This document shows positions 1 through 64,000 of a stretch of 64,000 nt of DNA, piece by piece. The notes under the pieces were generated by a model, which ran no database searches, was not told the DNA's origin, and saw only the letters and a list, made by a program, of their open reading frames with translations. Made by a program: the position numbers and the translations under genes. Origin of the DNA: Intoshia linei. Its lineage: Eukaryota; Orthonectida; Rhopaluridae. Where the stretch lies: NCBI GenBank assembly GCA_001642005.1, contig LWCA01000015.1, forward strand, positions 23,165-87,164, read 5' to 3'. The first letter of the stretch is position 1, and every line of letters begins with the position of its first letter.

Positions 1-3000
1 GTCTGCACCTGAACTTTTTACCTCGATAGTTGGAGTAACGTATGAAACAGACGTTGGCGTCGGCACCATAGTGGGGTAATTTATTTATATTGTTAAAGTG
101 ATAAACTATTTAGATCTGCTTTATTCAATATTTTTGTAATTATTGCATTTACTGGTTTATTGTCGAGAGAAGTAAACATAATATATAAATATAAAAATAT
201 ACTTTTAGCTGCTTTGCTTAGATTGGAAACCTTTAGCCCGAGACGCCTTTTTTTACTCATTATCTATTATTTTCTATATAATTTTCAGTTTGGACGGTTA
301 TTTTTACCACTATGAGTCTGTCTGTCTTCTTTTATTATATGTAATATACATAATAATGATGGTATTCAATCCCAGACTAATGACTTGCCTAGGAAAAATA
401 ACATCAAAGTACTATATTTATGAGCTAATTGATTTTTCCATTTAGAACAAAAAAATCTGTTACACCCGGTAACGAAAAAGATGAAAATTTTCAACTTAAA
501 AATAAAGATGAAAAGTCTGATTCGACGCAAAAAGGAATCATAAAACGGGTAAATAAATATTTAATACAATTGGAAAATTATACTTGATAGTTTTCTATGG
601 GACCAGGTGGACATGCTAGACGTTTGTCAATAATTTCTCAAAAATCAGATGGCTATGAGAAAAAGAATAGTCAATCAAAATTAAATTCTGTGGTTACATT
701 GGTATTGTTATATAAAATTTAGTAAATAAAACGCATAACTATTTTAGAAGTCTTCTAAAACTATAACAGCCCTCCAATCTGGTGTACGAATTGAACCTTT
801 AGGAGAAGAAAGCGAGGTAAATTTTAAAAATTAATAATGGCAATTCCAACATAAAATTAGGAAATTAGCGTCATTGAGAATGGAGAAGATTATGATGTCA
901 AATTTTCCAAAGACAATGATATAAATGAAAATAACCAGGAAAAGAACATTGAAGTTGATCAAGAAGTTGAAGGATCACACTCTGAAGAAGAAGGATTACA
1001 GTTGTATTGCTGCAATTGTTGTCCAAGAGTTCGAACAGAAATCCCACTTTCCACAAAAGTGCGTAACGAGGGTGGTGTCTTGAATTGGTTAAAGTTTATC
1101 TTGAGGTGGTTTATTTTTATTGAAGCCTTTCCATTCGTTGTTTTATATTCATGGACAATTCCTGATTGTGAGAATGAAAAATACAAGTTAATTAATATCG
1201 CATAATATTCATTTATATTTAGGAAATATTTTTTGGTTAGTTTTATCGTTTCAGTATTTTGGATCGCTGTCATCAGTTTTGCAATGGTGACCGCTGTAAC
1301 TCGATTAGGTTGTATTTTATCTATAGACGAGTATACAATGGGTCTTGTATTTATAGCCGTGGGAACAAGCGTTCCGGTATAATCTTTATATCGTCCATTA
1401 AACAAATTGTTTAGGATGCCATGAGTTCAATACTCGTAGCCCGTGAAGGGTTTGGAGACATGGCTGTATCAAATGCTATTGGGTCCAACGTTTTTGACAT
1501 CAATCTTGGATTAGGCCTGCCATTCTTAATTAAAATACTTACTGATCTAGGAGCACCTATTGATATGCTTACTTCTCAAGAAAGGGTAATACTTTTTAAC
1601 CTAATCTAAAAGTAGTAATCCAAAACTTTAGACTAGTCATGCCAAAAGACGTTTTCGTGTTAAAAATATACATTATAAAAATTTAATTTAATAAGAAAAA
1701 TAGATTTCATGAGTTAACAAGGTTTACGCGTATGATTAAATTTACAAGCTTTATTACATGGACCCTGTTCATTCCATTGAAAAAATTGATGAAAAATGTT
1801 ACTCATTTTCTCTAATATAGGCAAGAAATGTAGCTTTTGCTTCAACTGGAGGGCTGAGTAACAATTTTTTTATTAGAAAACACCATAAAATAATTTAATA
1901 TTTTAATCTCACAATGCCTACACCACATTTTATTTGGTTACCATCCCTGGTTTAGATTAAACTAAAATTTAGACCATGGTTAGTCAACCGGGGAGGTTGC
2001 GAGAAATTTAAATTATATATATATTTCAAAAAAATTTTTTTTCAATTTTTTATAATTTACAAAATTTATGTACAGTGGTTGTCGATGTAAATCACAACTT
2101 TTTTTAAATTAAAATCAAATTTCAGTTTGATAGTTATAAATGGAAAAATATAATATTTTTTTGTAAAGAACTGAGAAGATATTGACTAAAGTTAAGTGAT
2201 CCGTTAAGTCTCAACGGACTTCTATTTCGATTTAACATATAAAATATAATATGCTACGCAATATTTGTTTGTGTTCTACTTTATTGAAATAACGATTATC
2301 TTAGAATTTTATAAAATCCACATTTCAATTACAGTTTTTTCCGGGACATATAATAAGATAAATTTCAACCTCCCACTCACATCTTACGAGTCAAAAACCC
2401 CAATTGTCCTTATTTTGAAAATCAAACAATAAAATATAAAACTGTTTGTTAGTCTGTTATGATTTATTTCAATAAATAAGTGTCTTAGAGTTTTAAAAAA
2501 TCCATATTTCAGTTAGTTTTTTCGGATGGTAAAATTAACACAAATTTAAATCCCACAAAATTACATCTTACAGGTCAAAAACCTTAATTAATTTTTTTTT
2601 TAAATCAAACGAATCCTAGAATTTAAAAAATATACTCTCTGATACAGATTTTAAAATTATGAACGCTTGTCATAAATTTAAATCTCAAAAAATTATATCT
2701 TCAGGGCCAAAACCACAAATGACCCTTTTTTTAAAAAATAAAAATAGTCCCAAAATTTTAAACTAACTAAAAATTTACAGTTCATACATTATCTACTGAT
2801 ATTACATAAATAAAATTTTGATTTCACAAAATGACGTCTTGACAGTCTAAATAGCACTTTTATAATCAAAATATGTCTTAGACGTGAATACAGAATTATA
2901 TACTAAATTTATATCTTCGTAACCACCTAACTCACGGCTCGGCAACCTTTTGCATCTCGTAGGCCAAATTTTTATATCAAAAAATTTTACGGGTCCCGTT

Positions 3001-4528
3001 TCTGAAAATTTACACATGATACATTTCAATTTTTTAATTATTGAGAAACGATTGTAGTATATAGTTGCCGACCCATGACCTAACTCATTATAACTAACCT
3101 ATTATTACAAATTAATAACAACGGCAAGAAAAGAGGGTTTTTATGGAATTTTTAAACCATATTTTCAAGGAAAATTATTTACTGTTAATTTAAATTATCG
3201 TTTCAAAATTTAAAAATAAAAAATTGTATTCACGTTTGGGAACCATTACTTTAAAATATTGTTTATAGTGAAAAAGTGTACAAGTTTATGTAAGATTTTA
3301 TTTTTTGGCACAATTATAAAAGTCTGCAATCGGCAGAACTAGGTGCTGTTTATCATTATAAAACCTGTAAAACAGTTTTATCAAACAAATAAGAATCAAT
3401 CTATGTAAAATTCAAAATGACTAAATATAGATAAATATTAATAATGGTAAATAGCGAAATAAACACAACAGTTAAGATCCTATATTCTGGCCTTTATTTG
3501 ATACATTAAACCGAAATAGAAGTGCTATTTAATAATTGCATCATATTCGTTGATTTTGAAATGACATTGATGCAATCAGATCAGAACTATCATTCTGGAC
3601 CCTTGCAAATCAAAAATCTGACTTAAGAAATTTTTCGGAAATGAGGCGTAATACTTTATACCCCTAGCCACCACTCCACGGATCTAGACTTGACGGTTTA
3701 TATTTGACACACAAAATAGTTTCGATATAATTATAAAAATATAATTTTTAAATGCTCATTTTGGAAGGATGAGGCTCAATTTTACCAAAATTTCGTTAAT
3801 ACCTAAGAGAAATCTCGTGTACGATAGGCTCGGCTGTAAATACATATATAAATTTTATCTCTAAAGATCTAGAATCTATTTATAATGACTATAATTGCGG
3901 AAACATCATTAACTTTATTTTATCTGTAACTAATTTAAACCTGATAAAATCTTTTATGAATCCTAAAAAACTTATGTGGACCCCTTTAATAATGTTTTGT
4001 GTATATTACTTTGTCATGTATTATTCAAAAACTCATAATAACAAGCAATATGAACGTTTAATAGTTTTTATTTAAAAAAATTACATTATGTTAACAAGGG
4101 TGTTAGTATGGGGAAAATTTCATATTAACGGAAATGCTAAGGACTTAGACTGTATTAGTGTACATTTTTAACTCGGTCTGTTGGCCAGTTATTATGACCC
4201 ATTTAGAGGCCTAACAAAGGCCTCTAAACTTCTGTACGTTTTAATAATTTTTTGATTATAAAAAACAACATAATCCTCGACTATATACTGTGTTAATAAT
4301 TTTTTTTAGGCAGATTACGTAAGAGGAATATTACCAATCCTCCCCCATGTAAAATTTGGACTAATACTTTTGCTGCTACTTTTAGTTACATTGGCAATCT
4401 TCATAATCAACCGATTTGTACTTTCAAAAACATTATCATTCATATTCCTGGTAATCTATGTTCTATTCCTCATATACGCATTCATTCAAGAAATATACTG
4501 CAGACGCACACTTGGCATATACTGCTAA
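1..4528 (+). CDS. NCKX: K+-dependent Na+/Ca2+ exchanger (NCKX/SLC24 family), 5' end outside window
   Basis: Membrane antiporter that exports Ca2+ and K+ in exchange for Na+. The window opens inside the first ion-binding repeat ([21 protein letters not shown], exon 1-75). It continues through exons 114-171 ([20 protein letters not shown]) and 209-408. Next comes an acidic cytoplasmic loop (about 446-1040, ending in a Cys cluster CCNCC), then the second repeat with GTSVP and [20 protein letters not shown] (exon 1415-1585) and GSNVFDI. The last exon (4310-4528) encodes the final two membrane segments and stops at 4526-4528. Reading frame is kept across introns of about 37-45 bases. The final intron (1586-4309) is 2.7 kb and full of transposon sequence. 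The second repeat reads GTSVPDA where relatives have GTSIPD. Family assignment is secure; the paralogue is not determined. Confidence 0.93.
2232..3372 (+). mobile_element. Degenerate Helitron copy in the last NCKX intron
   Basis: Starts with the family 5' sequence (ATATGCTACGCAATATTTG) and contains the family's internal modules, each beginning TTAGAATTT or CTAGAATTT and ending near GGGTCAAAAAC (about 2295-2900). It ends with a damaged version of the 3' hairpin (GAACTAGGTGCTG at about 3337, partner arm near 3363). The canonical TCC start and CTAG end are not intact, so the limits are approximate. Confidence 0.6.
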
Positions 4529-4625
4529 CAAAATCATATCGGTAGTATGAACCAAAACATGTATTAATATCAAAATTACCAATTCAAAATTTATTATATT
4601 ACAATATCCGCTTAATTAAATATAC

Positions 4626-6033
4626 TTATTTTTCACTTTCGAAAAAAACTTGACGTGTATCTAAACTTGCTAAATCAAGTAATGCAATGCTTTTTGTATT
4701 ATAAAATGGTGGTATGGAAATTAATTTTAAATTGGGAACGTGTTTAGAGAATCTAGATGCGAAAAAAGGTTGATTACCAGCAAAATATACATTGGGAAGG
4801 GTTTGAATAATAAATGCATCCTGACAAACAGGTATAGATTCTAGAGAATCTGGAGATCCAGGTGATAAATGGCCATATAGCAAATGTTTGTCCATGGCAT
4901 TTAAAATATTTTCATGGGTAATATATTGATCTGAATCATAACTATCGGCAGTGTGAGCTAATGTATCATATACGTTTTCTCCCGATGTACCCATAAACCT
5001 AACTTGTTGTTCACTTTCGAGATTAAACTGGCAAGGGTTAGACAACATTGAATTTGTATTTAATTTGGAAACATGTGGCATAACCGAACTATTAATAGGT
5101 CTTTGCGGAAAAACAGAGTCACTAATGTCATTAATTCCAGGCATAATGTAAATAGGTTTCATAGTACCCAAATAAGAGAGAAAATAGTCACAATTGTGGG
5201 AATGTTCCAGTAATTGGGTAGTTCTTATACTAGTATTAAAATTGATATTTGTTATTAAATTTCCGGCAACAACTATTCCAACAATATTAGATTCTGAACG
5301 TAACATAAATAAGCCTAAAAATAATATAGCTGAATAATAAACATAAAACTCATTAAATCCATAGCTATTTGGTCAAATTTATCGGATCCAAATGCAAGTC
5401 CACTAACAAATGCAAGATATTTTCTATTTGGTTTAATGGGAATGTGAGTTATTTCACAAACGGAGTTTCTAAATATAAATTGTTTGACATCAAATTTTCC
5501 ATTGCTATTTTTTCTTCCAACCACACCCACCACTACCCCGTTGATTAAATTAAGAATGTCAGATTCAGAAGCATTTAAAGATATTCGTTGTGTACAATCT
5601 TCCAAAGATAAAGAATCAGATTCATGTATCACTGAAGCTTGAAAAGAAATTTTATCTTTTTTAACTAATATTATATTAATTAAAATTGAAAATGAAATGT
5701 ACCTGGACCAAAAAGATGGTCAAAAATTAAATCATTTTTATTAAACTTTTGACCCGACATTTCTAGTTCCATAAATATGTCTTTTAATACACTAGGATTC
5801 AACGTCATGTGTTTGCAAATGATACCAAGCGTCACACACTCATTCTCAATTTCCAATTCATCCAATAGTTTAATTTCGATTGATGGAAACATTATCTTGC
5901 AATTTTCTTCAATTTTTCGCCTCATTGTATCAATCCTAGCATTATAAATGGCATAAAACTGAGGGGCTCTCTCATTGTCATGAATCATAAACTGACCGCA
6001 TTCATTTGTAAATGCATATTCAACTGTGTCCAT
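4626..6033 (-). CDS. POLD2: DNA polymerase delta subunit 2 (small B subunit)
   Basis: Non-catalytic B subunit that links the polymerase delta catalytic subunit to the rest of the nuclear replicative holoenzyme. Three exons are joined by two short introns; the 35-base intron near 5295-5330 restores the frame from FVSGLAFGSDKF to SNIVGIVVAGNLIT. Visible parts are the N-terminal OB-fold region, the IVVAGNLI strand of the inactive phosphoesterase fold, PIYIMPGINDISD (human VDVMPGEFDPT), VRFMGTSGENV (human GTSGQNV), and LPNVYFAGNQPFF near the C terminus. About 445 residues, close to the usual length. It starts 75 bases from the FCP1 start on the other strand and converges on NCKX with 97 bases between stop codons; an AATAAA for this gene (reverse strand) lies at about 4590. 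Confidence 0.93.
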
Positions 6034-6108
6034 ATTTTGAAGTAAACCTAACTTTAAAATTTGCGATTGACAACATTGATATTTTAATTATATTTCAATA
6101 TTTTAACA
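6034..6108. promoter_or_regulatory. Compact shared 5' region of POLD2 and FCP1
   Basis: Only 75 bases separate the two divergent start codons, so both promoters must lie here or within the genes. The stretch is AT-rich with ATTTTAATTATATTTC-like sequence; no specific factor site can be named. The bidirectional promoter is inferred from spacing alone. Confidence 0.5.
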
Positions 6109-8369
6109 ATGGATAAAAATTTTCAAAATGTATATGCAAAATACACCGAAAAGGCGGACGTGAAAAAGTTTTCGGAAGAATCAGGTAAAAATGGTCAATT
6201 AGATATGGTTATAATTTTCCTAGGATGGAAAATACAATCAATAACTAAGTATATGGGCTATTTCAAAAAGGGGCGAACAATAGCTACTGCAATAAACACT
6301 AAATGCGATAAAAAATTTCTAAACATTGAATCTCCAAAAAATTGCATCATTACCAAAATGTTAAAAAAAAATGGCGATTCTTATTCTCTTCTGTAAACAC
6401 ATTATTGACCTAAATTTAAAAACGTTTTAGAGAAGATATCGCAATCATGAAAGAATGTCCGCATGAAATTGTCGTTAATGATTTATGTGCCACCTGCGGT
6501 ATTGACATGTCAAAGTAGTTTTTTTTTTCTAGTTTATATTATGTAGTAGGTACAACGATAACATGATTTCCATGATTCACGACAACCCGCGTATTAAATT
6601 TGCAGAAAAGGTAAACAGTCGATAACATTATTAGTTGGTTTTAGTACGCTGAACAAGTAGCTACCAAGGAGAAAAATATTTTGTTAAAGGACAAAAAACT
6701 CATTTTACTGTTAGATTTAGATCAAACCATCATTCACACTACAAATTTAAAAATGTCTACAAATTTAAAAATGTCTACAAATATGCAAGTCTTTTGATTT
6801 ATAAATTTTTGTATGCCTGATATTTAGGGAATTTATAGATTTTCAATGAAATCACCCAACGAAAGTTTTTATAGAAAATATTACACAAAGTTGCGATATG
6901 GACTTGATCCATTTTTAAAAATGCTGCACCAATATTATCAACTTCATATTTGGACCTTTGGTACTCGTAACTATGCTAGCCATATAGTAAAATTTATCGA
7001 CCCACAAGGAACGTATTTTTCAGATCGCATACTTTCGCGAGACGAACTCGTTAACCAGGAATCGAAATCGGATAATTTAAAGTATATCACATTTATATAA
7101 GTCATCAAATGTGGGAATATTTATATCATTCATGAAAAATAAAAAATCGTTTGTTTTAGGCGGCCAGCTAATACAGAGGTTTGGAAGCATATACTTTTCG
7201 AAGGCCGCACTAACGTCTCAAAAACATTTAATCAAATACAGCTGTGCTTCTCATGGGGGTGAATACGAAAATTTTAGATGAATGGGGGTGAATTATAAAT
7301 TTTTAGCATTTTTTATTCAATTTAGTAAAATCTGATGAGAAAAAACCTAATTTTACCAACCCCTAAGGGAAAATACCGGTTTTACCAATATTTTTCTGAA
7401 AAATCTCATTTCACTAAAAAATAATATAAATAAAATAATTTTAAATGAAAAATAATTCAAACCCACCTCTGAGCTAATACATTCGATAAGTGTAACTTAC
7501 GGTACATTTTATTTTATAGGCTATTGTTTCCTTCCGGTTACGAACTAGTTGTTATTGTGGATGATGTTTCTAACATTTGGAATGAATCGCCCAATTTACT
7601 CAAGGCTCTACCTTTCACCTTTTTCAAAGATGATTCTCAGACAACTAACCAAGAAATTGCCAATTTTACTGAAAATAATAATTCAAATGGGCATGACGGC
7701 TTAAAATATTACCCATTGAAAAAATACTATTTACCTTCATTGACTCAGACTTTAGTAAAAATTCACAATTTATATTTCAAGGAAAGAGGAAAATACAAAA
7801 AAATTCTCAATGTAGCCGACTGTATCAAATTATATAGAAAATCAATGTTAAAGGGTATGACATTTTTAATTGCGTACCATTTTGAAGAATGTAACATTAT
7901 TGAACAATTTTATGTATATAAATGGATAATTAGTTTAGGTGGAACTGTTTCAAAACTAGTTAACGACAAAATAACCCATATAATAATACCAATACTCCAA
8001 AAAGATAAATTTTTAAATCGAGACATGTTACAGTCGGCAGTAACACATAATAAAAATGGAGGTAAAATAAGCATTATCTCTGAAAAATGGATATCTCTGT
8101 GTTACATGTTCAATATTATCGTCGAAAACGAAAATGTTACCGATTTATTTCCCACTGTGCCAGATTACATGCAAGATTATAGTAAAATTGAAACCAAACG
8201 AAACGTCAACAATACAAAAAAATGCTCTCAAAATCCAGTCCAAATAAAAAAACAAAAAAACAACTCTAACCATGAAACAGTGGATAAGAATTCTACTTTT
8301 GAAAGCGAATATGACAAATACGAAAGAGAAATGATGGAGTATCTTAGTTCTACTGACGAAGAAGATTAA
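6109..8369 (+). CDS. CTDP1: RNA polymerase II CTD phosphatase FCP1
   Basis: Nuclear phosphatase that removes phosphates from the C-terminal repeat of RNA polymerase II. The N-terminal lipoyl-like region (KKGRTIATAINTKCDKKF) is followed by the Cys-rich CPHEIVVNDLCATCGIDMS. The catalytic FCPH domain has the DxDxT motif in LILLLDLDQTIIHT (about 6700-6740), then FMLHQYYQLHIWTFGTRNYA-type sequence and KFIDPQGTYFSDRILSRDEL. The domain ends with ELVVIVDDVSNIWNESPNLL after a 7081-7519 intron. A BRCT domain follows (FEECNIIEQFYVYKWIISLG to ISEKWISLCYMFN), then a basic linker and an acidic tail (MEYLSSTDEED), the type of tail that binds TFIIF in other species. A 6-residue repeat (TNLKMS twice) follows the active-site motif. 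Small introns elsewhere are 30-40 bases. Confidence 0.94.
7250..7480 (-). mobile_element. Remnant of a modular hAT-like repeat in an FCP1 intron
   Basis: Carries, in reverse orientation, the module seen at 9340-9790, 14180-14480 and 20720-21420: TTTTACCAACCCCTAAGGG, TTTTACCAATATTTTTCTG and related runs. It lies in the only long intron of FCP1. Termini are not clear. Confidence 0.5.
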
Positions 8370-8392
8370 CTCATTGTAAATATGTAAATTTT

Positions 8393-8404
8393 AATAAATT
8401 TATT
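8393..8404. terminator. Palindromic poly(A) signal shared by FCP1 and Derlin
   Basis: AATAAATTTATT is its own reverse complement, so it presents AATAAA on both strands. It sits in the 48-base gap between the convergent stop codons (FCP1 at 8369, Derlin at 8418) and could serve both transcripts. Function is inferred from position. Confidence 0.65.
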
Positions 8405-8417
8405 AAAAATTTTTAAT

Positions 8418-9152
8418 TTAACCTAATCGTCTACCTCCTCCGGTAAAATATTGGTTGTTTTGATTGTGTTGATTAAATCTAGTAAAGATTTGTTGGAAAA
8501 TGTCTGGATAAGGTAGATATGTATTTGGTGATGTAACACCCATTGAATTTACAGATTTATAATTTGTCGGGAAAATAACTGCCAAACAGTAATATAAATG
8601 TCCGCTAAGAATTGCCAATATATCTGAAACAATATTTCCACCGCCAATAACCAGATTCAATCCCATCAGAACAAATGGAAAGTACATGGCTTTGAATTTT
8701 ACACCAAACCAAAACGTGACAATAATATTTGCATTGTATTTTGACCAAATGTAAATCATTGCCATTATCAATGAAGGACATGTAATTAACGGGTTTCCTA
8801 TTAATAGAGCCAATGTTGTAATAATTATCCAATTGAAAAATAACAAGTAAAAATATTGATCCGGGCGACTATCTGGAAATATTTTTTCGCATTGGGTTGA
8901 ATAGGTATATAAAAAATACATGTTTAACAAGAATGAAAATCCACTCACGGGTAAAAACAATGCCGAAGTCAAAAACCTCCATATCTCGAAATCTTTGTAT
9001 ATCGAATCCCAGTACAAAACTAAAGTGTAAGGATTGATGATTCCAAATCTAGTCATCAAAGACAAACCAAGTACACTGAAAACAAAGTATCTTGTTACGG
9101 GCGGTATGAAAGATAAATCAAAACCTCCAGCCTCTTCGTTTCGTCTGTTCAT
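8418..9152 (-). CDS. DERL1: Derlin (Derlin-1 type ERAD channel component)
   Basis: Rhomboid-like pseudoprotease of the ER membrane that helps extract misfolded proteins to p97/VCP. A single exon of 244 codons. The true start is the ATG at 9152 (MNRRNEEAGGFD); the frame is open a few codons further upstream but contains no other ATG. Visible features are PPVTRYFVFSVLGLSLMTRF, the conserved WR motif in FEIWRFLTSALFLP, LNMYFLYTYSTQCE, LLFNWIIITTLALLI, and NIIVTFWFGVKFKAMYFPF followed by a glycine-rich helix ending ILSGHLYY. The C terminus YFTGGGRRLG fits the SHP box (FxGxGxxL) that binds p97, so the p97 link looks intact. Length and architecture match Derlin-1 better than Derlin-2/3, which lack this C-terminal form. 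Confidence 0.93.
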   Translation of the reverse strand: MNRRNEEAGGFDLSFIPPVTRYFVFSVLGLSLMTRFGIINPYTLVLYWDSIYKDFEIWRFLTSALFLPVSGFSFLLNMYFLYTYSTQCEKIFPDSRPDQYFYLLFFNWIIITTLALLIGNPLITCPSLIMAMIYIWSKYNANIIVTFWFGVKFKAMYFPFVLMGLNLVIGGGNIVSDILAILSGHLYYCLAVIFPTNYKSVNSMGVTSPNTYLPYPDIFQQIFTRFNQHNQNNQYFTGGGRRLG

Positions 9153-9329
9153 TTTATAGAAATTATTCAAAATAAATTTATTTAAACTAAATTGTTTGGT
9201 AACGTTGGATCTTTTGTACTCGCAGTTTGTTCGTCTACAATTATGGAAATTATTTACAATTGTTAATTTACTATTCTAAATATCAATATCTCCCTATTCT
9301 ATAGCCAAATTTTAACGATTTTACTGCAA

Positions 9330-10275
9330 GGATTATCGATTCAAATAGTTTATGTACCCCATTTCAAAATATTTATTTTTTTTGATCTCGAAACCTGAAA
9401 TATAAAAAAATTAAAGAATTTTATATCATAAGATTTGGTAAAATCGTGTTTTAAAAAAAATATTGGAAAAAGGGGATTTTTCCATTCAGGGTTAATAAAA
9501 TAAAATTTTTATTTTGGGTTTTGGATTAGGAAATTGTAGCTCATAATATTTGGTGAAATCGTATTTTTTAAAAAAATATTGTAAAAAGAGGATTTTTCCA
9601 TTAAACTTTTGTAAAATTAGATTTTTATTTAGGGGTTTGATTGATAAGTAGATTTTTCAAAAATTATCGATAAAAATGGTTTTTCCCTGAGAATTTGAAA
9701 TGGTATTTTTTATTAAATTTTATTAATAGTTGGATAAAATTGGGATTTTTGAAATAATAATGTAACGGTATTATAGTATTTGGGATAAATTCCCAACATT
9801 TGGCAACTCTGTATAAATATTAAAAATTCTCCTATAAAAATAAAGAAAAGTTGATAAATTTTTTTTAATATTTTATTGAAATCTCACATAGCCCAGGTAT
9901 ATAGTTTTGGATCCCAATCGGGAACCACTGGTTTACTGGCATTATCAACAAAAAATAGATAGGCGTTTTATATTATTTCTATTTTACCAAATTTGAAAAC
10001 GAGTTTTTGTAAAACGAATAAAATTATCAAAAAAGTCGCATTTAAAAAATTTAAATAATTTTATGAGTTGATTGCAAATTACAATCCATAGTCTGAATCA
10101 ATGGTTCTAAACTTTTTATTAAAGTTGTTCTTAAACTTTAAAATTGTATTTTTTGTAGAAAAATTAAAATCATAACTCAACAAGTAAATACATAAGGCTT
10201 AGACCATCTCATCATCAAAAATTTAAAATGTACCCCAAGGTTGTGAATACCCCCAGTTTGAGAACCACTGCTCTA
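9330..10275 (-). mobile_element. hAT-like repeat with internal modules between Derlin and SSX2IP
   Basis: Ends at the right with CCCCCAGTTTGAGAACCACTG, whose reverse complement is a hAT-style terminus (CAGTGGTTCTCAAACTGG). The body repeats a module of roughly 125 bases: TTTGGTAAAATCGT, then AAAAAAATATTGGAAAAAG, then GATTTTTCC and GGGTTTGGATTA. The left terminus (near 9330, ATTATCGATTCAAATAG) matches 14169 but is decayed. The whole 9153-10305 gap shows no exon that I can recognise. Confidence 0.5.
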
Positions 10276-10305
10276 ACCAACAGTTATTAAGAACATTTGA
10301 CAATA

Positions 10306-13300
10306 TTATGCACCTTCTTTACATTGCTCTGACTTCTTTGGATCGAGTTTAATGGTTGAATCTATTTTCAAAAACTTCAAAACCTGTCCTGTATCTGGAG
10401 TAGATCCACCCAAGTCTTCAATATTGCTCATTGACAATGGAGTGGTATTGAAGTTATCATTAAAGTATGCCATTTTATCAGATACAAATTTTAGTTTCTA
10501 AATAAAATTGATTTTAAAAGTTTTGGTATGTTATATTTTACTAAACCTCCTGATTTAATTCAATTTTTTCCTTATTGAGCAAGTTTCTATCTTGTAAAAA
10601 TTCTTCATATTGTTCTTTAAAAACTTGTCTTTTAATACTCATTTCTTTATTAATATTTTCATCTTTTCCTTGTTCTCTCAAATTCTAAAAAATTTAATAA
10701 ATTATAATTTATAATATATTATTATATTTTCATTACACTCGTAACGGCTGTGGTCGTCACGTTTTTTTAGGCTAAGTCCATCAACATAAAAAGGTTCCAA
10801 GAAAAAATTATATTTAATTGTAAAAGACACCGAATATTATACTACCTCAAAAACCTGTTGTAAAAAAATCAAAGAATCTCGCGCCACCCTTTTTACAAAC
10901 ACTCATTACATGGGTAATTCATTTTATTAATTAATACTTCAATTATATTTTCTTGTTCCTTAATTACCCCTACAGCTTCAAACCTCCATTGTTTTTCATT
11001 TTCTCCGGATACTGCCATTTCTTCAGTAGTTTCACACAGTTCTTTTAATTCTAATTTAAAATTTAACGATCAAGTTAAGTTTTGAATCATAACTTCTATT
11101 TTTTTAAAGCGTAAGTTTAAAATGGTTAAATTAATACAATTTTTAATTAGTGATAGTGTATTTTATATTAAACAAATTATTTTTTTTCATCACTACTTTT
11201 AAATGAGATCATTTAAAGAATGACAGAGCCACGTCACCATCACCTCACCGAGCTGATCTAACTGACCCTTTGTGAAACTTCATATAGGTCGTTTTGAAAT
11301 TTTCCCAATGTTTATATTATGCTATATATGTTCTGTATTAAATACGTTGTATTTATTAATAATTATAACAAATACTTATATAATTATAGTCCTAAGGAAT
11401 TATATGAATTTGGGAAAAAAAAAAAGTTTTCGAAAAGAAAATAATAAGATAACCGATTATTTTAATATACTAATAATATAATGTAGATTAAATTATTTTT
11501 CATCACATATTATGTAAAAACTAAGATGTAATTGTCTTGTCTCAATATTCCTGTATTTCTCAAATTTTCAATTCTATTAATACTTTTTTTAATACTAAAA
11601 GCCTGTTTCTAAATAAATGATTATTTTTTTGATGTATCTCAAAAACGAATTATCAACTTTCTGATTAAATACTATCATTGTTCAATTAATTTAATAGATA
11701 ACAGAATTGTATCACCACCCTCAGTTTTTAGGGCACTTTTCAAAAAAGTGCCCCAAAACCGAGATATACTGTATAATATAAATACTATATTGGAAAATAT
11801 GAGGCCCAATTTACATAACATTTCTCAGAGCTCCCGAGGAGGTGTCTCAGGTACAGTAGTTTCGGCTCTGTTACACTATGAGGATAAGTAGCCCTATGCA
11901 GCCTATTAAAAATTGTTATTTTCAATATAAATGTACACCTGTCTTGCATGTCAAGAAAAATATGCAATATTTTGAAATAAAAATTACCACTAAATCATTT
12001 ATAATAATATTTATTCCTCGTTAATTACAAATGATATATTTTAAAGCAATCCATGCATAAGAATATATCGCATTTTATTGCTGTTAGATGATGTTTTATT
12101 CCGTTACTAACACATTTTCGACATCTACCTCTTTTTTTGGAGTTGATTGGATAGTGGTGTTGGAGCTTATCATACATTTCTTGGTCATCTTCTTTATCTT
12201 CCTCAAATTCAACTATAATCTCGGATTCTATACAATTAATTAGCTAAAAATATAGCATTCGCCAATACAGTGCCTACTTTCCTCCTACACACTATATTAA
12301 TCTTTTTCCATCTACCCTAATACCACCTAAAATCACATTTTACTGATTATTTTTAATATTTCTACTTGTATACACGTTGATAAGAATTCTGTTTTTTAGT
12401 TCTTTGTACGTATACTATTCGTTTTGTAAATAATTCAAATCAGCTTTCATGTTTCAAGTCAAGATCAACTTCAAGTTTCACATTATTAACTTTATAGTGG
12501 TTTTTAATGGGAATGTGTAGGGTGCCAAAGACTTATGTCGCGCACTGTATATACGTTATTAATTTCATGTGAAAAACAATAAAATACTCGTTCGTTTCAA
12601 AAGCATTAAAGCCTTATTAAACTAATAACTGTTCTGTTTTGTAAAATTCCAGAATCAACGCATTAGTAGTGAAATGCAGTGCTTGTAAATACTCTTTTGA
12701 AAAATATTTATTAGATGTATTATAATATTATTAATAATGCATTATTTTTAATAACAATACTTATATTCTTAGTCAGAATTAGTAAGAATGTCAAATTTTA
12801 AAAGGTTGCTAATAACATATTACGTTTGCTATAAATCGCTCATTTTGTTGATACCCACCTACCACCGTTTTCTCGACCATATAGTAGATGTTACCGCTGG
12901 ATTACACTTAGCGTTTAAGTATTTTATATAAACATACATTTATACACATATTGTACGATAAAAGAGCAAATAATTCATAAAATCACCTTTCTCGTAAGTC
13001 ATACAAGCTCGAACATTATTTACATCCTCAATTAAAGATTCAAAGCAACTCTTTTTTTTAAAGCTACTTGGTAGGTGTATATCTAGAATATAAAATTCAT
13101 ACATAACGTAACTTAAAACATATATAAAATCAATAAAAAAATTATAATCAAAAATTTCCAAAATATTGAACCGCAACATTTAATAAAAATATATATTGTA
13201 AAGTAAAATTATCTACCATATAATCTATCGAGTTTTTATTGGTCCCTCAGAATATTTAATGAATTACATGAAAATTTTTTTATAATTAACTTTGCCAAAA

Positions 13301-15904
13301 TTTTTATTATTCACACGTAATATTCAAAAATTATTGAATCGTAATTTAATTATTAATTACAATTTAATATTTGATTTTTAAAATTAGATAAAAAACAAAA
13401 TTACTATTTTTTGCGACAATTTGCATTTTTTGTACCTTTTCTTCATTAAGCTAAAAAATGTACATTGAAAATGAATCAATCAAACCTCATTATTTGATTT
13501 AATTCTTTTTATAAGATGTGAAAGAGATTTTAATAAATTTTCATAGTCTTCCTTAAATTTACAATTTTCTGACATGTGAGCATTACATTTATTTTCTAAA
13601 GATTCAATAAGGTTCAGATAGAAAATGTTTTCATTGTCAGCAATAGAACTAAAAAGATGTAATTAATAAAGTCTCTAATTTATACTAAAATTTGAATAAA
13701 CATAAAATTACCTAATCATTTCATCCTTAGACTTTCCAGTAGTACTCCAACGAGCTCTAGTATGGTCCCTGTTTCCACCGACAAATGAAGAAATTTGAAT
13801 TATACTTTTAGTGTGTCTTACTATTTACAATATTTATAAATATATGTTAATATTTTAATAAAATAGATATTTAAGCAAAAATATTAAATATTACCACCGT
13901 TCAAATTTTTTACACTTTTTGGGGACATTAAAATCCTGATACGCTCTTTTAAATAATCTACTTCTATTTCATTTTTCTTTTTATCACGTTTGAAAACATT
14001 CTCTTTAAAAAGTATTCGACTTTGTGATGCATTATTCTATAATTTCAATTTTTGTTAAACAATAGAAAATTTATACCGGCCCAATATTATCAATGAGCTG
14101 AATTGCGGTCTCAAGGGACCTGGAAATTTTAAATAGTTTGTACATATGACGTCCATTCTCTAGAGCAATGATTCTCGATTCAAATAGTGTACGAACCCAT
14201 TTCAAAATATATATTTTTTTGGACCCAAAGAAAACATTAAATATATAACATTTATAAAAAAATTAAAGGTTTTTTCTCATAAAATAATTCAGATCTCTTT
14301 TAACTATATCGTGTTTTTCAAAAAAATATTGGAAAGAGGTGATTTTTCCCTTAAGTTAGGTTGGTAAAATTGTATTTTTTATTTTGGGGTTTGGATTAAG
14401 GAGTTATTGCTCATAAGATTTGAAAAATCAATAAAAAAAACAATTTTTCCCTGAGGGTTTTAAATGGTATTTTTTATTAAATTTTATAGTGGCATGATTT
14501 AAATAGTAATAAGCGGTCGCCTAGACCCTAAACTCTAGGGTTTAGGGTAATTCACAACATCTGGCAACTCCGTAATAAATATTCAAAATTTTAAAATGAA
14601 ACAAGTTGATAAATTTTCTCGTCCCAAAATTATCTTTAAAATCTTTAAAATTTGTATAAATAATCAATATCATTAATTAGCAAAATCTATAATTATGTCG
14701 CTCTAAGATGTATCGCTCAAATGAATGTTAGCCGTACATATTTTTGAATGGAAATACGAGAAATACAGTATCAAAATAAATTACTTCGTCTTTCACTTTT
14801 TTTATTTTTGAAAGTATATTTTTATTTTTTAATATTAATTGTCTATTAGTTTCTTCCAGTAAATGGTATTTTTTATCTAAGGTTTCAAAGTTGGATTTTA
14901 ATCGGTTTTGGTTGGCGATTGCATTGGTTCTATCACTCTGAATTCTTGATATTCTAAAAATTAAAATTTAATTTAATGAAATTAATAACATTGTAATGTT
15001 AATTAAGAGATTTGACAGATTAGTTGCTGTCAGTCTGTAAAATATAGATTTTAAACGGATATCAGTAATTTTTACAGTATTTAGAGCAATCAAAGTTTGA
15101 ATTTAGAATTTAACGGTAAACCTTTCATTCAAAATTAAAATAAAGTTTATGAAATTCCCAAAAGTTAACCCAACCAAAGATATTCTATTGTTTGGTTAAA
15201 AATAATCCATAAGCTCCTCGAGATTTAGTTAAACCCAAAATATAATTAAAAAAATAACTAAACTAGAAATTCAAGGTGGATGAGAACCGAGAAATGTCGA
15301 GTGGCATAGGGTTGCAAAATGTTTTCGTCGTACAGCTCGCAAAACAAATTTGTAAATACATTTTATTTATATAAATATAACTAAACATTACACTCCAAAA
15401 TATAGAAATAAAATTTTAAGTGGTTCGAATATCCCTCAATAATGTCAAAAATATTATGGAGCCAGGAGTCCATACGGGTTCCATCAAATTGGTGACTCCT
15501 GATCAAGAAAAAGTTAATATGTTGATCTTTTTATTGCCCTTGGTTTATAAATTACTTATTCAATTGTTCATCGTAAATTTTGTTATTGTTCATAAACATT
15601 TGCAACACTTTATCGAGAACATTTAGCAAACTTTTCAGCTTTATAACTAATTCATCTTTCTCTTCTTCGATAATTGAAGTAAACCCATATGATATGAGAT
15701 TCTAAATTTTAATTGTAACAAAAATTTGAATGAATTTAAATGAAATGAAAACTAATAAATATTATCAAAATCAAAATTAAATTAAATCACAAAACAAATG
15801 AATACATAAATATTTAAAAATGAACTTACACTATTAATGTTCCCAATAAAAGCTTTTATACTAAACTCGTCAGAATCTTGGATAGATTTGAGAAAAAAAG
15901 TCAT
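10306..15904 (-). CDS. SSX2IP: SSX2IP/ADIP-family centrosome and junction coiled-coil protein
   Basis: In other animals this protein acts at centrosomes, ciliary satellites and cell junctions. At least ten exons read in order. 15904-15834 is MTFFLKSIQDSDEFSIKAF. 15697-about 15555 has LISYGFTSIIEEEKDELVIK, matching TTFGFPSLYEESKGKETKRE of the human protein. About 14955-14790 is coiled coil with KYHLLEETNRQLILKNKN. About 14125-13880 has SLETAIQLIDNIG and DYLKERIRILM. About 13800-13713 has GGNRDHTRARWSTTGKSKDE (human RGSWRTGKTEARNEDE). About 13655-13485 and 11046-10910 follow, the latter with LCETTEEMAVSGENEKQWRF. About 10680-10553 has FKEQYEEFLQDRNLLNKEK. The final exon ends at 10306. One splice junction (near 14790/14130) could not be fitted in phase. 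Introns hold transposons. Confidence 0.85.
12025..12241 (-). pseudogene. piggyBac transposase C-terminal zinc-ribbon fragment
   Basis: Reads on the minus strand as an acidic stretch, then RGRCRKCVSNGIKHHLTA and IKCDIFLCMDCFKIYHL, then a stop. The pattern CxxC ... C ... CxxCF.xYH is the C-terminal Cys-rich domain of piggyBac (PGBD) transposases. The catalytic DDD domain is not present nearby, so this is a broken copy lodged in an SSX2IP intron. Confidence 0.75.
14150..14760. mobile_element. TIR element with a nested hAT-like repeat in an SSX2IP intron
   Basis: The outer ends resemble the 17162-17530 element: left ACGTCCATTCTCTAGAG, right GTCGCTCTAAGATGTATCGC followed by TCAAATGAATGT. Directly after the left end sits a second sequence, CAATGATTCTCGATTCAAAT, which matches the modular hAT-like repeat at about 9330. 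The two repeats are therefore nested. Limits are approximate. Confidence 0.55.
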
Positions 15905-16074
15905 ACAAAATACAAAATTTCAAAAAATATGACACAATAGCGAAATTTTTAAGTTTATTTAAAATGAAAGGCCATTATCATTATCTATGGATAACAAAAT
16001 TAAAAATTATAAAAAGTTGAAATTCAAAAATTTATAAAATTTGTTGAATTGCGTTAAATTTAAATTTGAATTTT
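15905..16074. promoter_or_regulatory. 170-base divergent gap between SSX2IP and GINS1
   Basis: Divergent start codons at 15904 (-) and 16075 (+) leave 170 bases for both 5' regions. The sequence is AT-rich; no specific motif can be named. A bidirectional promoter is inferred from spacing. Confidence 0.45.
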
Positions 16075-17631
16075 ATGTATTGTGAAAAATCATTTACTCT
16101 TTCAAAAGAATTAAAAAATCAGCACTACCTAGAAAAACACAAAATTTATAATTATAATGTATTATTTTTTTTATAAAATATAGTAAAATTTCATTTATAG
16201 GCAAAACTTGTTAAGGAAATTTTACAGGAAATGCACCAATTATTTTCCGACAATCAAAAGGATGTGTAATTTTTTTATTTTGACCAAATTATCTTTTTAG
16301 AAATATTAGCCAAACTAGTCAAGATGTTTCTGTATTTTCTGCAGTTTCTTTGAGGTTTTTTTTTGTAATTTAACGATTTATTTTTTTAGACATTCCGCTT
16401 TGGATCATAATCGGAGGACGTTGATTATTTATGTGTATATTGATTTTTAAGTTTAGTTTTTTAGATTAAATATATTTTTAGTTTGGAAAGATTAAAACGT
16501 ATTAAACATGTACGGTGGAAATATGGTTCTTTGTTACCTTCAAAATATAAATCTATTTTAACAGAAAAAGAGGTATTATAATTTATAATACATATTTTTA
16601 TTTTATATACGTATAGTATACTCGTATTGGTGTTGATTTATAAACCAATTTAAATTTTGAATATCATTTCACATCATGTTCAAAAGTTTTTCCACCATTT
16701 ACGAACCAACAAATTGAATAAATTGACATGTGAATAAAATTTTTTTCCGAGTTGGAGAATATATAATCTTTAAAATAATTTATTATTAGCTGAAATTTCA
16801 CAAAGATTATAATTTGGCTTTATCTGAATGTATGGAATCTTTTGGCAGTGGCGGAATTGATTTAAACCAAGACATGCAAGCTCCATCAAGCCTATTTGTC
16901 GAGGTTAGTCATTGCATGTATATAGTTTTTCCTAATGACCATTGAAGGTTTTTGTTTTAATTGATATGTCGGTTAGTGTGCCAGATAAATGACTCATAAA
17001 ATTTTAATGAAAACCATTGATTCATTTTCAATCGACGCCCTCGATGATTTGATTGTATTTCAACATTTTAGGTTGTATGTTTAAAAAACTACGGAACCTT
17101 TCAATCTAGTTTTGGTGAAGTAAATTTAACTGAAAATAGCAAGGTAAATGCAAACATTCATTTGAGCGACATACGTTTAAGCAATACATCTTAGAGGGAC
17201 ATAATCATCGATTTTATTAATTAATCATATTTTTTGTTGTTTGTATTTTAAAATTTTATGGCATCTTCAAAATATTTAAAAATTGGGTAAAAAAAACTTC
17301 TTTTAAAAACCTTACAAAACTTTGGTCCCAAAATTATCTTCAAAATTTTTAAAAATAATAGAAAAAAATATTTCCTTTAAAAACCCTTAAAATTATGAAT
17401 ATAAGAATAGAAATAAAGAAACACTAAAATTTCGTATAAAAATCAATATGATAAATTAGTAAAATCGATGATTATATTGTTCAACAATACATCGCTTAAA
17501 CGAATGTCACTCCAGAGAATGGACGTCAGGTAAATAAATATAAATGTGCTCATTTTAAAATATAGCACTACCTGTTACTCTCCGATGTGGAACCCTTGAT
17601 ACACAAAGGAATATTGAAACATATAATATAA
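16075..17631 (+). CDS. GINS1: GINS complex subunit 1 (PSF1)
   Basis: Subunit of the CMG replicative helicase (Cdc45-MCM-GINS). The start MYCEKSFTLSKELKN matches human MFCEKAMELIRELHR. In-phase exons follow: AKLVKEILQEMHQLFSDNQK; NISQTSQDVSVFSAVSLR; HSALDHNRRTLIIY; LERLKRIKHVRWKYGSLLP (human LLRIRALRWEYGSVLP); FHKDYNLALSECMESFGSGG; LNQDMQAPSSLFVEV; and CLKNYGTFQSSFGEVNL. The last exon (about 17563-17631) reads HYLLLSDVEPLIHKGILKHI, matching the human C terminus [20 protein letters not shown]. The last intron contains a MITE. About 190 residues, as expected. Its stop codon is 3 bases from that of NIM1K on the other strand. Confidence 0.93.
17162..17530. mobile_element. MITE with ~60-base inverted ends in the last GINS1 intron
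   Basis: The left end has GAGCGACATACGTTTAAGC, AATACATCTTAGAGGGACAT and AATCATCGATTTTATTAAT. The right end is its reverse complement with few changes (ATCGATGATTATATTG ... CTTAAACGAATGTCACTC). The same termini recur at 14150/14750, at about 34235-34270 and at 47940-47975. It is non-coding and the superfamily was not determined. Confidence 0.75.
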
Positions 17632-17634
17632 AAT

Positions 17635-19229
17635 TTACAATATGGTACAAACTTTTGATTTTACAATTTTGGGAGTGGTTTTTAAATTGTTTTTGTATTC
17701 GTTATGTTTGATATTAAATTTACGCTCTATAGAAGAATTTTTTAGTTTGGTATTAAATTGTAAATGGTGAATATATTGATTGAAAACACTTCTGTATATT
17801 CCGCAATATTTATTTTCCAATTCATCTGGTGAAGTTTTCATCAAGGTATAACTTATTCCGTATTTTGTGTTCATCTAATATTATTGACATTATCGAATAT
17901 AATGTATTAAATTTTACCATTTCCTTAGTGTGTTTATCCAACCGTTCATTAACTATATCTGGTATAATTCTTACTCCAATGTCAGTAAATTCAAATTTTA
18001 CATTTTTTACTAGAAAGGATGTTGAATTTGGCGGATTGAACTTTTTTCCAGTATAAAATTTGAATGATTTTAGCCAATCAGATTTCAAAAGTTCATTTGC
18101 TGGCAAACGTTCTTGTGTATCTTTGTTTAGCATGGAGAATAGTAAAATTTTAGCGTTAATGGACATTTTATGCATTTGTGGCATTTCATTTATTATTTTG
18201 TGTCTTATATTGGGAACAGTTTTAGCAACGAATCTATGTATAATATACATTGTAAAATATAATATTAATAATAATTTTAATCTAAAAATACGGAAAGTTT
18301 CCAGAAATCATGTAATACAATAGAACGCCACAAGCCCATATGTCGACTTTTTCTGGGTAATAGCCTTTACTGGCAAAAAGCTCGGGTGCCGCGTATAATG
18401 GTGAACCGCAATACGTTTTTACTTTTTCATTGTCGCTGGAAATGCGAGAAAATCCAAAATCACAAAGTTTAATGTGGTTGTGGTGAGATACAAATAGGAT
18501 ATTTTCCGCTTTAATATCTCGGTGGTATATGTTATTAGCATGCTATTTAATATATTATATTATAGTTAAATTTAATAATTTGTAAAATAAATTACCAGGT
18601 ATTTTACAGCACATAAAAGTTGGTAAAAAATATAACTTGATACGCATTCATCCAATTTTTTATTGCATTTTATTTTTTTTGACAGAGAACCGTAATGCAT
18701 GTATTCCATAATCATGTATATTTTATATTTGGTTTTAATGACTTGAAAAAGTGATATGATATGTACGTGTTTAACTATGCTTAATATTTTAATTTCTCGG
18801 TCTATAAATTTTTTTGTTTTGTTTGAGATATCTACAGTATTGATATTTTTTATGGCTACGTAATCTAAAATTTTGATAAATTAAATAGTTCTCGATAAAC
18901 TTTAAGCACTACTCTGAGGATTAAAAAAATTTAAACTATCTGGTGGCGCCACACCCACTTTGGCGAATAAATTTTAATAAATTAATTAATTAATTTGACA
19001 ATAATAAACCTTTTGTGACTAAATGTCTAGCTAAATAAACTGTGGCAAAATTTCCTGCATCCAGTACATTCAATATTTGATATAAACCAATATAATTTCC
19101 TTGTTTGTAATCAACGTCTCGACTTAATTCATTCATTATTTTTTCTACAACATTTGCTTTTGTTTTATCACTCTGGTCGTGCGTCACTGGTATTATTTTT
19201 TTTGATTTCATTAAACGTTTTATATACAT
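17635..19229 (-). CDS. NIM1K: NIM1 serine/threonine kinase (AMPK-related)
   Basis: Five exons join in phase. The first (19229-about 19013) carries GLYQILNVLDAGNFATVYLA, the ATP loop, with the first loop Gly replaced by Asp (human EIGSGNF). The second has YVAIKNI with the catalytic Lys, then KFIDREIKILSIVKHVHIIS and YKIYMIMEYMHYGSL. The third has HRDIKAENILF, LCDFGFSRI, TYCGSPLYAAPELF (the LKB1-type T-loop Thr kept) and VDIWACGVLLYYMISGNFPF. The fourth has LNKDTQERLPANELLKSDWL. A 43-base intron then leads to KYGISYTLMKTSPDELE and YCGIYRSVFNQ, matching the NIM1-specific tail LGITEEHI ... ITGVYRIILHR. The end is KVCTIL (human KFCSIL). The tail match separates it from MARK and TSSK kinases. Confidence 0.9.
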
Positions 19230-20150
19230 GTAATATGTACAATATTTTCAATTGACTCCATTTTAATTTTCATTGTTTGCATGCATTTTTATATTTAGTG
19301 ACCAACATGTTGTTTTATTTATAAACTCAAATAATCACTACAACACTATGCTAAATCCACCTTGCAATTTAAGTATACACGTTTCATTATGTTACCATTT
19401 TATAATTAATAATGTAGTATTATTTTTCAATAAAAAAATTTAATTAGACCGTTCCTTCAGTTGCATTATTTATGTATTTATTATACTTCATATAGTTTTA
19501 TATTCGATTCACTATTAATTTTATCGTGTTTATTTAATTGTGTGTAGAGTATTTTTCCTACATTTAATTTAATTAAATTTAAATCGATTCAATTTTTTTA
19601 TATTTAAGTTTATTAGTCATTCACATAAGATTCATTGATTTTTATCATTCAATGTTTTTACTTTATAATCTACTATTATGAGCGCAAGCCTACGAGAGCG
19701 ACGAAAAGCATTCACGGTTTGAATGTATAAAAAATTTGAAACCGTCCGATATACATTCTATACCAAACGATATCTAAAACCTACAAATACCAAACGTCTA
19801 TATTAGAGACATCTTCCTACCCGTCGTGAAAATGTATTGTGTAAATTATTAATTGTTGCAGATTAAAAAATATTTAAAAACTATGTCAGAATTTATTTTT
19901 TTAAAAAAAAAAAGGTGATTCAGGCTTTTAAGCATGAATTTCTCAATTTTTGATATGTGAATTCCAATATCAAAAATGTATGATAATCCTGCCCTAACGA
20001 TTGGTTTGGTTGTAAGTTTTTACATCGCTAGGGTTTGCTAAGCCATTGGAAATATTTGCTTATAATTTAATTTTATATAATTGGATGTTTTCGTTAGATT
20101 TGTTGAAAGTCATTAAAAAAACATTTAAATTTTATTTATAGTATTTCAAT
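19230..20150. other. Gene-free gap between NIM1K and the sugar transporter
   Basis: AT-rich intergenic DNA upstream of NIM1K and downstream of the transporter. I see no exon with recognisable protein similarity and no clear transposon ends. A GC-richer patch at about 19681-19750 (GAGCGCAAGCCTACGAGAGC) was not identified. Confidence 0.4.
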
Positions 20151-22659
20151 TTAATCTTTACTATCATTTTTTTTTTTTATGTCTTCTAGGCAAATATTTT
20201 TAGTTTCGGGTAGTGTAAATACAACAACTGATAATATTATGCTACATAACACAGCAAAAATGTATAGGATATTGTATTTGGATGTAATTTGGGTTAAATA
20301 AGGATATGAAAGAACAACAAATAAGCTTATCAACCGGTTGATCAATGTAACAATCGAACATAATTCGTCTTGAATATTTGAAATTAATAATTCTGATAGC
20401 ATAATCTAAATTTGAAATGAGATTAAATGAATAATATATAATATATCAACTATGTCAATATCAATAGAGTTTTTGCAATATTTTACAATTTTTGAAGCCA
20501 TCTCCCTTAAGACTTCAAATTTAAATAATTAAACATTCTATAAATTTGTACATTAAAGTATTCCATTTTTAATCTATATCACATTTTAAATTATAGAGTA
20601 GTGGTATCCAAACCGTGCACCGTAACGCTCTAGTGTGTCGAACCGATCCGGCTCGAGGCCACCGAAAAAGAAAAATAGATTTCAAAAAAATTTAAATTCA
20701 ACACACAAAATATATTTAAGAATGCAAATTTTATAATGTTCAAATTGGAAATTTTGTTAGGTCCGGTAGGTAGAGAGGTCTCAGAAATTTTGTAAAATTG
20801 TATTTTTTAAAAAAATATTCGAAAAAAGGAATTTTATCCCTTACAGGTTGGTAAAATTGCATTAAGTATTTTCACGTAAGGTTTGATAAAATCGCAATTT
20901 TAAAAAAAATTGGAAAAAGTGTATTTCTCCCTTAAGGGACGGTAAACTTGGATTTTTTCTATGTTGGGTTGGATTAAGTGGTTTTTTCCTTAAATTTATA
21001 AAAAAATATTTAATAAAATAATAATAATATTATTAAAAAAATATTCGAAAAAAGCATTTTTACATTAAGGGTTGGTTTAATTAGATTTTTTTTTTATGGT
21101 TGGATTAAGAGATTTATTCTAGCCAGTTTAGTAAAAACGGATTTTTTAAAAAAATATGCAGTGGATTTCTCCCTTAACCTTTTCACTGTCTTTGTATTCT
21201 ATATTATACACAGCATAATTTTGAAAAGCTTTATTTTTTTATTTTCATACATTTTCTTAGGTAATTTAAAAATTTTACAAGTTTAAATTAAAACATAAAT
21301 TCTAGACAATGAAAGGGTTAAGGGTTGGTAAATTAGGATTATATCTTTTGGAGTTGGATTTAGTGGTGTTTTCTCCTAAATATTATTAAAGTAATTCCTG
21401 AAATAATACATTACTTTAGCCGTGAACCCCTTTGAGAATCACTGCTCTAATGTACACTACAAAGAGTAGTATAATTTATACAAATTTAAAATTAGTTGAA
21501 TTACCCATGGTATTTGATTAATTCCCATGCAAAAGCTAATTATATAAAAGGATACAAATAGTACTATAATCCATGTATGGCTGTCATTAAGTATGGAAAA
21601 AGATTTGAGATGAAAATAAAATCCCATAGACATTAGAGATAATATTACTAATACAGAACTGATCAAAATGAGAGGTCTTCTACCAAATCGGTCTATAAAA
21701 AAGGCACTGAATATGCTAGACAACATTTGAACGAATCCAATAAAAATGAGAGGAAATTGAGTGTTGGTATACCCAGCCGTAATGAATATTTCTGATGAAT
21801 AACTGATAAAAACGTTGATTAGAGAAAATTGCTGTATGGCATGAATACATAAACACGCCATTATATTTTTTAATAAATATGGATTTTTAATGGTACGAAA
21901 TTTTGACCAAAAGCCATCCGTCTTGTTTTGTACGGCTAAGGAATGTAGTATTTTATTTTGTTCTTCTATTGCAGTTTGTTTTGAATTCCTGAGCCACATG
22001 AGTACCTCCATTGATTTATCCACTTCATTGTGTCGAATTAACCACCTTGGACTCTCCGGGATGTATAGAGTAAAAAGTATTGCAGGTACAAGCATTAATA
22101 TCGCCAACATAGAAGTGTATTGCCAAGATATAAAGCTTCCAACCAAGTAAGTAGTAAGAATTCCGAAACTTATCCCCAATCCAATGCTATATCCAAAAGT
22201 TCCTCTAATTCTCTCATGAATACATTCGTTCATATACACTGGTAAAATTAATAGAATCATAGATAAGGCACAACCAATCAAGAATCGAGATAAATACAGT
22301 ACAATGTACGCCCATCTAATTGGAAAATATTCAGATATTATTGTCAAAAACCAACAATAAGTCATAAGCAATATTATTAATATTATAGTTGGTTTTCGTC
22401 CGTATTTGTTTGAAAATTTTCCTGCCAATGGACCCCCAAAAATACAACCAATAGTCAAAAATGACGTATACATTGGACTAGTTTTGTTATTTAACAGATC
22501 CATTTTGATCAAATTATTAAGAAAAGGAGACGTAAATGCCACTCCAATGCCAACCACAACACTACAAATAAATGATGTCAACATTAAAATTAATTGAGAT
22601 TTTATTTTTCCCTTGTCTGCTGATTCACTCTCTGTTGTAGTAGTTAGGGTATTGTTCAT
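20151..22659 (-). CDS. SLC2/trehalose-transporter-like MFS sugar transporter
   Basis: Twelve-helix facilitated sugar transporter. Exon 1 (22659-21505) has GKFSNKYGRKPTIILII (first loop RXGRR/K-type signature), LYLSRFLIGCALSM, NECIHERIRGTFGY, YIPESPRWLIRHN after helix 6, IDRFGRRPLILI in the second half, and MGINQIPW at helix 10. A 1.1-kb intron (20406-21504) follows. Exon 2 (20405-20151) continues IMLSELLISNIQDE and LCSIVTLINRLISLFV and ends with VVVFTLPETKNICLEDI, the family PETK signature. The splice joins PW to IML in phase. The frame is open upstream of the ATG at 22659 to about 22740 (YGVDNNTFYSLDEERGGG) with a possible acceptor, so an extra 5' exon is possible. The sugar substrate cannot be told. 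Confidence 0.88.
20594..21450. mobile_element. hAT-like modular repeat in the transporter intron
   Basis: Left end AGTAGTGGTATCCAAACCG; right end CCCCTTTGAGAATCACTGC, whose reverse complement resembles the left end. Inside are four or so decayed modules of the type ATTTTTTAAAAAAATATT, GGAAAAAG, TCTCCCTTAAGGG, GGTTGGATTAAG. It fills most of the 20406-21504 intron. Confidence 0.6.
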
Positions 22660-23959
22660 AATATCTTCGAATATAATAGACCCACCACCTCTTTCTTCGT
22701 CGAGACTATAAAAAGTATTATTATCAACTCCATATGTGTCTAAATTCGAATCAAATCAATTTATAATGTTTCTAAAGAAAACCAAATAATGCACGCTTTT
22801 ATGATTAAAAATGCAATTTCGCACTGTTAAAATTGAAAACGGTCATTATTTATATATACCTACACTCTCATATTTCTTTCTGTGCATTATATTTTATAAA
22901 ATATAGAATGAGAATCAATATTTGCATTCACAATAAAGTAACGAAGTACAATTCAATTCTGAGCCTTGCCGAGTAAAACAAGCAGTGACGGATCTAGGAT
23001 TTTCAACTAGGGAAATAATTATTAGGGGATAAATGCATATAATGTATTATATTTATTAAATATTATATCTATAATATCTATTTCTATTTTTTTCTAGTTT
23101 ACATTCTACTAAATTGTTAAATGTTGAACATTCTACTTGTTGAGTTGTTCAACTGCATCAAAATCGACATTTTCGGCAAGTTTTCTATCGATTATGAACA
23201 ACGTTAATCTTAACAACACCCACGCATTAAATTTTATATAAACAAATCATATAATGCAGTGATTCTCAACGTGGTCCATGTGGACCACTATATATATGAG
23301 ACTATAATTATAGTGATATACTTTATAAGGATAAATTTACTTGTAAAAAATTTTTCTATTTTATAGTGATATAAGTTGAAGTTTCAAGAGTAATTTTCGG
23401 AGAAAAGATAATTTTATGGAAAGCTGTGATGGCGTTTTTAAAGTATAAATATCATTTAAAAAAAAAATCCTTGAACCATAATTATTTTACAAAATTTAAA
23501 AAATATAGACGTAAAGACAAAAATTTCTATCTTAGAGATAATTTTAGCGTAATTAAATCAACTGAGTAAAAATTTGGAAGGAAAAAATGTGACAGAATTA
23601 TCCAAAATTAAAAGCTTTTCAGGATAAATTAGTGTTTTAAACTTTTTCTCTCATGTCTTTAAAAATTCCATAAAAATGGTTGTAACAAACTTACCAGGTT
23701 GTATATCCTTACTTATATAACACTGCCCACCACCAAAAACATCCAAGGATGTTGAATACATCATCTTTTTTGTCTTAATGAACCGGTCAACGCTATAATA
23801 ATATTATTTTTTAATCACGTCCAGATTTTTTTTTTAATTGACGGTAAAGTCAAAAATAGGGGGTTTTCAAAACCATCTTAAACACAATTAGAAACGCCAA
23901 GTATGTATTTTATATAGCATCATACATATATAATGTATTAATTAATGTTATAATATATT
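22660..23959. other. Gene-free region with repeat fragments
   Basis: Holds a CAGTGACGGATCTAGGATTT fragment at about 22983, typical of hAT element ends. A second hAT-like end lies at 23256 (CAGTGATTCTCAACGTGG). At about 23706 there is TCCTTACTTATATAACACTG, the Helitron 5' sequence running into the CACTGCCC repeat described next. No exon recognised. Confidence 0.4.
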
Positions 23960-24549
23960 TTTTTCATATATTCCGCTACATTTTGTTCAATAGTATTCAA
24001 TTCTGTTAATAATTTCGTAAGTTGTAACGCAAAGATTTCTTCTTTCTAATCATATATAATAATCCATGTATGTACTTTATTTAACATTTCTATTGATTTT
24101 CAAATATGCCCATTTTAGGCACCTTTTCGAACTTTGGGCGTATTTTAAAAAAAATCTGGACGTGATGCAGAAACACTGATTATACCATCTTGTTCAGAAT
24201 ACAAATCTCTTTCAGGTGCACTAAATTTTATTCTTGCACCTCAAAAAAGTTGTTATTTTGTTGGGCAGTGTAATCTTTGACATTTAAACTTTGGTCGGTA
24301 TTTATTACACATTATACGTTTTTATCAATAAATTATATTTTTATATGCTTCCAATGTTAGCATTTTAAAATTGAAATATTTTGTTTCAGTTTTAAAAATC
24401 AGCATTGTCTCGTAAGTGTTAAAAAGCCTTTATTACGTATTTTGTTGAAATGATATAATTTTGATGATTCCACCCTAAAGTTCGACATTAAATAATTTAA
24501 ATTAAAATTAAATTTTACGTCAAATGATGCTGATTATAATCAATCCGAT
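23960..24549. repeat. 590-base exact duplicate, left copy, ending at N gap
   Basis: Identical base for base, without indels, to 35136-35725 as far as I can read it; the offset is a constant 11176. The copy ends at the base before the N at 24550. The stretch contains a likely transposon end on the minus strand (ATTACACTGCCCAACAAAAT at about 24254-24273). Confidence 0.9.
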
Positions 24550-24550
24550 N
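24550..24550. other. Assembly gap (single N)
   Basis: One N joins two contigs. Sequence on both sides belongs to the same repeat family, so order and distance across the gap are doubtful. Confidence 0.95.
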
Positions 24551-24866
24551 ATGTTATAATATATTTTTTTCATATATTCCGCTACATTTTGTTCAATAGT
24601 ATTCAATTCTGTTAATAATTTCGTAAATTGTAACGCAAAGATTTTCCCTTTGCAATCATATATAATAATCCATATATGTATTTTATTTAACATTTCTATT
24701 GACCTTCAAATATGCCAATTTTAGGCACCTTTTCGAACTTTAGGCGTATTTTAAAAAAAATCTGGACGTGATGCAGAAACACTGATTATACCATCTTGTT
24801 CAGAATAAAAATCTCTTCCAGGTGCACTAAATTTTATTCTTGCACCTCAAAAAAGTTGTTATTTTG
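24551..24866. repeat. Diverged copy of the gap-flanking repeat
   Basis: Matches 23943-24265 with about ten or more substitutions, then changes to different sequence at TTGCAATGTAATACTG. It shows that the repeat family is present in at least three places and is not only an assembly overlap. Confidence 0.8.
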
Positions 24867-24867
24867 T

Positions 24868-25990
24868 TGCAATGTAATACTGTATGCTTTGTTTGTGTGT
24901 GTGTTATCGTTTATTTTAATAACTATCAGTCTTAGAATTTTATAAAATCCCCATTTCCATTACAGTTTTTTCCGGGTATTAGTAAAAAAATTCTGAACCT
25001 CCCAAACTCACATCTTATGGGTCAAAAAGTCCAATTGTACTTTTTTTAAAAATCAAAAGAGTTCGAGAATTTAAAAAAATCTATACTTTCATATCGATTT
25101 TAAAATCATAAATTTAAATTTAAAAAAAATCTATCTTCAGGACCAAAACCACAAATTACCTTTTTTTTTAATGAAAACAGCTTTAGAATTTAAAAAAATT
25201 TACAGGTGGTACAGATGTAACCTGTTAACATATACAAACAATTTCAATCTGAATAAGTGACGCGGTCAAAAAAACATTTTAGTATTCATATATTTTTTTT
25301 CCTAAATATTTTATTAAAACCAAAAATGTGTAATAATTAACTGTGCGAAAAGTATAAAAAAGAAAAGATTAGTCTGTTAGAGCTTATTCCAGCTGATATA
25401 AATAAAAAATTTGAAACCCAGAAATCTACGCATTCCCGGTTAAAAATAATTTTTAATATATTATTAACCAATATTTTTCAAATATTTGGATTAAAATAAA
25501 AATTCAAAATTTAAATATTGATCCTACAAATTCAAAAAAAAGTGTGCATTGAACGTCTACACATGTTCAATAAAGAAATATGGGTAAAAATCTATATTAT
25601 TTATTCGTTAGGAATTTTTTTAATTGCTACGCAATTTATAAAACTTAAATATCATTTTCAAAACATTTTGTTTAAAATTTAAATTAAAACTACAACAACG
25701 GATTACTAAAAGTAATACAACTTTGTTATTATCATTTTTATATTTATTAGGTAATCTACAAAAAAGGCACACATTTATAATTAGTAATTATATTTTATTA
25801 ATTACGTACTTATGAAATACTTATTAATGATATCATCAAAATATCACACTTGAGACTTGAGACTGTTAATGTTTATTTGTCAATTATAATTATAATAAAT
25901 GTACATTTAAATTAAAATAGTATTTTTTAAAAATAAAATTTCACTTGTTAATTAACATTTAGATATGGATATATACTTCAGCTAATCGGC
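24868..25990 (+). mobile_element. Helitron-family fragment
   Basis: Begins ATGCTTTGTTTGTGTGTGTG, the family 5' sequence without the TCC start, and continues with the four internal modules (TTAGAATTTTATAAAATCC, AGAATTTAAAAAAATTTAC, GTGACGCGGTCAAAAAAAC, TTATTCCAGCTGATATAAAT). No 3' hairpin was found. It lies between the gap and EXOC8. Confidence 0.6.
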
Positions 25991-26209
25991 ATTTGGTAAA
26001 TGTTGGTTTATGGTGGTCCACAAAAAATTAAGAATAAAATATGGTCCACAGCGAAAAACTGGGATTTTTAAATATACGGTAACGCAGATTCACTTTTATA
26101 AAATAAATGATGTGCGACGTAGATTGTAAGAGTTCTCTGATTTTGTATTGTATTTTTTATAATTCTAGGATTGATTAATTTATTTTTAATATTAAAAAAA
26201 GTATAATTG

Positions 26210-26402
26210 AGGTTATTGACCTTGAAGGACTTAATTTCTGAAAATGAAATTTGCGATAAAACATCCCGCTCGATAAAACTGTACTAGAAAGATGGAACTT
26301 TTAAAACTCGACCCTCTTACTTTCTTAAATAAACTGAACAAACAAATAATTAAACAGACATACATTTTTAACTAAATTACTTTATGTAAGTAAGGATTTA
26401 CC
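26210..26402 (-). mobile_element. Helitron 5' end fragment, minus strand
   Basis: Read on the minus strand from 26402 it begins TCCTTACTTACATAAAGTAA, a variant 5' end shared with 49847 (+). The following sequence (GTTTTATCGAGCGGGATG on the minus strand) is similar to 41385-41520. It marks a subfamily. Confidence 0.5.
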
Positions 26403-26758
26403 GTTATAAATTTTAAAAACAATTTACGGATAAAAACATTTTTACCGGTAATTTACTGGTAAATTTTTGTCGATTGCTAACACTAGTTTCACTTTTATAA
26501 GATGAAAAAGTATTATTAGCCTATACATTTGTAAGTGTATATTTATTTGGTGAAGGGGTGCGTGAGAAAATATTGTAACTTTGTAGTTCGCCATTTATTT
26601 GAGGAAGCCCTTTTTAAATACACAAGTGCAATTTTTAAGTACACAATAGTTTCAACTTGAAATATGAAACTTTCAAGGAACATTCATTGAATGTAAATGT
26701 AAATATCGATGGAAACATATATTAAACTATTTGCTTTACACGGTAACTATTTAAATTG

Positions 26759-28753
26759 ATGAACGAAATAAATTCTGTGGTATCAAAAGATGGGTTTGAC
26801 CCCACGGAATTCGTGACAAAGTTGGCTATATCTGGAGTGAGCAGTGTGCAAGGTTTTCTAGATTTACTAAAAGAAAATTCGGAAAAAAACAAGCTACATT
26901 TAAAAAAAAATATTTACCAAAACTTTGATTTGTTTATAGACGGAGTAAAAGATGTATCTGAAATGGAATCAATTCTATATAATTTGAGTCATAAACTATA
27001 CGATCAAAAGAAATTGTTGGATGACATATCTAGTCTACTTTTTGAGAAAAAACCTTTAAAAAAAGAGACTATAAAAAAGGAGAGGTTACCATTAATCGTT
27101 GATCAAATCTGTAATTTACCAAAAAAGAGTATATTTGATTACAACAAAATTGAATCTGAAGCAGATTTTGTAGAATTGAAAAATATAAATTTTATTCCAA
27201 TTCGTAAAATACACGCAATTTTATTGATCGATTGTATTGTCATTTTAACGCGAAATACAACTTCCAAAAACAAAAAAATGTACTGCTTTGAAGAATGCCT
27301 AGAACTTCAATCCCTAACAGTTTTCAATGTCACAGATTCAAATGTCACGAATAACACAATTAGAATTATTAAAAATGAAGACAATAAAATTTATCAATGT
27401 CCAAATTCAGATGTTAAATCCTTGTGGATAAACAAGATTAATACTTTACGAAAAAATCTTTTGAAAAAGTCGAATGTGAACCTAAATTTTAATCATCCCA
27501 ATTCTAATCAACCCGAAGAGCTAATTCAAAATGAAAAAAATGACGTCTATTTTAGTGACATTGACGGTAACAATTTCCAAACAATTGTTAACTTTTTACA
27601 AAATATTGATGTTATCATTGCTCACAAAAAATATAAAGAGGCTGTCGACATTGTACTCTCTGTAACTGATATCTTGCAGAAATCAAATAAAATTCCACTT
27701 ATGGTTGAACATGAAAATAAAATTGAACTTGTAAAAAACCAAATTATCAAACAATTATCGGCTGAAGCATTTTTTAGCCCGGAAAGGTGGTCTAGAGCCG
27801 GCACCGAAAAAGATTCTATTCAGGCTATTATTTTGCTGTGCCGTCTCAAACGTTCTTCTCTTGCCGCATCTTTATTTTTACGCGCTCGTTCCACTCAAAT
27901 TGATTACAATCTCAACATTATAAAAATTGAAATTAGTTTTAAAGTTCACGTTGAAAATCTCGTTAAAATGTTTTGCAGCAATATGGAGCTTTATTTTCAT
28001 GATTATATGAATCTCTTCAAAAAAGACTATCCTTGTCTCGTCTCAGATTTCATTGTTTGGACTCAAGAACAGTTAATGTACTTTGTGTATAGATTCAGTA
28101 ATTATGTCTTGACAATTAAATCGCCCTACCCTTTGGAAGTTATTGTTTCACTTGTTGTCAACTTGCGAAATCGAGTTGAGAATTTCCAAATCTTTGGATT
28201 AAACGTTATTCACATTTTCGATGAAATTATGGCACAACCGTTATCAAATTTCATCAATTGTACAAACAGGGTTAACCTTGAGAAATTTAACGTTTTATCA
28301 TCAAAAATTAAACGTAATTGTTTCAAATCCGAAAAAAATAAAATCAGATTCGAAAACATTCTCAACAAATTTGGCATCAAACTTAAAACAGATTATTTTT
28401 TAACACATAAGGATGTTTTCAGTACGTACCTTACAGAATACATTATATCCCTACTCAAAATTTATATTGACATGGTTAACCTTTCAATTAAAACTTATAA
28501 TCTTTCTATTCATTCCCACCTCAAACATAATTTAAATCTCATTTACAACCGGTTTGTGTCTTATTTAAGACGTTTATTCAGAGAATACGAGAAATCTAAT
28601 CAGGAAGTCCAGAAAATTATCAAAATTAATTGCACCTTTTTCATTTCTCAACTTCAACCTGCTGTTAATCGTATTCTATTATACAATATTAATTATTCTT
28701 TGATTGACGAAACCAATTTGGATAATATTAAAGATTTCTTTGAAATTAAATAA
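26759..28753 (+). CDS. EXOC8: Exocyst complex component 8 (Exo84)
   Basis: Subunit of the octameric exocyst that tethers secretory vesicles to the plasma membrane. A single exon of 664 codons from the ATG at 26759. The N-terminal Vps51/Exo84-type helical region (residues ~10-95) has EFVTKLAISGVSSVQGFLDL and ISSLLFEKK. A PH domain follows at ~140-230 (FIPIRKIHAILLIDCIVILT, then WINKINTLRKNLL). The Exo84 C-terminal cullin-repeat-like region spans ~250-640 (VNFLQNIDVIIAHKKYKEAV, FSPERWSRAGTEKDSIQ, LCRLKRSSLAASLFLRAR, YRFSNYVLTIKSPYPLEVIV). It converges on PIP4P, with 53 bases between stop codons. The gene is intronless here although its neighbours have many introns; vertebrate EXOC8 is also single-exon. 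Confidence 0.93.
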   Translation: MNEINSVVSKDGFDPTEFVTKLAISGVSSVQGFLDLLKENSEKNKLHLKKNIYQNFDLFIDGVKDVSEMESILYNLSHKLYDQKKLLDDISSLLFEKKPLKKETIKKERLPLIVDQICNLPKKSIFDYNKIESEADFVELKNINFIPIRKIHAILLIDCIVILTRNTTSKNKKMYCFEECLELQSLTVFNVTDSNVTNNTIRIIKNEDNKIYQCPNSDVKSLWINKINTLRKNLLKKSNVNLNFNHPNSNQPEELIQNEKNDVYFSDIDGNNFQTIVNFLQNIDVIIAHKKYKEAVDIVLSVTDILQKSNKIPLMVEHENKIELVKNQIIKQLSAEAFFSPERWSRAGTEKDSIQAIILLCRLKRSSLAASLFLRARSTQIDYNLNIIKIEISFKVHVENLVKMFCSNMELYFHDYMNLFKKDYPCLVSDFIVWTQEQLMYFVYRFSNYVLTIKSPYPLEVIVSLVVNLRNRVENFQIFGLNVIHIFDEIMAQPLSNFINCTNRVNLEKFNVLSSKIKRNCFKSEKNKIRFENILNKFGIKLKTDYFLTHKDVFSTYLTEYIISLLKIYIDMVNLSIKTYNLSIHSHLKHNLNLIYNRFVSYLRRLFREYEKSNQEVQKIIKINCTFFISQLQPAVNRILLYNINYSLIDETNLDNIKDFFEIK

Positions 28754-28806
28754 CAGCAAATATAATTTTATTTTAATTTTACATTATTTACAAATTTTCT
28801 CCAAAT

Positions 28807-31800
28807 TCAGATTCGTCCTGTTACTTCACTTTTAGCCATTCTAATGTAGTAAAGAGTTATCCACCCAAGAAAGATGAATCCACTTAGCAAAACTAAAATA
28901 AATGTTCAAATTTTCTTGTAAAAGTGTTTCATATGGGCATCTGCAGATCTGAACATACCATTCTCGAGGCAGCTAAAATAAAATATGCCCTTGAAAAATT
29001 TTCGAAATTGAAAATACCAGATATCCTAATCACCTCTAAGGCTTACAGTTTATATTTAACACATACAATAGTGAAGTTACTGAAAAATATAAATATTTTT
29101 TAAATTTTAAATTTGCAAATTGAGGCCCGAGGAGGGGATAGGGCGTGGTTCTCAATTTTTTTTGGCCGTAAAATGAAAAAAGTCGTAGCATAAATTCTGG
29201 GATAATTTTTAAAATTATAAGCATTATCATAAATGGAAATATAAAAAAAGTTCATTTTCACGGTTAAAACCACAGAATACTTTTTTTAACATTGAAACCA
29301 GGCCTAAAATTTAAAAAAAATTACAGCTGATACAGTTATATCCAGTGAAAACACAAAAAATTTCAATATGACAAAGTGACGCCTTCACCATCAAAAAAGC
29401 ACTTTAATATTCATTTTTTTAAAAAAATTAAAAAAGTTCGCCCTCGACAGAGCTAGGATGCTAATATAAGCTCTACTCTATCCGTTAATGTTGTTAAATT
29501 AAACCTATCCATAATATTATCAAAAAAAAATGTGTTTTAATGATTAATCCAGTGGTAATCTAAATTAATATTATGATTATAACAAAAAACTAACTAGAAA
29601 TGCAATTAGAGCAGCACTGTAAATTAGCAAAACAATTGTGTAAGCACGTCTTTTTTTTGAAAGAAAAATTTCGTTGACAGATGATCTAAATATTTGTCTG
29701 ATTTCACCTAGTAGAATAAACAATATCATGGTTTTTGACCATTAATTGGAGGCGTTAGTAGACGAGGTTTACAATTCTGACTTGTTTCTGTATGTTAACT
29801 GGGAAATGCTGCATTAGCTCTGATTTATTTAAAATCCTAGGACTTTATTGTTCAAAATAATGTGTCATTTGAAGTTTTGAACGAAAGACGTAATTTTCAA
29901 ATACTTAATAAAATTTATGAGACTGAATTGGCCCTGAAAACTGTATTAAAATGAGTGTTTATAAAATTCAGGGACTTAAGGCTTTATTTAATTCAGTTAA
30001 AAAAAAAAAAAGTGTAATTTGTCTTACAGGTCTGACAGTAAAAACGCAAATTTCAGAGATTTTTAGTTACTTTGTACGCCGGAAAAAACTTAGGGTTAGA
30101 ATTTGTGTTTTTTAAATTTCTGGACTTTCAGCTTTCTAAATATATTCTTACACAGACAGATACACAGTTTTAGTAACTTTTATTTTATGTACAATTTAAA
30201 AATAATAAAGAAAAAATATTATAATTACAATTTTTTGCAATGGGGACACTTGGCTAAAGATTCTTGATTTGAGTCAAACTAAAAAATAAAATTTATATTA
30301 CAATACATAAGGCTACAGTCCTAGCCAAAGAAAATTTAAACATTCTTAAAAATGAAGGAATCACCATAAAAAGATTCTAAATTATCACGACGTAGTGCGT
30401 CAATTTGTAAAATTTTATTTGTAAATGGTCGCTTTTGTAAAAGATTTTGTTATAATTATTTTAACCAAACTTTTAAAGAGTTTTTAAGATTTTTTTTAAC
30501 ATAACTTTTAAGAGAGTTTTAAGATTCTTTTTTTAACCAATTTTTAAAACTTCTTTTTTTAATGAAAACAGCCCTAGAATTTCGAAAAAATTACAGATGG
30601 TACAGTTGTATCCTGTTAACCCACACCAAAATTTGTAATCCGAATAAGTGACGATTTCACGGTCAAAAAAGCATTTTAGTATTCATATTTTTTTTCCTAA
30701 ATATTTTATTAAAACAAAAAATGTGAAATAATTAATATTCCGAAAATTAAAAAAAAAAATTATTCTGATAGAGCTTATTCCAGTTGATACAAATACGAAA
30801 GTTAAACCCAAGAAATCTACGTATTCCCGATGAAAAATAATTTTTAATATATTATCAACCAATATTTTTCAAATATTTCGAGTCTAGGTCCTGTTTGTAC
30901 GTAGTACATAACAGTCAACCTAGTTCTTTATATGACTCGCCATTTTTGGTATTCTTGGGATCTCGCCGCGAGATAGAAAATTTAAAACTATAGCAACAGC
31001 AGATAAAACCTTTAAAATTTAAATTGCAATAAAATGTAAATTGTAATACAAATTGTAAAATTTAACATTAAAATCTATTTTATCTAAAAATCCATTTTTA
31101 CAACTGAAATTAATTAATTATTTTTTAATTAATAAATATATTTTAATTAAAAAATGAATTTTCTAAATAGTAAATCAGCAATTAGAATAAAATATAAAGA
31201 CAATTTTCTGTAAGCGTCTGAAATCTTATTAAATCTTTAAGTTTTCTTTTTCGATTTAGAAGCATTTTAAATTTCAACGTGATTTAAAACGTAACTAATT
31301 TTGATAAATGGTTTTAAAACTTTTAGTTTTATATTTTAAATTAATGGCTGGATATAAAATAAAATCTTGACTTTACAAATTGACGTATACTCATCATGAA
31401 ATTAAAAAAATTGTGGTTTAAAGCAGGCATTCTCAACCCTTTTTCGCTGTAGACCCCCAAAAAAATTAATAATAATGAAAATTTTTAATTAATCATTACA
31501 TTTGAGTGAAACGAATGGTGGTCAAAAGACATGGAGTACTCTATTTTTGCAAGGTGATAAACTTGATGAACTATTAATATTAACCTTTAACCCGTCAATG
31601 TTCCCAAAATGGAACATGTTTTTCAGCTATTGTTTACGGTACATTATTAATTGTTTACTACATATTTTATCAGATCAATAAAAAGTCTATATTATCTGTC
31701 TTCCCTGTGAAGAATTAATATTTTATATCCCTTGGTTGATGTTTCATAGAATCATGAATATTGACTGATTTTTTGTCCCATTTTCAATTTGAAATTTAAA

Positions 31801-32767
31801 GTTTTTTTTATGACTAGAAACTTACTCGGTCATAAATTTTAATAAAATAATTAAATAAAACCGCTGCTTCTAAAATAGAACAGTGGAGGTTTCCCAATAA
31901 GTTTTTATACTTGTAAGTAATTTAATTTAATACCAAAGAATTTACTTTTACATGTGATGATGAAATGTCATGATTTTTACGTTTTATATTAGTATTTCTA
32001 AGCCTCTATGTTTTAAAAACGACTTTATGTTACTGAAAATGTCTATAATATGTAATAAATGTATATAATTTTCATAGACCCCGTTGAGAATGGCTGGTTT
32101 AAAGGATATGTTGAATATTATAAAAATCGTACCAAGAAAACATCATGACAGTAAAAGCAGCAAACTCTAAAATATTCGCCATCTTCTCTGGGTGATCCGT
32201 GCGGTATATTTACGACAAGCCCACTAAAAATATATTAAAGCATCATGTATATTTTTTATAATTTAAAAAAATGACATAATTTCATAAAGGACCAAAAAAA
32301 CTTAATTGTATACAATGTATATAACTGAATCAGCTTATATAATTGATATATTTAATTGATAATTATATAAACATAAAATACCATCCTTCACGAGGACAAA
32401 CTATGCAACGTGAAGTAGTTTTACACACAAGTAGACATTTACAAAAACATCTAATGTAGCATTTTCCAACAGGCGCTGATCTAATTGCCTTAAAAAGGTA
32501 AAATTATAGAATGTATAATTACTGTGCATTCTTTACAGTTATCACAATTAACGACATAATAATAAGGTCTATCAACCAAACTTATATAAGATTGACACAC
32601 TTCGCATTGGATGAGAGGTGTCCCCAAAGCGGCAGTGTTTAACAAAGGCGTTGTCTCATTTGCATCGATTTGTATACTTTTGTGAGACTCTGCAGAATGA
32701 CATGATTAAAAAATCAAAAATGGTACAAATGCTTTAAAAATAATGATATACCTTCATTTGCAATCAT
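28807..32767 (-). CDS. PIP4P: PIP4P/TMEM55 family protein (putative PI(4,5)P2 4-phosphatase)
   Basis: Endolysosomal membrane protein. Exons joined in phase read [20 protein letters not shown] (from 32767), then [20 protein letters not shown] and [10 protein letters not shown], then [20 protein letters not shown] and [12 protein letters not shown], then [14 protein letters not shown]. After a 2.4-kb intron (about 29742-32143) come [20 protein letters not shown] (TM1), [18 protein letters not shown] and [20 protein letters not shown] (TM2), then a stop at 28807. The zinc-binding CxxC pairs match the family. The family's active-site motif CX5R (human CKVTSQR) reads CKTTSRC here, so the Arg is missing at its expected place. 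Two introns contain hAT and Helitron insertions. Confidence 0.9.
29230..29475 (+). mobile_element. Helitron fragment in the last PIP4P intron
   Basis: Internal modules (GCCTAAAATTTAAAAAAAAT, TACAGTTATATCCAGTG, GTGACGCCTTCACC) run directly into GCCCTCGACAGAGCTAGG, the beginning of the 3' terminal hairpin, which is then broken. Confidence 0.55.
30530..30923 (+). mobile_element. Helitron fragment with intact 3' hairpin end, PIP4P intron
   Basis: Two internal modules are followed by GTCCTGTTTGTACGTAGTAC, the hairpin return arm, and ACCTAG at 30918-30923, then T. This copy has lost the long segment that normally separates modules and hairpin. Confidence 0.7.
31424..32096 (+). mobile_element. Complete non-autonomous hAT element in a PIP4P intron
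   Basis: Termini CAGGCATTCTCAACCC and, at the right, GTTGAGAATGGCTG. It is flanked by a perfect 8-bp duplication GTTTAAAG at 31416-31423 and 32097-32104. It has no coding capacity. It is homologous, in reverse orientation, to 36821-37409. Confidence 0.92.
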
Positions 32768-33674
32768 AATTATTTCGGTTAAATTTTACTGAAGTGATGA
32801 ATATTAATGTTTACATAATAAAGTTTAATTTTATTTTCAAATGTTGAATTAGCGCTTAATTATCTTTGACGGATTAATATTTTTCATTTATTGAAGATTT
32901 ATTTCTGTTTTACAATATAATTTAATCATTCAAATTTCAATTTGACCAATACTATTGGTAATATTTATTATTACATTTTATTGATAAATTCAAATTATTA
33001 TTTACAAAATTATGTTAACTTTAATCTATGAATCCTTAATTTTAACGTTATGAAGGTCGACTGATAAGATAGTAATCATTTTTTCATTATGAAGCCATTA
33101 ATTAATCTTACTAATCCCGTTTATTTTTATTTATGAAATTTATAAATGAATACATGTAATCTAAAATGAGAAATTAATGTTATGATGGGGCCTTCTTTAT
33201 ATCGTGGACCCCTTTGGGAAGCACAGTTTTAGACCCTTTGAATATAAAATTATAAGGAATTTGAATTTGAAGTTTATTTTAAAAAATAATTTATCGTTTT
33301 ATTTTTTTTAAAAATAGATAATCTCATACATGTATAAATAGACTAGGAATCAACCATCCAGTAAATGTCACCACTTAATGCACACATAATATAGTTTTAC
33401 TTGGACATATGCGTTTTGAACTTTAAATAATATCAATTTACCAGCATTAAATACTGTGTATTTTAAAATCTTAATATTATATCAGAAATACTTTATGGAA
33501 ATGGAAGAAATTTTAAATTGTAGTACAATGTGTACTTAAATTAAAATAAATTTTTGAATTGCGTAAATTAATTCTAGAAAAAATTTAAAAAATTAATAAA
33601 TTCATTTATAATTATTTATACAGGTGTTGTATATGTTAACTTGATTTTTTATAGATTTTCCAACTCCGTTTACT
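32768..33674. other. Intergenic, divergent between PIP4P and a small membrane protein gene
   Basis: AT-rich; no exons recognised. A CGTGGACCCCTTTGGGAAGC sequence near 33202 (to about 33228) resembles the inner end of hAT elements. The upstream regions of both genes must lie here. Confidence 0.35.
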
Positions 33675-33929
33675 ATGAAAGAAGAAGACACACATTTGTT
33701 AGTGGATGAAATTGAGATACCACCGAGTTACGCTAGTATGTGGTTTTTTTAGTTATTTTTGTCAGTAGATAATCTTTTTATTTTAGCAAACGAGGTAAGT
33801 AAATCTACATTGTCTCAAGCAACTACCGTCAATTGTAAATTTTGCAATAATTGTCAATTGGTTACATGCATATTTCTCGTTTGTTCTTTGTGTAACTTTT
33901 TTCTTATAATTATATCTTTTTCAGTTTAG
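33675..33929 (+). CDS. Small single-pass membrane protein, unidentified
   Basis: Two exons (33675-33735 and 33787-33929) join in phase across a 51-base intron to give 67 residues. An acidic start MKEEDTHLLVDEIEIPPSYA contains PPSYA (PPxY-like, a possible WW-domain ligand). A Cys-rich patch follows (NCKFCNNCQLVTC), then a hydrophobic segment VCSLCNFFLIIISFSV at the very C terminus. It resembles small endolysosomal adaptor-type membrane proteins in layout only; no family is recognised. The first exon may have upstream non-coding sequence, since ACTATG follows an AG acceptor at about 33653. Moderate trust that it is a gene. Confidence 0.5.
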
Positions 33930-34119
33930 GGTTATGAAATCCCATAGCAGGTTGTCAACATTTTATATTGTTTAAACTACCTATATTAGTGGCCTGTTAA
34001 GGACCGAATTAGCCTCCATAAATTTTTATTAGATTATAACCTTTTTCATACATATTCGCCACAATTTTCCACTATATTACATTGTCATTTTAAAAATGTA
34101 TGAAATTGTTAATGTACGG

Positions 34120-34362
34120 CAGTGCTTTCCAACCATTTGAAGTTTTTTTCACCAATTTTTTGTCTCATAATTGGTTGAAAAAAACTATCCTAAAAACCCT
34201 ATCAAATTTTTGACCCACAAAAATTAATTTGATGAATTAGTTAACTCGATGATTATGTCGCTCTACGAAAAAATATATCCCGCCGTAGATGAATAATTTA
34301 ATATTTTGGAAAAATTTGACACTTTAAAAAATGGTTGGAATCCAACACTATACTATTAAAAT
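34120..34362. mobile_element. hAT-like MITE
   Basis: The left terminus CAGTGCTTTCCAACCATTTG is mirrored at the right by AAAATGGTTGGAATCCAACA. A target duplication is not evident. It encloses a piece with CTCGATGATTATGTCGCTCT that belongs to the 17162-type TIR element. Confidence 0.6.
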
Positions 34363-34499
34363 ATTTTTAGTAATTGCATATATTGTCTATTTGGCCTACA
34401 AATGGCTTCAAGGCTAAATTCCACCTTACACCGGATTTTTTGTTCATATATTAAATAAATTTTGTTATAAAAATTTCCAGTTTATTTACAATTTAAATT

Positions 34500-34812
34500 T
34501 TATATTCTTAAATTTTTCCAATTAATGGTAGGTTTCCTGTTGACGTATTCTATGCATTCTATTATATCATTTGTTTTGACTTCAATATCACCATGCAAAA
34601 TGATACCACATTCATTTCCAGAATTAACTTGTTTTACCTCGTCTTTGAAGTGACGCAAACTGACTAGTTTCCCTAAAAATTCAATGAATTATTATTTTTT
34701 TCAATTTGAAGTTTTCAGGTTATTTCAGAATTTCAACGATTAAATTACACTTTTTGCACCGGTCATGATTACAACATTTCTTACGATAAGGGGAGTTTAT
34801 TAATCGGGGGAA
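34500..34812 (-). CDS. MTIF2: Mitochondrial translation initiation factor IF-2, last exons only
   Basis: The final exon (34672-34500) reads KLVSLRHFKDEVKQVNSGNE, CGIILHGDIEVKTNDIIECI and a stop. This is the conserved C-terminal beta-barrel of IF-2 (human SLTSLKHHKDDI ... TGMDCGLSL ... VGDRIVCYEE). A probable preceding exon (34812-34749) joins in phase. IF-2 needs some 600 further residues, including the GTPase domain, but none lies upstream before the N gap at 35135, and none is seen beyond it. The gene is therefore cut by the gap or is a truncated copy. Confidence 0.8.
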
Positions 34813-34835
34813 CTGAAAATTTTATTTTTTAACAA

Positions 34836-35134
34836 TCCTTACTTATATAATATGCTACGCAATATTTGTTTGTGTGTTCCACTTTATTTAAATAACTACC
34901 AGTCTTAGAATTCTATAAAGTCCACATTTCAATTAATTTTTTCCGGGACATATAATAAGATAAATTTTAACCTTCCAAACTCACATCTTACGGGTCAAAA
35001 ACCCCAATTGTCCTTTTTTTTTGAAAATCAAGTTGGAGAATTTAAAAAAATATATATTATTATTTAAATATTTATTAATATTTAATATTATAATATATAT
35101 ATAATATTTATTTTATATTATTAATAATTAATAA
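34836..35134 (+). mobile_element. Helitron 5' part, cut by the N gap
   Basis: Starts after an A with TCCTTACTTATATAATATGC, followed by the first internal module (TTAGAATTCTATAAAGTCC ... CTTACGGGTCAAAAACC). It then degenerates into TA-rich sequence and stops at the gap. Confidence 0.75.
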
Positions 35135-35135
35135 N
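35135..35135. other. Assembly gap (single N)
   Basis: Joins the contig ending in MTIF2/Helitron sequence to a contig whose first 590 bases equal the end of the contig before 24550. Confidence 0.95.
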
Positions 35136-35725
35136 TTTTTCATATATTCCGCTACATTTTGTTCAATAGTATTCAATTCTGTTAATAATTTCGTAAGTTG
35201 TAACGCAAAGATTTCTTCTTTCTAATCATATATAATAATCCATGTATGTACTTTATTTAACATTTCTATTGATTTTCAAATATGCCCATTTTAGGCACCT
35301 TTTCGAACTTTGGGCGTATTTTAAAAAAAATCTGGACGTGATGCAGAAACACTGATTATACCATCTTGTTCAGAATACAAATCTCTTTCAGGTGCACTAA
35401 ATTTTATTCTTGCACCTCAAAAAAGTTGTTATTTTGTTGGGCAGTGTAATCTTTGACATTTAAACTTTGGTCGGTATTTATTACACATTATACGTTTTTA
35501 TCAATAAATTATATTTTTATATGCTTCCAATGTTAGCATTTTAAAATTGAAATATTTTGTTTCAGTTTTAAAAATCAGCATTGTCTCGTAAGTGTTAAAA
35601 AGCCTTTATTACGTATTTTGTTGAAATGATATAATTTTGATGATTCCACCCTAAAGTTCGACATTAAATAATTTAAATTAAAATTAAATTTTACGTCAAA
35701 TGATGCTGATTATAATCAATCCGAT
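35136..35725. repeat. 590-base exact duplicate, right copy, starting at N gap
   Basis: Same sequence as 23960-24549 with no difference found. The match begins at the first base after the N and ends exactly where the left copy meets its own N. Confidence 0.9.
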
Positions 35726-35950
35726 TTTATTTTTATCATGTTATATTTTGTGTCTAACATTCAATGATATATGTATAATAAAATCTTCAAGATTTGTGGT
35801 CCAAATGTGGTTAGTTTAATTGATTAGTATGGCGAAATTGTAACCTGGGTTATATTTTATGTTGTATAATTATAATTACACATTTTATATATTTTATACT
35901 GTAATTACTATTTACAATTCAAATTGTAAACATTTAACTCGTTTTTTTAT

Positions 35951-36720
35951 GTACATCCTTTACTAATATAACATTGAATGTCTGTATCTGTGTGTTACCG
36001 TTTATTTAAAACATTAACAATCCTAGAATTATAAAACACAATTTTAATACATTTTTCTTATGTTGATATTTCCCATTTTAAAATGTAATAAAATCATTAA
36101 CCTCATCGTAAATCTCAATCTCAGAAATTTATAATTACTACAATGTAGATCAGTGGTTCCCAAAGTTGCCTACAAGAAAAGTTTTAAATAAAATAAATAA
36201 AAGTTAACCTTTTTTCACAATAATATTAAATTAGAATATTATTGATTATTATTAATAGTGAACGTAAACATTATAAATTAAGTTATGATTTACTGATATG
36301 TATATAACGTGAATAATTTTCACGTGCGTTAAATTTAATCTATGCACGATTTAACTTGGTTATATAGTAGTTCCCACAATCGAAGTACATTTTTTTTTAT
36401 TTTTTTATTTGTTAGCTATTTTATTAAAACAAAAATATTCAATAACTAATGGTCCTAGAATTTTTTAAAAAGAAAATTATTCTGATATAGCTTATTCCAG
36501 TTGATATAAGTACAAAATTTCAAAATCAGAAATCCAGGGATTCGCGGTCAAAAATAACTTAATATATAATGAACCAATATTTTTCAAATTTTTGAATTAA
36601 CATTAATTAATTGTAAAATAAAAATTTAAATATTCATCATACAATTTCAAAAAAAGTGGAAACTCACCGTATACGCATTTTAAATACAGAAATATGGTTT
36701 CAATCTACTAAATGAATTCC
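35951..36720 (+). mobile_element. Helitron-family fragments
   Basis: A variant 5' end, TCCTTTACTAATATAACATT at 35951, is followed by GTGTGTTACCGTTTATTTA. Internal modules lie at 36425-36720 (AATGGTCCTAGAATTTTT, CTTATTCCAGTTGATATAAG). A hAT-like end (CAGTGGTTCCCAAAGTTGC at about 36152) intervenes. Confidence 0.5.
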
Positions 36721-36820
36721 TTCTGTTTTTTATCTTGCTTACACAATTTCTTATCAGTGAGCAATAGGGTGTCCACTTTTTTTATTAGAATCACCTATTT
36801 TGCATATTTATTCTGTATAG

Positions 36821-37409
36821 CAGCCATTCTCAACGGGGTCCCCAGCACTTTTTTGGGGGTCCATGAAAATTATATACATTTATTACCTATTATAGACATT
36901 TTCAGTAACAAAGTCGTTTTTAAAACATAAAGGCTCAGAAATACTAATATAAAACGTGATTAAAATTTATGACCGAGCCAAGTTTCTAGTCATAAAAAAA
37001 AGCTTTAAATTTCAAATTGAAAATGGGACAAAAAATCAGTCAATATTCATGATTTTATGAAACATGAACCAAGGGATATAAAATATTAATTCTTCACAGG
37101 GAAGATAAATAATATAGACTTTTTATTGATCTGATAAAATATGTAGTAAACAATTAATAATGTACTGTAAACAATACCTGGAAAACATGTTCGATTTTGA
37201 GAACATTGACGGGTTAAAGGTTAATATTAATAGTTCATTAAGTTTATCACCTCGCAAAAATAGAGTACTCCATGTCTTTTGCCAACATTCGTTTCACCCA
37301 AATGTAATGATTCTTTAAAAATTGTCATTATTATTAATTTTTACAGGTCCACAGGTTTTATGTAATATCATCTTAGGCGTCCACAGCGAAAAAGGGTTGA
37401 GAATGCCTG
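36821..37409 (-). mobile_element. Complete non-autonomous hAT element, second copy
   Basis: Termini CAGCCATTCTCAACGGGG (left) and GGGTTGAGAATGCCTG (right). It is flanked by an 8-bp duplication CTGTATAG at 36813-36820 and 37410-37417. The body is the reverse complement of the 31424-32096 element with small deletions. Confidence 0.92.
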
Positions 37410-37439
37410 CTGTATAGGGCCTACTGCTGGCTCTCCGGC

Positions 37440-37925
37440 CTAAAATTCTCCAATTTCCCCATTTTTTTAAAAAAAACTAATGGTCCTAGAATTTTTTAAA
37501 AATCACATCAAATACAGTTATTTCCTTTTAATATACTAATTTAATTCAATCTTACAAAGTTACGTCTTCATGGCCAAAAAACAAATTTACTATTTACTCT
37601 TTTTTGGAATAATTGCATTAAATTTTAATTTAAAATGAAAAATATTAAAAAGTATTTGTCTTAGAATTTAAAATTTTTTCTTTTTTAGTTTTATTCAGTT
37701 ATTTCTGTGAAAAAATTTCAACATCGAAAAATCTACCTATTTCTGCTTAAAATTTACTTAATATATTACCAACTGTTATTTTTCAATTTTTGTAAAATTG
37801 TAAAATTAAAATCAAAAATTTTAATATTTATCCTACAATTTCATGACAATGAGCACTGAACTGGTATATTTGAACTACAGAAACCTGGTTTCATTCTCTT
37901 AAATATATTTATTCGGTTTATATCA
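37440..37925 (+). mobile_element. Helitron internal modules
   Basis: Modules beginning AATGGTCCTAGAATTTTTTA and including TTACAAAGTTACGTCTTC and CAGTTATTTCTGTG match the family interior. No ends present. It stands just upstream of the tropomyosin exons. Confidence 0.5.
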
Positions 37926-38111
37926 GTGGTTTTTTAAACTTTGACTTACTTACGACTCCACGGAGCCCTATTTCCAGCGCCTAACCTACTGTACTACCAG
38001 AACTCTTTGGGGAAACTTTAACGAAATTTTTTTAATATTCATATCCGTAAACACATTTTTAAATGTATTTTTAATTATATTCCAATTTTTATCTTAATTG
38101 TACTCTTTTAG

Positions 38112-38448
38112 TCTGACAATCGATGCAGTGAGGCCGAACGAACCGTTACAAAATTACAAAAAGAAGTGGACAGGTTAGAAGGTATAACATTTTAAATTGC
38201 ATGGCATGAATAATAATTAATAGATGACCTTGAAAATGAACGAAAAAAGTATAACAGCATGATGTCTGAATTTGAAACTGAAGTTCAAAACTTATCAAGC
38301 ATCTAATTATTAACCTTTAATGGATCTAACAATAAATTTTTTACTATCTTGGATTTCATTTTTAGATGAATTGGAAAAACAAAGAGAAAAATATAAATCT
38401 ATTAGTGATGAACTTGATCAGACTTTCGTTGAATTATCTGGATTTTAA
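38112..38448 (+). CDS. TPM: Tropomyosin, 3' end with two alternative terminal exons
   Basis: Coiled-coil actin filament protein. A 70-base exon (38112-38181) encodes [18 protein letters not shown], equivalent to vertebrate exon 8, which is also 70 bases. Two terminal exons follow, each 83 bases, each entered in phase 1 and each with its own stop. 38224-38306 encodes [12 protein letters not shown] and ends VQNLSSI. 38366-38448 encodes [20 protein letters not shown] and ends FVELSGF. The first resembles the vertebrate 9a-type ending (DMTSI); the second resembles the invertebrate muscle ending (ELTGY/ELSGY). The seven or so upstream exons are absent from the window; the contig begins at 35136. 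Confidence 0.92.
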
Positions 38449-39444
38449 ATTACTCCTTTAAAACAAATAAACATTTCAAGTTAATTTATTCAAATTCAAA
38501 ATTTTTTGAAATCCTATTATTCTTAAATTCGAGTGACTAAGGTTGCCATAATTTTAAAGACTGAAGTCAACAGTATCCTGACTTTCGAGTATTTATTTTC
38601 ATTTCTTGAAGAAATTTTTTTTGCATTTAAAATTTGAAGTGGATTTTTTTTTAAAATAAACTAAAAAACTATTGGGTAGCCCCACTTTCTAACCAAAATA
38701 TTAGAATGAACATTTTCATGATCCCAGATAAAAATACAAGTCTTCTGAACGATTATTTTTGTAGGTTATACATATACGTATGAAACATTCTGATAATCAT
38801 GATTCAATGTAATCAATTTTTCAAATTTAAAATAACATTTATTTAATTAAGGACCTGCAATTTTTTTTAAAACTAAACCATGAATACCGTTTCAAACTAA
38901 AAATTTGAATTTTTATATTAACTTGATGGAAAAGAATTTTTGCTAAAATTTAAAATAGTGTACTCCAATGCAGTTTAGAAAATAAAATGTAATACAATTA
39001 ATTTAAATTGGTTTCTAATATCAATAATAATAAATAAATAATTGTTATATTGGTGGGCCTAAACTGCATAAGGCCAAAACGTAAAATTGTACTTTGAAAT
39101 CTAGAAATAATTAAGATTCGAAACAGTTTTACATAAAAAATGGCAATAGAAGCTTCAATTGTAATTTGAAAAATGTATATACGAATGTCAAACATTGGAA
39201 ATGTTCAACTAAACGACATACTTTGTGATTAGATAATACGTTAGATTTTAGAAACAACTTATTTCAAACAAGTACAATACTTGTACCACAAATTACACTC
39301 TAAATTTAAATCTGCTATCAATCATAAAAAATATATTTGTTCAAATAAAAATAAACGAACTTTATTTTTTATTAAAATAATTTTATTTATCGTTCACACG
39401 TCTTATAAAATATATTGTAAAAATAAATATAATAGTCTGATACA
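38449..39444. other. Intergenic between tropomyosin and RPL17
   Basis: AT-rich. No exon or transposon end recognised. A sequence GTGGGTAGCC-like patch near 38671 and a direct run GTACAATACTTGTACC at about 39271 were noted without assignment. Confidence 0.35.
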
Positions 39445-40591
39445 ATGGTTAGATATAGCGTACTACCCAAGAATCAACAAAATAGTAAATTTTGATTTTA
39501 ATAAATGTATAATATCAAAATAATTAACAATATAGTTGTAAAAGCTAGAATTTCAAATGCACGTGTTCATTTTAAGGTATAGTTAAAATGCATTAAATGT
39601 CAGATTTTTGTCAATTTATATTTGATTTGATGAGATTTTAATTTAATACTTAGAATACTCGCGAAACAGCCAATGCTATATCCAATATGAATTTAAAGCA
39701 GGCTATGAAATATTTGAACGACGTTAAAGAATATAAACGGTGTGTTCCATTCAGAAGATATAATGGTGGTATTGGAAAATGTTCTCAGGTTTTTTAATTT
39801 TTATTATATTTAATATATGCATATTAGGCTAAAGAATTTAAGCATTCTCAAGGTAGATGGCCTCAAAAGAGTTTAAAATTTTTGTTGGATCTGTTAAAAA
39901 ATGCTGAAAGTAATGCTGAAAACAAGGTTATTTTAAAAACTCTAAAATAAAAATGGTCAGCTTTTTTGGGGTATTTGTCCAAACTTTTTCGTCTATCTCT
40001 GCGTTTCCCAATGCGGGTTCTGTGGCTGCAGGTTCAGAAAATTTTAAAATATCCATTCATTACCTTTTAATTTGCAGGGTTTCAATTGCTGGTAAAATGC
40101 TATTTACTCTATGATGTGAACATTGAGCGTTTTTGCATGTTTTTAATAAATTTTTCAAATTAAAAATGGTATCTACTAGCAATAAGGCTTTTTAAAATAA
40201 ACCACATAAAAAAACGTGACATTCTATTACACCCATATTACATCATTTCTTTGCGTCACCTATGAGAAAAATTGACGAATTATATATTGCAATTAAATAA
40301 ATGTATTAAATATTTCTTTATAGTACTTTAATTTATGTAAAAATTAAAAATTTTAGGGTTTAGACACTGATCGATTGAACATAAAATACGTTCAAGTCAA
40401 CAGAGCCGCCACCCTTAGACGGCGAACATTTAGAGCTCATGGAAGAATTAATCGTAATATTTCTTTGACATAATTCATGGTATTTAGCTTTTATCAGCCA
40501 TCCTTGCCACATTGAATTAATGTTGGAAGAAGAAGACGCCGGCGTTTCGAAGCCAAAATCAAAAGTTAGAGAAACTGCTATTAAAAATTAA
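39445..40591 (+). CDS. RPL17: Ribosomal protein L17 (uL22)
   Basis: Large-subunit protein lining the exit tunnel. Six exons in phase: [46 protein letters not shown] with [36 protein letters not shown] and [33 protein letters not shown] and [31 protein letters not shown] to the stop. The 34-base last intron uses the acceptor TATTTAG (40492); a later AG would give a premature stop. The C-terminal tail is shorter than in vertebrates and lacks most of their Lys-rich end. The intron at about 39931-40356 is longer and repeat-like. Confidence 0.96.
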
Positions 40592-40949
40592 TCTTAGTGT
40601 AAATATACTTTTTTGTAAAAGATTTAAAATACTGTGCGGTGAAATAATTATTTTAAGGATTATTAGAAATATAATATAAAAGAATATAATAGAAATATAA
40701 AGAATTATTCATGGTATCTTAACAGTTAAGACTTAACTGGTGCGATGATTCCTAAATTTTCAACGATTCGATTCTAAATACTTTTGAATCATATTATATT
40801 TATGCAAGTTTTACTCATCTTAATTGGAAGAAAAACTTACAAGGACTACAGCCAAACAAAATAATTAAAATTTTTGAAACTGTTCGTAATACGGCACAAT
40901 ACCATTATATGATAAATACGTATTTAAACTGTTATCTCAATGGATATAA

Positions 40950-42411
40950 AAAAATTTTCGTGAAAATGAGTGGTTTGTGCTGAATTTGAATTAAAAAAAT
41001 ATATACTAAAAAGCTTTTTGGATTATAAAGGCGTCAATTTATCAAATTAAAATTTTTTATGTGCGTCAACTGAATATAACTATCATCTGTAATTTTTTAA
41101 ACTCTAGGGATATTTTCATTGTTAAAACAAACGGTAATTCGCGTTTTTGACCGTGAAAATTACCTTTTTTGAGGTTACTTATGAATTTAAAAAGCATTCC
41201 AGAATTTATGTTGTAAAAAATTCTAAGACATTTAAATTGTTACAAAAAAGAGTAATTTGTGGTTTTGGCAATGATGTAAGATTTTAAAGTTTAACGCTTT
41301 ATTAGAACATATATTTTTTATAATTCTAAGATAGTTTGAATTTAAATACAAAGGACAACTGGAGTTTAACCTAACTCAATTTCTGAAATTTTCGATAAAA
41401 CATCACTGGAAAAACTTATATGGAATTTGTAAAACTCGACTCCCCTTACTTTCTTAAATGAACAGACATACAATTTACATTTTTAACCATTTTACTTTAT
41501 ATAAATAAGAATTTTAATAAAAATTTGCCCTAGTTATTAGTGATTTTTTGCAATCTTATATATCAATTACTTTAGTACATTACGTCGAAAATGTCTTAAG
41601 ATATTCAGTTCTAATAAACTAATTTTTTGCTGCAAACACTTAGTCTATAATTATAAAATATATTTTATCAGGTTATTTCAGTGTATTTCGTGGGTATCAA
41701 GTGTTCTAAATCTCAAATGAGATTTCGTAATAAAAAAACAGTTTATAAGACTAATAATCTATGATACAGATATTTTGGCCTCTTTACCAGAATAAAACAA
41801 ATTTAAACTTTTTTGTAACGTAGTATAAATATGCAAGAATGCATATACAAATTTATTGAACATTCAATTTTTATATACTAAACAAATTAACATTATTACA
41901 CACTTTATGTGTAGAAATTAGAGTTCTGCAACACGAACTTCGGATGGTTTTGGGTCGATTAATTTTTTAAAAAAAAGGCAATCTGAGTTTTTAATTATGA
42001 AAATGAACTATGTTGAGATTGCGATTTGTGACAATATTTATGATTTAAAAAAATCACCAAGAATGTATGTTTTATAAAATTCTAGGACTTTTTTCATTTT
42101 TCATAAAATGGTAATTTAAGGTTTTTACCCTGAAGATATACCTTTTTAAATTAAAATTGATGACAATGCTAATGGTTTTAAAATGTGTACGAATGTATAT
42201 TTTTTTTAAAAATTCTAGGATTCGTTTGATTTAAAAAAAAACATAATTGGGGTTTTTGAACGGGAAGAGGTAAATTTATTTAAATTTCTACCCGGAAAAA
42301 TTTGACTTGGAATTTTTGTTTGTATAAATTCTAGGACTCTTAGTTATTGAAAAAAACTGCAACACACAGACAAACCGACATTTAATTGTATATACTATAT
42401 AAGTAAGAATA
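40950..42411 (-). mobile_element. Helitron-family copy, minus strand
   Basis: On the minus strand it begins near 42411 with TTCTTACTTATATAGTATA (variant of TCCTTACTTATATAA), then GTCTGTGTGTTGCAG. It continues through at least five modules that each start CTAGAATTT or TTAGAATTT (42330, 42210, 42090, 41330, 41205). No 3' hairpin seen. It occupies the space between RPL17 and the HMG gene. Confidence 0.65.
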
Positions 42412-43589
42412 TTGTAAGCACCTTTTTTTAAACAGTGAACGAATCTAAAAATCAACTTTAACAACGGTGAAACCGACGTGAAATTTTTATTGTTGAAAAA
42501 ATGGAATTATCAATTTAAAATAATTGGGAGTGTTCACATCATGTACTGCTAAAAATCGAATATAAAATAAGTTGGAGAACCATTGATCTACTTTAATGAA
42601 GTAAACGTAGTGTCAAAAATGGGCCCTAAGTATAAAAAAATAAGATTAATCACCAAGAAATTTTTTAACTTTACGTATTAATGTATGACAGTATGTACAA
42701 CCTCATGTGTCTCTCCATGCCCCTGGCGTTAAATTAAATGTTATAAAATATATACGACTTTAAGTAATGTGATAAGAAACATAATCTTTAGTATTCAGTC
42801 TATAATGAACATCGTTACTTTTTAAAAGGTAGCATTCATTATATACTGTCAGGACTCCTGATTGTACAAGAAGGATTGTATGAGTGTTTATAAACTTTTC
42901 CTACAGTGAGTATTTTTAATTTAATTGTAATGTCAACTGACATGAAAAAAAATTCAATATTTTGGTTAAAGTTTTGAGGTGATCAAAAATTTTGTGGTCC
43001 ACCAGTGATATACAATGTGAACCATTTATTTATGCAAATTCAACAGTGTTTTTTTTATACAAGATTAATCTATTTTAAATTATACTAGCTAAAAATTTTT
43101 AAATGTTTCAAAAGTTAAATACAAAATTATCATAATTATTTGTCGGCTTAACGTTCAATAAATAAAACAGTATCAGAAAATAAACTGATCGACATTCCAT
43201 TCATACATAATATACCAAGTACAGTAGACATGCAGTATTCTGTTTTGTATTGTATAACGACTTAGTGCATTTGCATTTAGAACACTACGCTGTAATTTAA
43301 ATATGCAAATATTGTATATAAGTTATAAAGTAGTTATCGGTAACCATGAATATTGACTGAATTTGGCGCTATCTATAGTTCATATTGATACAACGAGCAA
43401 TTTATATTGATACATTATTTACTACGTCTATAGATTATATATTATATAGACAAAATATCGAATTCTATACAGTGTTTTCATACAAATTAGTACAACAATT
43501 GTTATACTACAAAATACATTGAAATACAAGGTTTGTTATACATTTTCGTTTTAATATTAAAATTGCATTTTTTCTTAACAATAACATAG
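42412..43589. other. Upstream region of the HMG-box gene
   Basis: No exon recognised. It contains ATGTACTGC- and GGAGAACCATTGATCTACTT-type hAT-end remnants (about 42576-42596). Otherwise AT-rich. Confidence 0.35.
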
Positions 43590-44324
43590 ATGAATAATTT
43601 AACAAGACCAAAACGGCCTCCATCATCATATTTGATATTTTTGATGAACTTTCGCGATAAAATGAAACAGCAAAAGTGTGTTATAACAAATATAGAGTTG
43701 ACCAAAAAAGCTGGGCTAGAATGGAAAGAACTGGAAAGTAAAGAGGTTGATAATTTAATTAATTCATAAATTTAACAAAATTTCAGATTTGGGAAAATCT
43801 AGCTAAAAAAAAAAAAGAAGAATATGAAATTAAACTGGACTATTATATGAAAAATAGGTAATTTGATTGCTAATAATAGTCATTTTATAATTAGGACTGA
43901 GGAAGAAGCTGCTGAAGACGTACAAAATCGTCGCCGCAAAATAAATGGAAATGACAATATTAAAAAGGTATAATTGTATCTTGTGATATATAAACTTTTT
44001 ATCTAGAAAAAGAAAAAGAAAGATCCCAATCAACCTAAACGACCACAATCGGCGTACTTTTTATGGATGAATGGAAATAGAAAAGACATCAATACAAAAT
44101 TCCCAAACATGGGAATCACAATGTTTAGCAGAAAGGCGTCTGAAATTTGGAAACAAATGACTGAAGACGATAAAATAGTTACTTTTATCAAAATTTAATA
44201 ATTTTATCTCTAGAAATGGCAAACAGCTGCACAGGCTGATCGTCTGCGTTACAATGAAGAAATGAAAACTTTTCGATTAAATTCCAACAATCCAACAGCA
44301 CAGATGATCAACTCATGTGAATAG
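43590..44324 (+). CDS. Two-HMG-box DNA-binding protein (HMGB/SSRP1-like)
   Basis: Probably a chromatin architectural protein. Five exons are joined by introns of about 36-42 bases. Box 1 begins at the N terminus (RPKRPPSSYLIFLMNFRDKM, then LEWKELESKEIWENLAKKKK). A basic linker (RRRKINGN, then KKKKKKDPNQ) leads to box 2: PKRPQSAYFLWMNGNRKDIN, FPNMGITMFSRKASEIWKQM and WQTAAQADRLRYNEEM. The end is TAQMINSCE and a stop at 44322-44324. Box 2 has the AYxLWxN pattern of SSRP1 boxes. The SSRP1 middle domain and the HMGB acidic tail are both absent, so neither name is safe. About 190 residues. Confidence 0.85.
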
Positions 44325-45037
44325 ATTAAATTTAACAATGTGATTACAATATTTATTATAGTTAACATATTTAATGTAGCAATAATGCGAAAATAAACGT
44401 ACATTTTTAATATTTTTGTATTTTTGTTACACATTATGTGTATTGTATTATCGACTACTTTCTTATTTTCAAATTTTAAGTACAATTAGTACATTATATG
44501 TAATGCATTAATACGTTTGCATTTTTCGATAGTCAATAAATTCAATAGATTTCTTAGTTCTTTATTTTTATCAAAATTTCTAAAAGCTACTTTTTCTTAA
44601 ATTTTGTAAATTATTTTATCATAATTTACATTGCCTTTTTGGAATTGATATGAAATAATTATTTCATTTAAATTTTATAGTTAACCATTTAAAAAAATAT
44701 ATAGTCTAAAATACTCTTTCTAACCAGACCAAAATTTTTTAATTGTAAAAAAATTACATTTTACAGCTAAATAATTCTCTTAAAAATTAATTAAAACACA
44801 ATAAATCCTCCGTTATTCACCCGGTCAATTTATATAGAACTAGTATAGTACAATTCTATAATTCGCCTAAAATTTTTTATATTTTTTCATAGTAAATTTT
44901 TATTTTTTAAACTGTTTAATATAACCGCCAATTAACATTATGATTATATTTAATCGTACTCATATATCCTGTATTGTTACGTTAATTAAATAACTAAAAT
45001 AACCAACTTTGATTATAATCGGTTATTATTTTAATTA
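44325..45037. other. Intergenic, no feature seen
   Basis: AT-rich 3' flank of the HMG-box gene. I see no further exons and no clear transposon termini. Confidence 0.35.
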
Positions 45038-45217
45038 AAGTGGCCAGAAAATACGCACTATCACTTTTAGTTTATTTGGAATAAATTTTAAGCCGAAATT
45101 TTTTATTCGTCATCATTATCACTATCACATGATGACTCATCATAGATAAGCAGTTTTGACTTTATATTTAACACCAAATAAACTAAAAGTGATAGTACGT
45201 ATTTTTTCTGGTCACTT
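45038..45217. mobile_element. Palindromic MITE flanked by TA (type 1 ends)
   Basis: Left end AAGTGGCCAGAAAATACGCA, right end CGTATTTTTTCTGGTCACTT, flanked by TA. Inverted arms extend about 46 bases to TTTTAGTTTATTTGG. TA flanks suggest Tc1/mariner mobilisation. The core is homologous to 58418-58589. Confidence 0.88.
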
Positions 45218-45297
45218 TATTTTAATTCTAAATTTATTTGTCATAGAATTAGTAGTATTATTTCAAGAATAGACTTCAAAAAACTTGAAATGAAGTA

Positions 45298-45355
45298 CAG
45301 TATAACCTCCGATATTTCAAATCCTCATTTTGGGCGATTAACGAAGGTTAGACTG
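45298..45355. mobile_element. 58-base pogo/Tigger-like miniature element
   Basis: Left CAGTATAACCTCCGATATTT, right CGATTAACGAAGGTTAGACTG, flanked by TA. The ends are imperfect inverted repeats of each other. Very short, with almost no interior. Confidence 0.65.
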
Positions 45356-45461
45356 TATATAAATTGTACTAAATTTTTAAATATGTAATGTAAAATACAA
45401 ACAGATTTGTTAACGTAATATTGCTTGCCTTTTATGAATTTTGAAACTTTAAATAATTAAA

Positions 45462-48400
45462 TTAAGTGCTAAGTAATTTTGGATCCATATGACCAGCATT
45501 TCCGTAAAATCGTAGTGAGACTGAACCTTTTCCATTTATAGATATTTTTGTTACACTTGCATGATATAATGACATATCAAGCCATGAACGTGGTTCCAAT
45601 TGTAGAGCTCTAAAAATTAAAATAAATTAGAAAATCAAAATTGAATATATGGATTATCAGTCGTGGTTTGTGGTTTTAGGCGAGTTGTTCACCTATAAAA
45701 TAACAGGAATCATTTTAATATTGACGAAGAAGAGACGTTGGATTGTTTTTAACCAAGGTAAATCCAAATACAGAGTTTTTATATTTGTTTTTGCACTTTA
45801 TTCATTTATCATTATCACCTTATGATAAGACGTTATCATTACAGATTACATCTTTTCTTATACAAAATGGAATGTCTGTGTTACAGTTTATTTAAATTAT
45901 CATTTTTATATTTATTACAATTTTAATAAAAATCCAATAAAAACACGAAATATGTTTTAAAGTGCTGAGTTCGTTAATTATTAATACAAAATATTTTTAA
46001 TTTATGATAAGTCTTATCAAAAGCAGATACTGAATATTAATATTATTATTTAGAATACCATAACAATAAAAAATAAAATATCGGTACAAATCCATTTATA
46101 TTTGCTTTTTTTAAATAATTTAAGCTATTTATAACAATTTTTAGGATTATACTGTTTTTACTTTATTTTTAAGATTATACACTTATTCTCTCTAATAAAT
46201 GAAAAAAAAGGGATCACAAAATTGTTTTTAAAAGTTTTTACACAAATCTTAACAAAATAAAATTAAGTGGGAATAATTCACTTTAAAATAAAAGGTAATG
46301 TCAAATAACGGGTCCATGGTTAACAAGTTTAATGATGATAATAGTGAATAGTAGCATTTTTAAGTTAGCTTTTCTTATTTAATTTAATTTTTTGGTTGAA
46401 TTAAAAAAGTGCCCTCGGCAGAGCTAAGTACTGTTTGTACGAAGTACATAACAGTCAAGCTACTTATAATATAAAAAATTGTATAACCTAAAATTATGAG
46501 TTCAATTTGTAGACCTAATAGCTTAGTACCTAATATTAATAAACTCTGTCAGAATCGTCAGGCTCAATCGTCTCATTAATTCTAAAAAATAAATACATTA
46601 TTGTTTTTATCATTATTTTATTATAATTCGCTAGAATTTTTTTCAGTGGGGCCTAGCATAAAAAAGGTTGGGAAACACTGATTTAAGCGAAACCATCATT
46701 GATTTTGTTAATCATAATATTTATTTTTTGACAATATTTTTGTGGTTTCCTTAATGCCAATGACCAAAATTTTGTAGGGTTTTGAAGGAAATATTTTTAA
46801 AATTCTATAGAATCTTCAAAATCTTTAAAAATTGGGTAAAAAAACTTCCCTTAAAAACCCTACAAAATTTTGGTCTTAAAATTATGAATACAAGATAATA
46901 TCAATAACTAGGTTCACTTTTATGTATGACATATAAAGTTTGTACTAAAAACTCACCTAGCTTTGCCAAGGGCACATTTTTATTCTACAAAAAAAATAAA
47001 TTCACGAACATTCTTGAAAATCTAACTTAATAATCCTACTATTCACTATTATCAATTCTTTAAAAAAGTGGTTCCTAAACTTGTTTCAGGTGGAACCATC
47101 ATATCACATTACTTTTTACTTTAAAGTAAATAATTCTATCTTAATTTGTTTTTTTTGTTAGTTAACATTTGCGAAAAAAATTTTAATAACAATTTTTATC
47201 CCATTTTTTAATTTGTTAGACAGAATTGTGTGTATAATATTAAAAATAAAGTAAAAACAGTCCAATCCTAAAAATTCTCATAAATAGCATAAATTCCGAA
47301 AAAGTAAAATTATAAAAACCTATTTTGTCATTCAATACCAATATAATAAATACTTAAAAATACCAATTATGTATCAATAATTAACGGAATCAGCCCTTTA
47401 GAAACATATTTCAGGTGAATTTTACGAATATTGCAAAAATGATAATAACAAAGTTGTATTACTTTTAGTTTTAATTTAAATATTAAATGAAATGTTTTGA
47501 AAATGATAATTTGAGATTTAAAAATTGCGTAGCAATAATAAAAATTCCGAAGGAATGAATTATATAGATGTTCACCCATATTTCTTTATTAGAAATGTGT
47601 AGACGTTCAATGCACATTTTTCTTGAAATTATAGGATCAATATTTACATTTGCAATTTTTATTTTAATCGAAATATTTGAAAAAATAATGGTTGAAAATA
47701 TATTAAAAATTATTTTTACCGGGAATGCGTAAATTTCGAGGGTTGAAGTTTTGTATATCAACTGGAATAAGATCTAACAAAAAAATCTTTTTTAAAATTT
47801 TCTGACAGTTAATTATTTCACATTTTTTGTTAATAAAATATTTCGAAAAAAAATATATGAATACTAAAGTGCTTTTTTGATTGTGAGGGCGTCACTTATT
47901 CAGATTGAAATTTTGAAATTTGAAGAAATCAAATGTATGTCGTTCAAATGAATGTCGCTCCAGAGAATGAACGTCTTTTAAAAAAACTAAGAGGGAAGAA
48001 ATGATGAAATAATTATATAAAATTTTTTAATGTTGCGGCCCGCGAAATTTATAAAATGTATTTTTTGATCCCCACTCGCCATGTTATGGATCACCTTGAT
48101 AAAATTAATAGAAAGGTACACACCGAATTGTTTGACCAAATATTAATCAAAAAAACATTTTACCTTATTGAAAAACCTTCAAAACATTATATTCTAAATT
48201 CTAGAATATCAACTATTTAGTAAGTTAAATTTAAAGTGTAACTCTAGAGCCTTATAGAAGTGGCTAAAGACTATATTACTCTACGAATCGTTTGATAAAT
48301 TGGCCTCGAGATTACTAGATTTTGCTCTGATTGTATGAGATCATTACTTTCAAAGTTATGATAATCCAAAATTAAAAATATTATTTCACCAAAATAGAAA

Positions 48401-50801
48401 ATTACCAGCCATATCACAAAAGGTGTTAGAAAATAGTGATGTATATCAGGCACTCTCAACTCTTTTTCGCTCTGGACCCTTATCATAGTATTGCAAAAAA
48501 ACAATGGACCAAAAAAAATATGTACATTACATCCATTACGTATATACAATTTAGTGTGTGTTACTGTTTATTTAAAAAACACTTGTTAACCCTAATACTC
48601 CCAGATAGATTTTTCCAATTTTTTGACTTCGATTTTTCTAAAAATTTGTGAAGTTAATACATACTTGCCTATTTTTCACCATATAAAATTTTAGGTAATT
48701 ACCAATGATAGTTATGGAGTTATTTCACATTCCATATGTTCACACTGGCAGAATAAGTCAAATAAAAGCGTGTATATATAAAACCGCATCGTCAATATAC
48801 CTAATTATTTCATCAAATTGTAGCCAATACATGAATTCATCATATGGTATTCATTAAATTCAGTTATCACAACTTTAACAAAAAAAATATAAAAAATTTT
48901 TTCAGTGAATTTTTTTTTGCTTTGAAAAATCATTTTGGCCCACTGTCAGTGACACAGGAGGCTAATAGGTGAAAACCCATAACTAATATACTAATTAATT
49001 TAATTTTTCATATTTAATTAACTTTGTTTCAATTTGATACGTGTTTTTATAATTATAATGTTGTGTGACCATATGGTCACACTGGGAGTATTAAGGTTAA
49101 TACAATTTTTCAAGAGTGATGCATCATTGCAAATTTAATTTTCCAAAGTTGAGTTCAAAGACGAGTTCAAACGGTTAAAACCAATTTTATTTTTTTAAAA
49201 ATAAAATCAGCGCAATTATTAAAATAAGAATATACTTTGGAATGCGTTTGAAAGTCGTTACCATTGGCGTAAATCTTAGCCTCAGAAACTAAAATGTTTA
49301 TATTCAAAAGCCTAAATTAACACTTTTTTTTAAATGAAAATAATCCTAAATTTTTTACATCATAAATTCCTTGATAGTTTATAAAATCATAACCATTATC
49401 ATAAATAGCAATCCCAAAAAATTTTGATAGATATTTTAATTTTAATTATTTAAATATACGGTAACACACAAACATTCAATTCTTTACTTATATAAAATTT
49501 TTCATGGACTCTAAAAACTTCTGTGGACCCCAGGAGTCAACATGAACCCCGTTGAGAATGGTTGATGTATATTAGTATACCGTAATAGAAAATATCGAAT
49601 GACATTTGCATGGCAAACAATGACAGTATTTATACTTTTTTTATCCGACGGGTAACCACGTTTAATGTATTTTCTAAAAGCAGCTTCAATGCGAGGTTGA
49701 TCAACATGCTCACTCTAAAAGTCAAATATAAAAATGCAGTATTATGATAATACTATTATCTCTACATTTCGCTAATCGTTCAATAACTATTTTGGTAAAT
49801 ATTATTTTGATAGGGGAACCAAGATATGTCAAAGTTTCTAGTCGAAATCAATCCTTACTTATATAAGTAATTTAGTTAAAAATGTGTGTACAAGTATGTA
49901 TGTTTATACAAGTTATCGTTATCTTTTCGCAAAATCTTTAATATATCAAAATTACACCAAGTTTCAACATGGCGAATTAAAGAGTACTGTAGTAGATTAA
50001 AAAAATACCAATTCATGTTTACTGGAATCGTTTGAATATCGATGAGGAACGATAGGCATACCTTCAGCTAAGAGATCCGTTGATTCAGTAAGTTTTACAT
50101 CGTCAACTTCATGAAATATAATATCAGCAGTTTCTTTTGCTCGAACGACGGTTGAATGAATAAAAAAGTCAATAGAGCTTAATATGGATTTGAGATAACG
50201 GCCAGTTACCGCAGATTGCTCTCTACCTATATAAATATATTGACAAAAATGTAAAATTATAAAAATTTTAAATATTGTACTGAAAAGGTTTGAAATTAAA
50301 ATATTATTTAAAAAAACCCAATTGGGTAAGTTTTTTGTCTTTTGAATTTTTTTCTTGTATTAAATATTGTCCATGTCGTATCAAGTAAATGTTGTGTACA
50401 GGAATAGATTTGGGATCCACACCTTGGTTTTCTAACCTTAAAATAGTATAATAATGTAAAAACGACATTTTATAGTCGGTGGAACTTGAGTCGTGGATCG
50501 ATTCTTTCTTAAATTTTTAAGAAACAAAAGATTTAAAAAAATTCAATGAATACGATTATTACAAATTTAGATTTTACAACATTTAAAAGAATGTGTATGC
50601 AAAGATTGAAAAGCGACAGTATATTAATCATAGATATTACTTATCCCAGTTTGAATCCCACTTTTCAGACTTTGTAACATTAACATCAACAGAATCAGCA
50701 TACAGGAAATTTGAAAATTTTATGTTTTTTGTCAGTACAATACACATTGGTGTTATTGTTCCCACTAAAACCTTTTTTAATGTCAAAAGTTTACCAAACA
50801 T
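45462..50801 (-). CDS. PGAM5: PGAM5, mitochondrial histidine-type protein phosphatase
   Basis: Serine/threonine phosphatase of the phosphoglycerate mutase fold on mitochondrial membranes. The start MFGKLLTLKKVLVGTITPMC holds a possible N-terminal membrane segment. Next comes KWDSNWDK, the WDPNWD multimerisation motif with Pro changed to Ser. Then HNIYLIRHGQYLIQEKNSKD carries the catalytic RHG (vertebrate PGAM5 has RHS). Then LGREQSAVTGRYLKSILSSI, HSTVVRAKETADII, LLAEGMPIVPHR, RIEAAFRKYIKRGYP and VIVCHANVIRYFLLR (second catalytic His). After a 3.96-kb intron (45618-49580) full of transposons the last exon reads ALQLEPRSWLDMSLYHASVT, SVSLRFYGNAGHMDP and a stop. All junctions used are in phase. 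Confidence 0.93.
46120..46463 (+). mobile_element. Helitron 3' part in PGAM5 intron
   Basis: The family 3' segment (GGATTATACTGTTTTTACTT, GTGCCCTCGGCAGAGC) ends with the hairpin AGTACTGTTTGTACGAAGTA and CATAACAGTCAAGCTAC. The terminal CTAG is mutated to CTAC. Confidence 0.65.
47030..47910 (-). mobile_element. Helitron internal segment, minus strand, PGAM5 intron
   Basis: On the minus strand it reads AAAAGCACTTTAGTATTCAT, TTATTCCAGTTGATATAC, ACGCATTCCCGGTAAAAA, AACGTCTACACATTTC and then the family 3' segment. The ends are missing. Just beyond, 47940-47975 carries the inner end of the 17162-type TIR element. Confidence 0.6.
48447..49564. mobile_element. hAT element with 8-bp duplication, carrying a nested piggyBac MITE
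   Basis: Left terminus CAGGCACTCTCAACTC, right terminus CCCCGTTGAGAATGGTTG. Flanked by ATGTATAT at 48439-48446 and 49565-49572. It lies inside the large PGAM5 intron and reaches within 20 bases of the exon. The interior also has Helitron-like GTGTGTGTTACTGTTTATTT at about 48556 and its inverse near 49450. Confidence 0.9.
48590..49096. mobile_element. piggyBac-type MITE (507 bases) at TTAA
   Basis: Left end CCCTAATACTCCCAG; right end CTGGGAGTATTAAGG, the inverted repeat with one change. Flanked on both sides by TTAA (48586-48589 and 49097-49100), the piggyBac target. Subterminal CATATGTTCACACTGG (left) and CATATGGTCACACTGG (right) are also related. Non-coding. Confidence 0.88.
49847..49990 (+). 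mobile_element. Helitron 5' end fragment in PGAM5 intron
   Basis: TCCTTACTTATATAAGTAAT, then TTTAGTTAAAAATGTGTG: the same variant 5' end as 26402 (-). The rest of the element is absent. Confidence 0.5.
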
Positions 50802-52233
50802 TATAAATCAATAAATATAAACTTTATTGAAAAATTTTAAACATGGTACATTTTTTTAACCCTTTGAGGAATACATTACACATATACATGTAAATTCAAT
50901 TTCACGAAATTTATCCATTTTACTATTTTATAATTGGTTTTTTGGATTAAATGTTTTGGTCAACCGAAAATAAAGGGTTTTTTACATTAATTTTTTAATA
51001 ATTAGAATGATTGAATTTTTATTTTTTGATATATTTTACCATATTGTGTCAATATCTCAAAGATGTAATGATGAAATAAGCAAATTTCACGTTTTACGTA
51101 TACAGCGTATGGTATACGTATATACGTTAGGGTGTTAACTTTTTTTTAAATCAAAAATACAGGGTACTACAGGGTGAGAAATGTACACTTCAGAGTCGTG
51201 GTATAGTTTTTTAAGCTTAGATTTTGAAAAAGTCCGGCCATTAATTTATTTTAATTGTATTTACCATAGTTTTTATTTTTATAATTTGATATAAGTTGGT
51301 ATAATGTAAGGGTTCCGCTTCTTGTAATTGAACTTACCCTTTTTTTTTTTTAATGAAAACAGCTCTAGAATTTAAAACTTTTTTACGGGTGGTACAGTTG
51401 TATCCTGTTAACACACACAAAAAATTTCAATCTGAATAAATGACTCTTTCACGTTCAAAAAAGCATTTTAGTATTCATATATTTTTTTCCTAAATAATTT
51501 ATTAAAACAAAAAATGTGAAATAATTAACGGTCCGAAAATTAAAAAAAAAAGATTATTCTGATAGGCTTATTCCAGTTAATATAAATACAAAAGTTTAAC
51601 CTGAGAAATCTACGCATTCCCGATGAAAAATAATTTTTAATATATTATGAACCAATTTTTAACCCCAGAAATCTACGCATTCCCGGTGAAAAATAATTAC
51701 AATGCTTTGCAATGTTGCTAAAATTCCCGAAATATGTTTTTAAAATACTAATTCAGATAATTATTGATACAAAATTGATATTTTTTACTCATTGAAAGCA
51801 GATACTGAATATACATATATATATATATATGTATTAATATCTTTAATTAAGGTGAATTGTTTTTAAAATTCTTTACACCAACGTTAACAAAATAAAATTG
51901 CATTGTAATAATTCACTTTAAATTAAAAATTAATGTGATATGACGGATCCATGCGAAACAAGTTTAGGAACCACTCCTTTGAAGGATTGATTATAGTGAA
52001 TAGTAACATTTATAAGTTAGATTTTCTTATTAAATTTATTTTTATGGTAGAATTAAAAATATTATTATCTCTTGAAAGTTTGTTAAAGATTTTGTTTTTT
52101 TCAAAATTCTAGGACTCTTAGTATTCAAACTTGTAATCAAAGATAATTAATTTAAAGATATTTTTTCAATTTCGTGTCATTTCATTATTGTTTGTATAAG
52201 ATTTGAATAAAATTTATTTAATATAAACTGAAG
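50802..52233 (+). mobile_element. Gap between PGAM5 and M6PR with Helitron fragments
   Basis: Internal modules lie at 51340-51690 (TACAGTTGTATCCTGTTAAC, TTTTAGTATTCATATATTTT, ATCTACGCATTCCCGATGAA; the last is duplicated at about 51670). The family 3' segment is at 51840-52060, without the hairpin. 50830-51330 shows no feature except GTATACGTATATACGTTAGG near 51112. Confidence 0.5.
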
Positions 52234-54607
52234 TTATTGATTAATTTGCATATCATGTTCTTCAGCTTCTTGTTTTTGTAAATCATCATCTTGTCGCATA
52301 AGATCATCATATCCGCTTGGATTTAAATTGTATTTACTAGATATAAAATTGCTAGCAAAGATTAGAGCCGTGCCATCGAAAATTAATTCACCCAGCATTT
52401 TCCACATGTCTCTTTGAGGGATGAGATACCAACCACTTTCGCCTTTCATTTTGTTTAGAATTATTCCAAAAAACAGATAAATCAAGACACAAATATTTAA
52501 TCTAAATTTTTTACAATAATGTTTACGTATTATTTAACGTCATACATATTTCAAAGTTTAAATTATTAACTGTAAATTGTAATTACAAAAAATATTAAAA
52601 AAATTACATTATTACTGAAAGAAAAGATAGGCTGATAGATAATTGAGGAGGTTCATGTAAATTATCGCATATTTCTTTTGCATATATAACAAATATATAT
52701 TGATTTTGAAATTGGCTAGTAAGTTCCATTTTGCCCTAAAAGTATCCAATTTAAGTATTATTTTGTTATCAGTTGTACATCAAATGTGTTCTAAATGATA
52801 GGGTGGGAAAATATTAACAAGTGTAATCCTTACTTATATAAAATGCTTTGTTTGTGTGTGTTATCGTTTATTTCAATAATTACGAATCTTAGAATTTCAT
52901 AAAGTTCACATTTCTATTACAGTTTTTTCTGGGAGTGAAAGTAAAATAAATATCAACCTCCGAAATTCACATCTTAATTGTCAAAACCCCTTTTTTCCAT
53001 TTTTTTGGAAAATCAAACAAGTTCGAAAATTAAAAAAAATATATACTCTGATACTTTTTGCTTACTGCTATTTTGACAATTTTTAGGAGTTACTATTTTA
53101 GCTTTATTTTTAAGATGATACACTCATTATCTCTAATAAATTGAATAAATGGGATCACAAAAGTGTTTTTAAAATTCAATATAAAAATTCTAACCAAATA
53201 AAATTAAGTGGGAATTATTTATTTTAAATTAGAAGGTAATGTGAAATTTTAGTTTAAGAATGACTTCTTTAAATGATGTTAATAATGATAATAATAATGA
53301 ATAGCATTTTTAATTAAGATTTTTTTCGTAGAATTAGATAAGTCCGCCCTCGGAACAGCTAGGTGCTGTTTGTGCGTAGTACAAAACAGCCAACCTAGTA
53401 CTAGTATAATAATAGGTACATACTACAATACCTACATGTACAACCTTATACCATTTTTAATAAAAGTTTAACGGACCGAACAGGATGAAAAATATTTCTG
53501 TGAACTGAAGTTTGTACTTCCATCTGAGCTTTCAGAAAAATCAGTATAGAATATAATTCATAAAGTTTAAATATTTGCAAAGGTTGTAAAACTTTTTTCA
53601 ACTATTTACTTGTGTCAATGAGCTTTATATACAAGTGTTTATAAATGGCATTATAAATCTTTCGAATAAATTAAAATTGGGCCATACAGTTGAATTTTTA
53701 ATCATAATGTATGGTTGAGTTTAAAAAATTACATCTAATGATTTCTGCTTTGTGCATACAATGTTGATGACTGCTGATTTTACAGAATTCACTACTTCGT
53801 AGTTTTCATTTCGGTAAGATAAGGTGGTTGTATAATCTGAATAAACGATTATTAATTGTATACATTTCAATCATATTTATTTACATACATGAAGGCAGTG
53901 TTCGCCAAAGTGGCTGCTCGAGATGTTTATGTTTTATCTTTGAAATTGTTTTATAAACCAATTTTCAGATGGTATAGTATTTTGTACGTTTAAACAATTA
54001 TAAAATAAATTTTCCTTAATTTTACGAAATTTTGTAGTCCTGCAGTAATGAAATTTTAAAAAATGGGCGATCACTGCATCAAATACATTAAAGAAAATAA
54101 ATAGTTGACTTAATAATTCAAATTTTAATTTAATAGTATAGCAAAAAAAATAGATACGTGTATTTTTCAAAATACGATTGTTCAAATAATGAAAAAGTTC
54201 AATAATTATAAACAAACCTGATTTATTAATATCAGCATTATTTAGTGATCCCAAATATTGAACACCAGTTCGAGTAATCTTGGCTTGATTGTTATTTTTA
54301 ATGTAGTATGCACCAATACCCTGAGTTCCAGGGTTAATCAAATTATCATTTTCAGATTTAACATTAGTGCATATTGCAACATAAAACTTTATAGAATCAT
54401 CGGGTGAATTATATTCATACCTATAAAAAGTAAATTATTTAATAAATTTAAAAGATACTGTCGCCCTATTAGTAATTTAAATTTTGGGTAATCGTCTAAG
54501 TGTTTTTGTTGTTTAAATTTACACTTGTGATCGATCTCTTCTTTAGCAAAAAAACCATTGATTAAATAAAAAACCAGATATTTTATTAAAATCATATTTA
54601 GATTCAT
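52234..54607 (-). CDS. M6PR: Cation-dependent mannose 6-phosphate receptor-like protein
   Basis: Type I membrane protein that sorts lysosomal hydrolases in other animals. Five exons in phase. Signal peptide MNLNMILIKYLVFYLINGFF, then DHKCKF, YEYNSPDDSIKFYVAICTNV, GTQGIGAYYIKNNNQAKITR, YRNENYEVVNSVKSAVINIV followed by CTKQKSLD, FQNQYIFVIYAKEICDNLHE. A membrane helix follows (LNICVLIYLFFGIIL). The tail MWKMLGELIFDGTALIF matches vertebrate FWQDLGNLVADGCDFV. About 270 residues, as expected. Four lumenal Cys match pairs 6-52 and 119-153; the 106-141 pair is missing, as is the C-terminal acidic dileucine. A complete Helitron lies in the 52738-53735 intron. Identity rests on the TM-proximal tail plus the lumenal layout. 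Confidence 0.82.
52827..53398 (+). mobile_element. Short complete Helitron (572 bases) in M6PR intron
   Basis: Starts after A with TCCTTACTTATATAAAATGC. Ends with GCTAGGTGCTGTTTGTGCG, TAGTACAAAACAGCCAAC and CTAG (53395-53398) followed by T, giving A^T insertion. It keeps one and a half internal modules and the 3' segment, so it is a deletion derivative of the long form at 60039-62729. Confidence 0.85.
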
Positions 54608-54989
54608 CTAATTTTGTTAGGTAAATATAAATTATACACCTGTATAAACATATTTAATAAACTTTTAGTTATTTAAACTAAGTTTATCAGAATTAAAATT
54701 TGAGGAAATTATTGTTTTTACTTTGTTTGATTTTTATATGCTATCATGTTACATGATTTATTTAGCCATTTAATTTTAATTTTCTTTAATTTTGAATAGT
54801 CTTGTCATGAAAAATTGTTAATCTAATCAGGACCCAATCTATCGTTCTCGAGACTCTCTTTGAGGTAATGGAGGCATCAACGAAATTTTTGTTATATGAT
54901 ACTAAGTATATATTTAAAATCTAAGTCAATGATATATGACAATTTGTAAGATATCACCGGTGTATTTTGTAATAAATTTGTAATTCGCG

Positions 54990-55085
54990 GGCCCGATAAA
55001 ATTCAATTCCGGGTCTTAGTCTGGTTGCCACTGCCCTAAGCTACAGTGTAGCTGCTGTTTGTACGAAGTACATAGTCAAGCTAGT
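54990..55085 (+). mobile_element. Solo Helitron 3' end
   Basis: Hairpin GCTGCTGTTTGTACGAAGTA followed by CATAGTCAAGCTAG at about 55069-55082. Sequence to the left (CGGGCCCGATAAAATTC) is a hAT-element-like inner end. No 5' part nearby. Confidence 0.5.
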
Positions 55086-55525
55086 TAGTTTATATGCATT
55101 ATAAATGATTTATAGTTGTTTAAGTGTCTCCTGTCTAACTTGTAATTTTATACCCATTCAAAAATCAAATGTATTGAAAATGAAATTTTACAATATATTA
55201 ATTACTCATGTAATAAATAACCATTTCTAAATGTATACAGTTGAAATGTCGAATTAGAATTATATTTATAATTTGACATTCACTCGATATTTAAATAAAT
55301 CCATGAATGATTGACAAATAATATTCATAAAAATCATATAATTACACGTTTAAAAAGTTAAAAGCGTATTTTTACCAAGAAATTAACAATATTCAATAGA
55401 TCGTAAATACATTTAATCAATAGTGTAAATTAAATTGATATTCATTAATATATGGTAGATATTGAATTTACAAAGCAACATTTAATTGTATTAAATACTT
55501 GTATTTATTTGATTGTTCATTAGTA

Positions 55526-55765
55526 ATGAACCGCTACCAAGATGGAAATATTAAAAGTCAGACTAATTTTGTTAAATTTCACGCCAAATGTACTTGTACA
55601 AAACAATATGCTTTGTTACAAAGCAACTATCACCCTTATGAAATTATTTGCGTGTGTTACAATAATAGTAATTTAATGGTGCGCAGTATAACAAATCAAC
55701 AGTCAAATCATAATGACAGTTATGTGACTGCAGTAATGAAACTCATTAAATTCATTCCTACTTAA
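55526..55765 (+). CDS. Hypothetical open frame with CxC motifs
   Basis: 79 codons from an ATG at 55526 (MNRYQDGNIKSQ) with KCTCTKQYALLQ and YEIICVCYNNSN, and a stop at 55763-55765. An upstream exon from ATG 55452 (MVDIEFTKQHLIVLN) would join in phase, but only across a 23-base intron, shorter than any other here. Two CxC pairs 17 residues apart suggest a folded or secreted domain; I do not recognise the family. It could also be a chance open frame. Confidence 0.25.
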   Translation: MNRYQDGNIKSQTNFVKFHAKCTCTKQYALLQSNYHPYEIICVCYNNSNLMVRSITNQQSNHNDSYVTAVMKLIKFIPT

Positions 55766-57238
55766 ATTATCAACATTGATCATGAATTTAATCCAATTTT
55801 TTTTGGTCTGTACTCTTTTCAGCTTTTTGTTTTATGGAAGATCAGGTTTTTTATTATATTTAAAAGTGTACATACAATTATTATTTGGATATGACAAATT
55901 ACTAGACATCCAACCTATATTTTGTATATTCATGAAAGATTGATGGATTTTTCAAACACAGTATTAATATTTGTCATGTTTACTACAAATCAGTTAGGTA
56001 ATAAACCAATACAGGTCTCCTCAAATAACGCGAAATTTAGTTAACGCGGTAAAAAATAAATTTAACGCGAATTTTAAAATTTTCTTAGTAGTCGAATTTA
56101 CATTTTCAAATCGTATTCAACAAAAATTTTATTTACTATACAAATAACAATATTTGATATCTATAGAATATTGAAGTGGAATTTCAAACCAGATTTACTG
56201 ATTTTGATTTATTAAACCGATATTAGAGCTTTGTTATAATATATGGGCCAGAGACGTGCCACCAGAGGAGGCCGTGGAGGTGGGGCCTCCCCTGAGTAAA
56301 TCGATATTGAAAATGTAAACTTTTCTTATAAAACAAGTTTAAAAGTTTTTAAAATATAATCATTATAAATTTAATTCAATACTAATTCATAGTATTTTAT
56401 TATATTACCACACTACTTGGCATTATTCTATTTTAATTTTTTTAGAAATAATTGTGTATTAATTATTCTCAATATCTTAGATTGATGAAATAATCATGTA
56501 AAAATTTTATTAATATTGCGTCCCGCGAAATTTGTAAAATTTATTTTATGGCAGTCACTAGCCATCCTGAGGTGAATTATTAAATTATGATAATAAAATT
56601 ATTGTGATAATAAATAAAATATTATAATAATAAATTATTATTAATAATAACTCAATAATTATTGAGTTGAGTTATTGAGTAACTCGTTTTTAAATTATTA
56701 ATGTTTTTAATGGTTGAATAATCACTTGAAACGCAGTGTATACTTCAATTCAAGAAATTTATAAAAAGCGTCATCGTACACTATAAACATTATGACTTAT
56801 TATCGTACATTATCATAACGTCATTATAATTGACATAAATTATAATTATTCATTTATTAAAGAGTTACGTTTAGAACACCATCAAAAAAATTGTAATTAC
56901 TTTTTCTATTTTTATTTTCATAAAATTACTATTCAACGGAAATTTACTAAAAAGCAAACTTGACTGTATTGTGCTTCCTACAAACAGTAGTTAATAGGTC
57001 TGTCAAGGGTTTTCAATTTAACTAACCAAACATTAAAAGTAATCTTACATACACATCTCAGTTACCAAACATTTTATTATTCATTTTATCAACATTTTAA
57101 ATTAAACCTTCCAAACATATTTTAACCCGGTCTGTCATTTTATATTACATTAAAATGTGTATACTAAGAAACATCATGAAAAATTTATATTACCAACTTG
57201 AAATAGTTAATCCATAATCAATATTAAAAAATATTTAG
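55766..57238. other. Gap with pogo-like and hAT-like fragments
   Basis: A left end CAGGTCTCCTCAAATAACGC at 56012, preceded by TA, is Tigger/pogo-like, with no right end found. A GC-rich patch at 56250-56295 (CCGTGGAGGTGGGGCCTCCC) resembles the terminal part of hAT-type elements. A simple AT palindromic stretch lies at about 56585-56690. The first exon of the 57239 gene should also be here but was not found. Confidence 0.4.
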
Positions 57239-58037
57239 AAAATTCAAAATTTGAAAAAAATTTGACAAACAAAGGACCTGATTACTGTTTATGTGGATGT
57301 ACGTTATATGAAACAGCAGGAATAATACACAGTAGTTTATTGAAATGTTTAAATCAAAATGTAATTTGGAGATTAATTTTTCCGTTTTCCTACTCTGGAA
57401 TGGTAAAAATTAAAATTAAATTTACAAAAGTTGAAATTAATCAACAACCAATTGTCAAAACTTGGATGAAGATTAAAAATGGCACGCAAGTTAATGCACG
57501 AAATTTGTTACTTATAGACACAAACATGCATATTTTTGAAGAAGATGAAATGGTACATATCATTTCTAACAATTCTTCACTAGATGTTGGGATTCCAAAT
57601 AGACATAATATACACAATTATATTTTTATCAAATCAACGGATTACATTGTAATTGAATTTATTCCACCTTTTAATCATTTTTTTGCCAATCAAAACGAGT
57701 TTCAATTTACAGCTACATATCAATTTGAAGGTTTTTAGTGTTTCAAAATATTTTGTTGCTAAATATACTTATAATAATAATGAATTTAGAAGTTTCTGAA
57801 GATGTATCTGTCATAAACAAAGAAAAAAACGAAAAAAGATCTTTAACAAGAATTGAAAAATTGAATAACAATAATATCAAATTTGTTTTCATAATAATTT
57901 TGATTTTTGTTGTAGCAGCCACAACTTTGTTTGCTTTGCTATATCGACTACGTCAAGTAAAAGTACAAAAATATAGATCTACTCTCCATTCAAATATAGA
58001 AAACAGCGTTTATTCAAAATTCCAAACAATTATTTAA
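57239..58037 (+). CDS. Single-pass membrane protein with CUB-like extracellular region, 5' incomplete
   Basis: Exon 57239-57730 follows a good acceptor (AATATTTAG) and reads CLCGCTLYETAGIIHSSLL, VIWRLIFPFSYSGMVKIKIK and IVIEFIPPFNHFF, like a CUB domain start (C.G.L...G.I.S) and core. A 59-base intron (57731-57789) joins in phase 1 to EVSEDVSVINKEKNEKRSLT, a membrane segment FVFIIILIFVVAATTLFALL, and a short cytoplasmic tail YRLRQVKVQKYRSTLHS with stop at 58035-58037. There is no ATG in frame upstream within the exon, so a first exon with a signal peptide is missing. The family is not known; neuropilin/NETO-like receptors share this layout only loosely. Confidence 0.6.
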
Positions 58038-58417
58038 AATGAAAATAGTAATTATGTTGGAATAATTGTATATATAATAAAGTATATTTTATATAACAGT
58101 GTTTCCGACTTTAGCGGATCTACACTAAAGAAACAAATGTCAATTTTTATTTAAATTTACATTCTATATCAAGGGTTCTCAATATTTTTTTCAGAAGGGC
58201 CACATTTTATCAATATGAAATTTAGAACCATCGCGGGCCACAATTTTTAGTTTATTGATAGAAAATTTATGAAACAGAATGTAAATCCACTTACTATACT
58301 TTTAATTACTTCATTTATTCTTAGACTCGTGTAAATTAATCAACTCGTCTTGAGTAAAGTAAAGTCAATGAGAAAATTCTTGACGAATATAGTAAATCTA
58401 TTTATATTTAGCAAATA
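58038..58417. mobile_element. hAT-like fragments
   Basis: CAGTGTTTCCGACTTTAGCG at 58099 and CAAGGGTTCTCAATATTTTT at about 58172 followed by GGGCCACATTTTAT are two hAT-style ends in the same direction. Partners are not found. Confidence 0.4.
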
Positions 58418-58589
58418 CAGTAATGTTTCGATTATAAATAATGTACAACGTTAAATTTTAGTTTATTTAGAAACAATTTTAAGCCAAAAATATTTTTTGG
58501 AATCATAGATATGTAATTTTGACTTTACATTTAACTCCAAATAAACTAAAATTTAACGTTGTACATAATTTATAATCGAAACATTACTG
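58418..58589. mobile_element. Palindromic MITE flanked by TA (type 2 ends, mariner-like)
   Basis: CAGTAATGTTTCGATTATAA at the left and its reverse complement at the right (TATAATCGAAACATTACTG), with arms of about 50 bases and TA on both sides. The 172-base element shares its inner core with 45038-45217 but not its outer arms. Confidence 0.9.
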
Positions 58590-58857
58590 TATGCATTTTA
58601 AAAAAATCATTTATATTTGAAATAAACTAATTTTTCAAAATAACCATAATGGTTTAATGATTTTTATTATCGTCAATCGAAAATGGATATACCACGAGAA
58701 ATTAAAAACGCAAATTTTTGATTGCAAATCTGTATCAATGTACAATAAATGGCATGAAAAATTTGTCGAATATACGAAGAAAAATAATATTGAAGAGAAT
58801 TTAAACTCAATTCTAATATATTTTTATTATTTTTATTAACAATAACAAGAAAAATTT

Positions 58858-59735
58858 TTATTAGCATCTTATGAGGCATTGTATTATATTACCAAAACGA
58901 GTAAGCCATCTACTTTACCATTAGCGATTAGAATAAATGAAGTTATTTTCGGACAAAGTTACGCTAACGAATTAAAAAAAATTTAATTTTCAAATGACAC
59001 TGTTAGAAGGATTACACATATCAGCAAAAAGCAGTTAGATCAACTCATTGTGAGGGTTCAAAATTCGAAATTTGCAATTCAGTTGGACGAATCAACTGAT
59101 ATTAAAAATATGGCACAACTTTTAGTGTACGTAAGATATTCTTATAATAACAGCTTCCATGAAGATTTATTATTCTGCAGATCGTTAAATGATTACACGA
59201 CGGAAGAAGCAATTGTTGAAATTGTTGAGGCGTTGTAAAAGTTGATGAATTTTTCAATGAGTTCGGTATTAAATGGAATAATTGCATCGGTATTTGTACT
59301 GATGGTGCAGCTGGAATGACTGGTAGACTGAATGGATTTTATTATAAAGTTAGATCAACGTGTATTAATTCTATTAATTTTACTCATTGCATGATTCACA
59401 GAGAAGCGCTCGTCTCTAACAAAATTTCAGAAAATTTAAATTCTTTACTAGACTCCACTAAAATCATTGATTTTATAAAATCTCGTGCGCTTAATACGCG
59501 ACTTTTTGCAAATTTATGTGATTCTTGATTCAAGAATTTGCAGTTATTTCAGCTGATTTTAGTGTTAAAATTCTATTTAAACAAAAATAATTGGATACTT
59601 TTTGGCTTTTAATGGAGAAAGAATTTCCATCTCTATCAAAAATTGGTATAACGATTCTTCCGTTTTCTACCACTTATCTATGTGAATCAGCTTTTTCAAA
59701 GATGACCGCAATAAAGACAAAATATCGGAACATAA
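58858..59735 (+). pseudogene. hAT (Buster/ZBED-SCAND3 type) transposase, degraded
   Basis: Fragments in changing frames: ASYEALYYITKTSKPSTLPL; SNDTVRRITHISKKQLDQLI; FAIQLDESTDIKNMAQLLVY (catalytic Asp region); CTDGAAGMTGRLNGFYYKV; THCMIHREALVSNKI; IDFIKSRALNTRLFANLC. After a large internal deletion comes the C-terminal dimerisation block [20 protein letters not shown] with [17 protein letters not shown]. Several stops and frameshifts; not functional. Confidence 0.85.
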
Positions 59736-60038
59736 AAATGACCTTTATCGTACACTCAGCATACTAGAGAAAGCAAATCTTACAGTTAAACCATCAAAAT
59801 GTTCAATAGCAACAAAATAATTCAAATTTCTCGTACATATAGTTAATCAAGACTACATAAAAGCAGACCCCGAAAAAATTAACTCAATATTAAACCTACC
59901 AGCTCTAGAAAATATTAAATCTATTCGACGCTTTATAGGAATGTGCAACTATCAATCTAAATTTATAAAAAATTATGCAAAAGTAATAACTCCACTTCAA
60001 GAAATGTTAACAACTAAATCCACATTCACTTGGACTAA
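59736..60038 (+). pseudogene. Ty3/gypsy reverse transcriptase fragment (part 1)
   Basis: [20 protein letters not shown], then a stop, FLVHIVNQDYIKADPEKINS, FIGMCNYQSKFIKNYAKVIT and STFTWTN: the RT thumb and connection of a Ty3/gypsy pol. It is broken at 60038 by a Helitron and resumes at 62730. It abuts the hAT remnant on the left without visible ends. Confidence 0.85.
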
Positions 60039-62729
60039 TCCTAACTTATATAAAAAGCTATGTCTGTGTGTGTTAACTTTATTTAAATAACTACCCGTCT
60101 TAGAATTTTTTAAAGACCACATTTCAATTACAATTTTTTTCGGGACGTATATTAAGATATATTTTAACCTCCCAATTTCACATCTTAAGGGTCAAAAACC
60201 CCTGTTGTCCCTCTTTTTGAAAATTAAACGAATTAGAGAATTTAAAAAAATATATACGCTGATGCGGATTTTAAAATCATGAACATTATCATAATTTTAA
60301 ATTTATATCTTCAGGGCCAAAGCCCCAAATTACCCTTTTTTTTAATAAAAACAGCACTAGAATTTAAATAAATTTACAGGTGTTACAGTTGTATCATGTT
60401 AACACACATAAAAAATTTTAATCGGAATAAGTGACGACTTCACGGTTAAAAAAACATTTTAGTATTCATATTTTTTTTTGAAATATTGTATTAAAACAAA
60501 AAATATGAAATAATTAACAGTCCGAAAATTTAAAAAAAGGATTATTCTGATAGAGCTTATTCCAGTTGATATAAATACAAAATTTCAACCCCAGAAATAT
60601 GCGCATTCCTGGTGAAAAATAATTTTTAATATATTATCAACCAATATTTTTCAAATATTTCGATTAAAGACAAAAATTGAAGATGTAAATATTGATCCTA
60701 CAATTTCAAAAAAATGTGTATTGTGCGTCTACACATTTCCAATGAAGACATATGTGAAAATCTATATAATTCATTCCTTCGGAATTTTTTTCATTGCTAC
60801 GCAATTTTAACACTACAGCAACGAATATATAAAATTAAATTTATATTAACTGAAATGTTATTTTTTTTATTGATAACACTGTCCAACATTGCAAGAAGAA
60901 ACTAATGTAACATATTAAAATAATCAGCTAATTTTTGTGATTCTAACGATATACATATTTTTATAATTGAAGATTTAAAAATGGTGATATTTTAATTAGT
61001 AATTTTATTATTCTATTAAATTTTTACCCATAAAAAACAGTGACATGTTTTACATGTCAAATAAAGTTTTTATTACATCTTTCAATTAATTAAAGCGATG
61101 AGTTAATTTTATATTGCATTCTCACGAAACATTTAAACAAGATTTTAACCAAGAATTACAATGTCGAACACGTATACTACAGACTCACTGCGACCATTAT
61201 AAATTTTTCCTATTTTCAGCGACACTAAATTAATGGCTGGTATACTAAATGGCCCACAAATTGGAAAACTATTAAAAGATGCACATTTTCGATCTACCTT
61301 TAAACCTGAACAAAAAGATGCGTTTAATGCTTTGGAAAATGTAATCTCATTTTTTCTTTGAAACAATCGATCTGAAAATTACAAGGATTTAATCGAAGAG
61401 TTATTGATAAAATACCAAGAAATGAACCGCCTTTATAGCATAAAAATGCATTATCTAGAATATCATTTAGATTTCTTTGCGGTATGTGGTCAGACGAAAA
61501 GGGTGAACAATTTTATCAAACTATGATGTTATATGAAAAACGTTTTAGGAGATGTAGATCATTAAATATGGTTTGTGATTTTGTTTGGTGGTCAATAAAA
61601 AATAAATTTTAAATTTATCTAATTATTACTTTTTTTATTAAATATTTTTAATTGATACCTTCTTATATCTTAATTTTTGAAATGTATGTCTATCACTTAA
61701 ATCCTTGATATTGAACAAGATTCATCTAGGGGTAACCCGAAACAGTTGATTTTACGTGTAATGTAAGTACTACATCCAGAAAATTTTTATTTCATATTGT
61801 TTGTCAATGTTGCCTTAAAATTAAAGGTAATTAAATAATTAATGACAATTTTTTTTATACATATGTAGACGTGTATGTCTATCTGTCAATTTTACCATTT
61901 GTAATATACAATATTAATTGTAAATAGACCTCACGGTGGAGTGTATTCCTTTAAAAAAAAAATTTTGACACTTAATTAAATCCAAAGTCGATCTTGAAAT
62001 TAATAAATTTTTTTTTAAAATATATGTATACTGGTTCACTTACATATAACAAAATTTTCGGTCAATTTATCGAAATTTTGTTGGACAGTGTATTTGTTAC
62101 AAATTTAACATAAAATGGTAATAAGTGTAGTGATAATCACTATCGTGTAATATAAGATAAACAAAGTTAGTGTATAATTAATATTAAATTCTTCCAACAC
62201 AATCTTGTATAACCTTATATCAGTTCCTTCATACAGGTAATATTGCTACAATAAGAAAAGTAACATTCACAAGAAAAAAGGCTAAAAGTATGGACAAATT
62301 TTTAACATTAATCATTTTTATATTACAAACCTTTGCAATAATGGTAAAATTCGACTGAAGATTCAATTAACTATTTATAAACAATTGGTATTTTAAAGTA
62401 TTTATTAAATTGATACTGAATATATGTCATAACATTGAAAATGACAAAATATGTTTTTATAATTTTATTTTTTCTAGAATTTATGCTATTTATGACTGTT
62501 TTTACTTTATTTTTATTATTACATACATTCTGTCTAATAAATTAAAAAAATGGAATAACAATTGTTTTTAAATTCTTTACGCAAATGTTAACAAAACAAA
62601 AAATTGATAATAGTTAATAGAATTTATAGTTAGATTTTCAACGTGAATTTATTTTTTTGGTATAATAAAAGAGTGCCCTCGCAGCAGAGCTAGGTGCTGT
62701 TTGTACGTAGTACAAAACTGCCAAGCTAG
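60039..62729 (+). mobile_element. Long Helitron (2691 bases) inserted in a gypsy pol frame
   Basis: 5' TCCTAACTTATATAAAAAGC after A; 3' CTAG (62726-62729) before T. Four internal modules (60098-60672) are followed by CGTCTACACATTTCC- and TGCTACGCAATTTT-type sequence, a captured protein-coding fragment (61190-61615), and the family 3' segment with CTCGCAGCAGAGCTAGG. The terminal hairpin is CTGTTTGTAC-GTA-GTACAAAACTG. The surrounding gypsy frame continues on both sides, confirming the ends. No Rep/helicase gene, hence non-autonomous. Confidence 0.92.
61190..61615 (+). pseudogene. Captured coding fragment inside the Helitron
   Basis: Reads LMAGILNGPQIGKLLKDAHF, RSTFKPEQKDAFNALENVIS, stop, ENYKDLIEELLIKYQEMNRL, SIKMHYLEYHLDFF, frameshift, WSDEKGEQFYQTMMLYEKRF and MVCDFVWWSIKN. 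I recall this layout (LLKD..F, FLGN..AENY, MS.KIHFLHSHLDFF, SDE.GERFHQD) from a protein found in many copies in arthropod and cnidarian genomes, most likely transposon-borne. Stops show it is no longer coding. Confidence 0.65.
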
Positions 62730-63060
62730 TACACGTATAGTCTTTTAAACAGCTATTACTTACTGAAGCGCCTATACTAACTTTCCCTGACCCCAATCAA
62801 CATTTTATACTGGAAACTGACGCCTCAGACGTCGGAATCGGTAGTATATTACTATAGTAAAGCTCTTTCTCCGGCTCAACGTAATTACTCAACAGCAGAC
62901 AAAGAATTAACTGCTGCATCCACTTCAATTAAAAAATTCCGCCACCTACTACAAGGAAAACACTATAGGGTCATCACCGATCATAATCTTTTTGTCCACA
63001 TGGTAAACTCAAAAAACTTATCTAAACGACAATTGCGTGACAGCATTATTGATCATTCAT
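62730..63060 (+). pseudogene. Ty3/gypsy pol fragment (part 2, RNase H)
   Basis: [38 protein letters not shown] (RNase H Asp), frameshift, SKALSPAQRNYSTADKELTA (catalytic Glu), STSIKKFRHLLQGKHYRVIT and DHNLFVHM. Continuation of 59736-60038 across the Helitron. Integrase and LTRs were not found. Confidence 0.88.
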
Positions 63061-63131
63061 TAATATTGATAATATCAAGTAATAAGACATTACAGAAAAT
63101 TTTTATAATAAAATAGTATAGTAAATGTTTT

Positions 63132-63269
63132 TTATTCTATTTCTTCTTGCATATCTGCATGTATTTGTTTACAAACCCTCAGATTGTATTTGCTCCAAAT
63201 GAAGGCCACGTGATTAAATCCTTCAAATTCTATGCGTTTTTTAAGATTACTTCCTTTGAAGCATGTATT
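63132..63269 (-). CDS. Acid lipase-like protein, last exon
   Basis: After an acceptor (TTTCCTAG on the minus strand) the exon reads NTCFKGSNLKKRIEFEGFNH, VAFIWSKYNLRVCKQIHADM, QEEIE and a stop at 63132-63134. Animal lysosomal and gastric acid lipases end similarly (HLDFIWG.DAP..LYN.I...M); the His in FNHVAF would be the catalytic His and the usual Asp/Leu after it is replaced. Upstream exons are not seen before 64000. The call rests on one short exon. Confidence 0.55.
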   Translation of the reverse strand, partial: NTCFKGSNLKKRIEFEGFNHVAFIWSKYNLRVCKQIHADMQEEIE

Positions 63270-64000
63270 CTAGGAAAATATTTAATATTTTATACTATAG
63301 AGTAGTATATATTATAATATACAATATACAACAGGGGTCGGCAACCAGTGACGTACCAGTGTTGGAATATACATATTACCTAATTTAAAATTAGTATGCA
63401 AAATATAAATTCGAACTACGGTTTTGTAGAAGGATTATTGGATTAAAATTTTAAAAATAAATACTGATCAACCAGTCTATCATAGTCAGATATTAATTCA
63501 ACATAAAAATAAATATATTATTATAAAGCAGTTAAAACGAAATATATGCATAATTTTAAAAGATAAAATTGGTTCCCACAACCCCAGTTAAGAATGAAAT
63601 GCTGCAGAATCTACCAATATTACGAAATAAAAACATTTTCTGGTATAAACACCATAAAATGTTTTCTCGGAATCATAAATGATTTATATACATTAGGGTG
63701 TCACACCCATCAAAGAATCAAGGGCAATTAGCACTACAAGTGTGTATTTTTAAAATAGAAAAACTAATTCGCAATCAAAAACATTTAACTCTATCTATTC
63801 GAGTTTCGTTTGTCATTTTAAATATCACTTTATAAATATTATGGAGAAATTAAAACTGAAGTTTATTTTAACGGAAATTGGCGTTTGAGCCTTTAAACGT
63901 GGTACCGCCTTTATAATACTGTTCTCCACGTTTAGTTATACAGTTTTTTTTTTTAAATTTGTTTCTAGCTCAATTTTTTTGGATTTTATTAACGATTTAA
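63270..64000. other. Upstream side of the lipase-like exon
   Basis: Presumably intron. It contains a hAT/Charlie-type end CAGGGGTCGGCAACCAGTG at 63332. No further exon was recognised on either strand. Confidence 0.35.

What the first reader, a model, noticed from the sequence alone, without database searches (positions are those of the whole stretch)
23960..35725. 590-base exact duplication bounded by both N gaps points to a scaffolding error
23960-24549 and 35136-35725 match base for base. The left copy ends at the N at 24550 and the right copy begins at the N at 35135. Repeats seldom end exactly at contig edges, whereas overlapping contig ends do. The contigs before 24550 and after 35135 may really be adjacent, with the 10.6-kb piece holding EXOC8, PIP4P and MTIF2 wrongly placed between them. 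The alternative is a true repeat of recent origin, since a diverged third copy starts at 24551.
Basis: partly seen in the sequence, partly recalled or inferred. Interest (0 to 1): 0.75.

Follow-up and report, generated by a model that had tools for sequence, protein, structure and literature searches.

The report
Misplaced contig creates false DNA duplication
A 590-base stretch appears twice in this animal genome most likely because assembly software put a 10.6-kb piece in the wrong place, which also cuts a mitochondrial protein-making gene in two; this is an assembly error rather than biology.

Summary
Window 23960-24549 and 35136-35725 match at 590 of 590 bases, each copy cut by a single N. 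The copies consist of 316 bp of a dispersed element, E, and 274 bp, B, found at full length nowhere else in the held assembly.

The 10,584-bp middle piece (24551-35134) carries only the last exon of MTIF2. The preceding exons lie on another scaffold, C1312, and run off its right end. Of 13 animal MTIF2 proteins, all match C1312 and 12 also match the middle piece, always further downstream; in 6 the second match starts within 3 residues of where the first ends. Splice sites and phase fit, and the exon was found once in the assembly. Both contig ends also lie in consecutive parts of one high-copy repeat. So the middle piece most likely belongs, reversed, after C1312.

Direct adjacency of the left and right contigs is then the simplest reading of the dovetailed overlap, but no reads could be checked. 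The main rival keeps left-middle and blames the left contig's tail. Ordinary assembly error: low interest, useful correction.

The parts
23717..24275 (+). Copy of dispersed element E in the left contig (ends CACTGCCCA in inverted orientation, TAA on both sides); its last 316 bp are inside the duplication
23960..24549 (+). Left copy of the exact 590-bp duplication; end of the left contig
24276..24549 (+). B: 274 bp found at full length only here and at 35452-35725 in the held assembly
24550..24550 (.). Single-N gap between left contig and middle piece
24551..35134 (+). Middle piece (10,584 bp), inferred to be misplaced; most likely belongs reversed after the right end of scaffold C1312
24551..24878 (+). 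Third, diverged E copy at the left edge of the middle piece (94.8% to the left copy; first 76 bases identical)
26756..28753 (+). EXOC8-like gene (VPS51_Exo84_N and Exo84_C domains)
32363..32705 (-). PIP4P (TMEM55)-like exons: Pfam Tmemb_55A at 41.4 bits (above the cut-off of 30) for one and 29.1 bits (just below) for the other
34500..34672 (-). Last exon of MTIF2 (IF-2 model positions 533-586); its upstream exons are on C1312:28200-30213 (+)
34831..35056 (-). Fragment of high-copy repeat M in the MTIF2 intron; the adjoining part of M is at the right end of C1312
35135..35135 (.). Single-N gap between middle piece and right contig
35136..35725 (+). Right copy of the 590-bp duplication; start of the right contig, beginning inside E

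Best explanation
This is a scaffolding error that leaves a false duplication. The left contig (element E, then B) and the right contig (starting inside the same E copy, then B and onward) overlap by 590 bp and are really adjacent. A 10,584-bp contig from elsewhere was placed between them. That contig begins with another copy of E and ends in another high-copy repeat, and it belongs in reverse after the right end of scaffold C1312, where it completes MTIF2. Contig ends caused by repeats, and ambiguous pair links, probably misled the scaffolder. Shown by sequence: the overlap, its single-copy part, and the two halves of MTIF2 with matching splice phase. Inferred: the reversed join to C1312, direct left-right adjacency, and the cause of the misplacement.
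For: Exact dovetail: the duplication ends at both N bases. 274 bp of it is found nowhere else at full length. The IF-2 model hits C1312:28311-29495 at positions 3-388, and positions 533-586 only in the middle piece; the other 8 of 10 matches lie within positions 73-306 on other contigs. The exon's 62 residues were found once in the assembly. Of 13 animal MTIF2 proteins chosen from the 120 listed, all 13 match C1312 and 12 match the middle-piece exon, downstream in each; in 6 of these the C1312 match ends within 3 residues of where the middle-piece match starts, e.g. 592-640 then 640-691 of a 695-aa protein; no other stretch of C796 matched. Donor GAAG/GTATTC (exon ends at C1312:30213) and acceptor TTTTTAG/GGAAAC (exon starts at window 34672) give a phase-1 intron reading Y-E-G-K-L-V. 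C1312 is 31,008 bp long, so it ends 795 bp into the intron. The C1312 end part and the middle-piece end part follow each other in one orientation in 10 of the 10 repeat loci that hold the former, out of 15 examined.
Against: No reads, mate pairs or independent assembly were available. Left-right adjacency rests on the overlap alone; no gene was found that crosses it, and the true left neighbour of the middle piece was not found. Repeat M has thousands of first-look candidates in the assembly (3211, of which 40 were scored), so two contig ends in M can fit together by chance. Loci L062-L067 were chosen because they match M, so they are not independent; in L051, L053 and L056 the middle-piece part occurs without the C1312 end part. 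One of 13 MTIF2 proteins did not match the middle-piece exon, and in 6 of the 12 that did tblastn left a stretch unmatched between the two. Pfam gave the exon only a match below cut-off (GTP_EFTU_D4, 13.7 bits against 23.8). Two links in the scaffold must be false under this reading, against one under the main rival. Sequence absent from the held 34.65 Mb was not searched.
Confidence: 0.83

Rival explanations
1. Left contig and middle piece are truly adjacent, as scaffolded, and the middle piece then joins C1312. Only the link from the middle piece to the right contig is false. The last 590 bp of the left contig were wrongly grown through E into the flank of a different E copy, that of the right contig.
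For: The left contig and the middle piece share 76 bases exactly at the start of the middle piece, so a wrong turn there would be invisible. Only one false link is needed. TAA flanks fit both partners.
Against: It needs an additional false extension of 590 bp that enters single-copy B. The two halves of the left contig's E copy are 90.8-94.2% (left) and 91.6-95.4% (right) identical to the other copies compared, with no clear mosaic; C50 is its closest relative on the left and its most distant on the right, but C50's right half is distant from all copies. This test is weak.
Confidence: 0.12
2. True recent duplication of 590 bp on both sides of a correctly placed 10.6-kb segment.
For: Exact repeats do break short-read assemblies, and the copies lie on one scaffold.
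Against: The right edge of the middle piece continues into C1312 by gene structure and repeat structure. Within the right copy, E starts abruptly at the N.
Confidence: 0.03
3. The MTIF2 exon in the middle piece is a displaced paralogue, and the true last exon of the C1312 gene lies on a contig not held here.
For: Not every part of the genome need be in the 34.65 Mb held.
Against: The exon is open, in phase with fitting splice sites, found once in the assembly, and starts at the residue where C1312 stops.
Confidence: 0.02

Closest known systems
False duplication in genome assemblies (Genome Biol 2022;23:205, PMC9516828; search listing, passages)
   Same: Identical sequence twice on one scaffold, beside assembly gaps, with no sign of a second real copy.
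   Different: Here the two false copies flank an unrelated misplaced contig. Read depth and k-mers, used in that paper, could not be examined.
Misplaced contig in a scaffold through repeat-caused links (general knowledge, no paper used)
   Same: Both edges of the piece lie in repeats: E on the left, M on the right.
   Different: The software and libraries used are unknown to me.
Element E: probable non-autonomous DNA transposon (MITE) with inverted ends CACTGC and 3-bp TWA target duplication
   Same: CACTGC at both ends and matching TAA or TTA flanks in the 5 complete copies examined; CACTGCCCA at both ends in 3 of the 5.
   Different: No search for a transposase was made. The resemblance to CACTA-type elements is recalled, not tested.

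Membership tests
False duplication (unmerged contig overlap) | Identical sequence ends exactly at contig edges on opposite sides | tested here: met
   left copy ends at N 24550, right copy begins at N 35135
False duplication (unmerged contig overlap) | Shared sequence otherwise single-copy | tested here: met
   274 bp found at full length in these two places only; the E part is dispersed
False duplication (unmerged contig overlap) | Read depth of one copy shared over two places | not testable with these tools
   no reads available
Misplaced contig | Gene structure continues to a different scaffold | tested here: met
   MTIF2 split between C1312 and the middle piece
Misplaced contig | Pair or long-read links contradict the placement | not testable with these tools
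   no reads available
Real segmental duplication | Each copy continues into its own unique flank on both sides without a gap | tested here: not met
   each copy is cut by a gap on one side
CACTA-like MITE (element E) | Inverted ends beginning CACT with short target duplication | tested here: met
   5 of 5 complete copies (window left copy and loci L005, L006, L007, L036); L004 had no recognisable left end where I looked and was left out, and the copies cut by contig edges were not counted
CACTA-like MITE (element E) | Mobilised by a CACTA transposase | not tested
   no transposase search made

The most novel reading that the evidence does not exclude
The scaffold is right and MTIF2 is physically split between two chromosomal places, its two transcripts being joined by trans-splicing.
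Probability: 0.01. Interest if true: 0.6.

Novelty: not a real feature. Interest (0 to 1): 0.12.

Why it matters
As assembled, the scaffold shows a false duplication, a false gene order (sugar transporter, EXOC8, PIP4P, RPL17) and a broken MTIF2. Moving the middle piece would complete MTIF2 on C1312 and keep this locus out of counts of recent duplications or gene-order change. The method, testing a suspicious contig by exons that run off its edge, needs no reads and may be of use elsewhere.

Tried and rejected
True repeat by transposition of E: rejected as the source of identity, because the E copies compared differ from each other by about 3-9% in the right half, while here 590 of 590 bases agree and 274 of them are outside E.

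Target-site duplications to decide the left contig's true partner: uninformative, since left contig, B and middle piece all carry TAA, as do C470 and C242.

Mosaic test of the left contig's E copy: left half 90.8-94.2% to 5 copies, right half 91.6-95.4% to 8 copies; no clear signal either way.

Genes crossing the left-right join: none recognised. The sugar transporter exons (20151-22755, minus) and the RPL17 exons (39654-40473, plus) lie away from it. I did not search every short open frame near the join.

Survey of other single-N gaps for the same pattern: not done.

EXOC8 homologue search returned only the window's own protein, so it gave no synteny and did not name the organism. An early guess at the organism (an orthonectid, searched for, listing only) was recalled and not tested; I make no claim on it.

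Paper search on single-N gaps listed nothing that I used; one search listed the false-duplication paper of which I saw passages.

Full report
Observation. The window holds two N bases, at 24550 and 35135. The stretches 23960-24549 and 35136-35725 are identical over 590 bases, and the identity stops at the first N on one side and starts at the second N on the other. This is the geometry of two overlapping contig ends. A third copy starts at 24551; it is 94.8% identical over 330 bp of E, and its first 76 bases are identical to 23945-24020.

What the 590 bp are. A search of the window's own assembly (34,653,042 bases in 1319 contigs) listed 47 matching stretches for 23900-24549, with 40 of 60 candidates scored, so a lower bound. 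None of the stretches outside this window reaches beyond base 24290. The family, here called E, extends left to about 23717. Five complete copies examined have CACTGC in inverted orientation at both ends and the same TAA or TTA on both sides; a sixth, L004, had no recognisable left end where I looked and was not counted. Beyond E, the remaining 274 bases (B) occur at full length only at the two places in this window; eight further hits are 59-70 bp at 84-89%. E sits at other contig edges too: C470, C72 and C242 start inside it and C887 starts with its left end.

The decisive test. The middle piece, 24551-35134, carries an EXOC8-like gene, PIP4P-like exons and, on the minus strand near its right edge, a 62-residue open frame that matches the end of IF-2. 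The IF-2 family model finds positions 3-388 on C1312:28311-29495 and positions 533-586 at C796:57688-57849, which is in the middle piece (36.5 bits, E 4.9e-8); the other 8 of 10 matches lie within positions 73-306 on other contigs. Pfam gave the same frame only a sub-threshold match, 13.7 bits to GTP_EFTU_D4. A search with the 62 residues finds this one place only. C1312 is 31,008 bp long, so its MTIF2 gene runs toward the scaffold's right end. From the 120 proteins listed I chose 13 animal MTIF2 proteins and compared them by tblastn with C1312:22000-31008, the three parts of the window and C796:1-23164: all 13 match C1312, 12 of 13 (not P0018) also match the middle piece, and none matches any other part at E 0.01. 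In all 12 the middle-piece match is downstream of the C1312 match. In 6 (P0006, P0012, P0015, P0021, P0023, P0044) the short exon at L031:8070-8216 is also matched, and the two matches then meet within 3 residues: 592-640 on C1312 and 640-691 in the middle piece for a 695-residue protein (P0021); 631-679 and 677-731 for a 735-residue one (P0006). In the other 6 a stretch of homologue between the two stays unmatched. The exon on C1312 ends ...TATGAAG/GTATTC and the exon in the middle piece begins TTTTTAG/GGAAACTAGTC, which reads Y-E-G-K-L-V in phase 1. So the two are most simply one gene whose intron is interrupted by the two contig ends.

The intron. The last 216 bp of C1312 and the reverse complement of the middle piece's right end (window 35056-34831) are both parts of a high-copy repeat, M, with thousands of first-look candidates, of which 40 were scored per search. 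Fifteen loci with M-related sequence were examined. Ten hold the C1312 end part, and in all ten a middle-piece part follows it in the same orientation: in eight over 220 bp or more and 59-129 bp further on, in two (L049, L055) as short pieces directly after it. In three others (L051, L053, L056) the middle-piece part occurs without the C1312 end part, and L050 and L052 show neither in full. Six of the fifteen loci were chosen because they match M, so this describes the repeat rather than being an independent test. It does explain why both contigs stop here.

Conclusion on placement. The right edge of the middle piece most likely belongs, in reverse, to the right end of C1312 and not to the sequence after 35135. 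That makes the scaffold wrong at 35135. Whether it is also wrong at 24550 is less certain. Under the main rival, left and middle are adjacent and the left contig's tail was grown into the wrong E copy; the 76 identical bases would hide such a turn. Comparison of both halves of the left contig's E copy with other copies shows no clear mosaic. Target duplications do not decide. The true left neighbour of the middle piece was not found. I put the full reading at about 0.83 and the rival at about 0.12.

How it probably arose (inference). E and M broke the contigs, and pairs placed in repeat copies linked the middle piece to the wrong neighbours. The unmerged overlap stayed because a piece lay between the two contigs. 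One-base gaps suggest that the software expected touching or overlapping contigs; that reading of the N is recalled and not from a call. C796 has only these two N in 87,164 bases and C936:1-80000 has none.

Relation to what is known. False duplications beside gaps are well described; I saw passages of PMC9516828, not the whole text, and only the listings of searches. Nothing here is new biology.

Noticed in passing
C1312:28200-31008 (locus L031:6201-9009): MTIF2 lacking its last exon at the right end of scaffold C1312; most likely completed by window 34500-34672, minus strand.
   Followed up: yes
window 23717-24275 and locus L005: Element E occurs in a short form here and in C602; C50, C78, C977 and C1290 carry extra sequence between its two halves.
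   Followed up: partly
window 24888-25683, 30549-30881, 36399-36598, 51346-51674, 60337-60663: Copies of parts of the high-copy repeat M, with thousands of first-look candidates in the assembly.
   Followed up: partly
window 31419-32082 and 36856-37414: Inverted pair, 75-96% complementary over six arms, one side in the middle piece and the other in the right contig; probably two copies of a transposable element.
   Followed up: no
window 59821-60090 and 62781-63116: Open frames that look like reverse transcriptase and RNase H fragments of a retrotransposon (by eye and recall).
   Followed up: no
window 39654-40591, plus strand: Exons of ribosomal protein L17 in the right contig: Ribosomal_L22 at 31.3 bits (above the cut-off of 28) for one exon and 18.9 bits (below) for the other.
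   Followed up: partly
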